This document shows positions 1 through 50,906 of a DNA stretch of 50,906 nt, one piece after another. A program made the translations under genes and the position numbers. Every line of letters begins with the position of its first letter. Positions within the stretch are counted from its first letter, which is position 1. Below the pieces are notes generated by a model. It saw only the letters and a program-made list of their open reading frames with translations, had not been told where the DNA came from and ran no database searches. Location: positions 1-50,906 of the forward strand of contig JAFVGK010000181.1 in the NCBI GenBank assembly GCA_017475035.1. Direction: 5' to 3'. The DNA comes from Blautia sp. (lineage in GTDB: Bacteria; Bacillota; Clostridia; Lachnospirales; Lachnospiraceae).

Positions 1-123
1 AATGTCGTGTCTCTCTGCTTTGTCCGTCCCCCTAACTTGCCAAAAAAAGCCCAAGCCCAAGACAAGTATATTCTGTTATACAATGCGAAATTTGTTGTAA
101 TTTAGATAATCGTCTCACTTTAT

Positions 124-159
124 GCGCTTGCGTGGTATTTTTCCGCGCAGGCGTTTTTT
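124..159 (+). terminator. Rho-independent terminator
   Basis: A 12-bp stem with three G-T wobbles (arms 124-135 and 143-154), a 7-nt loop and a following T run. It would end transcription from a gene left of the window. Positions 1-123 hold nothing else I can support. Confidence 0.6.
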
Positions 160-170
160 GTTTGCCCAGC

Positions 171-192
171 TTTGGGACAAGCTGTCCCAAGG
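171..192. repeat. 22-bp palindrome, copy 1
   Basis: TTGGGACA-N4-TGTCCCAA, a near-perfect inverted repeat about 90 bp upstream of the sigma-like gene. Two close relatives occur at 1238 and 1636. The spacing and symmetry suggest a dimeric regulator site; the T-rich tail of a terminator is absent. Confidence 0.6.
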
Positions 193-282
193 TGCGGGGC
201 GGCTCCCCCGGGTGCCGCTCCCCGCCGCCCTCCATATCGTTTCCCGCAACCCGACCACAAAAACGATATGGAGGTACATACA

Positions 283-705
283 ATGACTATCATCAACTTG
301 CGCGACTTTTACTACTGGTATACCCAGGACGAATATATGGAAGTTTCTGACGATGTGGCCGAGGCGCTCCGGGCCAGCGTCCGCTATGAGGCGGCCTACC
401 AGCGGCGGCTCTCCCGCCACAAGGCGCAGTATTCGCTGGACTGTGAGGACGGCATCGAGTATTCCGCCTGCCTGCACGAGCCCACTCCGGACGAGGTGCT
501 GGAGCGCAAGGAGCGGTTCTGCCGTCTGTGGAACGCGCTGAACAGCCTGCCCCCGGCCCAGGGCCGCCGGGTGGATGCCTGCGTCATCCTCGGAAAGAGC
601 TTTTCCGAGGTGGCGCTGGCCGAGGGCGTTGACGAAAGCGCGGTGCGGCGGGCCGTGGAGCGCGGGCTGGAGAACATGAAAAAGTTTTTGAAAAATTCCC
701 GCTGA
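283..705 (+). CDS. Sigma-70-like regulatory protein of mobile elements
   Basis: This 140-residue protein resembles the small sigma-factor-like regulators of Tn916-type and Tn4451-type elements. The C-terminal half (about residues 85-135) reads as a sigma region 4 helix-turn-helix: a helix ending in LPP, then a turn with VALAEGVDESAVRRAVERGL. A canonical region 2 is not evident in the N-terminal half, so it may be an anti-activator or a divergent ECF-type factor. The ATG at 283 is chosen because GGAGG sits 8 nt upstream. An upstream in-frame extension to 172 would run through the palindrome at 171-192 and lacks a ribosome-binding site. Role in element gene control is inferred from family and position. 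Confidence 0.75.
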   Translation: MTIINLRDFYYWYTQDEYMEVSDDVAEALRASVRYEAAYQRRLSRHKAQYSLDCEDGIEYSACLHEPTPDEVLERKERFCRLWNALNSLPPAQGRRVDACVILGKSFSEVALAEGVDESAVRRAVERGLENMKKFLKNSR

Positions 706-1035
706 ACCAGTCCGAAAACCATCCAAAAATGTCTCGGTTAATGAGAGGAAGTTTTTTCTTCTCCACAACTGAATAGCGGGCGGCCCCGGGTGAACGCGGG
801 GAGCCGGGCGGCGGGTGCGCTGTGACTTCTCCCACGGGAGGACGAGCGACCAACACCACCGCCGCGCGTGGGGAGACTGCCAACCCCACGGCCACGATCC
901 GCGAGGGACAAGCTGGCCGCTTGCCGCTTGGGGCCGCCGCACAAAACAAGGGAACGCCGGGCCGCTAACTGCTGTCTTTTGACGGGCCAAACATACGGGC
1001 CCGGCGCTCCCCATCTTTACATAGGAGGCGGACTT
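706..1035. other. GC-rich intergenic region without a gene
   Basis: This 330-bp stretch is very GC-rich with many short inverted repeats (CCGGG, GGGAG/CTCCC, CCCACGG). I see no ORF with a ribosome-binding site. Its length and potential secondary structure would fit a transfer origin, a leader RNA or a recombination-directionality control region, but nothing in the sequence decides between these. Confidence 0.4.
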
Positions 1036-1236
1036 ATGGAATACGACCCCGCTCTGGCCGCTCTGCTGGCCCAGCCGTGGAGCAACAACGTGTGCCGGGG
1101 CTATGTCATCTATGCGATGGAAAACTGCGGCTTTTCTGCCGGGGACATCCGGCGCGTGGTGGCCGAGCTCTATGAAGTGTTCGACTGCCGGGGGCTGGAA
1201 GAGGCCGAGGCGCATTTTCTGGACAGCCCCTATTAA
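1036..1236 (+). CDS. Small protein of unknown function, mobile-element type
   Basis: A 66-residue acidic protein with a clear AGGAGG 8 nt before the ATG. It contains a predicted helical middle (NNVCRGYVIYAMENCGF) and no membrane segment or known motif. It lies between the sigma-like gene and the recombinase, so it probably belongs to the element's regulatory or excision module. I do not recognise a family; an excisionase-like role is possible but has no motif support. Confidence 0.65.
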   Translation: MEYDPALAALLAQPWSNNVCRGYVIYAMENCGFSAGDIRRVVAELYEVFDCRGLEEAEAHFLDSPY

Positions 1237-1237
1237 G

Positions 1238-1259
1238 TTCGAGACAATTTGTCCCAAGG
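1238..1259. repeat. 22-bp palindrome, copy 2
   Basis: TTCGAGACAA followed by TTTGTCCCAAGG. It starts 2 nt after the stop codon of the 66-residue gene and lies about 85 bp before the next GTG start. Confidence 0.55.
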
Positions 1260-1345
1260 TAGGGACAGGCCAAAGGGCAGCACTTTTCGGAGTGCTGTCC
1301 TTTCGCGTTTCCCCACCAACCCAAAACGCAAAAGGAGGTTTTACC

Positions 1346-1612
1346 GTGAGACTGACCGCACAAGAGCTGGAACAAATGAAAAACGTGGACATCGGCGCGG
1401 TGAGCGCGGATGCGCTGGCTGACGTGAGCGGTATGGCCTTTGACCGCACCCTCCCCCGGGAGGAGCGGCTGGCCCGGTTTGTGAGACGGGCCGTCAATCC
1501 GTACTGCTTTAGCGTGGGCGGCGTGGGCGTGAAAATCGAATTTGCCGAGGGCGGCCCCTCCCTCCAGGAGACGCTGGCGGCCTTTCTTATCCGGCAAAAG
1601 AGCGGGCTGTGA
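1346..1612 (+). CDS. DUF6870-like small protein
   Basis: An 88-residue protein starting at GTG 1346, with AAAGGAGG ending 7 nt upstream. The opening RLTAQELEQMKNVDI and the later NPYCF-x-VGGVGVKIEF segment match my memory of the DUF6870 family, found beside serine recombinases in Clostridia. The fold looks like a short helix followed by beta strands; no catalytic motif is visible. A longer reading from 1103 would overlap the preceding gene and has no ribosome-binding site. Function unknown. Confidence 0.65.
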   Translation: MRLTAQELEQMKNVDIGAVSADALADVSGMAFDRTLPREERLARFVRRAVNPYCFSVGGVGVKIEFAEGGPSLQETLAAFLIRQKSGL

Positions 1613-1635
1613 CTGCTGTTGCGGCCTGCTCCCAC

Positions 1636-1657
1636 TTCGAGACAAAATGTCCCGAGG
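1636..1657. repeat. 22-bp palindrome, copy 3
   Basis: TTCGAGACAA followed by AATGTCCCGAGG. It ends 11 nt before the -35 box of the recombinase promoter, a position fitting an activator or repressor site. Confidence 0.6.
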
Positions 1658-1668
1658 CATCGACATCC

Positions 1669-1697
1669 TTGTTGATTGCCCCGGGCAGAGTTATAAT
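1669..1697 (+). promoter_or_regulatory. Promoter of the serine recombinase gene
   Basis: TTGTTG (1669-1674), 17-bp spacer, TATAAT (1692-1697). The start codon follows 31 bp later with AAGGAGG between. Confidence 0.6.
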
Positions 1698-1728
1698 ATA
1701 AGTGTAATGTGATAGGGAAGGAGGAACA

Positions 1729-3405
1729 ATGGCACGAGCTAAAAACAGAGGGTATCAGCAGACTTTGACCCCTACATATACTATCCGGCGCTGGCGTTTG
1801 GGCGAGTACATCCGCCTTTCCAAAGAGGATTTGAAAAAGGGCAAGGACGACAGCAACAGCGTGAAGAACCAGCGTGACCTGCTGGGGGACTTCTACCGGC
1901 GGCACATGGACGAATTTGAAAGCGCCGTTGAATATGTGGACGATGGGCACACCGGGACGGATGCCAACCGCGAAAACTTCCAGCGGCTCTTGGCCGATGT
2001 GATGAGCGGGAAAATCAACTGCGTGATTGTGAAAGACCTTTCCCGGTTCGCCCGGAATTACAGTGACGCGGGGAGTCTGATTGATAACCTGTTTGTGCAG
2101 ATGGGCGTCCGCTTTATCTCCCTTGCGGAGAACGTGGACAGCTACCTGAACCCCGACAGCGTTTCAAACATTATCGTTCCGATAACCAACGTGATGAACG
2201 ATAACTATTGCTACCAGACCTCAAAGAAAATCCGGCAGGTTTTTGATTACAAGCGGCGCAACGGCCAGTACATCGGCTCTTTCGCTCCCTATGGCTACAT
2301 CAAAGACCCAAAGGACAAGCACCAGCTTATTGTGGATGCGGATGCGGCTGAAATCGTCAAGCGCGTGTATTCCATGCTCCTGCAAGGCTCGTCTAAGAGG
2401 GCCATCGCCTTGTATCTGAACGAACACGGCATACCCAGTCCCACGGCCTACCGCCGGAAAAAGGGCCTGCCCGTTTCCTCGGCTGTGGCGGACGACCCCA
2501 TGTGGGGGGCCCGCATGATACATGAAATCCTCACCAACCCCATCTATACCGGGGATTTGGTACAGGGCCGCCGCCGGGTGAAAAGCTACAAGGTACACCA
2601 GATTGAGGCTGTGCCGGAGGAAGAATGGGTGCGCGTCCCCGATACCCACGAGGCCATCATCACCCACGAAACCTTTGACAAGGTGCAGGCCCTGCTGGTG
2701 CGCGATACCCGGACATCCCCCAAAGGGCGGGAGGTTCATCTGTTCAGCGGTTTTCTGAAATGCGCGGATTGCGGGAAATCCATTACCCGCAGCCAGAGCG
2801 GGAAAAATATCTATTACGCCTGCTCCACTTACAAGAACCGCTCCCGGACGGCCTGCTCCATGCACTCTATCAAGCACAACCGCTTGGAGGCCGCCGTTCT
2901 GTTCGCTATCCAGTATCAAGTGAACACCGCCGTTTCCTACTCGGAAATGATAACCAACATCAACTCGGCCCCGCTGAAAAAAAGTCAATCCCACCGCCTT
3001 AACGACCAGATAGCCGCAAAGGAAAAGGAATTGACCCGGATAACCCGCTACAAGCAGTCACTGTATCAAGATTGGAAAGACGGGGAAATCACCCAGCAGG
3101 AATACCGGGATATGAAAGCCGATTATGAACGGCAGGCCGCCGAGCTTGCGGATGTGCTGGCCCGGCTGAACGCAGAACGGGCGGAGCTCTTGAATGGCGT
3201 TGACAAGGAACACCCCGCGCTGGTAGCCTTTGCAAAGTATCAAAGCATCGAAACGCTCACCCGTGAAATCCTCACGGACTTGGTAGACCATATCAAGGTT
3301 TACGAAAACGGCAATATCAGCGTTCATTTCAAGTTCGCGGACGAGTTCCGCAAGATTGCCGAGTACATTGAAATCAACACCACCGATACCGCCGAGGCGG
3401 GCTGA
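1729..3405 (+). CDS. Large serine recombinase (TnpX-type site-specific integrase)
   Basis: A 558-residue large serine recombinase that catalyses integration and excision of the element through a covalent Ser-DNA intermediate. Domains in order: resolvase-type catalytic domain (residues about 25-170, nucleophile Ser31 in YIRLSKED, and the conserved VKDLSRFARNY), recombinase domain (about 190-310), zinc ribbon with Cys345, Cys348, Cys365 and Cys376, a coiled-coil region (about 420-490) and a C-terminal DUF4368-like segment. The length fits the TnpX/Tn4451 group. AAGGAGG precedes the ATG by 7 nt. All key residues are present, so the enzyme looks active. As the last gene of the element it should sit next to the attachment site, which agrees with the broken ABC-F gene just downstream. 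Confidence 0.95.
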   Translation: MARAKNRGYQQTLTPTYTIRRWRLGEYIRLSKEDLKKGKDDSNSVKNQRDLLGDFYRRHMDEFESAVEYVDDGHTGTDANRENFQRLLADVMSGKINCVIVKDLSRFARNYSDAGSLIDNLFVQMGVRFISLAENVDSYLNPDSVSNIIVPITNVMNDNYCYQTSKKIRQVFDYKRRNGQYIGSFAPYGYIKDPKDKHQLIVDADAAEIVKRVYSMLLQGSSKRAIALYLNEHGIPSPTAYRRKKGLPVSSAVADDPMWGARMIHEILTNPIYTGDLVQGRRRVKSYKVHQIEAVPEEEWVRVPDTHEAIITHETFDKVQALLVRDTRTSPKGREVHLFSGFLKCADCGKSITRSQSGKNIYYACSTYKNRSRTACSMHSIKHNRLEAAVLFAIQYQVNTAVSYSEMITNINSAPLKKSQSHRLNDQIAAKEKELTRITRYKQSLYQDWKDGEITQQEYRDMKADYERQAAELADVLARLNAERAELLNGVDKEHPALVAFAKYQSIETLTREILTDLVDHIKVYENGNISVHFKFADEFRKIAEYIEINTTDTAEAG

Positions 3406-3458
3406 CCCCCGCCAAAGCAAAAACCCTTTTGACAGTGTGTTTTCCTAATAGGAGTTAA

Positions 3459-3788
3459 TCATATGATAAGGAAACATACACCAAGGCCTTAACTTATATG
3501 GGGACTATGAAGTTTACTAGAGATGAAATGCACCATAAAATCTCAGAGTTGAGTGGAGGGCAGAGGGCTAAAATTATTTTTTTAGGAATGGTATTGCAAA
3601 ATGCAAATGTCCTTGTCCTCGATGAACCGACGAGGAATTTTTCTCCACTTTCAGCGCCTGTAATTAGAACAGCACTGTCTGAATTCAACGGAACAATTAT
3701 TAGTATTTCACATGACAGAATGTATTTGGACGAAGTTGCTGATGTAATATATGAATTATCAGATAATGACTTAAACACTGTATTTTAG
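3459..3788 (+). pseudogene. 3' remnant of an ABC-F ribosomal-protection ATPase gene
   Basis: An open frame from 3459 encodes the last ~109 residues of an ABC-F protein: the signature LSGGQ, Walker B LVLDEP, the DEPTRNFSPLS segment typical of the Lsa/Vga/CplR group, and the H-loop SISHDR. The N-terminal ABC domain, the linker and the second Walker A are missing, so it cannot bind ATP in the normal way. The first ATG (3498) has no ribosome-binding site. ABC-F proteins of this group dislodge lincosamide, streptogramin A and pleuromutilin antibiotics from the ribosome; this fragment should not. I infer that insertion of the serine-recombinase element cut the gene. Confidence 0.75.
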
Positions 3789-4102
3789 TTATGTTAACGT
3801 TGAATAGCTAAGTATCGTCCACTGCTTTCGCTTCGTAAACAGTAAACGATGAATAAAGTCGTGATTTGGGCCTCTTATTCAGTGGGCTGAGATAATGAAT
3901 TATGCTGAGAGATTATATCTCATACAAGTTCTTTGTAATCAGACATCGTGACAAGTTCAGTTTATTAAAAGCTTTTGTTCAATCGTGTATGGCAGATAGC
4001 ACAGCCACTTCGCATTTTTGCAGATGTAAAAAAGCGGACGTCTTCCATGGATAGTCTGGATAATACATTAAAGAGAAATAATTCCGAGAGGGGATGATAT
4101 TT
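3789..4102. other. Intergenic region between the ABC-F remnant and mod
   Basis: This AT-rich 314-bp stretch has no ORF with a ribosome-binding site and no recognisable terminator or RNA gene. A promoter for the type III operon should lie here, but no box pair close to consensus stands out. Confidence 0.4.
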
Positions 4103-5689
4103 ATGCCAACATTAGAATGGATTGGAAAGGATAAAGTGATCAATCATCACCAAGAAGTCCCCTTCCGGGTTTTAGAGAGAAAATATAGTTTTGATGAAAG
4201 TGGGAGGCATGAAGAGGACAACGGCAGTAGTAACATGATTATCCATGGGGATAATCTGGAAGCCCTGAAGGCTCTTCTGCCCCGCTATGAAGGCCAGATC
4301 AAGTGCATATACATCGATCCACCATACAATACTGGAAATGAAGGATGGGTCTACAATGACAACGTAAATGACCCGAGGATCCGAAAATGGCTGGGTGAAG
4401 TTGTCGGTAAGGAAGGTGAAGACCTGAGCAGACATGACAAGTGGTTATGCATGATGTATCCCAGATTAAGGCTGCTTTATAAACTGCTTTCTGATGATGG
4501 TGCTATTTTTATAAGCATAGATGATAACGAGCAGGCAAATCTCAAATTGATTTGCGATGAAATATTCGGATCTTCTCGTTTTATAGCACAGATTGTCTGG
4601 CAGAAAAGAACATCTCCAGATGCAAGAAAAAGAATGAGTAATGGACACGAATACATTCTCATTTATGTCAAGGATCCGGAGAATCTGGAACGCTGTATTA
4701 ACCTGATCGATTTGGATGAAACGGATGCAGGAAAATATAAAAATCCGGATAATGACCCCAGGGGGCCTTGGGTGTCTGTTGATTTTACTGCACAGGGGTT
4801 TCGACCGAATCAAATGTATGAGATAACTACGCCGAGCGGTCGAACAATCGGGCCGCCGGAAGGACGTTGCTGGAAGAATTTAAAAGAGGTATTTGAACAG
4901 TATTATTCTGAAGGCCGTTTATGGTTTGGAAGCGATGGAAATGGTGTTCCGAGGCAGAAAAACTATCTGTCAGAAAAAGAAGGAAAAACAGCATGGACAT
5001 GGTGGACTAATGAAGAAGTTGGTCATACTCAGGAAGCAACGCAGGAATTAGCAGCACTGTTACAAAGAAAGGCGTTTGATTACCCAAAGCCTGTCCGACT
5101 GATACAACGTATTATTCAGATGGCGACACATCCGGACTCCATAGTTTTAGATTCGTTTGCCGGATCAGGAACAACTGCGCATGCAGTATTAAAAATGAAT
5201 AGCGATGATGGTGGAAATCGCAAATTCATAGCTGTGGAAATGATGGATTATGCTGAAGACATTACTGCAGAACGCATCCGACGGGTCATTTCCGGTTATA
5301 GCAAAGGGAAAAAAGAAGTTGACGGAACCGGTGGAAGCTTCAGCTTCTATGAGCTAGGAGAGCCGCTGATGCTGGATGCGGAGTATCTGAATGAGAAGAT
5401 AGGCAAGGATAAGATCCGGGAATATGTCTGGTACACGGAGACGAGGCAGCCGTTGCCGGAAACAAGGCCGGAACACGGCTATCATTTGGGGACATTGAAC
5501 CACACGGCATACTATTTTTACTATGAGCCGGGTCAGATGACTGTTCTGGGATACGATTTCCTGTCCACAATCCGGGAGAAAGCAGAGAGCTATATTATCT
5601 ATGCAGATCGGTGTGCCTTGAGTGCTCCAGAACTTATGCGGTTTGGCATTACTTTCAAGAAGATCCCTCGGGATATCACAAAGCTGTAG
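4103..5689 (+). CDS. mod: Type III restriction-modification methyltransferase (Mod)
   Basis: A 528-residue DNA N6-adenine methyltransferase that recognises and modifies the target site of the type III system and, with Res, forms the restriction complex. Motif IV DPPY is at residues 72-75 and motif I (FAGSGTT) at 352-358. The order IV-TRD-I marks the beta class, so the region between about 160 and 330 holds the target-recognition domain. The ATG at 4103 is preferred over 4094 because GAGAGGGG abuts 4094 but lies 9-10 nt before 4103. res follows after 13 nt, so the two are co-transcribed. Recognition sequence cannot be predicted. Confidence 0.93.
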   Translation: MPTLEWIGKDKVINHHQEVPFRVLERKYSFDESGRHEEDNGSSNMIIHGDNLEALKALLPRYEGQIKCIYIDPPYNTGNEGWVYNDNVNDPRIRKWLGEVVGKEGEDLSRHDKWLCMMYPRLRLLYKLLSDDGAIFISIDDNEQANLKLICDEIFGSSRFIAQIVWQKRTSPDARKRMSNGHEYILIYVKDPENLERCINLIDLDETDAGKYKNPDNDPRGPWVSVDFTAQGFRPNQMYEITTPSGRTIGPPEGRCWKNLKEVFEQYYSEGRLWFGSDGNGVPRQKNYLSEKEGKTAWTWWTNEEVGHTQEATQELAALLQRKAFDYPKPVRLIQRIIQMATHPDSIVLDSFAGSGTTAHAVLKMNSDDGGNRKFIAVEMMDYAEDITAERIRRVISGYSKGKKEVDGTGGSFSFYELGEPLMLDAEYLNEKIGKDKIREYVWYTETRQPLPETRPEHGYHLGTLNHTAYYFYYEPGQMTVLGYDFLSTIREKAESYIIYADRCALSAPELMRFGITFKKIPRDITKL

Positions 5690-5702
5690 GGAGGCGGGTG
5701 AG

Positions 5703-8384
5703 ATGGAATTAAAGAATTATCAAAAGAATGTGATCTCCGATTTGACCCGTTATCTGGAGCTGTTGAACGAAACCGGGAATATTGGGACGGCCTATCGGAA
5801 GCTATGGGAAGAAAAGAACGTGCCGGTGGGGTTCGGAGGGGTTCCTGCATACCAGAACATTCTTCCCGGTGTCCCGGATCTTTGTTTCAAAGTGCCGACC
5901 GGCGGTGGGAAGACGTTTCTGGCCTGCAATGCGATCAAGCCCGTATTTGTCGCCCTTCCCCAGACAAAGATAAGGGCAGTCGTTTGGTTGGTTCCTTCTG
6001 ACGCTATCTTGGAACAGACGCTTGCAGCGCTCCGGAATCCAGCTCACCCCTATCGCCAGAAGCTGGATACGGATTTTGGCGGACGCGTGGAAATCTATAC
6101 GAAGCAGGAGCTTCTTGCCGGACAGAACTTCAACATCACTTCTGTTACGGAACAGCTTTCGGTTATGGTACTTTCCTACGATTCCTTCCGCGGTAGAAAG
6201 GAAGCACTGAAGGCACGCCAAGAGAACAGTTCTCTTGCACCTATGTCAAAAGCACTGGGCACTCCTGCATATCCTATTGAGGAAGCAGATGAAACCGCCC
6301 TCCTACAGGTGATCAATCAGCTTTCCCCGCTGGTCATTGTGGACGAAAGTCACCATGCCAGAAGCACGCTCAGCCGTAAGATGTTAAAAGATTTTAATCC
6401 GTGTTTTGTCCTTGACTTGACGGCGACGCCTACAAAGGAGAGCAATATCATTTCATTTGTGGATGCTGTCCAGCTAAAGAGGGAAAACATGGTCAAGCTG
6501 CCGGTGGTCGTTTACAACCGTTCTTCCCAGCAGGAAGTCGTGGCAGATGCGATTGATCTTCGGAATCATCTGGAGCAGCAGGCAATCACAGAAGAAAAAA
6601 ATGGCGGTTCTTATATTCGCCCGATCGTGCTCTTCCAGGCACAACCCAAGGGAAAGGAAGACAGCACAACTTTTGAAAAGCTTCGCGGAAAACTGGTGGA
6701 AGCCGGTATTCCGGCAGAGGAAATCGCGATCAAGACGGCGGATGTCAATGAATTGAAGGGTATAGATTTACTTGACCGAGGTTGCAGGATCCGGTACATC
6801 ATCACGGTAAATGCGCTGAAAGAAGGATGGGACTGCCCGTTCGCTTATATTCTTGCATCCCTTGCAAATAAGACCAGTCAGGTAGATGTGGAACAGATAC
6901 TGGGCAGGATCCTGCGTCAGCCGCATACCAGGAGAATGGGACAGGCAGCTCTGAACATGTCTTATGTGCTGACATCTTCCAGGGATTTCAAAGAAACGCT
7001 GGACGGGATCGTTCGCGGCCTGAACAGTGCCGGGTTCTCCGGTAAAGACTGCCGGGTGGCTGTGGAAGAAGACAAATCAACATATCAGTATCCTGAATAT
7101 CGTCAGGCATCTTTTCTTCGGGAAGAGCCGTCAGATTTTGGTGATTCCAAAGAACAGGAAGCCTCACCTGAGATAGAACAGGAGGAGTTTCTTGACTTTG
7201 ATGCGAGGCTGCTTTCGCAAACGCTTGAAGCGAGAGAGCAATCATCAGAAGAAAGTACGACGGAAGGGAAAGAAACACATGGCGGTACTGCTTCTGTAAT
7301 GATTGCTGTCGCAGAAAAGGAAGGAGCGTCTTTTGAGGCTGCTATGCAGCAAAACGAAATGAATAGCGGCATCAGTGATATCCCAGTGGAGATACAGGAT
7401 AAGATGACGTATTTCCATATCAATCCGGAATTCAAACAGGAAGCAAAAAGTTTGATTCTTCCGCAGTTCTTTATGAAAGTGCCAAACAGCATTTTCGCTG
7501 ACGGATATACAGTTCTGCTCCAGAAGGAGCATTTGGCCGAAGGGTTTACACTGAAAGGCAAGGGCTATGATATTGACTTTGACCGGGCTGATGATGAAAT
7601 TGTCAAGGTGGATATCAGCGATAAAGAGGGGAGCACACCGAAAGTCTTTAAGATGTCGGAAACGGACCAAAGATATTTTAAGGAACAGTTTTCCAGGTTT
7701 TCACCGGAACAGAAGGTGCGTACCTGCAAAGATATTATACACAGGTCCCTTACCAGGATGGATATGATCGATGACGGCGAACTTCGCAACTATATTGACC
7801 GCATTGTGGATGATATGGACAGGGAAACGTTAGCCGCATTAGAACAGGCACCTCAGGGATTTGCATACCGGATTAGAAAGTATGTGGAGGCCCTGTTGGA
7901 TGCGCATTACCTGAAAACATTCCTGAACTGGATTGAAATCGAACGTATCATTGTAGAGCCGTATTATAAGTTGCCGGATGCAATTGGGCCGCTCCGGACC
8001 ACAAACACGTTTGGGAAGAGCCTTTATCAGGCAGAGGAAGAAGTCAATGGTTTTGAGTATGACATGGTAATGGCTCTTACGGCCATGCCTAACGTCCGCT
8101 GGTGGCACAGGAATATCTCCCGCCAGGGATTCTGTATCAATGGCTTCGTGAAGCACTATCCAGACTTTATTGTGGAGACACAAAGCGGGAAAACGATCCT
8201 GATCGAGACGAAGGGAGATCATCTGGAGAATACCGAGACAAAATATAAACTGGAGCTTGGACGGGCATGGCAAAATATGGCCGGCAGTAGCTTCCGATAT
8301 TATATGGTTTTCCAGAGTAAAGACTTGAACTTGAACGGAGCAATACAGTTCGATAAGTTCTGTGAGCTCATGAAAAATCTATAA
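5703..8384 (+). CDS. res: Type III restriction endonuclease subunit (Res)
   Basis: An 893-residue ATP-dependent helicase-nuclease that, with Mod, cleaves DNA carrying unmodified sites in head-to-head orientation. It has Walker A PTGGGKT at residues 65-71, motif II DESH at 214-217, late helicase motifs including NALKEGWDCP and QILGRILRQP, and a C-terminal PD-(D/E)xK nuclease with PD at 820-821 and ExK at 835-837. Length and order are complete for the family. The start at 5703 has GGGAGG 8 nt upstream; the same frame is open further left but inside mod. No frameshift is seen, so the system is probably functional. Confidence 0.93.
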   Translation: MELKNYQKNVISDLTRYLELLNETGNIGTAYRKLWEEKNVPVGFGGVPAYQNILPGVPDLCFKVPTGGGKTFLACNAIKPVFVALPQTKIRAVVWLVPSDAILEQTLAALRNPAHPYRQKLDTDFGGRVEIYTKQELLAGQNFNITSVTEQLSVMVLSYDSFRGRKEALKARQENSSLAPMSKALGTPAYPIEEADETALLQVINQLSPLVIVDESHHARSTLSRKMLKDFNPCFVLDLTATPTKESNIISFVDAVQLKRENMVKLPVVVYNRSSQQEVVADAIDLRNHLEQQAITEEKNGGSYIRPIVLFQAQPKGKEDSTTFEKLRGKLVEAGIPAEEIAIKTADVNELKGIDLLDRGCRIRYIITVNALKEGWDCPFAYILASLANKTSQVDVEQILGRILRQPHTRRMGQAALNMSYVLTSSRDFKETLDGIVRGLNSAGFSGKDCRVAVEEDKSTYQYPEYRQASFLREEPSDFGDSKEQEASPEIEQEEFLDFDARLLSQTLEAREQSSEESTTEGKETHGGTASVMIAVAEKEGASFEAAMQQNEMNSGISDIPVEIQDKMTYFHINPEFKQEAKSLILPQFFMKVPNSIFADGYTVLLQKEHLAEGFTLKGKGYDIDFDRADDEIVKVDISDKEGSTPKVFKMSETDQRYFKEQFSRFSPEQKVRTCKDIIHRSLTRMDMIDDGELRNYIDRIVDDMDRETLAALEQAPQGFAYRIRKYVEALLDAHYLKTFLNWIEIERIIVEPYYKLPDAIGPLRTTNTFGKSLYQAEEEVNGFEYDMVMALTAMPNVRWWHRNISRQGFCINGFVKHYPDFIVETQSGKTILIETKGDHLENTETKYKLELGRAWQNMAGSSFRYYMVFQSKDLNLNGAIQFDKFCELMKNL

Positions 8385-8391
8385 GTGCTGA

Positions 8392-8425
8392 CCCAATAAA
8401 TGGCCCAATAAATGACTCAATAAAA
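8392..8425. repeat. 12-bp tandem repeat behind res
   Basis: Two copies of CCCAATAAATGG/A followed by the degenerate CTCAATAAAACT. It lies just past the res stop codon. A 6-bp hairpin (GAAATC-TCCG-GATTTC) follows near 8465; neither has a T run. Confidence 0.45.
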
Positions 8426-8577
8426 CTGACTAAACGGGAAAACCGACTGTTACAGCATCTAAGGAAATCTCCGGATTTCACTAGGGAAGTCCATGCTGAA
8501 AAGCCTGGTTGGATCGCAAAGGGAAACAGGGGTCCGGGTATGGAGTGAGGAATAGAATAAGCAAAAGGAGCAGGATC

Positions 8578-10023
8578 ATGATAAGCATAAATGACGGACG
8601 ATACATAGGCGTGGATGGCTGCAGAGGTGGCTGGATCGCCTGTATTCTGAATTACGGAGAGTTTCTCCTGGAACGATTCGATTCTTTGGAGGCATTGGTT
8701 GATCATTATCCCGAATTCGATGCATTTCTGATCGATATGGTCATTGGCCTTCGAAGCAGAGTTGATCAGATCCGCCCCGATGACCTTGCACGAAAGGAAC
8801 TGGAGTCCCGTTCTTCAACGATTTTTCCGGTACCATGCCGTCAGGCGGTTTATGCCGCTTCGGAGGAAGAACAGAAACAGGAAAACATACGGGTGCTTGG
8901 AAAAAGTCTGGCGAAACAGTCGATCAATATTATTCCAAAGATCCGTGAACTGGACGAATTTTTGATTCATCACCCGGAGTACAGGAACAGAATCCTGGAA
9001 AGCCATCCGGAACTAGGCTTTGCCAGACTGCATGGCCATGTGTTAATGACCCGCAAGAAGGAATTTCCCGGGTTTATGGAAAGAGTGAACATCCTGGGAA
9101 AATACTTTCCGGGCAAACCATTGACCGGATTATGGGAGAAGGCCAGAGAGTTCAAGTGCAATCCGGATGACCTGGTGGACGCTGTCTGCCTTGCTGTAAC
9201 GGCATCTCTGGCAGCACATAGCCTGTGTGAATCGATCCCGGAGGAGCCGGAACAGGACGAAACGGGCCTTTACATGAAGCTGACAGTCCCGAAGAAGAAC
9301 GTCGGTGCACCTGCAGATGGGAAAAAGGTGGCTGTTGTGACCGGCGGTGCGAACGGAATAGGGAAATGTATAGCTGAAGAATTCCGGAAGCAGGGAGTCA
9401 GAGTATATGTGATCGACAAGGCCGATGGAGACCACTATGTCGGAGATACCTCCGATAAAGCCGTTCTCGAGACATTTGCCGGAGAAGTGATCTGTGAGAG
9501 CGGCGGCATTGACTATCTGATCAACAATGCGCTGCCGCTGATGAAGGGCATCGACGAATGCAGCTATGAGGATTTCCAATATGCGTTTTCCGTCGGAGTT
9601 ACCGCACCCTTCTACCTGTCCAAGCTCTTTGCGCCTTATTTCCGGGAGGGAGCGTGCATCATCAATATTTCTTCCTCCCGTGACCGCATGAGCCAGCCGC
9701 AGACGGAAAGCTACACGGCAGCCAAGGGCGGTATCGCGGCACTGACGCATGCACTGGCGGCAAGTTTTTCCGGGAAGGTGCGAGTAAATTCTATCTCTCC
9801 GGGATGGATTGATACATCTTACCGCGTATATGAAGGGCCGGATGCACTGCAGCAGCCCGCCGGCCGCGTCGGAAATCCGATGGATATTGCCAATATGGTA
9901 CTCTTCCTTTGCTCGGACAAGGCAGGATTTATTACCGGTGAAAACATCTGTATCGATGGAGGTATGACAAAGCTGATGATCTATCATGATGATCACGGCT
10001 GGACTTATACACCTGAAAAATAA
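8578..10023 (+). CDS. DUF429 (RNase H-like) domain fused to a short-chain dehydrogenase
   Basis: A 481-residue two-domain protein. Residues about 8-230 match DUF429, a predicted RNase H-fold nuclease: GVDGCRGGW at the start, IDMVIGL, a PKIRELDEF segment, ESHPELGF, and a late DDLVDAVCLAV acidic helix. Residues about 249-481 are a classical NAD(P)-dependent SDR with TGGANGIG at 255-262, NNA, catalytic Ser365-367 and Tyr379-xxx-Lys383. Both halves look catalytically intact and are read through without a break. GGAG precedes the ATG by about 8 nt. The gene lies 193 bp behind res on the same strand and 40 bp before the next gene. A role in nucleotide or nucleic-acid modification tied to the restriction locus is an inference; no substrate can be named. 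Confidence 0.85.
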   Translation: MISINDGRYIGVDGCRGGWIACILNYGEFLLERFDSLEALVDHYPEFDAFLIDMVIGLRSRVDQIRPDDLARKELESRSSTIFPVPCRQAVYAASEEEQKQENIRVLGKSLAKQSINIIPKIRELDEFLIHHPEYRNRILESHPELGFARLHGHVLMTRKKEFPGFMERVNILGKYFPGKPLTGLWEKAREFKCNPDDLVDAVCLAVTASLAAHSLCESIPEEPEQDETGLYMKLTVPKKNVGAPADGKKVAVVTGGANGIGKCIAEEFRKQGVRVYVIDKADGDHYVGDTSDKAVLETFAGEVICESGGIDYLINNALPLMKGIDECSYEDFQYAFSVGVTAPFYLSKLFAPYFREGACIINISSSRDRMSQPQTESYTAAKGGIAALTHALAASFSGKVRVNSISPGWIDTSYRVYEGPDALQQPAGRVGNPMDIANMVLFLCSDKAGFITGENICIDGGMTKLMIYHDDHGWTYTPEK

Positions 10024-10063
10024 TCCGCAGGCTTTCGGTAAAACTGCTGACGGAGAGGATCAT

Positions 10064-10708
10064 ATGATTGATAGAAATACGCAGGTAAAAATAGAGTTCA
10101 GCGGCACCATACGTTCTGTCCAGCCGCGTTCCAATGTATGGCGCTACCGGCTGGATAACCGTACCCATAGTATGACAGGATACAATCTTTTCCTGTCCGG
10201 AACGGCAGAAGGCGCAGAAAAAGATTTCGCGGTTGCCATCTCTGAGAAGCAAATGATGAAATTTCATTTTCACATCGGAGACGAGATCGGGGGAACAGCC
10301 TGGACAAAGATGTATCCGAAACTGGAATATGCGGATTATTACCGCGTCGGTGGCTTGAAGAAGATTATAACTGCGCCGGATCCTGACGAGGATGCTCATG
10401 AGCCCTGGGTTGGAGAAGTGCCGGAACTGTCCGTCTATGACTGGCGGGGCTGCCGTATGCTGGACAGCCGTTCCTGGAAGGGAAAGTGCTTCACCTGCAA
10501 ATGGGCTTGTATGGCAAACGTAGCGATCGAATACAACTGGGGCATTACCCAGAAATTCCGTTTCGAGAGCTTCTGCTATGGACCGAAGAACTGTAAGCGG
10601 TACAAGATGGGAAAACCGAGGGCAGTTCCATACAAGGACTGCGGATCGGTTTACGATGAAGGCTGGTTGGATGACATCTGCACCGAGAATCGTGATGATG
10701 AAGAGTAA
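10064..10708 (+). CDS. Cysteine-rich protein of unknown function, possible OB-fold
   Basis: A 214-residue protein with no family I can name. The first ~115 residues alternate short strands (TIRSVQPRSNVWRYR, GYNLFLSG, HIGDEIGGTAWTK) in a way that suggests an OB-like beta barrel. The last 86 residues hold eight cysteines (130, 142, 145, 149, 171, 177, 193, 206), including C-x2-C-x3-C, which would suit zinc or an iron-sulphur cluster. The start at 10064 follows GAGAGGATC by a short spacer. It is 40 bp behind the DUF429-SDR gene and followed by a terminator, so the two likely form one unit. Confidence 0.7.
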   Translation: MIDRNTQVKIEFSGTIRSVQPRSNVWRYRLDNRTHSMTGYNLFLSGTAEGAEKDFAVAISEKQMMKFHFHIGDEIGGTAWTKMYPKLEYADYYRVGGLKKIITAPDPDEDAHEPWVGEVPELSVYDWRGCRMLDSRSWKGKCFTCKWACMANVAIEYNWGITQKFRFESFCYGPKNCKRYKMGKPRAVPYKDCGSVYDEGWLDDICTENRDDEE

Positions 10709-11158
10709 TAGTAAGAGGTAATGCTTGGGGATCTGACTCCGGAATGGTGGATTGGATAGATGCCTAAACCAAAAGTCGGATGATAATTTCAAAAAACTGT
10801 ATATTAATGATGATGGAGATGCCATCTGCAACAGGTCGATTCCTGAGGCAGATGGCATTTTTGCTGCCATACAATGGGTGTTAGCCGGGGATGTTGAAAT
10901 AGCGATCCTGTTATACAGGTAGACTGCTTCATAACCGGTTCACTATATTTGCCCAACGACAATTTTTTATGGCGTAGAACAACACTGCTTACGTTGGGCA
11001 AGGCTTCTCCTGATTCCGGGCAGATGGTCTGCGCCGGGAAAGGAGAATCTGAAATGGTCATGATCAGAACACATGCCAAAGGTTGCACGCCCCTAACTGC
11101 TAATTTTTTTATGAGACATACCTTTGCAAGGGAACTGTTACCTTGCTGCTTTATGGAG
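10709..11158. other. Intergenic region with terminator and inverted repeat
   Basis: Besides the terminator at 10819, this stretch holds an 8-bp inverted repeat GCCCAACG/CGTTGGGC (10951-10958 and 10992-10999). Open frames here lack ribosome-binding sites and conserved features, so I do not call a gene. Confidence 0.4.
10819..10863 (+). terminator. Terminator behind the cysteine-rich gene
   Basis: Perfect 11-bp stem ATGCCATCTGC / GCAGATGGCAT (10819-10829, 10848-10858) followed by TTTTTG. Confidence 0.8.
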
Positions 11159-11206
11159 TCCTTCCGATGGATTTTCTATAATAAAGATGAAGAAATGTCG
11201 GAAGGA
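11159..11206 (+). promoter_or_regulatory. Inverted repeat around the promoter and SD of the first XRE gene
   Basis: TCCTTCCGA (11159-11167) and TCGGAAGGA (11198-11206) form a perfect 9-bp inverted repeat. A TATAAT box (11177-11182) lies between the arms and the right arm overlaps the ribosome-binding site. It could be an operator for the XRE protein, or a hairpin hiding the SD in read-through transcripts. Confidence 0.5.
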
Positions 11207-11217
11207 GGTGGCGCCCG

Positions 11218-11586
11218 GTGAAACCCAGTTTTACAGAAGAAGAAAGAAAACAGATCGGCCGCCGCATCCGTGATTCAAGGAATGCCAAAAAGTATACGCT
11301 GGAGGATTTAGCTGAAAAGTGTGACTGCTCTTCTAAACATATCGGGGATGTGGAAAGAGGCACCGTCAGTGCTTCCTGGCCGTTGGCAGTAAAGATCGGA
11401 AAGGCATTGAATACAGGCGTAGACTACTATCTTGCTGATACCTCCGACCAGTATTTCGATATCCAGATTGATGTGGAGATCTCCAATATCCTGAAGGAAT
11501 GTGACATGGAGACCCGAATGTTGATACGTGACACCGCCAGAAGAATTGCGGAGTACGGGAAGAGGATCCAGACGAGAAAGGACTAA
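11218..11586 (+). CDS. XRE-family transcriptional regulator
   Basis: A 122-residue DNA-binding protein. An HTH_3 domain spans about residues 10-68 (IGRRIRDSRNAKKYTLEDLAEKCDCSSKHIGDVERG), followed by a helical tail probably for dimerisation. The start is GTG 11218, 9 nt after AAGGAGG. It resembles small repressors of clostridial mobile elements. The inverted repeat over its promoter suggests autoregulation. It stands between the restriction/DUF429-SDR block and a GAF-SARP regulator, so it could control either. Confidence 0.85.
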   Translation: MKPSFTEEERKQIGRRIRDSRNAKKYTLEDLAEKCDCSSKHIGDVERGTVSASWPLAVKIGKALNTGVDYYLADTSDQYFDIQIDVEISNILKECDMETRMLIRDTARRIAEYGKRIQTRKD

Positions 11587-11644
11587 GCTGATAGTAGTTG
11601 CCAATGTAAACACTTGGCAGCCACAAATACAATACGAAGGATGT

Positions 11645-11688
11645 CCGCAGGGCTGCCGGGTTACGACAAGGCAATCCTGCGGTTTTTT
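11645..11688 (+). terminator. Terminator behind the XRE gene
   Basis: CCGCAGG (11645-11651) pairs with CCTGCGG (11676-11682), followed by six T. Confidence 0.65.
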
Positions 11689-11733
11689 ATATACCCTGGA
11701 ATCTGTCGAAGTATACTGAAATGAGGTGATGGT

Positions 11734-13134
11734 ATGTTGGAAAAGATCTTTTCGTTAGGAAGGTCAAGGGAAAAACAGTCCGACGACACCACCGGTAAAT
11801 ACCGCACGATCTCGGAGGAAGAATATCAGCGGTATGTGTTTGAGGACGAGCTTTTCAAAATCATTGTGGAAACGGAAGCAGCCCTGCATAACATCGAAGA
11901 TCCCATGGAGATTGCGGTTGGTGTTATGAAGGCAGCCTGCAAATTCTATGGTGCTGACTGGTGCGGCATTCTGATAGCGGATCTCCGTTCGCAATTATGG
12001 CGTCCCGAGATGTGGTACGATGTGGAAGCCGGCCCTATGAAGGAAACCCTGTTTCATGAGTTTGAGATGACCGATGAGTTCGTCACATGGGCAGAGCACC
12101 TGGTTAGTCAGAAGCCTATGATCATCCCAGATACAGAGGCTATACGGGAAACCCATCCGAAGGAATATGAAGCATATCAAAGACTCCAGACCAGGGCGGT
12201 GATCGGCGTTCCCTTTGGACAGCATCCCCTGGGTTACATGGTCGTAAGGAATCCGATCCGCAATATTTCCCAACCTGAACCTCTTCAGCTGGCATGTTTC
12301 GTAGCTATGATGATGGTGCTGCAGAAGCGCCGGCTGGAAGCGGAGCGCCGTTATATTTCAGATGACACGCCGGATGACGGGAGGCTGAGGATACGCTATA
12401 ACACCCTCGGCCAGCACAGCATGGAAATCAATGGAAGACGCATCCGTGAGCAGGATCTGGCGCATCCTAACCGGCGTGGATGGGTGATCCTGTTATATCT
12501 GATCCTTCATAAAACACCGGTTGATCAGCTGAGCATGGCCGCAGATCTGTGGCCGGATGAGCCGGAGAAATCAGCGCGGTCAAACATCCGTCAGGCGATC
12601 TATCGCCTGCACAGTGATCTGGCCGTATATCACGACGCCAAGGTCATCGATGTGAAGTCTGGGATGCTTGAACTGCTGGATGACGTCCATATCGTTACAG
12701 ATGCGGAAGAGATGGAAAGCCTGTACCTGAAGGCAAAATCCACGGCGAATCCGGACGAGAAAGCGGAGACGCTTAAGAAGGCCTTTGAACTGTACCAGGG
12801 ACGCCTGTTTGAACTGGGAGAACTGGATATGGGCTCCTGGCTGATCCCTTATACGACACATTACAATCAGGTATTCATTGACATTGCGAGAGAACTTCTG
12901 ACCATGCTTGGGCACAGCAGGGATTATCACAGGATCATCGAGTATGCTTCCCGTGCCTTAAGCCTTGAACCGGGAATACAGGATGCCTATTACTGGATCT
13001 CGATTGCTGCCGAAGCAACCGGAAACAGCATAATGAAAGAACGCTACGATCAGATGGCCAGGGATGAACTGGCGGAGGAGGAATATCAGAAAGTACAGAA
13101 TCTGCTCGCGCTGCGAACACATATAAAAGAATAG
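11734..13134 (+). CDS. GAF-domain SARP-type transcriptional regulator
   Basis: A 466-residue regulator. Residues about 30-200 read as a GAF-like sensor (FYGADWCGILIADL ... AVIGVPFG). Residues about 220-315 form an OmpR-type winged helix as in SARP proteins (MEINGRRI ... LWPDEPEKSARSNIRQAIYRLH). Residues about 320-465 form a BTAD-type TPR domain. Such proteins activate target operons when the sensor binds a ligand or senses stress. The start has GAGGTGAT upstream. The target is unknown; the nearby defence genes and the TGTCACAG cluster just downstream are candidates. Confidence 0.75.
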   Translation: MLEKIFSLGRSREKQSDDTTGKYRTISEEEYQRYVFEDELFKIIVETEAALHNIEDPMEIAVGVMKAACKFYGADWCGILIADLRSQLWRPEMWYDVEAGPMKETLFHEFEMTDEFVTWAEHLVSQKPMIIPDTEAIRETHPKEYEAYQRLQTRAVIGVPFGQHPLGYMVVRNPIRNISQPEPLQLACFVAMMMVLQKRRLEAERRYISDDTPDDGRLRIRYNTLGQHSMEINGRRIREQDLAHPNRRGWVILLYLILHKTPVDQLSMAADLWPDEPEKSARSNIRQAIYRLHSDLAVYHDAKVIDVKSGMLELLDDVHIVTDAEEMESLYLKAKSTANPDEKAETLKKAFELYQGRLFELGELDMGSWLIPYTTHYNQVFIDIARELLTMLGHSRDYHRIIEYASRALSLEPGIQDAYYWISIAAEATGNSIMKERYDQMARDELAEEEYQKVQNLLALRTHIKE

Positions 13135-13148
13135 TGAGGGACGTAATA

Positions 13149-13194
13149 GGGGGCTGTCGGCAGTGGTTTAACCGCTGCGGCAGGCCCTTTCTTT
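13149..13194 (+). terminator. Terminator behind the GAF-SARP gene
   Basis: A long imperfect stem with GGTT/AACC at the loop and GGGGC/GCCCT at the base, then TTTCTTT. Two internal mismatches lower confidence. Confidence 0.5.
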
Positions 13195-13245
13195 GCGTTT
13201 ACAGTTTTTTGTGTGAAATACTGGTAATAAACTGAAAAAGAGTCC

Positions 13246-13359
13246 TGTCACAGGATTGTCACAGCCGTGTAACTGCGGTGTCACAGCGCGAAAAAAGATT
13301 TTGAAGATAATTTCAATGTAACAGGATTGTCACAGGCCCTGTAGCAAGCCCTGTCACAG
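13246..13359. repeat. Cluster of five TGTCACAG repeats
   Basis: TGTCACAG occurs at 13246, 13257, 13279, 13328 and 13352, all in the same orientation. The longer unit ACAGGATTGTCACAG is repeated exactly at 13250 and 13321. CTGTCACAG is itself nearly palindromic. The cluster lies in a gene-free stretch between two regulator genes and looks like iterons or a multi-site operator. Confidence 0.7.
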
Positions 13360-13448
13360 CCGCCCATTAGAGTGTGCGATGCAAAAACAACAGACAGCAT
13401 TGTATACGAAACGGACGGGTGACAGAAATTGGAACAGGCTAACCAAAC

Positions 13449-13501
13449 AGAGGCGGTTGTTTTTGCAGGAAACTGCGGAAGCGGCCGCCTCTTATTTTTT
13501 T
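13449..13501 (+). terminator. Strong terminator upstream of the second XRE gene
   Basis: AGAGGCGG (13449-13456) pairs with CCGCCTCT (13485-13492), with an inner TGCAG/CTGCG hairpin, followed by TATTTTTTT. It insulates the XRE gene from the repeat cluster, or ends an RNA made from it. Confidence 0.7.
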
Positions 13502-13553
13502 GCGCGGAAAACCGGGCAGCGGCAAAGGCCTTTTCGGGCTGCAGATGCCGATC

Positions 13554-13603
13554 TCCTCCGGTTCTGAGATTTGACCAATCAACAAATTTCAGAAATCGGA
13601 GGA
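13554..13603 (+). promoter_or_regulatory. Imperfect inverted repeat covering the SD of the second XRE gene
   Basis: TCCTCCG (13554-13560) and CGGAGGA (13597-13603) bound an imperfect repeat of about 20 bp per arm, with GATTTG/CAAATT near the loop. The right arm contains the ribosome-binding site. This repeats the arrangement at the first XRE gene. Confidence 0.5.
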
Positions 13604-13610
13604 AAGAATC

Positions 13611-13916
13611 ATGTTTGATATGAAAGCATGCGGAGCCAGGATCAAGGAACTCCGCAAGAAGAATAATGAAACGCAGGAAACCATGGCCTCCAATCTTTAC
13701 ATTTCCCAGGATCATCTCCGGAAGATCGAATCCGGAAAGAGCGGCGCCTCGATCGACCTGCTGATCGATATTTCCACATACTTTGGAGTAACCCTTGACT
13801 ATCTGATCCGGGGAAAACGTGAAGTGACCGATGCCGAGGAACGTATTCTCGCAAAGCGGAAAAAGGAGCTCCGGGACATTGCCCAGGATCTGTTTGTCAT
13901 GTCCGCGAGACTCTGA
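13611..13916 (+). CDS. XRE-family transcriptional regulator
   Basis: A 101-residue repressor-like protein. The HTH_3 domain covers about residues 8-65 (IKELRKKNNETQETMASNL ... HLRKIESGKSG), followed by a basic helical tail with AKRKKELRD. CGGAGGA lies 7 nt before the ATG. It stands alone on its transcript, downstream of a strong terminator, and likely controls the ParB-like/DUF6551 module that follows or the element's own maintenance. Confidence 0.85.
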   Translation: MFDMKACGARIKELRKKNNETQETMASNLYISQDHLRKIESGKSGASIDLLIDISTYFGVTLDYLIRGKREVTDAEERILAKRKKELRDIAQDLFVMSARL

Positions 13917-14095
13917 CAGGGCCTAAGAGGCCCGGTTAACCGTGCCTCCCGGGCTCTAACGAAGAATGGCTTTTCTTATTACACTGACTTCAGAGCAGCG
14001 AAGTTGCTGCCATGCGCACTTTGACAACTGAATATACATTTCATCAGGCACATTCTGATTCTTGATTTCCCCAGAGAGCCTAAGAGGGGTTCGCC
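13917..14095. other. Leader region, no gene seen
   Basis: Short self-complementary stretches are present (GGGCCTAAGAGGCCC at 13920-13934 and CGGTTAACCG), but no T run. It opens a 530-bp leader in front of the ParB-like gene. Confidence 0.3.
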
Positions 14096-14233
14096 ATGAT
14101 CGAACGGATACTGCAGCACTTTTTTATGACGGCAGGAATTCATCGGGAGCGGTACAAACCTACTGCAAATGCCGGGACTGCACCCGGCGGCGGCCATGAC
14201 CTGGGGAAGGGGATAATGATACTTCCGTCTTAG
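14096..14233 (+). CDS. Possible small protein in the ParB-like leader
   Basis: A 45-codon frame starts at ATG 14096 with GAGGGG 6 nt upstream. The product begins MIERILQHFFMTAG and ends in a glycine-rich, low-complexity tail. I recognise no family. The good ribosome-binding site is the only support; it may be a leader peptide rather than a functional protein. Confidence 0.35.
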   Translation: MIERILQHFFMTAGIHRERYKPTANAGTAPGGGHDLGKGIMILPS

Positions 14234-14270
14234 GGCGGCTCGGCGAGAACCGCGGAGGGGTGAGACTCCC

Positions 14271-14372
14271 ATGAGCGCAGGCAAGCAGGCCTGCCGCCTG
14301 GTGTATTTCCCATCGGACATTTTGTCCGGTTCTCCGGGGTGTCGTGGACAAATAGGAGGACGAGCATATTGA
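14271..14372 (+). CDS. Possible second leader peptide
   Basis: A 33-codon frame begins at ATG 14271, 11 nt after GAGGGG. Its stop overlaps a TTG (14369) that has its own AGGAGGA and opens a 12-codon frame. This chain of coupled mini-ORFs ends within a GGCAGGCC/GGCCTGCC hairpin. A translational leader is plausible but unproven. Confidence 0.25.
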   Translation: MSAGKQACRLVYFPSDILSGSPGCRGQIGGRAY

Positions 14373-14380
14373 AGATGAAT

Positions 14381-14429
14381 GGCAGGCCAGCTGTGCGGTC
14401 AGTATAGATTGCGGCAGCGGCCTGCCTTT
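14381..14429 (+). promoter_or_regulatory. Hairpin just before the ParB-like gene
   Basis: GGCAGGCC (14381-14388) pairs with GGCCTGCC (14419-14426), followed by TTTA. It ends a few bases before the ribosome-binding site at 14434 and could act as an attenuator. Confidence 0.4.
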
Positions 14430-14445
14430 ACACAGGAGGAACAAG

Positions 14446-15525
14446 ATGGATTTGAAGATTGATCCGGAATTTGCCGGAAAGATTCCTCCCCTCACAGACG
14501 AGGAATACCGGCAGCTGGAAGAAAACATTCTGGCAGATGGCCGGGTGATCAACCCGCTGATCGTCTGGAATGGCGTAATCGTGGACGGTCATAACCGCTA
14601 CCGGATCGTGCAGGCACACCCGGAGGTCCCGTATGACACATTTGAGAAAGATTTTCCAGACCGGTTCGCCGTGATCGCCTGGATCTGCAGGAACCAGCTG
14701 GGACGGCGGAACCTTACGCCCGAGCAGCGGAAATACCTGATTGGGAAGCAGTACGAGGCAGAGAAAGCCTCTGTGCCGAATGCAGCTGGTAAAAATCAGT
14801 TTTCTGAAGAGGTTAGTGGACAAAATGACCACCAACCTACTTCTGAAAAGACAAGCGAGAAAATTGCCAGGGAGATAGGCACAAGCGAGCGCTTTGTCCG
14901 CCGCGCAGAGGAATTTGCCCGTGGCGTGGACGCTGCCGAGGAGGCGGTTCCCGGCATGAAGCAGGAAATCCTCTCCGGCAAGCTGAAGGGAACAGACCAG
15001 GCCATCCGGGCGATTGGAAAAGCCGAGCCGGAGCGGCGTGAAGAGCTGACCAGAAAATTACAGCACCCCTCTCCCACTCCGGAAGCTCAAGGGCGGCGGC
15101 AGGAACAGTCGGATTTAGATGCGGATGGGTGCGTTGGCAGCACAAATGTCGGGGCAGACGATGCGGATGGGCATGGTGCCGGCACAAATGCCGGGTTAAA
15201 TGATGTGGATGACAGTCTGCGGGAAGTGGATGATGGTGACTCCCCTGCTGGTGCAGCCCGCCGCACAAAGGCCGAGGAGCTGCAGGCTATACAGGAGATA
15301 TCCGACAACATGCTTACCTCGGATGGGCGGGGTACTGCGGAGGACATGCTATATGAACTGCGGGACGCGCTGGAAACGCTGATTGACCGCTGGGATCTCT
15401 GTTTGAACACTTACGAAGATATTTACCGGAAAAAGAAATACCGCCGGCAGGTGAAGGCACTTGCCGAAGAAGGGGTTACATACCTGAATAAAATACGGAG
15501 GGAGTCAGACCATGAAAACGGATGA
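14446..15525 (+). CDS. ParB/sulfiredoxin-fold domain protein
   Basis: A 359-residue protein. The N-terminal ParB-like fold (about residues 15-100) contains the motif DGHNRYRI, which in this family replaces the GERR box of true ParB. An HTH-like region (about 135-165) follows. The middle (about 205-275) is an acidic, low-complexity linker with repeated GTNAG/ADDADG units. A helical C-terminus of about 75 residues completes it. The short gene overlap with the DUF6551 gene indicates one operon. ParB-fold proteins can bind DNA, hydrolyse CTP or cut DNA; there is no ParA partner here, so partition is unlikely. Confidence 0.75.
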   Translation: MDLKIDPEFAGKIPPLTDEEYRQLEENILADGRVINPLIVWNGVIVDGHNRYRIVQAHPEVPYDTFEKDFPDRFAVIAWICRNQLGRRNLTPEQRKYLIGKQYEAEKASVPNAAGKNQFSEEVSGQNDHQPTSEKTSEKIAREIGTSERFVRRAEEFARGVDAAEEAVPGMKQEILSGKLKGTDQAIRAIGKAEPERREELTRKLQHPSPTPEAQGRRQEQSDLDADGCVGSTNVGADDADGHGAGTNAGLNDVDDSLREVDDGDSPAGAARRTKAEELQAIQEISDNMLTSDGRGTAEDMLYELRDALETLIDRWDLCLNTYEDIYRKKKYRRQVKALAEEGVTYLNKIRRESDHENG

Positions 15526-16294
15526 ACTGAGCTACAGGGAAATCACATTGAACAGCCGTCAGCTGGAAGTGCCGAGGGAGGCCTACCAGAGAGAACTGAA
15601 CACAACGAGGGTTCATAAGATCGCGGCAGAGTTTGACGAGCGGATTGCGAATGAACCGAAGGTGAGCTGCCGTAACGGCCATTATTACGTGTTTGACGGC
15701 CAGCATACCATTGCCGCCAGGAAGCACAGGAACAAAGGCCGTGACCTTCCGATCAGGTGCAAGGTTTATTACGGCCTGACAGAATCCGATGAGGCGATGC
15801 TCTTCGCCCAGCAGACCGGAGCATCTGCCAATCTCACGGCAGGTTCCAAAATCCGGGCTCTGGTTTTTGCAGGTGATTCGGAAGCGACAGCCTTTTTCAA
15901 GGCGACAGAGAGTACCGGGCTGCGACTGGATTACGGACAGCAGCGTGGGAAGAAGCGGCTGGCCTGCATTGCAACGGCGTTCAAGGAATTCCATAAGGTC
16001 GGCGCGGAGCGGTATAAGGAAGCTCTTTCCATTATTCTGGAGGCATGGGATGGAGATCCGGATTCCCTTCGTTCAGAGACAGTCCAGGGCATGATCCGGT
16101 TTGTGGATCTCTATTATGGTGAATATGACCGGGAAAGGCTTATCAAGCGCTGCCGCCGTGTGGATCCGCTGATCATTTACCGGGAAGGCAAGGCGATGGC
16201 TTCCAACATGCCGGGATTCAAGAAGTATACCTATCAGGTACTGCTTACTTATAACGGCTCCAGCAAAAAGTCAGCTTTGCCGCTGAAGTTCTGA
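15512..16294 (+). CDS. DUF6551 family protein (ParB-like fold)
   Basis: A 260-residue protein. The motif YVFDGQHTIAARK near residue 70 is the hallmark of DGQHR/ParB-like domains, and LFAQQTGASANLTAGSK follows as in DUF6551. The gene overlaps the preceding ParB-like gene by 14 bp and precedes the PemK gene by 15 bp. The family is common in mobile elements of Clostridia; its activity is not established. The pairing with a second ParB-fold protein suggests a two-component DNA-handling unit, which is inference. Confidence 0.75.
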   Translation: MKTDELSYREITLNSRQLEVPREAYQRELNTTRVHKIAAEFDERIANEPKVSCRNGHYYVFDGQHTIAARKHRNKGRDLPIRCKVYYGLTESDEAMLFAQQTGASANLTAGSKIRALVFAGDSEATAFFKATESTGLRLDYGQQRGKKRLACIATAFKEFHKVGAERYKEALSIILEAWDGDPDSLRSETVQGMIRFVDLYYGEYDRERLIKRCRRVDPLIIYREGKAMASNMPGFKKYTYQVLLTYNGSSKKSALPLKF

Positions 16295-16309
16295 CGGAGG
16301 CAGACACGC

Positions 16310-16732
16310 ATGGGTATGAAGAAGGAATGGACATACCGCCGGGGAGACATTTACCTGGCGAACCTGAATCCCTTCAAGGGATCCGAACAAGGAGGCAAGA
16401 GGCCGGTGGTGGTTTTACAGAACAATACCGGCAACCTCCATAGCTCCACGATAATTGTGGCAACGATGACCTCCCACACGTATAAGAAAAAAGACCAACC
16501 GACACATTATCTTCTGCCGCCGGTCGGGAGACTGAAGACGGCCTCGGTGGTGCAGCTGGAACAGATCAAGACAATCGACAAATGCCGGGTGCTGAAATAT
16601 TTTGGCAGGATCCCGGCAGAGCATATGAAGGAAATCAACAGAATCATAAAAATCAGCATGGGGATCATCCGGATCCCGAAGGACTACAGGATATATGATA
16701 CTGAAGACGGAGGTAAAGACGATAATGTTTGA
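16310..16732 (+). CDS. PemK/MazF-family toxin
   Basis: A 140-residue protein with the MazF/PemK fold. RRGDIYLANLNPFKGSEQGGKRPVVVLQN near the start contains the conserved RGDIxxxxLxP and GSEQGGxRP segments, and TASVVQLEQIKTIDK follows. Members are sequence-specific mRNA interferases neutralised by a small antitoxin. No classical MazE or PemI gene lies upstream. The next gene, an HTH protein, overlaps by 8 bp and could serve as an atypical antitoxin. GGAGG precedes the ATG. Confidence 0.85.
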   Translation: MGMKKEWTYRRGDIYLANLNPFKGSEQGGKRPVVVLQNNTGNLHSSTIIVATMTSHTYKKKDQPTHYLLPPVGRLKTASVVQLEQIKTIDKCRVLKYFGRIPAEHMKEINRIIKISMGIIRIPKDYRIYDTEDGGKDDNV

Positions 16733-16958
16733 AGAGAAAATAGCAGAGATGAATCAGGCGGTAATGGAGATGCCGGTACAGTCCGAAGGATTTGATAAAC
16801 GTACATATACAGTGGATGAGATCCAGGACATTCTGGAAATCAGCCGCTCCTCAGCCTACAACCTTGTGAAGAAAAATCTGTTCCGGAGCGTCCGGATCGG
16901 CGGTCATATCCGGATCTCTAAAAAGAGTTTTGATGAATGGCTTGATACACAGTTGTAA
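16725..16958 (+). CDS. Excisionase-type helix-turn-helix protein
   Basis: A 77-residue protein. Residues about 25-75 form a MerR/Xis-type winged HTH (YTVDEIQDILEISRSSAYNL ... RIGGHIRISKKSFDEWL). ATG 16725 is chosen because GGAGG lies 11 nt upstream; a longer in-frame start would lie well inside the toxin gene. The overlap with the PemK toxin suggests translational coupling and a possible antitoxin role. Alternatively it is a directionality factor for the tyrosine recombinase. A terminator follows directly. Confidence 0.75.
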   Translation: MFEEKIAEMNQAVMEMPVQSEGFDKRTYTVDEIQDILEISRSSAYNLVKKNLFRSVRIGGHIRISKKSFDEWLDTQL

Positions 16959-16967
16959 GGATTTGTC

Positions 16968-17004
16968 AAGGATGTCGTTGTGGCTGGCGACATCCTTAAT
17001 TTTT
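16968..17004 (+). terminator. Terminator behind the HTH gene
   Basis: Perfect 10-bp stem AAGGATGTCG / CGACATCCTT (16968-16977, 16988-16997), followed by AATTTTT. Confidence 0.8.
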
Positions 17005-17068
17005 GGACTGGAGTTCGATACGATGACAGCAGGCAAAAGCCAATATCACAGAAAGGAAGGTTGTGGAC

Positions 17069-17317
17069 ATGAGTGAAAAGAAGGAAGCAACGAGCATGTC
17101 TGTCCAGCAGATGGGCCAACTGCTTGGGCTTGGTAAAACCTGCACTTACTGGCTGATTAAAAAGAAGCTGTTTAAGGTGGTTATGGTCGGCGGCAAGATG
17201 CGGATCATGAAGGACAGCTTTGAGGAATGGTACCAAAGCCAGTCACATTACAAGAAGGTACCGCCGGAAGAGGCCAGGAAATGGCCGGAAAGGAGTCGAA
17301 ATGGCATCCATTGTTAA
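17069..17317 (+). CDS. xis: Excisionase-like DNA-binding protein
   Basis: An 82-residue HTH protein (MSVQQMGQLLGLGKTCTYWL ... VGGKMRIMKDSFEEWY), a second copy of the same fold as the gene before it. ATG 17069 is preferred over GTG 17063 because AAGGAAGG then lies 8 nt upstream. Its end overlaps the start of the integrase gene by 17 bp, the usual xis-int coupling in integrative elements. It probably sets the direction of recombination towards excision. Confidence 0.8.
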   Translation: MSEKKEATSMSVQQMGQLLGLGKTCTYWLIKKKLFKVVMVGGKMRIMKDSFEEWYQSQSHYKKVPPEEARKWPERSRNGIHC

Positions 17318-18710
17318 GCGGAAGAAAAAGTATTCCGTCGTCTATTCTTATACCGATGAAAAGGGAAAGAAGCACCAGAAATGGGAGACCTTTGATAACA
17401 ATGCGGACGCAAAGAAGCGCAAAGCGGAGATCGAATGCGAACAGGAAAACGGAACATTTGTGATTCCTACGGCAAAGACCGTGAATGACCTGTTAGATGA
17501 ATATTTTGCCATTTATGGCGTAAATAATTGGGCAATGTCTACATACGAATCGCGGCGCAGCCTCATGAGCAACTATGTGAGGCCGCTGATTGGGGAAATG
17601 CAGCTCTCCGCGCTGAATACACGGGTGATGGATCAGTTCTATAAGAGCCTGCAGAAGGTAAAGCCGGTTATCGTGAATAATGTGCAGCCAAAGAATGAAT
17701 TTCTGACGGCACACACAATCCGTGAGATCCATAAGATCCTGCGCACAGCTTTCAATCAGGCCGTGAAATGGGAACTGATGCCGAAAAACCCGGTTGCCAA
17801 TGCTACACTTCCGAAGGAAGAGCATGTCCCTAGAAACATCTGGACGGCAGATATTCTTTTCAAGGCGCTGGATGCTTGTGATGATGATATGCTTCGTTTG
17901 GCATTGAATCTGGCGTTTTCCTGTTCCCTTCGTATGGGCGAAATGTTGGCACTGACCTGGGATTGCGTGGATATCGAGAAAGAAAGCATTGCTGCCGGCC
18001 GGGCCAATATCTATATAGATAAGGAACTGCAGAGGGTTAATCGGGATGCCATGAATACGCTGGATGAACGCGGCGTTGTCCTGAAGTTTCCTCCTGCCTT
18101 TGCGAGTACCCATACCCGCCTTGTTCTGAAAGAGCCAAAGACCAAAACGAGTATCCGTAGAGTTTTTCTTCCGAAAACAGTGGCGGAAATGCTGGTGGAG
18201 AGGAAGAAAGAAGTGGAAGAACTGAAAGACCTTTTCGGCGACGAGTTCCTCGATTTCAATCTCGTATTCTGCAGCGCAAACGGCAGGCCAGTCGAAAGCC
18301 AGATCATTAACAGAGCCTTTAATAAGCTGATCCGGGAGAACGGGTTTCCAAAGGTGGTCTTCCACTCCATCCGTCATACCAGCATTACTTACAAGCTGAA
18401 GCTGAATGGCGGCGATATGAAATCCGTACAGGGAGACTCCGGTCATGCACAGCTGAAGATGGTGGCGGATGTGTATTCCCATATCATCGACGATGACAGG
18501 CGGCTTAATGCACAGAGGTTTGAAGAGACCTTCTATTCCGGTAAGGGCTCCGGGAATGAAGCAAACGAAACTGGCGGGCAGGTTCAGGCAGCGGAAGCGC
18601 GGGCAGCGGAAGCGGCGCAGAAACAGGAAACCGATCAGGAAGCGTTGATCCGCATCCTGCAGAATCCGGAGATGGCAGCACTCCTGAAAACGCTGGCACA
18701 GAGTTTATGA
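17301..18710 (+). CDS. int: Tyrosine recombinase / integrase
   Basis: A 469-residue site-specific recombinase. An AP2-like arm-binding N-terminus (about 1-60) is followed by a SAM-like core-binding domain (about 65-180) and a catalytic domain with Arg211, His355-x-x-Arg358, His382 and nucleophile Tyr392. All are present. The C-terminal 60 residues are an Ala/Glu-rich extension (QAAEARAAEAAQK) unusual for the family. Start ATG 17301 follows GGAG. The target is presumably the tRNA-Arg gene whose 3' fragment lies at 20922. A terminator follows. Confidence 0.93.
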   Translation: MASIVKRKKKYSVVYSYTDEKGKKHQKWETFDNNADAKKRKAEIECEQENGTFVIPTAKTVNDLLDEYFAIYGVNNWAMSTYESRRSLMSNYVRPLIGEMQLSALNTRVMDQFYKSLQKVKPVIVNNVQPKNEFLTAHTIREIHKILRTAFNQAVKWELMPKNPVANATLPKEEHVPRNIWTADILFKALDACDDDMLRLALNLAFSCSLRMGEMLALTWDCVDIEKESIAAGRANIYIDKELQRVNRDAMNTLDERGVVLKFPPAFASTHTRLVLKEPKTKTSIRRVFLPKTVAEMLVERKKEVEELKDLFGDEFLDFNLVFCSANGRPVESQIINRAFNKLIRENGFPKVVFHSIRHTSITYKLKLNGGDMKSVQGDSGHAQLKMVADVYSHIIDDDRRLNAQRFEETFYSGKGSGNEANETGGQVQAAEARAAEAAQKQETDQEALIRILQNPEMAALLKTLAQSL

Positions 18711-18766
18711 TCTCCGATATACGGAGGCCGAAGAAAACGGCAATTCATCTGAAGATATGCTACATA

Positions 18767-18812
18767 GGGCAGGTTTGACCGATTGCGTTGGTCAGCCTGC
18801 CCTTCTTTTTTT
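18767..18812 (+). terminator. Terminator behind the integrase
   Basis: GGGCAGG-TTTGACC pairs with GGTCAG-CCTGCCC (18767-18780, 18790-18802) with one small bulge, followed by TTCTTTTTTT. Confidence 0.8.
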
Positions 18813-18900
18813 GTTATTGATTGAACCATGAATCCAATGACAAAGGGCTTTTGAAAGGCTATAATTAGGAAAGACATGGCAGGTGCTTATACCACTTTTT

Positions 18901-18930
18901 CTTGACTTTGTCAAGTAGAAAAAGTAGAAT
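18901..18930 (+). promoter_or_regulatory. Promoter and operator of the ImmA/PIN operon
   Basis: TTGACT (18902-18907), 17-bp spacer, TAGAAT (18925-18930). A perfect inverted repeat CTTGAC-TTT-GTCAAG (18901-18915) lies over the -35 box, a good position for autorepression. Confidence 0.65.
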
Positions 18931-18963
18931 AAGAATGAGAAATTATGAAAGGAGGTGTTGAGA

Positions 18964-20130
18964 ATGCCAGGTGTATCTGTAAATGTTCAGCCAGCTATAC
19001 TTGATTGGGCAATGCAAAAAGCTCAGATGGGCAGCGCAAGCAGCTCTGTAATTGACATGATTGCAAAGTGGATCTCTGGCGAAAAGACGCCTACTTTCAA
19101 TCAGATTGAAGATGTCAGCAGAAAAATCAGCATTCCCTTTGGGTATTTCTTTTTGGATGAACCTCCGGTGGAGGAGTGTAAGATCGTTGATTTTCGTACC
19201 ATTGACAGTATTTCTGTCCATAATCCAAGCAGGAATCTAATCGACACCGTTGATCTTATGTCCAGTGTGCAGGAGTGGATGGCAGAATATAATAAAGATA
19301 ATGGGGCATCTAAATATGTTTTTGTTGGCAGCGCCAAGATAAGTGATGGTGTTGCTTTCACGGCAGATGTTATCAGACAAGAATTAGGGTTGAGCCTCAA
19401 TTGGTTTGATGATTTAAGAAGTTCTGCAGAGGCATTTAGAAGTCTGCGGAATTCTATTATGAATCTTGGAGTTCTTGTTATGATGAACGGTGTAGTGGGG
19501 AATAACACTCATCGTACACTTAGTGTGGAAGAATTCAGGGCATTTACTCTTATAGATCTTTATGCACCTTTGATTTTTATTAATTCCCGAGATACTGAAA
19601 ACGGAAAGCTTTTTTCTTTGTTGCATGAACTTGTCCATGTCTGGATAGGCAAAGATAATTTTTATAATGACACATATGGGATATCTCAGAAAGTCAGCAA
19701 GGAGGAGCAATTCTGTAACGCTGTGGCTGCTGAGATCTTGGTTCCAGATTCTATTTTCTCTGCTGAGTGGTCTAAGCAAAGCGGAAGCACGGAACACATT
19801 ATCAGTGAGTTGGGAAAGCGTTTTGTATGTAGCCGATTTGTCTTGCTAAGGAAGGCATTGGATACTGGTAAAATTGATCAAACAGAGTATGGTAGATTGC
19901 TGAAACTGTTTCAAAAGCAGTTTAAGGCGGCACAGGACCAGAGACAAGATAAAGGATCTGGCGGAGGAGATTTTTACCGTACGCTGAGTACTAAGTGGGA
20001 TAAAAGATTCATCCAGGCGTTATATGCAAGTGCTCAGAGCGGTAGAACCCAATATCGAGATGCTTATCGCCTTACAAATACAACCGGTAAGACCTTTCAT
20101 GAACTTGTTGGAAAGGCGGGTGGTATCTGA
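18964..20130 (+). CDS. ImmA/IrrE-type metallopeptidase (COG2856), antitoxin-like
   Basis: A 388-residue protein. The N-terminal ~75 residues form an XRE-like helical region (WAMQKAQMGSASSSVIDMIAKWISGEKTPTFNQIEDVS). The COG2856 peptidase domain has the zinc motif HELVH at 221-225. A C-terminal helical extension follows. AAGGAGG lies 8 nt before ATG 18964. The downstream PIN gene overlaps its stop (TGATG). XRE-COG2856 fused or paired with DUF4411 is a predicted type II toxin-antitoxin arrangement, in which this protein would bind DNA and restrain the PIN nuclease. Whether it also cleaves a repressor is unknown. Confidence 0.85.
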   Translation: MPGVSVNVQPAILDWAMQKAQMGSASSSVIDMIAKWISGEKTPTFNQIEDVSRKISIPFGYFFLDEPPVEECKIVDFRTIDSISVHNPSRNLIDTVDLMSSVQEWMAEYNKDNGASKYVFVGSAKISDGVAFTADVIRQELGLSLNWFDDLRSSAEAFRSLRNSIMNLGVLVMMNGVVGNNTHRTLSVEEFRAFTLIDLYAPLIFINSRDTENGKLFSLLHELVHVWIGKDNFYNDTYGISQKVSKEEQFCNAVAAEILVPDSIFSAEWSKQSGSTEHIISELGKRFVCSRFVLLRKALDTGKIDQTEYGRLLKLFQKQFKAAQDQRQDKGSGGGDFYRTLSTKWDKRFIQALYASAQSGRTQYRDAYRLTNTTGKTFHELVGKAGGI

Positions 20131-20645
20131 TGGCTGAAAAATATCTGCTGGATTCAAACATTTTTATCACACCGCATAGGCTATATTACCCCTTCGATTT
20201 CGCCGAGGGGTTTTGGAATCAATTAGAGGAGAAACTCAAGCTGGATTCCGTAACCGTGTTGGATGTAGTTGTTGCAGAAGTTTCAAAACTTGAAGATGAG
20301 TTATCATCATGGCTTGAGAATCTTGAGGACTTTGAAACGCTGTCAGTGAAATCTCCTGCTATCGTTACGAATTATGGGAAGGTACTCAGCTATGTGCAGC
20401 ACTGTGGATTGTATCGAGAGGAGGCTCTCCGAAATTGGGCAAGAGGAGATATTGCAGATCCCTGGCTAATTGCCGCAGCGATGGACACGGGGGCAGTAAT
20501 CATTACTGCGGAACAGACTGCGGGGACAGGACTTTCGGCACACAACCCTTCGAGGAATGCGAAGCTCCCAGATGTAGCAGCCCATTTTAACATTAAATGT
20601 GAAAACCTGTTTTACTTTATGAGACAGATGAATTTCAAGCTATAA
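20130..20645 (+). CDS. DUF4411 PIN-domain ribonuclease, toxin-like
   Basis: A 171-residue PIN-fold protein. Acidic residues at the expected places are Asp8 (YLLDSNIF), Glu50 and Asp110 (IADPWLIA), followed by VIITAEQ. DUF4411 proteins pair with XRE/COG2856 proteins as predicted toxin-antitoxin modules; PIN toxins usually cut tRNA or rRNA. The one-base overlap of stop and start (TGATG) fixes the start and implies coupled translation. The module lies between the integrase and the attachment scar, a classical place for stabilising addiction modules. Confidence 0.85.
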   Translation: MAEKYLLDSNIFITPHRLYYPFDFAEGFWNQLEEKLKLDSVTVLDVVVAEVSKLEDELSSWLENLEDFETLSVKSPAIVTNYGKVLSYVQHCGLYREEALRNWARGDIADPWLIAAAMDTGAVIITAEQTAGTGLSAHNPSRNAKLPDVAAHFNIKCENLFYFMRQMNFKL

Positions 20646-20921
20646 AACCTATAACGAAAACTTCACGAAGAGGATCATGGAAAGTCCGAAATCCGCGTAT
20701 GATCAGTCATCACGCGGCAGCATTTGTTAGGAAAATTCGGAAACCTGACCTCTTCCCTCTTTTTACATAGCCAGCTAATCGCTTGCTAATTGGACGGTCT
20801 GAGATTAGTCAAAAACAGCCATCATTCGTTAGGAAAATCCGATAAGCTGACCTGTGGAAAATATAGAAAAATCAAGACTTCCAAGCATTATACAGCATGT
20901 GACAATACGAAATTCGGGCTA
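20646..20921. other. Intergenic region before the tRNA-Arg scar
   Basis: No gene is seen. A CCAGCTAATC motif (20771) resembles the CAGCTAAC repeats found 300 bp further on. GGAAAATTC/GGAAAATCC segments are repeated around 20732 and 20832. Confidence 0.3.
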
Positions 20922-20963
20922 CTCCTAAGCGGTAGGTCGGGTGTTCGAATCACCTCGCGGACG
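20922..20963 (+). other. attR: Attachment site: 3' fragment of a tRNA-Arg(CCT) gene
   Basis: The sequence runs from the anticodon loop CTCCTAA through the variable loop AGGTC, a T arm with GGGTG-TTCGAAT-CACCT, and the acceptor 3' strand CGCGGAC plus G. Bases left of the anticodon loop do not pair with the 3' anticodon stem GCGGT, so the 5' half is absent. A tRNA 3' fragment at this orientation, right of an integrase gene, is the duplicated attachment core left by tRNA-targeting elements. The intact tRNA gene should lie at the other end, outside the window or displaced. Confidence 0.75.
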
Positions 20964-20973
20964 TTGATTTTTT

Positions 20974-21027
20974 GAGTGGGAATGTTAGCTGGCTAACAGA
21001 GCATGGCTAAATTTCCACTCTTTTTTT
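20974..21027 (+). terminator. Terminator behind the tRNA-Arg scar
   Basis: GAGTGGGAA (20974-20982) pairs with TTTCCACTC (21012-21020), one G-T, followed by TTTTTTTATT. The loop carries GTTAGCTGGCTAAC, an imperfect palindrome related to the CAGCTAAC repeats. Confidence 0.7.
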
Positions 21028-21058
21028 ATTCAAAAATGGATGGAAATGAGTTGCCTCT

Positions 21059-21143
21059 CAGCTAACACTGTTAGCTGAAAATCGTTCGCCAGCTAACAAA
21101 AACGCCCTTCCAGCTAACATCCCAGAAAGCTCTCTCAGCTAAC
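21059..21143. repeat. CAGCTAAC repeat cluster upstream of the par genes
   Basis: CAGCTAAC occurs at 21059, 21090, 21111 and 21136, and inverted (GTTAGCTG) at 21070 and 20984. The 21059/21070 pair is a perfect palindrome with a 3-nt spacer. The array precedes parB by about 230 bp and looks like a centromere (parS-like) or iteron region. Confidence 0.65.
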
Positions 21144-21202
21144 AAAAGGCATAAGCCTTGTGTTGGGGATGGAAAAGCAGGGTAAAACTTGGACAAGACG
21201 GG

Positions 21203-21256
21203 AAAGCCCGCCTGGATCAGATGACAAAATCGTAATCTGGTCTGGGCGGGCTTTTT
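21203..21256 (+). terminator. Long leader hairpin before the first parB (terminator or attenuator)
   Basis: AAAGCCCGCC (21203-21212) pairs with GGCGGGCTTT (21245-21254), with an inner GATCAGAT/ATCTGGTC stem, then TTTTTC. Placed 120 bp before the TTG start of parB with no gene between, it could regulate the par-rep operon by attenuation. Confidence 0.65.
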
Positions 21257-21377
21257 CTATGTTTTCGACTCCACGCCAGCATAGAAAAGGGCACTATATT
21301 TGGTCGTCAGGCAGACACGGTTACTACTCTTCTACTGACGCTACGGATTTCATAAGCAGAAAGGAGGATCCAATACT

Positions 21378-22238
21378 TTGCCAGATCAAATCATGGAAGA
21401 CGAACGCATCATAGAGATAGAAACAGAACGGCTGCGTACCTTCCAAAATCATCCTTTTAAGATAGCGGATGATCAGCAAATGGCTCAGCTTGTAGAAAGC
21501 ATCAAGCATTATGGGATTTTGACGCCGCTAATAATCAGGCCTCTGCCGGAGGGAGTATACGAGATCATTTCAGGCCATCGCAGGAAGCATGCAGCGGAAC
21601 AGTTGGGATACCGGAAAGTTCCGGTGGTAATCCGGGTTCTGAAGGATGAAGATGCCATCATCTCGATGGTAGATTCGAACCTCCAGCGGGAAAACATTAC
21701 CCCAAGTGAGAAGGCGTTCGCATTGAAGATGAAATACGATGCCATGAAGCGGAAATCAGGACGCAGAAAAAAAGGCCAAATTGACTATCAAATGAAAGGA
21801 AAAAAAACGGTTCAAATTGTAGGTGAAGAATCCGGTGACAGCCCGAAGCAGGTACAGCGATATTTGAAGATCACCGAGCTGATCCCGGAACTGCTTCAAT
21901 ACCTGGATGATCAGAAGCTCTCCTTCAATCCGGCTTTTGAGCTTGCGTTCCTTAAGGAAGAGGAACAGAGGCTGGTGCTCTCTGCCATAGAGTTTACCCA
22001 GTCGGTGCCGTCCCTTTCACAGGCGCAAAGGATTAAGAAACTCAGCCAGGCGGGATCCCTCACCAGAGAAAAGGCACAGGATATTCTCAGCGAGGTCAAG
22101 AAAGGGGAGGTTCATCGAGTCACTTTTAAGAATGAACAGCTTCACAGCTTTTTCCCAAAAACAGATTCTGCTGAAACGATGAAAAGAAAGATCATAGAGA
22201 TTCTGAAAATCTGGTATAAGGATCAGATTGAAGATTGA
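21378..22238 (+). CDS. parB: ParB-family partition protein (first copy)
   Basis: A 286-residue ParB/Noc-type protein. The N-terminal CTPase fold includes SGHRRKHAAEQLG, equivalent to the GERR box, and LQRENITPSEKAFAL. A central HTH region (DSPKQVQRYLKITELI) binds the centromere. The C-terminus is probably for dimerisation. The start is TTG 21378, 10 nt after AAGGAGG; the next ATG is 5 codons in. It is followed by parA after 64 bp. The centromere is likely the CAGCTAAC cluster upstream. Confidence 0.88.
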   Translation: MPDQIMEDERIIEIETERLRTFQNHPFKIADDQQMAQLVESIKHYGILTPLIIRPLPEGVYEIISGHRRKHAAEQLGYRKVPVVIRVLKDEDAIISMVDSNLQRENITPSEKAFALKMKYDAMKRKSGRRKKGQIDYQMKGKKTVQIVGEESGDSPKQVQRYLKITELIPELLQYLDDQKLSFNPAFELAFLKEEEQRLVLSAIEFTQSVPSLSQAQRIKKLSQAGSLTREKAQDILSEVKKGEVHRVTFKNEQLHSFFPKTDSAETMKRKIIEILKIWYKDQIED

Positions 22239-22302
22239 AATAAAAAAACTACTCTTCGACTTTTAAAGCTGACAAATGTTCTGACAGAAGGGAGAACAGA
22301 AA

Positions 22303-23124
22303 ATGGCAAAAGTTATTGCTGTAGTAAATCAGAAAGGCGGCTGCTCAAAAACGACTGTGGTGGCAAACCTGGGTGTCGGACTCTCCAGGAATGGAAAAAA
22401 AGTCTGTGTCATTGACGCAGACCCGCAGGGCAGTCTCACTGCAAGCCTGGGACTCTGCGAAGAAGATGCAAACTGGAATGACTCTTCACATGGGAATCCG
22501 ATCGTAGAAGATACGAGACAAACACTGGCAACTGTGATGATGGATATTATCAACGAGGATTCCTATGATCCTATGGCCTGTATTTTGAGGCATGAGGAAG
22601 GAATCGATTTGGTTCCGGCAAATATAGAACTGTCCGGATTGGAGGTTTCCCTTGCCAATGTGATGAGCAGGGAGATGATCTTGAAGGAATACGTGGATCA
22701 GCTCCGCGATTCTTACGACTACATCCTCATCGACTGCATGCCTTCACTCGGTGTTATGACAATCAACGCATTAGTAGCGGCAGACAAGGTGTTAGTCCCT
22801 GTGCAGGCAGCTTACCTTCCAGTGAAAGGACTTCAGCAGCTCATTAAGACGGTATCGGTTGTCAAGAAAAGGTTAAATAAGAAACTTTCCATGATGGGGA
22901 TCCTGATTACCATGGTGGATTACCGGACGAATTACGCGAAAGACATCACGCAGCTTCTCCGTGACACCTATGGGAACTCTGTTGGTGTTATGGATACGTA
23001 TATTCCATTCTCCGTGAAGGTGGCAGAGGCCAGTGCTGAAGGCGAAAGTGTTTTTAAATATGCTCCAGGCTGCAAAGCAGCGGAAGGATTCAAAAAGCTT
23101 ACGGAGGAGGTTCTGGTGGGATGA
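22303..23124 (+). CDS. parA: ParA-type partition ATPase
   Basis: A 273-residue ParA/Soj ATPase. The deviant Walker A is QKGGCSKTT (residues about 10-18), with the signature Lys, followed by VIDADPQGSLT and Walker B DYILIDCMPSLG. There is no N-terminal HTH, so it is the small (type Ib/Soj) form. It moves ParB-bound DNA over the nucleoid. Its stop overlaps the ATG of the second parB (ATGA), fixing operon structure. Confidence 0.92.
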   Translation: MAKVIAVVNQKGGCSKTTVVANLGVGLSRNGKKVCVIDADPQGSLTASLGLCEEDANWNDSSHGNPIVEDTRQTLATVMMDIINEDSYDPMACILRHEEGIDLVPANIELSGLEVSLANVMSREMILKEYVDQLRDSYDYILIDCMPSLGVMTINALVAADKVLVPVQAAYLPVKGLQQLIKTVSVVKKRLNKKLSMMGILITMVDYRTNYAKDITQLLRDTYGNSVGVMDTYIPFSVKVAEASAEGESVFKYAPGCKAAEGFKKLTEEVLVG

Positions 23125-24038
23125 AGAACAGGATTGGACAGAAAATCAGATTGACAAGCGTAGAGGAAATGCTGGGCGTGACTAACGAAGAATCTGCAAT
23201 GGAGATCAGCCTGGCGAAAATCAGACCATTTAAGGATCATCCATTCAAAGTTCTGGATGACAATAAAATGCAGGATCTTGTAGAAAGTATCCGGGAAAAC
23301 GGCATTTTGACACCAGTGTTAATTCGTCCTGTGGGAAATGATACATACGAGATGGTTTCGGGACATCGTAGGATGCATGCTGCGTCTCTTCTTGAAATGG
23401 ACGCCATTCCAGCTATTATCCGCGAGATGTCGGATGATGAAGCAGTAGTAATGATGGTGGATTCCAACATTCAGAGAGAGGAACTGCTCCCAAGTGAAAA
23501 AGCGTTCGCATATAAAATGAAGATGGATGCGATGAAACGAGGAGGCGGCAGACCGACAAAAGATAATTCGTGCCAAAATGGCACGAATTACCGTGCGGAT
23601 AATGAACTGTCTGATCAAGTGGGTGAAAGTGCGCGACAGGTTCAAAGATTTATCCGTTTAACGGAGCTCATTCCAGAATTACTTGATTACGTTGACAAGA
23701 AACGTATCCAGTTCACTGTCGGAGTAGAAATCTCCTATCTCGATAAAGAGATCCAGCAGTGGGTCTATGAGTATATCAAAGAAAACGGCATTTTGAAATT
23801 GAAACAGGTAACGGCTCTGCGCGAGCAGCTCAAAGATGGCGGTGCCATCACGCAGACAAAGATGATCGCATTATTCCAGGAGAATCAACCGGGAGGCCAG
23901 ATGTCATCCAACTCTAATCTGACGTTTACAGAGAAGAGGCTGCGGCAGTTTTTTCCACCTGAGTATACAGCAGATCAAATGAGGACTGTGATTGAAGACC
24001 TCCTGACAGAATGGAGGCTGAAAGAAAGCGAGGCATAA
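23121..24038 (+). CDS. parB: ParB-family partition protein (second copy)
   Basis: A 305-residue paralogue of the first ParB: ISLAKIRPFKDHPFKV, SGHRRMHAASLLEMD and NIQREELLPSEKAFAYKMKM align with it. The HTH is around EVGESARQVQRFIRLTELI-like residues 165-190. It overlaps parA by 4 bp and precedes repA by 1 bp. Two ParB proteins flanking one ParA may recognise different sites; one might act like Noc or as a silencer. Confidence 0.88.
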   Translation: MKNRIGQKIRLTSVEEMLGVTNEESAMEISLAKIRPFKDHPFKVLDDNKMQDLVESIRENGILTPVLIRPVGNDTYEMVSGHRRMHAASLLEMDAIPAIIREMSDDEAVVMMVDSNIQREELLPSEKAFAYKMKMDAMKRGGGRPTKDNSCQNGTNYRADNELSDQVGESARQVQRFIRLTELIPELLDYVDKKRIQFTVGVEISYLDKEIQQWVYEYIKENGILKLKQVTALREQLKDGGAITQTKMIALFQENQPGGQMSSNSNLTFTEKRLRQFFPPEYTADQMRTVIEDLLTEWRLKESEA

Positions 24039-24039
24039 A

Positions 24040-25443
24040 ATGTTGACCTTTGATTACTTCCATGGTGATCAGGCGGATCAATTCAGTTTTATCAGAATCC
24101 CCCGAAAGCTGATGACAGACAAAATCTTCTCCGACTTGTCGCCTTTGGCAAAGATGCTCTATGCCATACTTCTGGACAGAATCAGTCTGTCCTCAAAGAA
24201 TGGATGGATCGACGAACAGAATCGAGTATACATCATATACCAGATCAGTGACATTATGGAGGATCTTGGCCTGGGAAAGAAAAAGGCGATGGATCTCCTT
24301 TCGGAGCTGGAAATATTTGGGTTGGTGGAAAAGCAGCGGCGTGGCCGTGGTCTGCCCAATATTCTCTACGTGAAAAGTTTTCTGGCAGTATCTGAAGACA
24401 GAAGTGCGGAATCCGAATCCTCTATACGTAAGAATACCATGTTTGCCAGAGACACCAAGATTGATACGCCCAAGAGTGTCAATGATGGTTCTAAGACTCC
24501 TGATAAACCTGCCGCGCTCAGAAGTGTCGAAATCAGCACTTCTGGTAATACGGAAGTAAACGTCGCCGGGATCAATAATTTTGCTGTACTCGGAAATAAC
24601 GAGGATATAATCCCAAGGCAAGATGAGGCTATTTTACCAAGAAGGGCTACGGTTGACACTTCTATCATAGATGATGCTGCCGAAACAGGAGCGGCAGTTG
24701 ATTCTGAGAGCTATGTGCATAGGTTTACAATATCTGCGGCAGACGATGATTCCAGAAGTATCGGATCAGATGTATGGAAAAGTGTCGAATTTGATACCTC
24801 TAAAAGTGTCGAAATCGAACTTTCTAGAAGTACCGAAATGGAACCTTCCAGAAGTACCCAAATCGACACCTCTAGAAGTGCCGAAATGGATACTTCTAGA
24901 AGTGCTCAAACCGGACTTCTAGAAGTGCCCAAATCGACACCTCTTATTAATAAGACTAATATGAGTAAGACTGAAAAGAGTTATACTGAATCGAATCATA
25001 TCCATCCTATCTTGTCTTCTGACAGTGATGAGATAAGACAGGATAGCGATGCTATGCGCAATCCGACTCCGATGGAATACAGAGAACTGATTGAGGATAA
25101 CATTGGCTATCATGATCTTCTCATCACCCATCCGGAAGAGATCGGAGTGATTGATGGGATCGTGGACCTGATCCTGGAGAGTCTGCTTTGCACAGACGAA
25201 ACCATGGTGATTGCCAGCAGAACCTACCCTTCGTCTATCGTGAAGAGCAAGTTTATGAAGCTGAATTATTGCAACATTGAATATGTTCTGTTCAGCCTTT
25301 CGAGGAATACTACGAAGGTGAAAAACATCAAGAAATACCTCCTGGCCACTTTGTTCAATGCACCATCCACAATGGATAGCTATTATCACGCAGAGGTCCG
25401 GCATGATATGGCTCACCAGCCTCCACAGATTAAGGTTGGGTAA
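24040..25443 (+). CDS. repA: RepA_N-type replication initiator
   Basis: A 467-residue initiator. The N-terminal RepA_N winged-helix domain (about residues 10-125) contains YAILLDRISLSSKNGWIDEQNRVYIIYQISDIMEDL and LIEKQRRGRGLPN-like residues. A low-complexity Ser/Thr/Glu-rich middle (about 125-310) is encoded by 24-bp iterons. The C-terminal ~130 residues (ELIEDNIGYHDLLI ... ) form the host-interacting domain. RepA_N proteins initiate theta replication of Firmicutes plasmids, with the origin often inside the gene. It starts 1 bp after the second parB stop, so initiation and partition are co-transcribed. Confidence 0.9.
   Translation: MLTFDYFHGDQADQFSFIRIPRKLMTDKIFSDLSPLAKMLYAILLDRISLSSKNGWIDEQNRVYIIYQISDIMEDLGLGKKKAMDLLSELEIFGLVEKQRRGRGLPNILYVKSFLAVSEDRSAESESSIRKNTMFARDTKIDTPKSVNDGSKTPDKPAALRSVEISTSGNTEVNVAGINNFAVLGNNEDIIPRQDEAILPRRATVDTSIIDDAAETGAAVDSESYVHRFTISAADDDSRSIGSDVWKSVEFDTSKSVEIELSRSTEMEPSRSTQIDTSRSAEMDTSRSAQTGLLEVPKSTPLINKTNMSKTEKSYTESNHIHPILSSDSDEIRQDSDAMRNPTPMEYRELIEDNIGYHDLLITHPEEIGVIDGIVDLILESLLCTDETMVIASRTYPSSIVKSKFMKLNYCNIEYVLFSLSRNTTKVKNIKKYLLATLFNAPSTMDSYYHAEVRHDMAHQPPQIKVG
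24778..24944 (+). repeat. 24-bp iterons inside repA (probable replication origin)
   Basis: Seven tandem units of consensus AGAAGTGYCGAAATNGAYAC followed by YTCT run from 24778 to 24944; six are 24 bp and the sixth (24898-24920) is 23 bp. A lone unit lies at 24520. Units of 24 bp keep the frame as SRSxExDT; the 23-bp unit shifts it so that the last unit is read as LEVPKSTP. Confidence 0.8.
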
Positions 25444-25631
25444 GAAAGGATGAGGCAGGAAGAAGATATCTGAGTGGAAGAAAAAACTGAAGCAGAATTG
25501 TATTTCAGAAAAGCTGGTCACTTTAGGAGAAGGAAACGGGATGGAAGAGTTATTGATCAGCTGCAATGTTAAGAATGAAAAAACTGCTGGCGCGATATTT
25601 ACAGGATGATAAGGGATACAGGATTGTGCAG

Positions 25632-25661
25632 GTGGACAGGTATACGCATATACCTGTCCAC
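25632..25661. repeat. Perfect 13-bp inverted repeat between convergent genes
   Basis: GTGGACAGGTATA / TATACCTGTCCAC with a 4-nt CGCA loop. There is no T run on either side. It may be a terminator of the convergent transcripts, or a protein-binding or nick site. The rest of 25444-25672 holds no gene I can support. Confidence 0.6.
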
Positions 25662-25672
25662 ACCACAAAAAC

Positions 25673-26071
25673 TTATTCAAAGGTTCGGATATGTTTCTTT
25701 ACGGAGGCCCAGAATTCCGCGTCGTCGTAAAGGATAAGAAAACGGTCGCTTTCCCTCGACTGGTACTCGATTTCTTCTATTACATCCTCAGGTGTCTTTA
25801 AGAGTGCCGTTTCCATTACGTCATTCATGGACGGAATGGCGAGTGGTTTTTCTGCTTGCAAGCGAAGCTCGGCTTTTTCTGCGGAATCCTTCCACTGCTG
25901 CATATAGGCACCAGTGAAATAGAGATATCTCACACCGCAGTTTTTGATCTTCCGGCAGACTTGCTCTCTGTACGGTTCATCATAGTCGTTGGCGGTGAGG
26001 ATGAGTGCCGATGCGTATGAATTCTCTTTTTCGGTGCTGATGAATTCCTCAAACATCATAGCGTTTGTCAT
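25673..26071 (-). CDS. Unknown 132-residue protein
   Basis: An acidic soluble protein with alternating helix and strand character (ASALILTANDYDEPYREQ ... RYLYFTG ... DRFLILYDDAEFW). I recognise no family and no catalytic motif. The start overlaps the stop of the upstream HTH gene by 4 bp (ATGA) and has GAAAGGAGG upstream, so both proteins are made together and may interact. Confidence 0.7.
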   Translation of the reverse strand: MTNAMMFEEFISTEKENSYASALILTANDYDEPYREQVCRKIKNCGVRYLYFTGAYMQQWKDSAEKAELRLQAEKPLAIPSMNDVMETALLKTPEDVIEEIEYQSRESDRFLILYDDAEFWASVKKHIRTFE

Positions 26072-26532
26072 TTTTTACCCTCCTTTCGTTCCTGCCGAAA
26101 TACGTCTACAGCATCATCTGGGATCCCGACGTACCGGTTTGCGATTTTGATTATGCCGGGTATTTCATTGTTTTCTACCATTTGATGTACCCGCTGCACA
26201 GATAATCCAAATTTTTCCGCGTATTCCTTCGTGGAAATATATATAATAGGTTTTACATGTTCCTCGGTGAGAAATTCGAATGGCGATGCGTCGAGGAGAA
26301 TGAGCTGGTCGTTGTCTGTGATATATGCGTATGTCTTTGCAGACCTGATATCAGGGTCGTCCTCGTTCCAATGTCCTTTGGTTCCTTGCTTGAAGGAAGG
26401 GTTCTCATCAATTGATTTAAATCTAATGAGAAAATGTTCCAGAAGTGATTTTGTTGCTGTTTCCATGGTATGGTCGGTAAAGAGAAAGGTATATTCTTCT
26501 TTACCGCTAAATTGCACTAAAGACGTCTTCAT
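26068..26532 (-). CDS. Excisionase-type HTH DNA-binding protein
   Basis: A 154-residue protein. The C-terminal ~55 residues are a MerR/Xis-like helix-turn-helix (YISTKEYAEKFGLSVQRVHQ ... NRYVGIPDDAVDVF). The first ~95 residues form an unknown domain (VQFSGKEEYTFLFTD ... DNDQLILLDASPFEFL). AAGGAGA lies before the ATG. It heads a two-gene operon from the consensus promoter at 26576-26604 and probably regulates that operon or the convergent repA. Confidence 0.75.
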   Translation of the reverse strand: MKTSLVQFSGKEEYTFLFTDHTMETATKSLLEHFLIRFKSIDENPSFKQGTKGHWNEDDPDIRSAKTYAYITDNDQLILLDASPFEFLTEEHVKPIIYISTKEYAEKFGLSVQRVHQMVENNEIPGIIKIANRYVGIPDDAVDVFRQERKEGKK

Positions 26533-26575
26533 CTCTGTCTCCTTCTCTTATGAGCATACTTCTCCTGTTGGGGAG

Positions 26576-26604
26576 ATTATAGCAGTAGAAAATAATCCTG
26601 TCAA
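26576..26604 (-). promoter_or_regulatory. Consensus promoter of the HTH gene
   Basis: On the minus strand TTGACA (26604-26599), 17-bp spacer, TATAAT (26581-26576). Both boxes match consensus exactly, implying high activity unless repressed. Confidence 0.85.
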
Positions 26605-26661
26605 CTTAAACGTGATTAAATTCAAGTGAATATCCTTGATTTAATTCGCCTTTTTATAGCA

Positions 26662-26688
26662 AAAAAGAGCGCAAAACGCGCTCTTTTT
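26662..26688. terminator. Bidirectional terminator
   Basis: AAAAAGAGCG / CGCTCTTTTT hairpin with T runs on both strands. It ends the signal-peptidase operon. Confidence 0.8.
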
Positions 26689-26732
26689 CAAGTATTCGGC
26701 AGATGTTAGGATAATATAGAATATCGCTGTCC

Positions 26733-27272
26733 TTATTTTTCCGGAGAAAGAAGCATTTTCAGTCCGAACCAAATGAGTATTACGACACAAACGGCACTTA
26801 GAATGTATGCTTTTCCTCTTGCTGTTGCCCATAGGTGTATGAGGGCGGCTGTCCAGTTGCAGGTCATCATAACTTTGGCTTCCACGTTGGCCATTGTGAT
26901 CGGGATAGCATCCGTGACTTTGTTATTATCACCCTTGGTGATCATGGTTCCATCCTCATTGATTTCCTGGATCCGGTGGGTGATGACCTTTTCATTTCCA
27001 TCGTCATCCTCGATGTGATAGGTCACGACATCTCCCACAGAGAGTTCATCGATGCTGTGTACTTCCTTTGTCAGCACGATCCCGTCCGTCATCATAAATG
27101 GTTCCATGGATCCTGTCAGGACATAAACAGGCCGGTACCCTGCGATGGTAGCAGGCTCTCCTGTTTTCTTTGTGTTCAGGTATGAAGATGCAGCGAAGAT
27201 AAGTGCCGCAATACACAAAACGGTAAAACCCCATCCGGCCATCTCACTAATGATTGTAAGTGCTTTTTTCAT
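26733..27272 (-). CDS. SipW-type signal peptidase I
   Basis: A 179-residue membrane protease of the archaeal/ER type. An N-terminal membrane segment (about 9-30) precedes the catalytic GSMEP (Ser55) and THR (His99) motifs; a Ser-His dyad replaces the Ser-Lys of ordinary bacterial SPase I. The C-terminal membrane segment is at about 150-172. This type cleaves TasA/camelysin-like proteins. Candidate substrates at 42119, 43346 and 44888 carry the matching leader. It lies 86 bp behind the 431-residue gene and shares its promoter. Confidence 0.9.
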   Translation of the reverse strand: MKKALTIISEMAGWGFTVLCIAALIFAASSYLNTKKTGEPATIAGYRPVYVLTGSMEPFMMTDGIVLTKEVHSIDELSVGDVVTYHIEDDDGNEKVITHRIQEINEDGTMITKGDNNKVTDAIPITMANVEAKVMMTCNWTAALIHLWATARGKAYILSAVCVVILIWFGLKMLLSPEK

Positions 27273-27358
27273 TTTTAATATCTCCTGATTTATACTATAT
27301 CAGTCAGCTCTTCAGAACTATGGGTTTTGAACGGACAGACTGATCTGACTGGTGGCAG

Positions 27359-28654
27359 TTAGATAACCGCTGCGGCAGGAAATGCCTTGATATGATCAGG
27401 AAGGTGACTGCTGTTGGCGATTGCGCTTTTCTTGATTTCCGCAGCCTGGAGATTGCTGCTAAGGTAAGGAAGGTTGTGTCGGAACGTGTCATGCTCACGA
27501 AAAGCCTGCTCATCCAGGCTAAGCAGGATGTTATCTAAAATATTGCTGTCCTGTTTTGAGACAACAATAGGAATCTTCTCCCAGGATGGCTCCAGAAATA
27601 CACCCATAATATCGAAAGTAAAGGGAAGCCTTTCCTCTACTGCTTTTTTCAGGAAGCTATCCATAGCGCGATATGGCACATACCTGGCTGTTGGCCTGTC
27701 CTCCGGAGGGCAGAACCCCTTTGCAGCTCTCATGATCGAATCTTTTGTCAGCGTATGGACATACCTTGCCTGTATCCAGGCGCTGGCAATTTCAGGTTCA
27801 TCTACTGCTTTATAAAAAATCCTCCGGTTTTCAAAATGCCTCTTCTCTTCCCTCCATGGATCCAGCTCATCGCCAATGCGTCCATGGTCACTGACCTCTT
27901 TTTTTCCGCTTGAATAAAACACGTAAGGCGATCCTCTCAGAATCTTTCTCATCTCCTGGTATTCTTCTTCAGGTAGGAGGATTTCGGTAATCTGTGCCCC
28001 TGTCGCAAGAAGAAGATCAAAGGAGATTTCCTGGTTGTCATTTAAAGAAAGGAAGCCCAGTTTGTCTTTCGCTTTTTCCCCATAGTAATCACTGCGGCAG
28101 CGATCGGAGCGGAAGTAATCGAGATATTCCTTGGCGATTTTGCTCTTGAGGGCTTTTTTCTCACGCTGGAAAAACTTTTCAAGCTCCTTTTCGTAAATGT
28201 TCGATAGGACAATATCGAACTTATACTTTGAGAGGGCTTCATTACACTGGATCAGCATATTGACTTCGCTTTCCCTCATTACATCCGGAACCGGGCAATT
28301 ATATTGGAGGAAGAGAGCAATGATTACTTCAGTTCTCTGGCAGTAAAGGTTGAAGTCAGAGACTGCAACATCAATATTGCTGGCGTTTATGCGGCGGGAA
28401 TAATATTTTGGATAATACAGTTCCTTATTGCGTTGGAGCTGTTTTTCCATGTTTCTGGGTGATATTCCTGTCTCACTGATGTCGGGAAAAGTACCGAGAC
28501 CTCCTACGATGTAATAACCACCATCAGAATAAGCACTGTCTGCCCCGTAATCTATGACTGCCGCCGCCACACCATAATTTGCTGCATTATCCGTCAGCTT
28601 CAGGAGTCGGCGGTCGTGGATCAGATCATCAAAAGTGATGTTTGCTTTTGGCAT
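27359..28654 (-). CDS. Unknown 431-residue protein in the signal-peptidase operon
   Basis: I do not recognise this protein. It is soluble, has no signal peptide or membrane segment, and has a lysine/glutamate-rich central helix (YEKELEKFFQREKKALKSK). AAAGGAGGG precedes the ATG. A promoter with an inverted-repeat operator lies directly upstream, and the SipW-type peptidase gene follows. It could be a plasmid-maintenance protein or a cytoplasmic partner of the secretion system; the sequence does not decide. Confidence 0.75.
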   Translation of the reverse strand: MPKANITFDDLIHDRRLLKLTDNAANYGVAAAVIDYGADSAYSDGGYYIVGGLGTFPDISETGISPRNMEKQLQRNKELYYPKYYSRRINASNIDVAVSDFNLYCQRTEVIIALFLQYNCPVPDVMRESEVNMLIQCNEALSKYKFDIVLSNIYEKELEKFFQREKKALKSKIAKEYLDYFRSDRCRSDYYGEKAKDKLGFLSLNDNQEISFDLLLATGAQITEILLPEEEYQEMRKILRGSPYVFYSSGKKEVSDHGRIGDELDPWREEKRHFENRRIFYKAVDEPEIASAWIQARYVHTLTKDSIMRAAKGFCPPEDRPTARYVPYRAMDSFLKKAVEERLPFTFDIMGVFLEPSWEKIPIVVSKQDSNILDNILLSLDEQAFREHDTFRHNLPYLSSNLQAAEIKKSAIANSSHLPDHIKAFPAAAVI

Positions 28655-28690
28655 ATCGTTTCCCTCCTTTCTGCATAGGTACCCACCAAC

Positions 28691-28730
28691 ATTCTATCAT
28701 GCTATATTATATTATGTCAATAAATGACAT
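28691..28730 (-). promoter_or_regulatory. Promoter with ATGTCA-N5-TGACAT operator
   Basis: Minus-strand TTGACA (28720-28715), 18-bp spacer, TAGAAT (28696-28691). The palindrome ATGTCA-ATAAA-TGACAT (28714-28730) covers the -35 box. The same palindrome and box layout recur before the RHH gene at 33977-34016. Confidence 0.75.
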
Positions 28731-28733
28731 AAA

Positions 28734-29132
28734 TTAAATCTGCCTTTCTTCAACGACTTCCTTATTCTGATCAATGCTCTCCTTGTCTTTGTTTTTACTA
28801 CTGCAGCCTTTCAGGATTGCTTCTGCCTCGTCTATTTTCTTTTGTAACGGCGGCAGCATATTTGGATCCACCCGCATCGTCCCATTCATCGGGTCTTCCA
28901 TTATTCCGTATCGGTCAGGATCGGATTTTGGATCAGCGATATTTTCCGGGAATGGGTCGGGGGTAATTTGATCCGTGAGGATTGCCCGCCTGGTCATCCT
29001 GGTTGTGTTGCCGACTTTTTCCTGGGCATAGATGAAATCCCCAAAATGGGCGTCACTGGAAGTATCCGCGTTGCCGCCCATTATGCTGCCGTATTCATCC
29101 GGCAGGATTAATTCTTCATGTTCCTTTTCCAT
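28734..29132 (-). CDS. Unknown hydrophilic 132-residue protein
   Basis: A charged, probably partly disordered protein rich in Asp, Glu and Pro (TPDPFPENIADPKSDPDRYG), with a short helix near the C-terminus (PPLQKKIDEAEAILKG). No family or motif recognised. GGAAGGGGAT lies upstream of the ATG. It follows the 193-residue gene by 65 bp, likely in one transcript. Confidence 0.6.
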   Translation of the reverse strand: MEKEHEELILPDEYGSIMGGNADTSSDAHFGDFIYAQEKVGNTTRMTRRAILTDQITPDPFPENIADPKSDPDRYGIMEDPMNGTMRVDPNMLPPLQKKIDEAEAILKGCSSKNKDKESIDQNKEVVEERQI

Positions 29133-29197
29133 AGAATCTTATCCCCTTCCGTTCGGATTCTGAAAAAGAATTCTACTTTGTACTCCTGCTCATAACT

Positions 29198-29779
29198 TCA
29201 GCCTGAAATCCTGGATGAACGTTCTTCAGCCTGTTCCCTGTAAAATTCTTCTTTTCTTGCTTCTGCCTCCATTTCTGCGGCGATATCCAATTCGATTTCT
29301 GTAAGTGTCTCCTCGTCAGCTTCGAAAAGGTACACGTCATCTTCGTCAAAAACCATACGGATCGTATTGATCTCCCCCTTAGGATCCTGAGCCGTCAGTG
29401 ACCAGAAGGCAGGTTCTGTACAGAGCAGGTAGTATGTCCCGCCATATTCGTGTGGAACGATGGAAAGGCTGACGAGAGGGAAGGATTCCTCAGAGTCATC
29501 CATAGAATTTACTGCTGAGAACGCCTGGTTTAGCAGCTTGTTCATAAGCAGGAGGTCCGTATCAAGCTTTGTAGAAAATATGAGGTCGATAAAAATATAC
29601 CTGTATCCCCTGGAAGCTTCGATCACAGCCTTATCACAGGTTACAGAGTCAACAGATTCCCTGACTTCACCTTCTCCATCTACCTTTTCGAAAAATAAAC
29701 CGACTGCGGATTTTGTGAAGCCGTCCTTGTCCCGCCCGGATGCGGACTGGATTACGTCTTTGATCGTGATGCTTTCCAT
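29198..29779 (-). CDS. Unknown acidic 193-residue protein
   Basis: A soluble acidic protein with a strand-rich middle (YRYIFIDLIF ... FPLVSLSIVPHEYGGTYYLLC) and a long C-terminal Glu/Ala/Arg helix (ELDIAAEMEAEARKEEFYREQAEERS). AAAGGGGG precedes the ATG. No family recognised. Its position between maintenance genes and the sugar cargo suggests an element backbone gene. Confidence 0.65.
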   Translation of the reverse strand: MESITIKDVIQSASGRDKDGFTKSAVGLFFEKVDGEGEVRESVDSVTCDKAVIEASRGYRYIFIDLIFSTKLDTDLLLMNKLLNQAFSAVNSMDDSEESFPLVSLSIVPHEYGGTYYLLCTEPAFWSLTAQDPKGEINTIRMVFDEDDVYLFEADEETLTEIELDIAAEMEAEARKEEFYREQAEERSSRISG

Positions 29780-29840
29780 ATCATTGCCCCCTTTCTGTTT
29801 TCAGGGAACAGCATTCCAGAATCACATCAAAAATGTCAAG

Positions 29841-29867
29841 AAAAAAGGAAGGCAATCAATACCTTCC
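29841..29867 (-). terminator. Terminator of the AraC gene
   Basis: GGAAGG/CCTTCC hairpin with loop CAATCAATA, followed on the minus strand by TTTTTT. A TTGACA just beyond could be the -35 of the next gene, but no good -10 is seen. Confidence 0.55.
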
Positions 29868-29973
29868 AAAGCTTTCATTCATAACCGATATTAATTTTAT
29901 AAAGATAAAATAAAGGACGACGAGTATGGCGGCATCAATAGATATCATTGACTTATGTTTACATAATAACTCT

Positions 29974-31056
29974 TTACTGCTTATCGTTCTGAGCCTTAAT
30001 TCTTAATTTGAAATCTTCTGGAGTAAACTGAAATGTTTCAATAAATACTTTTTTGAAATACTTAACGCTCGTGTAGCCCAGCAAAGCAGAGATTTGAGGT
30101 ATTGTAAATGAGGTACTCCGGATAAGTTGGATGGCCTTATTCATTCTGATATCCAACAGTAGTTCGGAAAATCCCTTCTCTGTATTTTTCTTCAGAAGTC
30201 GGATGATCTGTCGCTCACTGTAGTTAAATTGAGCTGCCAGAGAACTCAGAGTAATATTCTGACAATGTGAAGCCATATAATTGTAAACAGAGTGAAAGAG
30301 ATGGTCACTGCTGTCAATATGCGGAGTTGAAAAAATAGCTTCCGTTTCATGATTGCGCATGAGCAGCAGGAAAAACTGCATGACCAGGATCTCTATCATC
30401 CTGGCGTTATATTTCCCTGCGCTCCTCCATTCAAGATAGCAGTTCAGAATGATCTGCTTCAGATTTTCGTCCGAAGGGCAATGCCACATAATGTATCCTT
30501 CTTCCGATGTATAAAGCGCGCGCGTAAACATGGATGACAAATAGTTGTTATTACCGAGAAGCTGGAAAAAAACGGTATCAAATGTTGTTACGCGGATGAA
30601 GCAGTCCAGAATAATACTGTTGTCGTTATGAGCTTTCAAATTGTGGATGAGACCCGGTGGACATAGTATGATATCTCCATCTGCCAACGGATACTCCCCA
30701 TTCTCCAATACCATAAAACTGTTATCGCTTCTTACCACGTAATTGAGCTCGATAAATTGATGTGAATGCAGAATTACCGGCATATAACGCAGGTTTAATC
30801 GGATGGTCACATTTTCTTCCGGTTGGAGAAAAAAATCCTCTTTCAGATAATATGACGTATCTTCCAGGAAAAAGACTGTTCCAGGATAACTTTTTACCCA
30901 TTCTTTTTTCATCAGCGTTATGAGATGAGTGTACTGCTTGTCTGCATCCTCCATAGCCGGGTGAAGCACTTTCGTATAAAACATGGGATATGCACTCAAA
31001 AATTTTTTCAGAAAGCACTCTTTTTCATTCAACTCCTTAAGAAATGAACTCTCCAT
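29974..31056 (-). CDS. AraC-family transcriptional regulator
   Basis: A 360-residue regulator. A cupin-like ligand domain (about 85-175, with VILHSHQFIELNYV and DGDIILCPPGLIH) precedes a two-HTH AraC domain at about 255-355 (ITLSSLAAQFNYSERQIIRLLKK ... IPQISALLGYTSVKYFKKVFIETFQFTPEDFK). It is divergent from the transporter and glycosidase genes, so it most likely activates them in response to a sugar, binding the two 21-bp-spaced repeats in the shared intergenic region. Confidence 0.9.
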   Translation of the reverse strand: MESSFLKELNEKECFLKKFLSAYPMFYTKVLHPAMEDADKQYTHLITLMKKEWVKSYPGTVFFLEDTSYYLKEDFFLQPEENVTIRLNLRYMPVILHSHQFIELNYVVRSDNSFMVLENGEYPLADGDIILCPPGLIHNLKAHNDNSIILDCFIRVTTFDTVFFQLLGNNNYLSSMFTRALYTSEEGYIMWHCPSDENLKQIILNCYLEWRSAGKYNARMIEILVMQFFLLLMRNHETEAIFSTPHIDSSDHLFHSVYNYMASHCQNITLSSLAAQFNYSERQIIRLLKKNTEKGFSELLLDIRMNKAIQLIRSTSFTIPQISALLGYTSVKYFKKVFIETFQFTPEDFKLRIKAQNDKQ

Positions 31057-31106
31057 AATGATCTCTCTCTCTTTTTGCTGCTATAGTATCACGTACGGTT
31101 CCATAA

Positions 31107-31141
31107 GTCATTATTTTTTCCATACATGTCATTATTTTTCC
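31107..31141 (+). promoter_or_regulatory. Direct repeats, probable AraC operator, and sugar-operon promoter
   Basis: GTCATTATTTTTTCC (31107) and GTCATTATTTTTCC (31128) are direct repeats 21 bp apart, two helical turns. A TATACT -10 box follows at 31154-31159 without a good -35, as expected for an AraC-activated promoter. Confidence 0.6.
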
Positions 31142-31202
31142 GACATTGTTTTGTATACTGATATTGAAAACAAGATGATCTACCAGCCAGGAGGAATATG
31201 TT

Positions 31203-32564
31203 ATGGAAAAAAAGAAATTGGGCCTGTCAACTATTCTCGCGTATGCTTTTGCAACAGGAAGCGGTTATCAGATCATGGGGTCTTTAGTAGGATCCTACCT
31301 GATGATTTTCCTGACAGACACATTTGGCGTACCAGCAGGCGCAGCGGGTGTAATCATGGTCATTGCTTCAATTTGGGATGCAATTAATGACCCCATGATG
31401 GGAACACTTGCTGATCGCACTAAGACTCGTTGGGGGAAATATCGTCCCTATTTCCTCTTTGTACCTGCAATCCTTACAGTTGTTGTTGTCTTGCTTTTCG
31501 CAAGCCCCAACATCAGTACGAACGGAAAAATCATTTGGACTGCCGTATTTTATATCCTGTATGGGATGCTCCGCACTGGAATTGAAATCCCAAGCAGCGC
31601 CCTGATCAATGCAGTTACGGATGAACCCTCTGAGCGCACAAGGATGATTAATGCATATACGGTTGTCATGGGTATCTTCACTACCATAACGACTTCTTTT
31701 GCGCTGACCTTTGTCAGTATTTTTGGGGGAGAGAACACTGCAAAGGGATATATGATCGTTGTTGGCATCGCCGGAGTAATCATGACCATTTCCTGCTGGC
31801 TGTGCTTTGCCCTGACGGAAGAAAAATATGTAGAAGAAGTTGAACCGCAGCCCCTCCTTAAGGAACTGAGCGGACTTATAAAAGTCAAAGGCCTTTTGAA
31901 TGTTGTTATTTCATGGGTAGCATCCTATATCGCCTTTAATATCATGATGTCCTCTTCCGTATATTATATTATGTACTGTGTGATGAGACCTGATCTGATT
32001 TCCTATTACATGCTGGACATCTCGCTGATCGGAGTGCTCGGCATCGTATTTCTTATTCCGGTACTTATGAAGACTTTTGGAAAAACCGAAAAGGCGTTTG
32101 CTGTTTCTCAGGCCGTTGTTATTATCTGCTACGCTATTATTATGTTCTTCCGCAGCAGCCTTCCGGTACTGTTCATTTTCTCAGGAATTGGCGCTATGTT
32201 TGCCACTGCCTCCATGCCTTTTGCAGCAATTACAATGTCTGAAATGACAGACCTTGTCCGGCTTGATACTGGCAGGGTTGTAAATGGAACTGTAGCTGCT
32301 CTTAAGGGATTTTCAAACAAAGCGGGAATCGCCATTGCAAGCGCTGTGATCAGTTTCACCCTTGAGTCCACCGGGTATATCGCTGGAGCAATTGGCCAGG
32401 AACCGGATGCCGTCCTTACAGGTATAACTTGCGCCAGATTTTTAGTTCCAATCATTTGTGCCGTCATCGTAGTCCTGGCTCTGTTCCGCTATCCTGTAAC
32501 TCCGGAGAAACGGGAAGCCATCAGAAAGATGTACGCGGAAAATGCTGAAGCAGCAAAGGATTGA
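31203..32564 (+). CDS. GPH-family sugar:cation symporter
   Basis: A 453-residue, 12-segment membrane transporter of the glycoside-pentoside-hexuronide family (MFS superfamily). The signature WDAINDPMMGTLADRTKTRWGKYRPY lies after the second membrane segment. Relatives import xylosides, melibiose, glucuronides or arabinosides with Na+ or H+. GGAGG precedes the ATG. The GH43 gene follows after 32 bp, so the imported sugar is probably a short pentoside cleaved inside the cell. Confidence 0.9.
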   Translation: MEKKKLGLSTILAYAFATGSGYQIMGSLVGSYLMIFLTDTFGVPAGAAGVIMVIASIWDAINDPMMGTLADRTKTRWGKYRPYFLFVPAILTVVVVLLFASPNISTNGKIIWTAVFYILYGMLRTGIEIPSSALINAVTDEPSERTRMINAYTVVMGIFTTITTSFALTFVSIFGGENTAKGYMIVVGIAGVIMTISCWLCFALTEEKYVEEVEPQPLLKELSGLIKVKGLLNVVISWVASYIAFNIMMSSSVYYIMYCVMRPDLISYYMLDISLIGVLGIVFLIPVLMKTFGKTEKAFAVSQAVVIICYAIIMFFRSSLPVLFIFSGIGAMFATASMPFAAITMSEMTDLVRLDTGRVVNGTVAALKGFSNKAGIAIASAVISFTLESTGYIAGAIGQEPDAVLTGITCARFLVPIICAVIVVLALFRYPVTPEKREAIRKMYAENAEAAKD

Positions 32565-32596
32565 AGCAAGAGAATAGATACGCAAGGAGTGGTACA

Positions 32597-33478
32597 ATGC
32601 TTACAAATGATATCAATATCAGGGATCCCTATATTCTCTCGTATAATGGCTGGTATTACCTGTATGGTACGAGAAGCGAAACATGCTGGGGAGAGGCTTA
32701 TGGCTTCGACTGCTACAAAAGTGAAGATCTGAATAATTGGGAAGGTCCTTATGAGATATTCACCCGGCCCGCCGATTTTTTTGCAACAAATTGTTACTGG
32801 GCACCGGAATGTTATGAATACAATGGTGAATTCTTTCTTCTTACCACGTTTGGCGCGCCGCACATGAAAAAAGGAATTTATCTGCTGCGTTCTAATAAGC
32901 CAGACGGCCCGTTTACAGTGTACGGAAACCGCCTTACCCCAGAATCATGGTGCTGTATCGACGGGACTTTGTACTTCGAAGAAGGGCATGTCTTTCTGAT
33001 CTACTCACATAGTTTTGAGGATACACCGGATGCAGATATTTGTATACAGGAACTCTCTCAGGACCTGAAACAAGCAATATCAGAACCACAGACACTTTTT
33101 CTTGCAAAAGAAGCACCATGGGCTAAACCTGTGCCTTTTGCAGAAGCAGAATTTGGTATGAGCGGAGATGTATATTTCTCTGATGGTCCATGTGTGTTTT
33201 CAAACGGGGATGGAAAGCTGTACATGACCTGGTCCAGCTGGAGCAAGGGAAGCTATGCAGTTGGTGCCGCTGTCTCTGATTGTGGGCAGGTGAAAGGACC
33301 ATGGAGGCAGCAAACAGAACCTGTCTGGCCAGAAAATGGCGGACATGGAATGGTCTTTCATGATACTGAAGGTAAACTTGCCTTTGTTTTTCACTATCCA
33401 AATGATAAGACAAAAGAAAGACCCTGTATCAAAAAACTGACCATAAAGAATGGAATGTTGAAACTTGCAGATAGATAA
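32597..33478 (+). CDS. Glycoside hydrolase family 43 enzyme
   Basis: A 293-residue five-bladed beta-propeller enzyme without signal peptide, so cytoplasmic. The general base is Asp10 in IRDPYIL, and Asp122 (IDGTLY) is the likely pKa modulator. The usual acid Glu in an EGP motif is replaced by Asp196 in SDGPCVF, as in some GH43 subfamilies with TDGP. Likely activity is beta-xylosidase or alpha-arabinofuranosidase on transported oligosaccharides. AAGGAG lies before ATG 32597; a longer frame starts before the transporter stop. Confidence 0.85.
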   Translation: MLTNDINIRDPYILSYNGWYYLYGTRSETCWGEAYGFDCYKSEDLNNWEGPYEIFTRPADFFATNCYWAPECYEYNGEFFLLTTFGAPHMKKGIYLLRSNKPDGPFTVYGNRLTPESWCCIDGTLYFEEGHVFLIYSHSFEDTPDADICIQELSQDLKQAISEPQTLFLAKEAPWAKPVPFAEAEFGMSGDVYFSDGPCVFSNGDGKLYMTWSSWSKGSYAVGAAVSDCGQVKGPWRQQTEPVWPENGGHGMVFHDTEGKLAFVFHYPNDKTKERPCIKKLTIKNGMLKLADR

Positions 33479-33483
33479 ACAGA

Positions 33484-33527
33484 AAAAACTCCGGGATATC
33501 GCGCTTGTCACGATATCCCGGAGTTTT
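33484..33527. terminator. Terminator behind the GH43 gene
   Basis: AAAAACTCCGGGATATCG pairs perfectly with CGATATCCCGGAGTTTTT; T runs exist on both strands, so it also serves the convergent RHH gene. Confidence 0.9.
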
Positions 33528-33558
33528 TCCATGCCGTCCTATGGCTTGAGAGCAGATA

Positions 33559-33945
33559 CTAACAATTGCTTCCATACCGCTTGTTCAGGGCATCCCTGAC
33601 GATACTGCTTTGTTTCTGATTGGTTTCCATGCATTCATTATTCAGTTTTTCCATAAGCGAGGCCGGGATGGTGACATGGAGGGAGACAGAAGCGTTCTCC
33701 GGTCCTTTCATGGGGAATCCTGCCCTCTCTAAAGCACTAAAAACTCTGGGATCCATTGTGCTGCAGAAATCCGCATCAGGCAGCTCTTTTTCCACAAGAC
33801 TTGCCCAGTCATGGTATTCGTTTCCCCTGTACCGCAGGAAGACACTGCCATCTTCATTCAAAACGCCAGTTGCCCTGGTTACAGTGTTCTGGCGGGATAT
33901 TTTCCCAGGCTTTAGTTGGATGTTAACTCTCTTTTCTGTTGCCAC
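33559..33945 (-). CDS. Ribbon-helix-helix (CopG/Arc-like) regulator
   Basis: A 128-residue protein. The C-terminal ~40 residues fit a ribbon-helix-helix fold: strand SVSLHVTIP, helix ASLMEKLNNECMETN, helix KQSSIVRDALNKRY. The N-terminal part is an unknown domain. The start is GTG 33945 with GGAGGG 9 nt upstream. The palindrome ATGTCA-N5-TGACAT over its promoter recurs before the signal-peptidase operon, so it is probably an autorepressor that also controls that operon. Confidence 0.7.
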   Translation of the reverse strand: MATEKRVNIQLKPGKISRQNTVTRATGVLNEDGSVFLRYRGNEYHDWASLVEKELPDADFCSTMDPRVFSALERAGFPMKGPENASVSLHVTIPASLMEKLNNECMETNQKQSSIVRDALNKRYGSNC

Positions 33946-33976
33946 AGTGTACGCCCTCCATTCTGAAACTTCCTGC

Positions 33977-34016
33977 AGTCTACCATATGAATATAAGATA
34001 TGTCAAATTGTGACAT
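33977..34016 (-). promoter_or_regulatory. Promoter of the RHH gene with ATGTCA-N5-TGACAT operator
   Basis: Minus-strand TTGACA (34006-34001), 18-bp spacer, TAGACT (33982-33977). The palindrome (34000-34016) overlaps the -35 box exactly as at 28714-28730. Confidence 0.75.
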
Positions 34017-34019
34017 GGA

Positions 34020-34724
34020 TCAAACGAAGGGCATAGGTTCTTTTTTTCTATTAGCGCTGCTGCTGATTTGCAAACCTGCTACAAGAAGCCTTCCACTTTG
34101 GCCAAAAACCTCAGTGTCACAGGTTGATAGGATAAGAGTGGGGATCATTCCTTCCATAAGATCAGCGATACTATCGTCATAATAATAGACGGGGTATTTA
34201 CGAATCCGCGATAGGAAGCTCTCTGGCAGATCTTGGAGAAAAGGATCGCAGACAGAGACATTTTCGGTATCATAATTCACTACGAGAAAGACACGGTACC
34301 GGTTAACAGTACCATCTTCTCGGCTGAAAACGATTTCATTATGCCCTTCTGCAAAAAGAGGGTCTTTATACTTTGACAGGATGGAAAAACCCCTTTCATC
34401 GTAGTTGTTGTGCCCGTAAATGACAAGGTTGTTGTCTTCATCCCTGTATCTGTAATCGGCAAAGAGGCAGCCTTTCCGTTCTGGTTCCTTTGTAAAAGAA
34501 TGGGAGAGATAGAAAGAATTGTCATCACCTTGCACGACCGGCTCATTTATCAGACCATCAATGGACAGGATGCCAAAGAAATCTTTGTTTTGAGCATTCA
34601 GATCTGCCACTCCAAAGTCATTGAGACGATACGCAGCTTTGTATTCGATGTATAGCTGCTCAACCAAAATATATCCGCTGATAAAGGCACAGGCCAAAGA
34701 CATTAACAGGAGTATCTGCTTCAT
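34020..34724 (-). CDS. srtB: Class B sortase
   Basis: A 234-residue membrane-anchored transpeptidase. An N-terminal signal anchor (about 3-22) is followed by the sortase barrel with catalytic His105 (YGHNNYDE), Cys202 (LSTC) and Arg212. The longer form with inserted helices fits class B. It links proteins with an xxQTG-like motif to peptidoglycan; the protein at 44037 ends in VQTGD plus membrane segment and is a good substrate. ATG 34724 is chosen over TTG 34730 because AAAAGGAA then has 8-nt spacing. A minus-strand TTGACA (34798-34793) may be its -35. Confidence 0.9.
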   Translation of the reverse strand: MKQILLLMSLACAFISGYILVEQLYIEYKAAYRLNDFGVADLNAQNKDFFGILSIDGLINEPVVQGDDNSFYLSHSFTKEPERKGCLFADYRYRDEDNNLVIYGHNNYDERGFSILSKYKDPLFAEGHNEIVFSREDGTVNRYRVFLVVNYDTENVSVCDPFLQDLPESFLSRIRKYPVYYYDDSIADLMEGMIPTLILSTCDTEVFGQSGRLLVAGLQISSSANRKKEPMPFV

Positions 34725-34915
34725 ATCCAATGTTCCTTTTTATTTCTACTATAACTTTTTTAAATCTTGGCCTATAACAATACTTGTAGTCGTGTCAATG
34801 TGGCAATGGGACACATATTGAGATGTTGAATATAATAATTCTTACAAATCCCTCAATATATCCTGAATTTATCTATATTTTATGCATCTTCCCAAAATAT
34901 AATGAGATTGACTCC

Positions 34916-34974
34916 TTGACAATAAGCAAAAATCGAGTTAATATTTATTAGCACTCATCTTTATTGATTGCTAA
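34916..34974 (+). promoter_or_regulatory. Strong promoter followed by a CIRCE-type operator
   Basis: TTGACA (34916-34921), 17-bp spacer, TAATAT (34939-34944). TTAGCACTC-N9-GATTGCTAA (34948-34974) follows at once; it matches the HrcA-binding CIRCE consensus at 17 of 18 arm positions. The remaining bases of 34725-35019 show no other feature. Confidence 0.8.
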
Positions 34975-35019
34975 CAACTGGTGTAGTATTCATTTTCTTT
35001 TAAGAAAGGAGATTCCGTT

Positions 35020-35304
35020 ATGAACAAGTTCTTTCTCGCTCTTGTGAATTCTATGGGTATTACCGAAGGTATGACCGCTGCTGAAATAACACACGGGATA
35101 GCGGCCTTATCGAAATCTGGTATGATTGGCGGATTAGCCAAAATTGCACAAGTAAGCTGGTTAAAAGGTGCTTTCACTGCAGGTGCTGTAGTAACTGTAG
35201 TCTTTGGTGTTGGTTCTTTCTTATATAGAGAGCAGATAAAAAGAGAGTTTACTAAAGCAGTAAATGAATATCGAAGAGATCATAAAAATAATCCTACCGA
35301 GTAA
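35020..35304 (+). CDS. Small membrane protein under CIRCE control
   Basis: A 94-residue protein. A Gly/Ala-rich amphipathic first half (GITEGMTAAEITHGIAALSKSGMIGGLAKIAQ) leads to one membrane segment (about 51-69, GAFTAGAVVTVVFGVGSFLY) and a basic cytoplasmic tail. No family recognised. AAAGGAG precedes the ATG. It has its own strong promoter with an HrcA operator and its own terminator, so it is a monocistronic stress gene. A role in envelope protection during heat or protein-folding stress is inference. Confidence 0.75.
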   Translation: MNKFFLALVNSMGITEGMTAAEITHGIAALSKSGMIGGLAKIAQVSWLKGAFTAGAVVTVVFGVGSFLYREQIKREFTKAVNEYRRDHKNNPTE

Positions 35305-35411
35305 TCTTATGAGTTTTATCAATCAAAACCAATAATAGATTCTTGGATAGCGGAATTCTCCTAAAAGAGGTGACTCGCTATCTATGTTTAGAGCAATATA
35401 AGAGAGTGCGT

Positions 35412-35439
35412 CAAACAGGGCATGAAATGCCCTGTTTTT
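35412..35439 (+). terminator. Terminator behind the small membrane protein gene
   Basis: AACAGGGCAT / ATGCCCTGTT hairpin with GAA loop, then a T run. Confidence 0.85.
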
Positions 35440-35570
35440 TTAATGGTTATATGTGTGTTAATATCCGATTTTCTTCTATTTAGAAAAAATAAAAAAATAC
35501 GGTGCGGTAAAATCAGGACATATGATTAAATTTTGGATCATTGAAAAGCCAAGGTAACATCTCGACTTCA

Positions 35571-36725
35571 TTATATATTTCGTTCCATTGCCGTAAAATC
35601 GGAAAGCCTGTATCCTTGGCTGTTTCCTTCAAAAATGCTTTCCAGCATAGTATCTTCAGACTCGTACACGCCGCCTGACTGCTTATATTGGATATTGGTA
35701 AGTCCGCAGGCCACCTCACCTTCATCTGTCAAGTATGCTCCTGGAATGTAAAAACATCCTGTTACGTCTTTCCGGATTTGATTTTCGGTTCCCTTATAAA
35801 GGGTGATGATTGCGTCATATTCGATGATGAGATAGGTGCTTGCTATTGCTTTATCATAGAAATTAGCCTGCTCCTTGTAAAATGCTTTGGAATCCTTGAT
35901 CCTGTTCAATGTCAGGACTTTCATGCGGTTGAAGGAAATAGAGGAAACCGGTCCTGAAGGGTGGTTTCCTTTCGAATCCAGGTTGTCCAGCAGCGCCTGC
36001 GTCATGGATCCGGATACAAGCTGATTCTTGAATGTTTTCACAAGCCGCCGGATCTGATTGTCATCGACCTGTTTCGGCTCTGTTACAAGGTTCTTCGCAG
36101 TCCACTCATCAATCTTAGTTACAGTGTACGAGTTCCTGTCCACACAAACCGCCATGGTGATATCGTCAAACTGGCTTGCATATGCATAAACTCTGGTATT
36201 TCCGTCCATGGCAGCCCCGCCGTTCCGGATCCTGTATTCCTCTGAATTGACAAGCAGATATGGTTCCCCCAGCTTTTGAGAAAGAGTTTCGATGCTGTCG
36301 CCAACCATGACACCGCCTGTGCCGCAAACCTGCCGTCCGCTGAAATATGCGCTTTGGAGGATGGAATTTTTGATCGGCGATATTGCGTTCTGCATGTTTT
36401 TAGCGGTTACGGTAATGGACGTCGGGCCAATTACAAATGTAAGTGTCCGGGTAAAAAGCGGATCCTCTGAATAATCAATACTCTTGACGATCCCGTTTGA
36501 GCTGAATAGTGCCCCTGCATTTACGATATCCTCCACGGTGGACTTTCCAAGTTCCAGAACTGTGTCGTAAACCTGTATACAGGGAGCATTTGCCGTCGTA
36601 ACCAGGATCGCTTCAGTAGGTACTGCCGTGTAGATGGCCTGCGTTGTTGGCTGGTTTCCGCATCCTGATATGAACAGAAGCGGGAATACGGTCAGTATAG
36701 CCGCAATCACCCTTATTTTTCTCAT
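35571..36725 (-). CDS. Lipoprotein of unknown function (paralogue A)
   Basis: A 384-residue secreted lipoprotein. The leader ends in the lipobox LFISGC (Cys22). Mature residues include a repeated-domain core with GKSTVEDIVNAGAL and SIETLSQKLGEPYLL. The C-terminal MLESIFEGNSQGYRLSDF matches the end of the protein at 37685 (MLEDIFPGRSQGYSLFDD), and overall layout is the same. No enzyme motif is seen. It would sit on the outer face of the membrane. Neighbouring sortase and TasA-like genes suggest a part in the same surface structure. Confidence 0.75.
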   Translation of the reverse strand: MRKIRVIAAILTVFPLLFISGCGNQPTTQAIYTAVPTEAILVTTANAPCIQVYDTVLELGKSTVEDIVNAGALFSSNGIVKSIDYSEDPLFTRTLTFVIGPTSITVTAKNMQNAISPIKNSILQSAYFSGRQVCGTGGVMVGDSIETLSQKLGEPYLLVNSEEYRIRNGGAAMDGNTRVYAYASQFDDITMAVCVDRNSYTVTKIDEWTAKNLVTEPKQVDDNQIRRLVKTFKNQLVSGSMTQALLDNLDSKGNHPSGPVSSISFNRMKVLTLNRIKDSKAFYKEQANFYDKAIASTYLIIEYDAIITLYKGTENQIRKDVTGCFYIPGAYLTDEGEVACGLTNIQYKQSGGVYESEDTMLESIFEGNSQGYRLSDFTAMERNI

Positions 36726-36752
36726 TGCTCTTTCCTTTCCTGATAAATCGCC

Positions 36753-37541
36753 TTAACCAGCGGTACACATCTCAATTACCTTATTGTAAATGTATTTCAC
36801 AGACGAATCATCGTTCACATAGACTTGTCCAAGCATTTTGCAGTTTTTCTTCTCGCCTTTTCCGCATGCGGGGGCATCTATGATCTTTTTTTCATCATAA
36901 GCAGACTTGTGCCTTTTGTTCTTTTTCCCGTCCTTCCAATTCAGGGAGCGGCGAGTATCTACATAAGAGCGGATGAATACGGTCTGCCCATTATATTCCA
37001 CAGCGATATCAAGCCCGTCCAGATCCTCCTGGAATATGTACGATACCTTGAATTCTTCATATTTCATCAGTGAAAAAAGAAGGTGCAGTTCCCTGATATA
37101 GGAGAAAATCGACCGGTACATTCTCCCCTTGATCGCTTTGCTGGAAAAGATTGGATTTCCTTTTACCTTGAAGCATTTTTTGAATCTGTATATGCCTTTT
37201 TCTACTTTCTCGCAATTGATATTCAGATAGTGGTCTGTCACCTGCTCCAGGGTAGGGATGTGCCCGAATTGGACGATAAAATGGTAAAAAGAGTATACGA
37301 GATACGGGATTTCCGTTTTTTCGAGGTCGTCCCTCATGTTTCCGGAACTCTGCCCTTTTCGGTAAGGCGGAGTGAATTTCATTCTGCAAACCTGTCTTTC
37401 AAAATCCATGAGGTTTGTGCTGAAAGCCGGATGTGCCGCAATGAATTTTAATTTTCCATCTACTATATGTTCTTCCCAGGCCTTCTCCTTCGTAATAAAG
37501 ATGTTGATGCCTTTGTAATGATCCCTGACTGCACTGTTCAT
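36753..37541 (-). CDS. Unknown 262-residue protein between two lipoprotein genes
   Basis: A basic soluble protein, no signal peptide. ATG 37541 is chosen because GAAAGGGGG lies 10 nt upstream; an open extension to 37616 has no ribosome-binding site. The C-terminal part (DGLDIAVEYNGQTVFIRSYV, then KDGKKNKRHKS and several Lys/Cys) faintly recalls nuclease-like folds, but no defined catalytic set is seen. Function unknown. It lies 27 bp before lipoprotein A, likely one operon. Confidence 0.65.
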   Translation of the reverse strand: MNSAVRDHYKGINIFITKEKAWEEHIVDGKLKFIAAHPAFSTNLMDFERQVCRMKFTPPYRKGQSSGNMRDDLEKTEIPYLVYSFYHFIVQFGHIPTLEQVTDHYLNINCEKVEKGIYRFKKCFKVKGNPIFSSKAIKGRMYRSIFSYIRELHLLFSLMKYEEFKVSYIFQEDLDGLDIAVEYNGQTVFIRSYVDTRRSLNWKDGKKNKRHKSAYDEKKIIDAPACGKGEKKNCKMLGQVYVNDDSSVKYIYNKVIEMCTAG

Positions 37542-37684
37542 AACCGATAAACCCCCTTTCCAGGAGGGGCATACTTCCAGTGCCGTGAAGTGCCCCGTCT
37601 CCTTAGTCAGGGGCAACCTACCATAAAGGATCTCAAAAAAGCAAAAATATACAGAGGATTAAGGCCTTTCATCAATGAAGAACC

Positions 37685-38983
37685 TCAGATATCATCCGAA
37701 ATCTCCCTGACGGAAACGGAGTAATCATCAAAAAGACTGTAGCCTTGGCTTCGCCCAGGAAAGATGTCCTCAAGCATCTTGTCCCTGTCCGTATACATAC
37801 CGGCCAGCTCACGAACCAGGACAGACCCCACGCTGCTTGTAATTGACCCATCTTCAGCGATACATGGATTCAGAACATAGAATGCACCGAATGCTTTATA
37901 AGCAGGATCCAGTGGTTTGCCAATAAAATCAAATCTATCCTGTTCTTCCTGGCTGTATGTGAGAGTTCCCTCATATTCGATGACAAGGCAGGAGTTTGCT
38001 GCGAAGGATCCAGGATCTGTCAGGTTCTGATTGAATGTAGCGGTATTTTTGATGCTGTCTAAGGTATACAGTTCCGCCTTCGTATATTTTGCGTTCTCCA
38101 GGGCGCTGGCTGCATATTCACTGTCAGAGACATCCACCAGATAAGGAGAGGAAAGGAGCTGGGGACTGGCATTTGTCTCATGTTCAAGAATCAAAGACTC
38201 AATCTGAGCGTCCGTAAGCTGTGCGGCGGTAGTCAGGTATGGGAGTGGAAGCTGTTCCCTGAAGGAAATCACGGTTCCATCGTCTCCATTTCCTTCTGCG
38301 AGGAAGAGGGTATTCTTATCGTCCCAGATTGATGTGTAATAATACGCCCGCATCCTGGCGTATTCATCGCTGATGTCCATCCCTTCAATGACCTGGAAGG
38401 GATCGCCAAGCGTCAGCTTTAAGTCCTGTACGCTGTCCCCTGGCTTTATTCCTCTGATGGAGAAGATTTCACCCTGGTCACCGTAAACCCCAATTACATC
38501 GGAATGCCTGATGGCGGATGATGTATTGGATTTGTTTTTTACAGTCACGGTGTATGGATCGCCCTGGAAGGACAGCATGATTTTCCGTTCTTCCTTTGGA
38601 GCTTCTTCATGTTCTACGGAATCCACCTCACTGTCGGGAATCAGGATAGAACCATGATCCAAAAGATCTGCGACGGTTGCTTCCCCAAGGATTGCCAAAT
38701 AGTCGCCTATCTGGAAGGCAGGTGCCGCTGCCGTTGCCTTTCTGATTTCCTGTCCGGGCATGTACATTGTTTTTGGATCGTCATCGGCCGTTATCTCTGT
38801 GCCAGCTACAACATTGTCCTTTACGATACCGGCATGGTCATCTAAATCTGCTGTTTTTTCTTCTTTACTTTCCTGTGCTTTTTCCTGAACTGTTTTCCGA
38901 TCGGTACTTCGAGCTTTACATCCCGAAAACATAGCTGTAACAAACATGCAGCTGCCAAGGATAATCAGATACTTTTTCTTCAT
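37685..38983 (-). CDS. Lipoprotein of unknown function (paralogue B)
   Basis: A 432-residue lipoprotein with lipobox MFSGC (Cys22), a charged linker (about 25-60) and a core that parallels the 35571 protein: GEATVADLLDHGSILI, SVQDLKLTLGDPFQVI, and the C-terminal MLEDIFPGRSQGYSLFDD. CGGAGGT lies before the ATG. A duplicated pair of related lipoproteins flanking one unknown gene suggests related partners in a surface complex. Confidence 0.75.
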   Translation of the reverse strand: MKKKYLIILGSCMFVTAMFSGCKARSTDRKTVQEKAQESKEEKTADLDDHAGIVKDNVVAGTEITADDDPKTMYMPGQEIRKATAAAPAFQIGDYLAILGEATVADLLDHGSILIPDSEVDSVEHEEAPKEERKIMLSFQGDPYTVTVKNKSNTSSAIRHSDVIGVYGDQGEIFSIRGIKPGDSVQDLKLTLGDPFQVIEGMDISDEYARMRAYYYTSIWDDKNTLFLAEGNGDDGTVISFREQLPLPYLTTAAQLTDAQIESLILEHETNASPQLLSSPYLVDVSDSEYAASALENAKYTKAELYTLDSIKNTATFNQNLTDPGSFAANSCLVIEYEGTLTYSQEEQDRFDFIGKPLDPAYKAFGAFYVLNPCIAEDGSITSSVGSVLVRELAGMYTDRDKMLEDIFPGRSQGYSLFDDYSVSVREISDDI

Positions 38984-39106
38984 AGGTTACCTCCGTAGTA
39001 AAAAACAGAAAATGCTTCCAAATCCAACGTACCTGATTCATTTTTGAAAAGGCAAGGAAACAGGTCGAAACAAAAAACAGAGGACACAAAGAATTCACAG
39101 ATTTTG

Positions 39107-39148
39107 TTAGCACTCGTTCTTGACGAGTGCTAACAAAAGTGTTATAGT
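39107..39148 (+). promoter_or_regulatory. CIRCE operator and promoter of hsp20
   Basis: A perfect CIRCE element TTAGCACTC-N9-GAGTGCTAA (39107-39133). The -35 TTGACG (39120-39125) lies inside it, with a 17-bp spacer and -10 TATAGT (39143-39148). HrcA binding would block RNA polymerase directly. Confidence 0.92.
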
Positions 39149-39252
39149 ATGAATCGAACAAAGGAACAGAGAACAGATGAGATTGGAAACAATCAATCCT
39201 CCGTCCCCTTGCCCATAACAATATGAGTTTGAGTAAAAAGGAGGAATGACTT

Positions 39253-39699
39253 ATGTTGATGCCCAGCATTTTTGGAGACAGCTTATTTGATGACTGGTTT
39301 GATTTTCCGTTCCGTGACCTGGATAAGACAGAGAGGAAGCTTTATGGCCGCCATGCGGACAGGCTTATGAGAACAGATATTCATGAGCATGACGATCATT
39401 ATGATCTTGAGATTGACCTTCCAGGATTTAAAAAAGACGAGATTACCCTGGAACTGAAAGATGGATATCTGGTAGTAAGTGCTGCCAAGGGGCTTGACAA
39501 AGACGAGAATGACAAGAAAGGCAAATTGATCCGGCAGGAAAGATACGCAGGTGCGATGCAGAGGAGCTTCTTTGTCGGTAAAGAGCTTGCTGAAGAGGAT
39601 ATCAAGGCTAAGTTTGAGCACGGTGTACTGACACTCGAAATTCCGAAGAAGGAAGCGCCGAAGGTTCCTGAGAAGAAATATATTGCGATTGAAGGATAA
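39253..39699 (+). CDS. hsp20: Hsp20/alpha-crystallin small heat-shock protein
   Basis: A 148-residue ATP-independent holdase. The alpha-crystallin domain spans about residues 35-140 (RTDIHEHDDHYDLEIDLPGF ... GVLTLEIPKKE), with the N-terminal MPSIFGDSLFDDWFDFPF typical of clostridial Hsp18. It keeps unfolded proteins soluble during heat stress. AAGGAGG lies 8 nt before the ATG. The CIRCE promoter places it under HrcA. Presence on a plasmid-like element is less common but known. Confidence 0.95.
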   Translation: MLMPSIFGDSLFDDWFDFPFRDLDKTERKLYGRHADRLMRTDIHEHDDHYDLEIDLPGFKKDEITLELKDGYLVVSAAKGLDKDENDKKGKLIRQERYAGAMQRSFFVGKELAEEDIKAKFEHGVLTLEIPKKEAPKVPEKKYIAIEG

Positions 39700-39812
39700 A
39701 GAAGACAGCGTTAAATAAGGATAATAGGGTAGAGGGAGACAAAAGTCTCGCCCCTCCCATTGCACCGTACGTACCGGTCGGGTATACGGCGCTACATTAA
39801 CTACATAACAAT

Positions 39813-41561
39813 TCAAGATTTACTGAGATAATAGGCAAGGGGATTCACAAGACCGGGAAAAACCGTCTTGTTCCCTTTGCCTTTTAATTTCGTTTCCAGG
39901 ACCTTTGGGCTTAGAATGAAATTTATGACATTGCCATTACATTGCGCATAAAGACCCTTGCGCGAATTGGCCACTTTAAACAGGTCTTCATCAGAGAATG
40001 TGAAGCCAAAGACATTACAGTACCATCGAAGATTCTTTTGGATCGTTTTGGGTTTTTTCCATTGTTTAACCATAATGACTCGTATTCTGTGTCTCAGCCA
40101 TTCTCCGGTTTCTTTAAGAAACAGCTTCATGGATCCTATGGCATAGTAGTTGATCCATCCACGCAAAATCTCGTTCACTTTGGTAACCGTGACCGATAAG
40201 GGTAATGCGGCGGCTTTCCTTCTGCATGTTACTGCCCTTAATTTATCATACAGCCTCGACTTCCTGCTGTTGAGCGGTTTGCATTTCCATTCGTTTCCAT
40301 TTTTCCAAAAACCGAATCCAAGAAATTCACTCTTGCTTGGTGGAACTATATGTGTCTTGGTTTGGCTGACTCGAAGAAACAACTTTCTTTCGATCCAGCT
40401 TGATACCGATTTCATTACTCTTTCTGCCGATTTGCTGCTTTTGGCAAATACAACAAAGTCGTCGGCGTATCTGACAAAGGCCAATCCTCTTGATTCAAGC
40501 TCCTTGTCCAGCTTATCAAGATACAGATTTGACAAGACGGGAGATAATGGTCCGCCTTATGCCGAGCTGGTTGTTATGTGGAGTTAAAGCCCGTTTTGCT
40601 TGGAAACATATGAGATTTAGCAGCTTTATCTCGGCATAATACTACATCTTCGACGAGAAATCCAACGATTCAATTATTCCAGTTCAGCAATGAAAAGAAG
40701 GTTTTTTATCAGCTTAAAGCTAGCAATACCTGTTTTTCTCCCCGAAATAGTCAGCAATCAGTTAGTGACGTGTTCGCAGACTTATGCCGAGATAAACGTA
40801 GATGATTACCGGAGTAACAGGGGATGTAGCTTCTTACTCTACATAACTCAAAACTCGGCATAAGGCGGATTATGCGGATATCCACATAATCCGCCTTGGG
40901 GCACACCTTCTGTAGTGGGGCTAACCAGTCCGTCGTCCATTACTCCTGCTTTGAGAAATGACCTGACAAGGTGTAAGATTATGGCATCGTTAGTTTTCTC
41001 TCTCAGTATTGATATCAGCTTATCATGATTTACTGTGTCAAAATATTTCTCTATGTCGAAGTCTATTACCCACGTTCTGCCTTCATTGAGATATCTTAGA
41101 GCTTCTGCCATTGCCTTATGGCAGTCACGATTTGGTCTGAAACCATAGCTATGGTCACTGAAAGTTTTATCGAAAACATGTGTGAAAACTCTGGCGACCA
41201 TTTGCTGTACCACTCGGTCAATGACTGTGGGAATGCCCAGTGGCCTCAATTTATCGCTGTTTGGCTTTGGTATATAGACTCTTCTCACAGGTTGTGGGCG
41301 ATATTCTTTATTCAGAATTTGCCTGATAACCTCTGAATCATGCAGAGCAAAGTAGCCTTCAATTTCCTCCACGGTCATCTTATCAATGCCTGGAGCACCT
41401 TTGTTTTGTTTTACTTCTTTGATGGCTTCTCGTATGTTCTGCGGCATAAGGATTAAATCTATAAGCTCATACACTTGTTGCTTCTCCTCTCTCATAAAGA
41501 TGTCGGAAAACTTCTTCCCTCTCCTGTCTCCCACGAAATACGTTTGCGCTTGATGAGGCAT
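39813..41561 (-). pseudogene. ltrA: Group II intron reverse transcriptase/maturase, split
   Basis: The N-terminal part (41561-40890) carries RT motifs through GVPQGG, including KMTVEEIEGYF, RPLGIP, and YGFRPNRDCHKA. The C-terminal part (40556-39813) resumes at GPLSPVLSNLYLDKL and holds the catalytic YADD, domain X (INYYAIGSMKLFL) and a short end without an HNH endonuclease, as in group IIC proteins. The break in the GG-PLSP box is caused by the insertion at 40557-40890, which supplies a stop in both reading directions. A start at about 41495 (MREEKQQVYELIDL) is most like the family. Confidence 0.85.
40557..40890. mobile_element. MITE-like insertion inside the intron RT gene
   Basis: A 334-bp insertion without a coding region. 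Removing it restores the RT frame exactly. CCGCC occurs at both edges (40552-40556 and 40891-40895), a possible 5-bp target duplication. CCGCCTTATGCCGAG (40552) is the exact inverse of CTCGGCATAAGGCGG (40854). An inner pair TTTATCTCGGCATAA (40625) and TTATGCCGAGATAAA (40782) is also inverse. The right edge ends with GGCGGATTATG/CATAATCCGCC (40864-40874, 40885-40895). Confidence 0.75.
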
Positions 41562-42032
41562 TACCGGGTGTAGAGCAGAATATCCCGACCTTGTTTAAGT
41601 GATAGGCAATATAGTTAACATTAGACCCTTCGGGAGCAGATGATTCTCCCTCGATGCTGTCATATGGTCTCAGCTGACTTCCAGTCATAGGCTTTATCTC
41701 GCACGTGCGTAAGATAGGCTTGCAGCATCAAGCCAAACTTCACTCCTTTCCTCCGGCACGTTGACTGGATCTCCCGGGGTAAGACACCATTCTTTCGTCA
41801 CACAACCTCCTGATTTACCGTTTTGGCTGTACGTCTACCACGGACTTCGAGTTGTTTGGCACCCTTATCCACCATTTGGCCTCATATCAGGTTTCTGTTC
41901 GTAGGTTCATGACTTTGCTACGCGCTTCCTTCACCCCACCGTCTCCGGTTTCGGCTTGCGTTTAACTACATGGGCGGTAGTTACCCATGACCGGACTTTC
42001 ACCGGCAAGAATAGTGCCATGCCCGGCACACC

Positions 42033-42063
42033 AAAAAAGGCAGGAAGAAATTCCTGCCTTTTT
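42033..42063. terminator. Terminator of the TasA-like gene; intron target
   Basis: AGGCAGGAA / TTCCTGCCT with GAAA loop and T runs on both strands. On the minus strand the T run is followed by GG and then the intron. Confidence 0.9.
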
Positions 42064-42118
42064 GTATCGTTCAATTGATAGATCAATTTTCAATGAACGG
42101 AATCTGATCCGGCTATTG

Positions 42119-42988
42119 TTACGGAGTACCTGCGTTCGCAGCTGTAGCATTTCCATTGGAAATCGTGGTCTCCACAGGTACGACAGCCGTGTCCGCGCCG
42201 CCAAAGGTGATGGTCTCAGACTTGATCGTGGTCCATGTATCATTCCCCGTGTTGCGCTTCTGCAGTGCGTTCGCAACGCAGGAGAGCTTCACAACGGAGT
42301 TCTGCCAGTCGTTTGCACTGTTCCCGCGGAATACAAGCACGTAATCGCCGTCATGCTGGATGGTGGAGATCCCAGTTTCGAGTTCCCGCTTGGTATCATC
42401 CTCGACATTGGCGCTCTTATAGGCTGCCAGGGCAACCGCATAATCGGTATCAGATTCGCCAGGGTTCTTTGCCCTGAAGCCAACACCTTCGGATTTACCC
42501 TTGGTAGAGGAACCATTCAGGATGTACTCAGGGATATCATAGGTGATCTTGCCGTGCGTCAGATCGGCAGTTCTTACCGTCAGAGGAGAAGCGCCGGCCT
42601 TCGGCTTATAGGAGCCGTTCGCATCCGGCTCAACGTCAGATGCTTTGTAAAGCTCATACTGGGCCTGCCCGTTATCTTCTGTAAGCGCTTTCGGTGTGCT
42701 TCCGTCACTCTCAAAGGCTTCCAGCACCAGGGTCTCCCTTACGCGGATTGACTTGTTGCCAAGGTTGGTGATCTTAAAAGAAGCATCCCGTTCATCCCCA
42801 GGATTCAGAATATCCTTGCCGTCCGCGTCCTTAAGATCCACGTCAGAGTTCAGGTCAATGGCAACTGTACCTGCAGTTCCTGTTGCATTGGTGTCGGCCC
42901 GATCTGTAAAGTAGGCCAGGGATGCGCCAAGCGTCAGGACACCAGCCATGCCGAGAGCAGCGATTGCGACTTTCTTCTTGTTCTTCAT
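42119..42988 (-). CDS. TasA/camelysin-like secreted fibre subunit
   Basis: A 289-residue secreted protein. The leader MKNKKKVAIAALGMAG ... SLAYFTD is the SipW-dependent type (hydrophobic core followed by AYFTDRA). The mature part starts with the camelysin-like TAGTVAIDLNSD and GDERDASFKITNLGNKSIRVRETL strands, an Ig-like jelly roll as in TasA/CalY. These proteins build biofilm fibres or surface layers. AGGAGG precedes the ATG. It is the last gene of the minus-strand operon, separated by a 357-bp region, and ends in a terminator. Confidence 0.85.
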   Translation of the reverse strand: MKNKKKVAIAALGMAGVLTLGASLAYFTDRADTNATGTAGTVAIDLNSDVDLKDADGKDILNPGDERDASFKITNLGNKSIRVRETLVLEAFESDGSTPKALTEDNGQAQYELYKASDVEPDANGSYKPKAGASPLTVRTADLTHGKITYDIPEYILNGSSTKGKSEGVGFRAKNPGESDTDYAVALAAYKSANVEDDTKRELETGISTIQHDGDYVLVFRGNSANDWQNSVVKLSCVANALQKRNTGNDTWTTIKSETITFGGADTAVVPVETTISNGNATAANAGTP

Positions 42989-43345
42989 GTTAACCTCCTA
43001 TGAAATTAAGAATGATGGTTACGTGGGCAGGAAGAAGAAACCATTTCTCCCGGCCAGCCCAGCAGCGAAAAAGAAGCTTTACTATCTGGCTTTCTTTTCG
43101 TAATACAACCTGCCTGATTGATATCTGAAAAGTCAAAGAAGTTATTTTTTTCTTCTCTTATTTGCATCTTCCTGGCATAAAGCGAACGTTCGACAGGCAG
43201 CTTCAAAAATGCAAATACCCGATATGATTTCCAGAATTTTCTCCGGGAAGCAGACCTTATAAAATCCGTCAGGCAGGAGTCTTTCGGCTGCAAAGACAAC
43301 CTGCCTGATTGGTGGCAGAAAAGGCAAAGTATTTGGCAGATAAAT
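42989..43345. other. Intergenic region with a repeated 16-mer
   Basis: ACAACCTGCCTGATTG occurs at 43105 and 43296, inside an imperfect 35-bp direct repeat 191 bp apart. TCAGGCAGG and CAGGCAGC also occur between. As the leader of the TasA-like gene (minus strand) it is long enough for a structured 5' UTR. The open frames here lack ribosome-binding sites. I see no known riboswitch consensus. Confidence 0.45.
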
Positions 43346-44053
43346 TCAAAATGTTTCAAGCAAAGCCCAGTCTTCATCACCGGTGTTCCTGGCTTGTTTC
43401 CCATAGACTTTGATGGTCAGCTTGTAATATGCCGACTTCACCATTATGTTCCAGCCCTCTATTCCTTCGTATCGTGGGAAGAGGATGGCCATAGGGAATA
43501 AAAGTTCTTCCCTGCCTTCATCCTCGATCTCACGATCTCCATCAGGATTTTCGCTATGGCCGTTTAACGTGCCAGTAAATTCATACTGCATGATCTGGGT
43601 CGTCCCGTCACTGTTTGGATCGCTTATATCTTCCCCTATGAGAAAAGAGGGCTCCGCGCTTTCTGTAAAAGACAAAGGGTCTGTGATGAAGGTGTAATCA
43701 TATGAAGCTTCACGGTCGTCAAAAAAACGGTAACACGGAACAAAGATTCCTTCGCCTGCGTTAAATCCCTCCACTATAGGCATGTTGGATTCAATCTCTG
43801 CTATGACCTTGATATCCATGGATTTGTTTCCTTTGTTCCGCACGTTCAGTGTGAAATCGTTCATCTGGTCGTAGGAAAAGGCCTTCTTCCCTTCTTTAGT
43901 GGCATCCATCTCAATCTGGATGCTCCCGGCTTTCCCTGTAGAAAAAATATTTGCCCTGTCTGAGAAGTATGCCATTGTTGCGCCGAGAAGCAGGGCTATG
44001 GAGACAAATAGAAACAGAAAGCCTGGCATTATTCTGTTAATTCTCTTTTTCAC
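43346..44053 (-). CDS. Secreted SipW-type substrate, second camelysin-like protein
   Basis: A 235-residue secreted protein. The leader FLFVSIALLLGATMAYFSDRA matches the SipW type; the mature start STGKAGSIQIEMDAT parallels the 42119 protein. Start GTG 44053 has AAAGGGGG 8 nt upstream; an in-frame ATG at 44110 lies in the preceding gene. It overlaps the wall-anchored gene by 17 bp. Probably a minor subunit of the same surface polymer. Confidence 0.8.
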   Translation of the reverse strand: MKKRINRIMPGFLFLFVSIALLLGATMAYFSDRANIFSTGKAGSIQIEMDATKEGKKAFSYDQMNDFTLNVRNKGNKSMDIKVIAEIESNMPIVEGFNAGEGIFVPCYRFFDDREASYDYTFITDPLSFTESAEPSFLIGEDISDPNSDGTTQIMQYEFTGTLNGHSENPDGDREIEDEGREELLFPMAILFPRYEGIEGWNIMVKSAYYKLTIKVYGKQARNTGDEDWALLETF

Positions 44054-44891
44054 GCTTGTGTCCCCCTTTCCTGTTGTATACGATGACCACAAACAGGACA
44101 GCTGCGGCATCCGTCAAAATTACAATAAAGGTCAAGATATCGGCAGTGTCACCGGTCTGTACATCTGATTCCTTCTGGCTTCCGTCATCCCTATAACCAA
44201 TCACATTTGTTGGAGCCCTGTTGTTATTCCCGTTATCCCGATAATCTGGAATTCGTGTGGGATTTGAATCGTCTTGGTCTGCTGCGGGACTCGGAGAAAT
44301 CGGATCCGGTATAGGGCTTGGAGTATTCGGAATCGGCGTTGGAGTCGGTCTGGATGGGGATTCTGTTGGAGTGACTTGTGATTGATCTTCCTCAGCCCAT
44401 ACCTGAAAAACCCAGTTGGTGTCGAACTTTCTGCCTTGGAACTCATTGCCTGCTTCTTCAGGGAAACCCGTGTGAATGATAAGACATAATTCTTGCCCGG
44501 GCTTCAGCGGAATCCAGGGAAATACGGGCTTGCCAGTTTTGGAATATTTCCCATCGTAAAGCACTGTCCCATCAGAAAGTACAATCTGTAAGTTCATGAT
44601 GTCTAATAGCACGGATTCTGGCAGCTTATTGATAATTTCCAACAGGGATATCTCCAGGTCTTTCCGGCTGTTATTCCGTATATGAATTTCAGACTCCCAG
44701 TGATCTCCTGGATCCATGATTTCCTCGGAGAAGAACCAGTCATTGTCTGCCTGTAGTTCCAGCCTGTCTGCATATTGCCCGATGAAAGTGGCTCCTCCGA
44801 CTTGTCTTACATGTGAGGTGTCTGCTTTTATCAAGGCAGGTGTTACCATTAAAAAGCAAAGTATGAGAGCTAAGGCCATAACCTTTCTCAT
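44037..44891 (-). CDS. Wall-anchored surface protein with sortase signal
   Basis: A 284-residue protein with Sec leader (about 1-23), a folded domain (about 25-170, DPGDHWESEIHIRNNSRKDLEISLLEI), a Pro/Thr/Ser-rich wall-spanning stretch (about 175-240) and a C-terminal sorting signal: VQTGD at 244-248, membrane segment ILTFIVILTDAAAVLFVVIVY and basic tail. The sortase at 34020 is the likely partner. Overlap ATGA with the upstream gene and 17 bp with the downstream gene mark a tight operon; it probably anchors the TasA-like polymer to peptidoglycan. Confidence 0.85.
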   Translation of the reverse strand: MRKVMALALILCFLMVTPALIKADTSHVRQVGGATFIGQYADRLELQADNDWFFSEEIMDPGDHWESEIHIRNNSRKDLEISLLEIINKLPESVLLDIMNLQIVLSDGTVLYDGKYSKTGKPVFPWIPLKPGQELCLIIHTGFPEEAGNEFQGRKFDTNWVFQVWAEEDQSQVTPTESPSRPTPTPIPNTPSPIPDPISPSPAADQDDSNPTRIPDYRDNGNNNRAPTNVIGYRDDGSQKESDVQTGDTADILTFIVILTDAAAVLFVVIVYNRKGGHKREKEN

Positions 44892-45457
44892 GGCTGCACG
44901 CCTCCTCCCCCGGAATCCCCGTAAATATATGCAGTACAGATCTGAGGTTGTACTACTGCAGTATATTCCTGGCTGTCATAAGGATCTTCAAATGTGACGG
45001 TTGTATCTGTGGTGAGTGTGATCGCCTTGTACTTTGTTACGATATTTTCGCCAGAACCATTGTCGAATACTGTGGATGGCGTTAGCATGATTGCGGTGAC
45101 AGGAGGAAGGGATACCAGGATACTCTTCGTTTCCCCAGACGCAATATCTGTAAGAGTCGAAGAAGTCACAGCCCCTGCAGGATCCGTGATTTTCATGCTG
45201 ATCTGTTTGACCTTTGCGATAGAGGTATTCCCGAAGGAGATTTTTACTTTTGGTATGTCACCAACAGAAAAACCTTTTACTGTGGAACCATCATCGAAGG
45301 CCATGTACAGTTCCCCGCGCCCATCATAAGGGAACATCATGATGGTGTATTCCCTTCTGTCGGTGAAAATAGAGAGCGTTTTCTGAATGGATACTGCGCC
45401 GATCAGCAGGGAAACAATCAGGCAGGGGATCACGATATGCTTAAAAGTTGTCTGCAT
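44888..45457 (-). CDS. Secreted protein with SipW-type leader, third subunit
   Basis: A 189-residue exported protein. The N-terminus IVIPCLIVSLLIGAVSIQKTLSIFTDRREYT has a hydrophobic core followed by SIFTD, similar to the AYFTD of SipW substrates. The mature part is strand-rich (GDIPKVKISFGNTSIAKVKQISMKI) like an Ig fold. It ends QPQICTAYIYGDSGGGGVQP. AAAGGAGG lies before the ATG. First gene of the surface-structure cluster, 27 bp behind the ArdC-like gene. Confidence 0.75.
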   Translation of the reverse strand: MQTTFKHIVIPCLIVSLLIGAVSIQKTLSIFTDRREYTIMMFPYDGRGELYMAFDDGSTVKGFSVGDIPKVKISFGNTSIAKVKQISMKITDPAGAVTSSTLTDIASGETKSILVSLPPVTAIMLTPSTVFDNGSGENIVTKYKAITLTTDTTVTFEDPYDSQEYTAVVQPQICTAYIYGDSGGGGVQP

Positions 45458-45484
45458 TACGAGGTCCTCCTTTCTTCTAATTCC

Positions 45485-46492
45485 TCAAAATGTATAGGGT
45501 GGGAACGTGAAGATACGTTTTGCATCCCTGTCCCGCTTCATCCTGTCAAAGGCCTCTTCTGTCATTGACATGATCTTGTCTGCGAGGGTATCAATGGCCA
45601 GGATGTATTCTCTGTCTGTGGTGGTTTTCTTATATTCTTCCAGAAAAGCTGCATACTCGCCTCTGGTGTTTGCTGTGAGAGTCTGGTTTACAATGCAGGT
45701 TTCATCGAAATCGAGAGTCATTGTATGGAAACCTCCTTTACTTTCACTTTTTGCGTCAATCGCTTTTTGATTCTGAAGGTATTGCGCATCTGTGGCCGGA
45801 ACGACACGGCGGACAATCCTGAAGGATTCGGACAGGATTGTCTCGCGCAGTTCCTGGTTCACGGCTGGAAGCTGCACAAATGGGAAAGTGATCCTGTTCG
45901 TTTCATCGAGCCCATAATAGCTGTATATGAGATATCTTGCCGTGCTTTGAATACTTGCGGAAAGAAGCCTGCTTTCGTAATGCTTTGAGTTGCTGCTCAG
46001 ATACTCATCCAGAAGCATTTGAAACAATTTTTCTTCGCTCTCTTTTTCCGGCACAAGGACAGTGCTGCCGCTTATTTCCATCTCTGTGCTTTCTGGAGAC
46101 AAGTAGACGCTGTAACCAGTCTGTTTCATAAAAAATGGTTTAAAGCAGGCATACAGATCTTTTTTCCCACATTTCACATCCCCTCCATTGGAGCGGCTGA
46201 ATACCTTCCGGGTTGAAGGGGAAAACGACTTTTTTTCAAAGTCAAATTCAGGATAGAGGACAAGGATAGGGATTTCTCCATCGGGAATCAGCTCGTTTGA
46301 GGCAGCTCTCCAGGCATTCAGCCCTGCGACATGCTGTGCTTCGGGTGACTGTATATACAGCATGACCACGTTCCGGTAGGAGAAAGCCAGAAAGCGGCTT
46401 GCGTATGTAAGAAACTTTGGATACTCTGTTGCCTTAAAAATATCCGTGATGCCATCTGAAATCCGCTTGTCAGCTGCTTCGGCTAAATTCAT
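45485..46492 (-). CDS. ArdC-like ssDNA-binding domain protein, no zinc motif
   Basis: A 335-residue protein. Residues about 15-85 (YPKFLTYASRFLAFSYRNVVMLYIQ ... VAGLNAWRA) match the N-terminal domain of ArdC/LtrC-type proteins that coat incoming single-stranded DNA. The HExxH metallopeptidase motif of ArdC is not present; the matching region reads LLDEYLSS. The C-terminal ~80 residues are helical. GGAGG precedes the ATG. Likely protects transferred DNA or aids its establishment; the loss of the peptidase motif is notable. Confidence 0.7.
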   Translation of the reverse strand: MNLAEAADKRISDGITDIFKATEYPKFLTYASRFLAFSYRNVVMLYIQSPEAQHVAGLNAWRAASNELIPDGEIPILVLYPEFDFEKKSFSPSTRKVFSRSNGGDVKCGKKDLYACFKPFFMKQTGYSVYLSPESTEMEISGSTVLVPEKESEEKLFQMLLDEYLSSNSKHYESRLLSASIQSTARYLIYSYYGLDETNRITFPFVQLPAVNQELRETILSESFRIVRRVVPATDAQYLQNQKAIDAKSESKGGFHTMTLDFDETCIVNQTLTANTRGEYAAFLEEYKKTTTDREYILAIDTLADKIMSMTEEAFDRMKRDRDAKRIFTFPPYTF

Positions 46493-46658
46493 CTGTAGAA
46501 TTCCTCCTGGCCATAACTCATGTATATAAATTTAGAAACCGTATGAAAGTATGGGCTATCCTACGGACATCAGGTATGATGCTCATTGTCCAGAGACAAG
46601 ATGGGATCTCCTTCAGAAAATCAAATAGACGAAAAAGATGATCGGAGTGGAGAAAAAA

Positions 46659-47648
46659 TCACCGTTCCGGGGCAGGCTTTGCAACAGAGGTGAAATATTC
46701 ATCTCTGTCCGCAGCTGTTTTCTCTGCGGCCTGGATCAGGGAATCCAAAATATGGTTTCCGGCATCCTTCAAAAGGTCCTCGTTCCAGTCTTTATGGATC
46801 GGAATAATCGCCTTGCAGTCTGGGTTCCGGTCACGGCATTCCTGACCTGCCCTGTCATTATCCACGGCCAGGATGACTTCATATGGGTTCCGTTTTATTC
46901 TGTCAATGGTCTTCTGGTTTGCCACCCCTGCAAGGGAGACAAAATAAGCCTCTTTTTCTTTTCCTTCCTTCTGAAGGAGCAGGTACAGGCTGACAGCATC
47001 AATGGCTGATTCACAGACATATACTTTTGTTTTGGGATTATCTCCAAGTCCAAAATACCAGAAACGGTCTGGCTGTTTTTTCACGACACCATGGAATGGT
47101 TTTCCATAAGTGAATGTCCCCCTGATTTCAGCAAAGTCTTTCTCTTTGTTGATAAAAACAAGATTGTTATGTTCCATGGACTGATAAAGGAGGCCGGCCT
47201 TGTGCAGCGTGGTAACCATATCTGCCGGGATGCCCCTTGAGCATAGGTAAGCGTACATCTGTTTTGCCTGTTTATCCGTAGGTGCCGGGAATAAAACCGG
47301 GACGGATGGGGAATCTGTTTTCACGGGAGGCGGATCGTAATTTGCCCTTTGATATGCCGTATTGTCCCCAGACAGGGCGAGGATGGCATCCACCAGTCCA
47401 TAACCCATCTTTTCTGTTAAGTACGATACGGAATTTCCGGTTTCCCCAGTAGCAAAATCGTGCCACCAGTTTGTTCCCATTTTGATGCAGATACTTGTCC
47501 CCTGGTGTCTCTTCGGCCTGGTCGGATCGATGAGCCGGAGTGTTTTCCCTTCCTTTACATAATGTCCTGGATCTGTGCGGAGAAGGAAGGCTGACAGATC
47601 TGCATTCCTTGCTAAAGCAGATTGTTCTTTCGTAAAATGTCTGGCCAT
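46659..47648 (-). CDS. DUF3991/TOPRIM primase-like protein
   Basis: A 329-residue protein of the plasmid DUF3991-TOPRIM type. The N-terminal region (RLIDPTRPKRHQGTSICIKM ... WHDFATGETGNSVSYL) resembles the DUF3991/CHC2-like part, without the cysteines. The TOPRIM core has VYVCESAIDAVSLY (catalytic Glu) and VILAVDNDRAG (DxD). Relatives prime or relax conjugating DNA. ATG 47648 is chosen because GCAGGAGG lies 6-8 nt upstream; the start overlaps the preceding stop (TAATG). Confidence 0.88.
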   Translation of the reverse strand: MARHFTKEQSALARNADLSAFLLRTDPGHYVKEGKTLRLIDPTRPKRHQGTSICIKMGTNWWHDFATGETGNSVSYLTEKMGYGLVDAILALSGDNTAYQRANYDPPPVKTDSPSVPVLFPAPTDKQAKQMYAYLCSRGIPADMVTTLHKAGLLYQSMEHNNLVFINKEKDFAEIRGTFTYGKPFHGVVKKQPDRFWYFGLGDNPKTKVYVCESAIDAVSLYLLLQKEGKEKEAYFVSLAGVANQKTIDRIKRNPYEVILAVDNDRAGQECRDRNPDCKAIIPIHKDWNEDLLKDAGNHILDSLIQAAEKTAADRDEYFTSVAKPAPER

Positions 47649-48613
47649 TATAAAGCCTCCTGCCATTTGGGTGAATCCTCATGATCATCGGTATCAATAT
47701 ACCTGGCTTTACTATTCGCAATCGTATCCGCTTCTCCAATTGCGTCTTCCAGCCCGACACTGGATTCTGTTCTTACGAACGCAACGGATGTTACCTGGCC
47801 TGGAATCACATAACCAAGGTCGATCTCAGTGATGCCATTACCGATGTCCACAGCCTGATCCGCTGGCACAGCTCCCATGACAGCTTCAATGTCTCCATCT
47901 TCTGCCCCTGCCTCCAGAAGCCTGTGCATGGTATCTTCCAGACAGCCTGCAAGATCCTGTCTGTCAAGTTCTTTCGTTCCGTCCACAATAAAATGATAGG
48001 TAACGGCTTCTGTGTTAAAGGCAGGACTGTCCGTAGTAGTGAATTCCGCTATTGCTTCACCTTCCAGCAGCATGTTTTCCAGAGCTATGCCTGTCCCTTT
48101 CCTTTCCTGCTCCAGTGAGGCACGCTCCTGCTCCGTGGCTTCCCTGATGCTGCTTCCTTCCAGCGCGATATATTCATCTGAGGGCCAGCCGCATTCCTCA
48201 TATACATTTTTTGCGATGAGAAGATCGTAGCCGTTCTCCTGTGCGTAATCAGCCAGGTAATCCACGTTGATCCCCTTTTCCTGGAAATATGCTCTTTCCT
48301 CTGGATTTCCATTGGCAGCGTACTGAGCTACGGCATCGAAAAGTTCTTTGTCTGCAAGGAACAATTCTCCCCAGGATTGCCCGCCGACATCTACTTCCAG
48401 TGGATGGCTGGCTTCAATGACAGCACAGACAACACGGGGATTCCATCCTTCGACATCCTCTGGCCGGAATCCATCTGCCAGCTGGGAATTTGTAAAGTAT
48501 TCAGCGGTATTCTGGTCGGAAGTAAAAAAAGCAGGCTTTCCGATCTCGCTGACATCAAATTCATCGTGTGTACCGTGAAAACCGATAACGCGGAAAATGT
48601 TTTCATTCTTCAT
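47648..48613 (-). CDS. Polyvalent-type protein with ADP-ribosyltransferase-like domain
   Basis: A 321-residue protein. The N-terminal domain (about 5-140) matches ART-like domains of polyvalent proteins: IGFHGTHDEFDVSEIGKPAFFTS and NTAEYF, then YDLLIAKNVYEECGWPSDEYIAL. The rest is acidic and without motif. Such domains are thought to modify host proteins or nucleic acids on entry of the element. ATG 48613 has AAAGGAG upstream; stop and next start overlap (TAATG). Confidence 0.75.
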   Translation of the reverse strand: MKNENIFRVIGFHGTHDEFDVSEIGKPAFFTSDQNTAEYFTNSQLADGFRPEDVEGWNPRVVCAVIEASHPLEVDVGGQSWGELFLADKELFDAVAQYAANGNPEERAYFQEKGINVDYLADYAQENGYDLLIAKNVYEECGWPSDEYIALEGSSIREATEQERASLEQERKGTGIALENMLLEGEAIAEFTTTDSPAFNTEAVTYHFIVDGTKELDRQDLAGCLEDTMHRLLEAGAEDGDIEAVMGAVPADQAVDIGNGITEIDLGYVIPGQVTSVAFVRTESSVGLEDAIGEADTIANSKARYIDTDDHEDSPKWQEAL

Positions 48614-48626
48614 AAAATCGCTCCTT

Positions 48627-50906
48627 TCATAAGCATTCCTCATTTTTTCGTTCCGCTCTATTAATTATGCCATTGCTTACTTTGTATGCAGCCAGACCGG
48701 AAGCTTCTGCGATTTCAATAGCATGATCCAGTGCCATGGCAAACAGCCCCAGTTTCCTCGCTTCTTCAAAAAAGTTATCAAAAGCGGTGTTTATAGCTTT
48801 TCGCTCGTTACCCTGCGGTGAGGTATGGCAAAGTACGCTGTCAATCTGGACTGGTGTACTGTCCGCATGGCCGCATAGATAATCGTTGCGGATTCCCATT
48901 TCAGCAAGCCGGTCTTTTATATAAGCTGCCGCCGCCCTCGCAAGCATTTCTTCCGGGGAAGCATAATATCCATGCCCGCTGCGAGTGAACGAGCTGTCGA
49001 GAAGTTCAGCCTGTTTTGCAAAATCGGTTTTGATATTTACAGGATGGACTTTCTCCGGATGGGCAAGGTCATCAGTATGGCTTGAGATATCTGACCGTAT
49101 TCTGTTCGCGCAGAGGATTTGCTGCTTGGAAGATGGAGCGGTGTCCCCGTGCTGAGCCTGGAACTGACAAAATGCGCGGTAGGCAGGGGAAGGAGCGTCA
49201 TCCTCAACAAACTGCAGTTTTCCATGGGACTCCGTTATTGTTTTGTGATCATAGCCAGTGGAAGCCTCAGCTTCCTCTATGATTTTCTCAATCAGCTCCT
49301 GCCTTGTTTGTTCAAGTTTCTGGTCAGGCCAATGTTTTGAAATACTGTTCAGAAATCTTCGGAAGGTGCTGATGTCCCGATCCAAAATCATCTGAAGCCT
49401 CGCAAAGTGTTCCTCTTCCGTCGGTTTTCTGCTTTGGATGGCCTTCATAAGCGTTTTGAAGCTTTCAGGTACTCCTTTGGCATCAGGGTTTTTAGACATC
49501 ATTCCGCCAGCTCCGACTTTCTTTCCGATCATGTCGTCCATGGCATGCGCCCATTCATGTGCCAGGGAGCCAGCCCCTTTCATTTTGGTCAGGTTGATTA
49601 CCGCCCTGAGCGGTTCGTAATGCGCAAGGGCTTTCCCCTGCCCGCGGGCACCGAAGGCGATGGCGAGTTTTCCTTCCAGCGCCACATCCCTGTCGGATAT
49701 GCCTGCCGCCCTGGCCAGGTCCTTCATGGCATCGTAGGCGAAATTAAGGCTCCCCTGCCGGTCCTTTTCGCTTAACCAGTTTCCAAACTCACCGCCACGG
49801 AAACCGAAATCATGCAAAAAATCCTCACCTGTGGCATTCCTGCCGTTTTCTCTGTAGATTGGCCCACCGGTGCGTTCTATATGTTCAAGCATGGGTGGCT
49901 TTAGTGTTTTCTTCCTGGATGCAGATCTTGATGCTCTGTTCTCTTCTTCCTTCCGGCTTTCCAGGGATAAGGCATATTCCTGTGCAGTTTCTCTTGATGC
50001 AAATCCGACATCGAGGATCTTGTTATTCCGGAGAACCAGCCAATGCTTATCTTCCAGGTTGGAAAGGGGGCTGCAGGTTTGGTCAGGATAGAAAAAATTA
50101 GTCCCACAGCCAATATGAATAGAAAGTACATTATCTTTTATTTCCATGCAGGAGCTGTCCATTTCAAGGATCATGTATTTTGAAAGCTTTTTCTCGGTGT
50201 CATCCATCAGGAACTGTTTATCCTCCATTTCCGTGATCAGTTTGCGCGGCCTGTTACAGGACTGGGCTGCCCGGAGGAACCGGTTTGTGAGGCAGCCCGC
50301 AGCCTTTTCCGTAGGCTCGACCCGGTACAGGCCTGTTTCTTTCATGTAACCATTATCGCTCAGGAAGGCCATCAGCTTGTTCGCTTGGCCAAGATTCCTG
50401 ATCGCCATCACCTGGTCCCTGATGGCGGAGATGAAGCCCACGTAGCTTTCCTGTCTTTTGTTTATCTCCTCGATCGTCATATGCGCCCCTACCTGCGGGG
50501 CGGCAGCAAGGGAATCTTTTACCTTTTTGATGAAATATGCAGCCTCTTTCGGCAAGCCCTCTTCGACGAGCTTATGGTAATCGGGGTTTGGCCAGATATT
50601 TGCCTTTTTGACAAAACTGACGCGTTCAGCCCCATTCATTTTTTGTAAATCCTCAATGGCCAGACCCCTTCCAGCCCACATATCCTTTCTTGCACCGCCG
50701 ATCTTCTCGCCAAAGTCTACGATCTTGCTTTTATCTTTCTTTTTGGATGTGGAGGTATCTTTTTGAGCATTTTCCTTCGAATGGAGACCGGTGACGTCAG
50801 GTTCTTTTATGCTGTCTGGTACTTTGGCATCTTTTTCACTGGTTGGGGATTTGTTTCCTGCGGTTCTTTTGTCTCCCTCCATATCTAATGTTTCGATGGT
50901 ATCCAA
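48627..50906 (-). CDS. Large polyvalent protein with LPD1 and metallopeptidase-like domain (partial)
   Basis: At least 759 residues; the frame is open to the right edge, so the N-terminus is missing. The segment DFGFRGGEFGNWLSEKDRQGSLN to AFGARGQGKALAHYEP is an LPD1-type domain, leading to INLTKMKGAGSLAHEWAHAMDD with the zinc motif HEWAH. Charged linkers and several helical domains surround it. Polyvalent proteins are carried by phages and conjugative elements and are injected or expressed early to counter host defences. It leads the operon with the ART, TOPRIM and ArdC-like genes. Confidence 0.85.
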   Translation of the reverse strand: MDTIETLDMEGDKRTAGNKSPTSEKDAKVPDSIKEPDVTGLHSKENAQKDTSTSKKKDKSKIVDFGEKIGGARKDMWAGRGLAIEDLQKMNGAERVSFVKKANIWPNPDYHKLVEEGLPKEAAYFIKKVKDSLAAAPQVGAHMTIEEINKRQESYVGFISAIRDQVMAIRNLGQANKLMAFLSDNGYMKETGLYRVEPTEKAAGCLTNRFLRAAQSCNRPRKLITEMEDKQFLMDDTEKKLSKYMILEMDSSCMEIKDNVLSIHIGCGTNFFYPDQTCSPLSNLEDKHWLVLRNNKILDVGFASRETAQEYALSLESRKEEENRASRSASRKKTLKPPMLEHIERTGGPIYRENGRNATGEDFLHDFGFRGGEFGNWLSEKDRQGSLNFAYDAMKDLARAAGISDRDVALEGKLAIAFGARGQGKALAHYEPLRAVINLTKMKGAGSLAHEWAHAMDDMIGKKVGAGGMMSKNPDAKGVPESFKTLMKAIQSRKPTEEEHFARLQMILDRDISTFRRFLNSISKHWPDQKLEQTRQELIEKIIEEAEASTGYDHKTITESHGKLQFVEDDAPSPAYRAFCQFQAQHGDTAPSSKQQILCANRIRSDISSHTDDLAHPEKVHPVNIKTDFAKQAELLDSSFTRSGHGYYASPEEMLARAAAAYIKDRLAEMGIRNDYLCGHADSTPVQIDSVLCHTSPQGNERKAINTAFDNFFEEARKLGLFAMALDHAIEIAEASGLAAYKVSNGIINRAERKNEECL

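Follow-up and report, generated by a model that had tools for sequence, protein, structure and literature searches.

A DUF429-SDR fusion protein of Blautia sp., a conserved architecture with a possible bifunctional role

Described DUF429 proteins and the locus of the fusion

DUF429 has been assigned to the RNase H-like superfamily in PMC3985635. Where this paper deals with the domain, its members are mostly single-domain proteins, with NUDIX and RelA/SpoT as partners, and the relevant passages of PMC3153485 name NUDIX and phosphomethylpyrimidine kinase. Another described composite is RelZ (MS_RHII-RSD, MSMEG_5849) of Mycobacterium smegmatis. Its RNase HII activity is attributed to DUF429 in the excerpted text of PMC4429107, and according to excerpts of PMC7591505, RelZ makes alarmones besides cleaving R-loops and RNA-DNA hybrids, the isolated domains being without function. 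We analysed a protein of Blautia sp. in which DUF429 is joined to an SDR. Judged by the published descriptions of RelZ, as far as these excerpts go, both proteins possess an N-terminal DUF429-type, presumably RNase H-like domain and a second enzyme, but the partner is a (p)ppGpp synthetase in RelZ and an SDR in the fusion. Passages of the literature naming DUF429 or PF04250 disclosed no SDR partner. To that extent, the fusion is novel in its partner, while the joining of DUF429 to a second enzyme is already known.

The fusion gene resides on a stretch of 50,906 nucleotides, the whole of which is called the window in the following (Table 1). As the sequence-only reading had stated, it lies behind mod and res; the type III pair is located directly upstream, res ending 193 bases short of the fusion gene. 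Since a serine recombinase and a tyrosine integrase flank the locus and since PemK (16310-16732), an IrrE-like and DUF4411 pair (18955-20645) and a RepA_N gene are found beyond, we regard the surroundings as an accessory, probably mobile region. The same reading had called it an island full of toxin-like genes, a claim that we rated only fair, the PemK gene and the IrrE-like/DUF4411 pair speaking for it. Beside the serine recombinase lies a 96-aa ORF (3498-3785) whose similarity to an ABC ATPase domain is confined to the domain end and which is probably a gene remnant. In all loci, neighbouring genes outside the profile scans were named by eye.

Table 1. Positions of the fusion gene, its domains and neighbouring features (window coordinates unless a locus is given)
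Feature	Position	Strand	Basis
DUF429-SDR fusion protein, 481 aa	8578..10023	+	ORF, Pfam, orthologues
DUF429 (RNase H-like) domain	8608..9252	+	Pfam, alignment
Tail of the DUF429 domain with a short linker to the SDR, residues 226-247	9253..9318	+	comparison with relatives
Classical SDR domain	9319..10020	+	Pfam, motifs, PDB sequence match 3ged
Cysteine-rich protein, 214 aa	10064..10708	+	ORF, profile searches, family comparison
Predicted OB-like barrel, residues 1-110 of the cysteine-rich protein	10064..10393	+	structure model, structure search
CxxC...CxxxxxC stretch (C142/C145/C171/C177)	10487..10594	+	family alignment
Strong hairpin with T run at the 3' end, terminator-like	10815..10862	+	folding energy
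mod, type III DNA methyltransferase	4094..5689	+	Pfam, PADLOC
res, type III restriction subunit, ORF start a GTG inside mod	5622..8384	+	Pfam, PADLOC
Large serine recombinase, mobile-element context	1729..3405	+	Pfam
Tyrosine integrase, mobile-element context	17220..18710	+	Pfam
G584 fusion gene	L156:9733-11175
G572 fusion gene	L157:10116-11558

The fusion protein, its orthologues and its relatives

DUF429 and a complete SDR had been read as parts of a single unbroken protein, which was confirmed by the frame, by Pfam matches and by gapless orthologues. PF04250 matched residues 11-225 at E 7.5e-52, its score of 176.6 bits lying far above the cut-off (23), while residues 258-464 were matched by adh_short_C2 (E 1.5e-43) and residues 250-416 by adh_short (E 4.1e-30). 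The five Pfam matches of the protein comprised DUF429 and SDR-type domains only; NUDIX and a RelA/SpoT synthetase were absent from them. In the tail region, the fusion shares LYMxLTVP with two NUDIX-DUF429 proteins of the same genome, which terminate within a few residues of this motif. The SDR half contains TGGANGIG, D280, NNA, S366, Y379 and K383, and hence the TGxxxGxG, NNA and Ser-Tyr-Lys elements of classical SDRs; its nearest PDB sequence match was 3ged (E 3.5e-51). Among 21 aligned SDRs, three of them fused, TGG..GIG, NNA, S366, Y379, K383 and D280 were invariant or nearly so. An aspartate expected at the end of strand 2 of an SDR, here D280, points to a preference for NAD(H).

The DUF429 alignment covered 17 of 21 loci, four being left out as divergent, truncated or not clearly read. 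D13, D53, E141 and D201 were identical in all 17 domains and D198 in 16; these acidic residues presumably represent RNase H-like active-site positions. With the DUF429 half, a PDB sequence search up to E 1 gave no match, and the structure of the fusion predicted from the single sequence had a mean pLDDT of 33.8. Shine-Dalgarno-like sequences (AAGGAG, GGAGAGG) were read by eye before the ATGs of the fusion gene and of the cysteine-rich gene following it.

The orthologues encoded by two genomes of another genus, G584 and G572, likewise comprise 481 aa and align along their full length without gaps at 81% identity, the junction being in frame and in register with that of the window. The fusion gene of G584 is overlapped at its end by a short frame (L156:11141-11425) that matches the C-terminal end of a methyladenine glycosylase. 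A contig of the MAG RUG13128 (L063) is 99.96% identical to window positions 4507-18705 over 14,199 bp and therefore does not count as independent evidence. It departs from the window inside mod (about 2445 of L063, window 4507), and beyond this point its mod frame runs into a different upstream protein, due either to a rearrangement or to a chimeric join in one of the assemblies. This departure, together with the 200 contigs and the estimated contamination of 5.03% of the window genome, might suggest that the fusion arose by misassembly or by an accident of the frame. Because the orthologues of G584 and G572 contain the same in-frame junction, we rejected this explanation, to which we ascribe a negligible chance. 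The DUF429-SDR fusion is a real, conserved architecture whose domains are joined end to end.

Among the relatives retrieved, fusions accounted for 1 of 145 at a threshold of 1e-60, 1 of 394 in a further search, 3 of 392 in the search of the order, 1 of 391 in that of the class and 1 of 265 in that of the family (threshold 1e-70). The genus of G572 gave 2 of 6. Some genomes turned up in more than one search, and wherever a single fusion was obtained, it was that of the window's own genome. From the further search and those of the order and the class, 21 distinct DUF429 loci were compiled, which comprise three DUF429-SDR, eight NUDIX-DUF429 and four HD-like-DUF429 loci and six others; among the latter are single-domain and divergent proteins, truncated ones, some interrupted by a contig end and some that could not be read clearly. 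NUDIX was assigned by PF00293 in one locus (L043) and by the NUDIX-box pattern in eight relatives. NUDIX-DUF429 proteins resemble the fusion in having two domains and a DUF429 of the same clade, but their NUDIX domain is N-terminal, whereas the SDR of the fusion is C-terminal. The other close DUF429 relatives of the window's own genome are of this type (59% and 58%, contigs C147 and C37), and so is a protein of G171 with 65% over the DUF429 part. The gene on C147 (L053:7919-9052) lies on the opposite strand inside a cluster that by eye resembles type IV secretion genes of an ICE. In the HD-like-DUF429 proteins of G328, G845, G928 and G955 (L052:5914-7185, L165, L166 and L167), DUF429 is likewise joined to an enzyme-like domain, which unlike the SDR is N-terminal and resembles phage dNMP phosphatases. 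That of G328, the only member scanned, gave no Pfam match and matched phage deoxynucleotide phosphatase families (phrog_318, E 1.9e-39).

Some relatives showed further peculiarities. In G328, an AriA/OLD-like gene and a type II restriction-modification pair immediately precede the HD-like-DUF429 gene. Genes for WYL-type regulators (L050:2211-3197, L172:4014-5003, L173:8675-9604) were found near NUDIX- or HD-like-DUF429 genes, and in L173 a truncated DUF429 by eye seems to be joined to a WYL-like remnant. At L159:3901-5234, two facing HsdS-like half genes and an integrase-like gene lie beside a NUDIX-DUF429 gene, an arrangement suggestive of an invertible specificity locus.

Trees of both halves were rooted at midpoint only. 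In the SDR tree (21 SDRs, without the partial or broken L021 and L024 and without loci first found in the family search), the three fused domains formed one clade (support 100/98) among standalone SDRs. Closest to them, with a less supported placement (81/92), were standalone SDRs from the same genus and one from a plasmid of Ruminococcus albus. Standalone SDRs are of the same subfamily and have the same catalytic residues as the fused domain, but are devoid of DUF429. One of them, encoded by the conjugative plasmid pRUMAL02 of R. albus 7 (L195), is 83.5% identical to the fused SDR, which indicates that an SDR of this type can travel on mobile DNA. In the window's own genome, a piece 82% identical to the second half of the fusion ends at a contig edge. 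The DUF429 tree (17 domains, without L151, L152, L153 and L168) united the fused domains with three NUDIX-DUF429 proteins in one clade (100/98), and the grouping of the three fused halves on their own was weak (60/40). From these sequences, the fusion enzyme appears to be of single origin, as shown on the SDR side; the most parsimonious history would be a single event in which NUDIX was lost and an SDR gained.

Between the window and G584/G572, dN was 0.17-0.175 and dS about 2 in the DUF429 half, and dN about 0.05 and dS over 3 in the SDR half, the resulting ratios being rough since dS is saturated. Both halves look constrained between the genera. In the comparison of G584 with G572, the SDR half disclosed 21 synonymous and 2 nonsynonymous changes, the DUF429 half 1 synonymous and 4 nonsynonymous ones, which are too few to judge, yet give no sign of constraint. 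The uneven distribution of synonymous changes hints at recombination within the fusion gene.

Neighbouring genes of the fusion and the cysteine-rich family

All three distinct fusion loci harbor known defence genes within 5 kb, each locus having a different set. In the window these are mod and res, which match the PADLOC models of a type III methyltransferase and restriction subunit. In G584, type I subunits for specificity and restriction occur together with AbiL-like genes and a PifA-like ATPase, and a CBASS-type cyclase is accompanied by a NucC-like effector, whereas G572 has JetABC of Wadjet. The loci of G584 and G572 share a 3.7-kb block (peroxiredoxin, YaaA, fusion) with 96% identity and therefore represent one genomic site, which leaves about two independent placements of the fusion. 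G596, a genome of the same genus, contains peroxiredoxin and yaaA without the fusion. Defence or candidate defence genes were detected at 3 of the 15 other DUF429 loci (NUDIX 2/8, HD-like 1/4, others 0/3), a lower bound as 38 neighbours were chosen by eye and scanned singly. These were an LmuA-like gene and PDC-S53 in L048, type II restriction-modification genes and AriA in L052, and the HsdS halves in L159. An RT match in L054 was taken as a group II intron and left out, and neither the WYL matches in L050 and L172 nor a partial pAgo-type match in L173 (E 1.4e-21) were counted.

For a broader tally, we took all 119 eligible ORFs (220-1400 aa) in the vicinity of 18 DUF429 loci and, as controls, 119 of the 182 ORFs eligible in 16 other stretches of these genomes, the contig being arbitrary for several genomes. 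At E 1e-20, 93 PADLOC families were matched near DUF429 and 10 among the controls, families not being equal to proteins since one protein matches many overlapping models. The control matches were mostly read as housekeeping cross-hits (e.g., DinG, SspA, DndA). JetC (1468 aa) and a 1588-aa ORF in L048 fell outside the tally because of the size range. The fusion protein itself matched no family of PADLOC-DB 2.0.0 at E 1e-5, and among the literature titles listed none named an SDR-based anti-phage system. We consider the defence context of the fusion suggestive only, and a role in virus defence deduced from location is doubtful.

On the same strand, 40 bases behind the fusion gene (10024-10063), starts the gene for a 214-aa protein with eight cysteines (C130, C142, C145, C149, C171, C177, C193, C206), just as the sequence-only reading had described it. 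Starting from an alternative in-frame ATG at 9986, the product would comprise 240 aa. Only four of them were nearly invariant, C142 and C145 being conserved in 68 and C171 and C177 in all of 69 aligned family members, and these four residues form a probable metal site. The possible OB fold proposed earlier was borne out by the predicted model (mean pLDDT 90.8), which has a five-stranded barrel whose strands 3 and 4 are separated by a helix. The top structural matches of the model are presumably OB domains; Foldseek gave no match under E 0.001, and this structure search hardly probed the C-terminal part. Profile searches yielded no Pfam match over the cut-off (a weak one below it, T2SSC, E 0.025), no NCBIfam or PHROG match and no PADLOC-DB 2.0.0 model at E 1e-5. 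A terminator had also been suggested behind the gene. A strong hairpin (Table 1) indeed exists, with -32.8 kcal/mol over 10800-10880 (z -4.9), but it was not among the terminators reported by the consensus scan.

A virus- or plasmid-borne origin was rejected. The cysteine-rich protein had no phage or plasmid match at E 0.01 and none in viral contigs. The DUF429 half had one weak record in phages (31.5%), 14 in plasmids, 12 of which were haloarchaeal by name and all of which had less than 60% identity, and no relative in viral_contigs.

The two genes had been proposed to form a defence module. Such a pair would be compatible with the 40-bp spacing on one strand, with the common terminator-like hairpin and with the 52 PADLOC families matched among 119 neighbour proteins of the cysteine-rich family, which were sampled from 210 and stand without a control from their own genomes. 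The listed matches near family members included Qat, ThsA, DndB and type I methyltransferase models; Fic-like and similar matches are not defence-specific. However, 79 of 80 loci of the cysteine-rich family (L063-L142) lack the fusion, the remaining one being the near-identical RUG13128 copy, neither G584 nor G572 has the cysteine-rich gene next to its fusion, and neither protein matches a PADLOC model. The commonest neighbour cluster of the family was shared by at most 8 of the 80 loci, so that a recurrent partner was not apparent; neighbours may have been missed, too, since the mechanical ORF picking recovered the cysteine-rich gene itself in only 73 loci. We therefore abandoned the two-gene module, whose probability we rate as very low, and by its distribution the cysteine-rich gene looks like a neighbour unrelated to the fusion. 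Thus, of the earlier proposal of a defence module the link to the cysteine-rich gene was lost, and the defence genes close to every fusion remained. Fusion homologues without a linked partner, named beforehand as an outcome speaking against it, do occur in G584 and G572, yet they have defence genes nearby.

Possible function of the fusion

Domain content, retention of the motif residues, constraint between the genera and location led us to favor, with a probability of roughly 0.55, a bifunctional accessory enzyme in which an RNase H-like nuclease is tied to an NAD(H) oxidoreductase in a RelZ-like manner. As has been reported for RelZ, the DUF429 half would work as a metal-dependent nuclease of the RNase H type that attacks the RNA of RNA:DNA hybrids, and the SDR half, by virtue of D280 and of what is generally known about SDRs, would act as an NAD(H)-dependent oxidoreductase. 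By analogy to RelZ, the two activities may be coupled in cis, and the nuclease may be tuned by the state of the cofactor or substrate at the SDR. The enzyme would likely serve stress response or genome maintenance and be carried as cargo.

It is also conceivable, albeit unlikely, that the fusion alone is an anti-phage gene whose SDR senses NAD(H) or a metabolite altered by phage and switches on the DUF429 nuclease. The defence genes within 5 kb at all three distinct loci and the PADLOC tally (93 against 10 families) agree with this idea, but the loci of G584 and G572 amount to one site, only 3 of 15 other DUF429 loci have defence genes (at least), no PADLOC model matches the protein, and non-defence genes are plentiful on mobile elements. 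A single-gene defence in this specific form, in which the NAD(H)-binding SDR gates the nuclease and a shift of NAD redox state or metabolites caused by phage releases RNA:DNA hybrid cleavage, is quite improbable. The NAD-linked defence logic invoked by the sequence-only reading found no direct backing, as the SDR has its catalytic residues intact and is a redox domain, other Pfam domains were not matched and no PADLOC model matched either the fusion or the cysteine-rich protein. Finally, the SDR might do all of the physiological work with DUF429 as a passenger that serves folding or oligomerisation. The SDR half is the more conserved one (dN 0.05 against 0.17), synonymous and nonsynonymous changes between G584 and G572 number 21:2 in this half and 1:4 in DUF429, and standalone relatives of the SDR are frequent, seven loci of which look metabolic or mixed by eye. 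Retention of the invariant acidic residues and a dN far below dS in DUF429 between the genera argue against a mere passenger, and we give this possibility little credit.

The cysteine-rich family is separate from the fusion, unannotated, large and widely scattered, and deserves a name. DUF429 emerges as a little-studied RNase H-like domain which has repeatedly recombined with enzymes of nucleotide chemistry, and the fusion adds a redox enzyme, a type of partner not encountered in the consulted parts of the DUF429 literature. If the gating reading were true, DUF429 composites with NUDIX, HD-like, RelA/SpoT or SDR partners would make up a wider set in which a nuclease is linked with nucleotide or redox chemistry, and the fusion would be one of its branches. 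With the fusion, it becomes possible to test directly whether a nuclease and a cofactor-using enzyme are coupled in cis.
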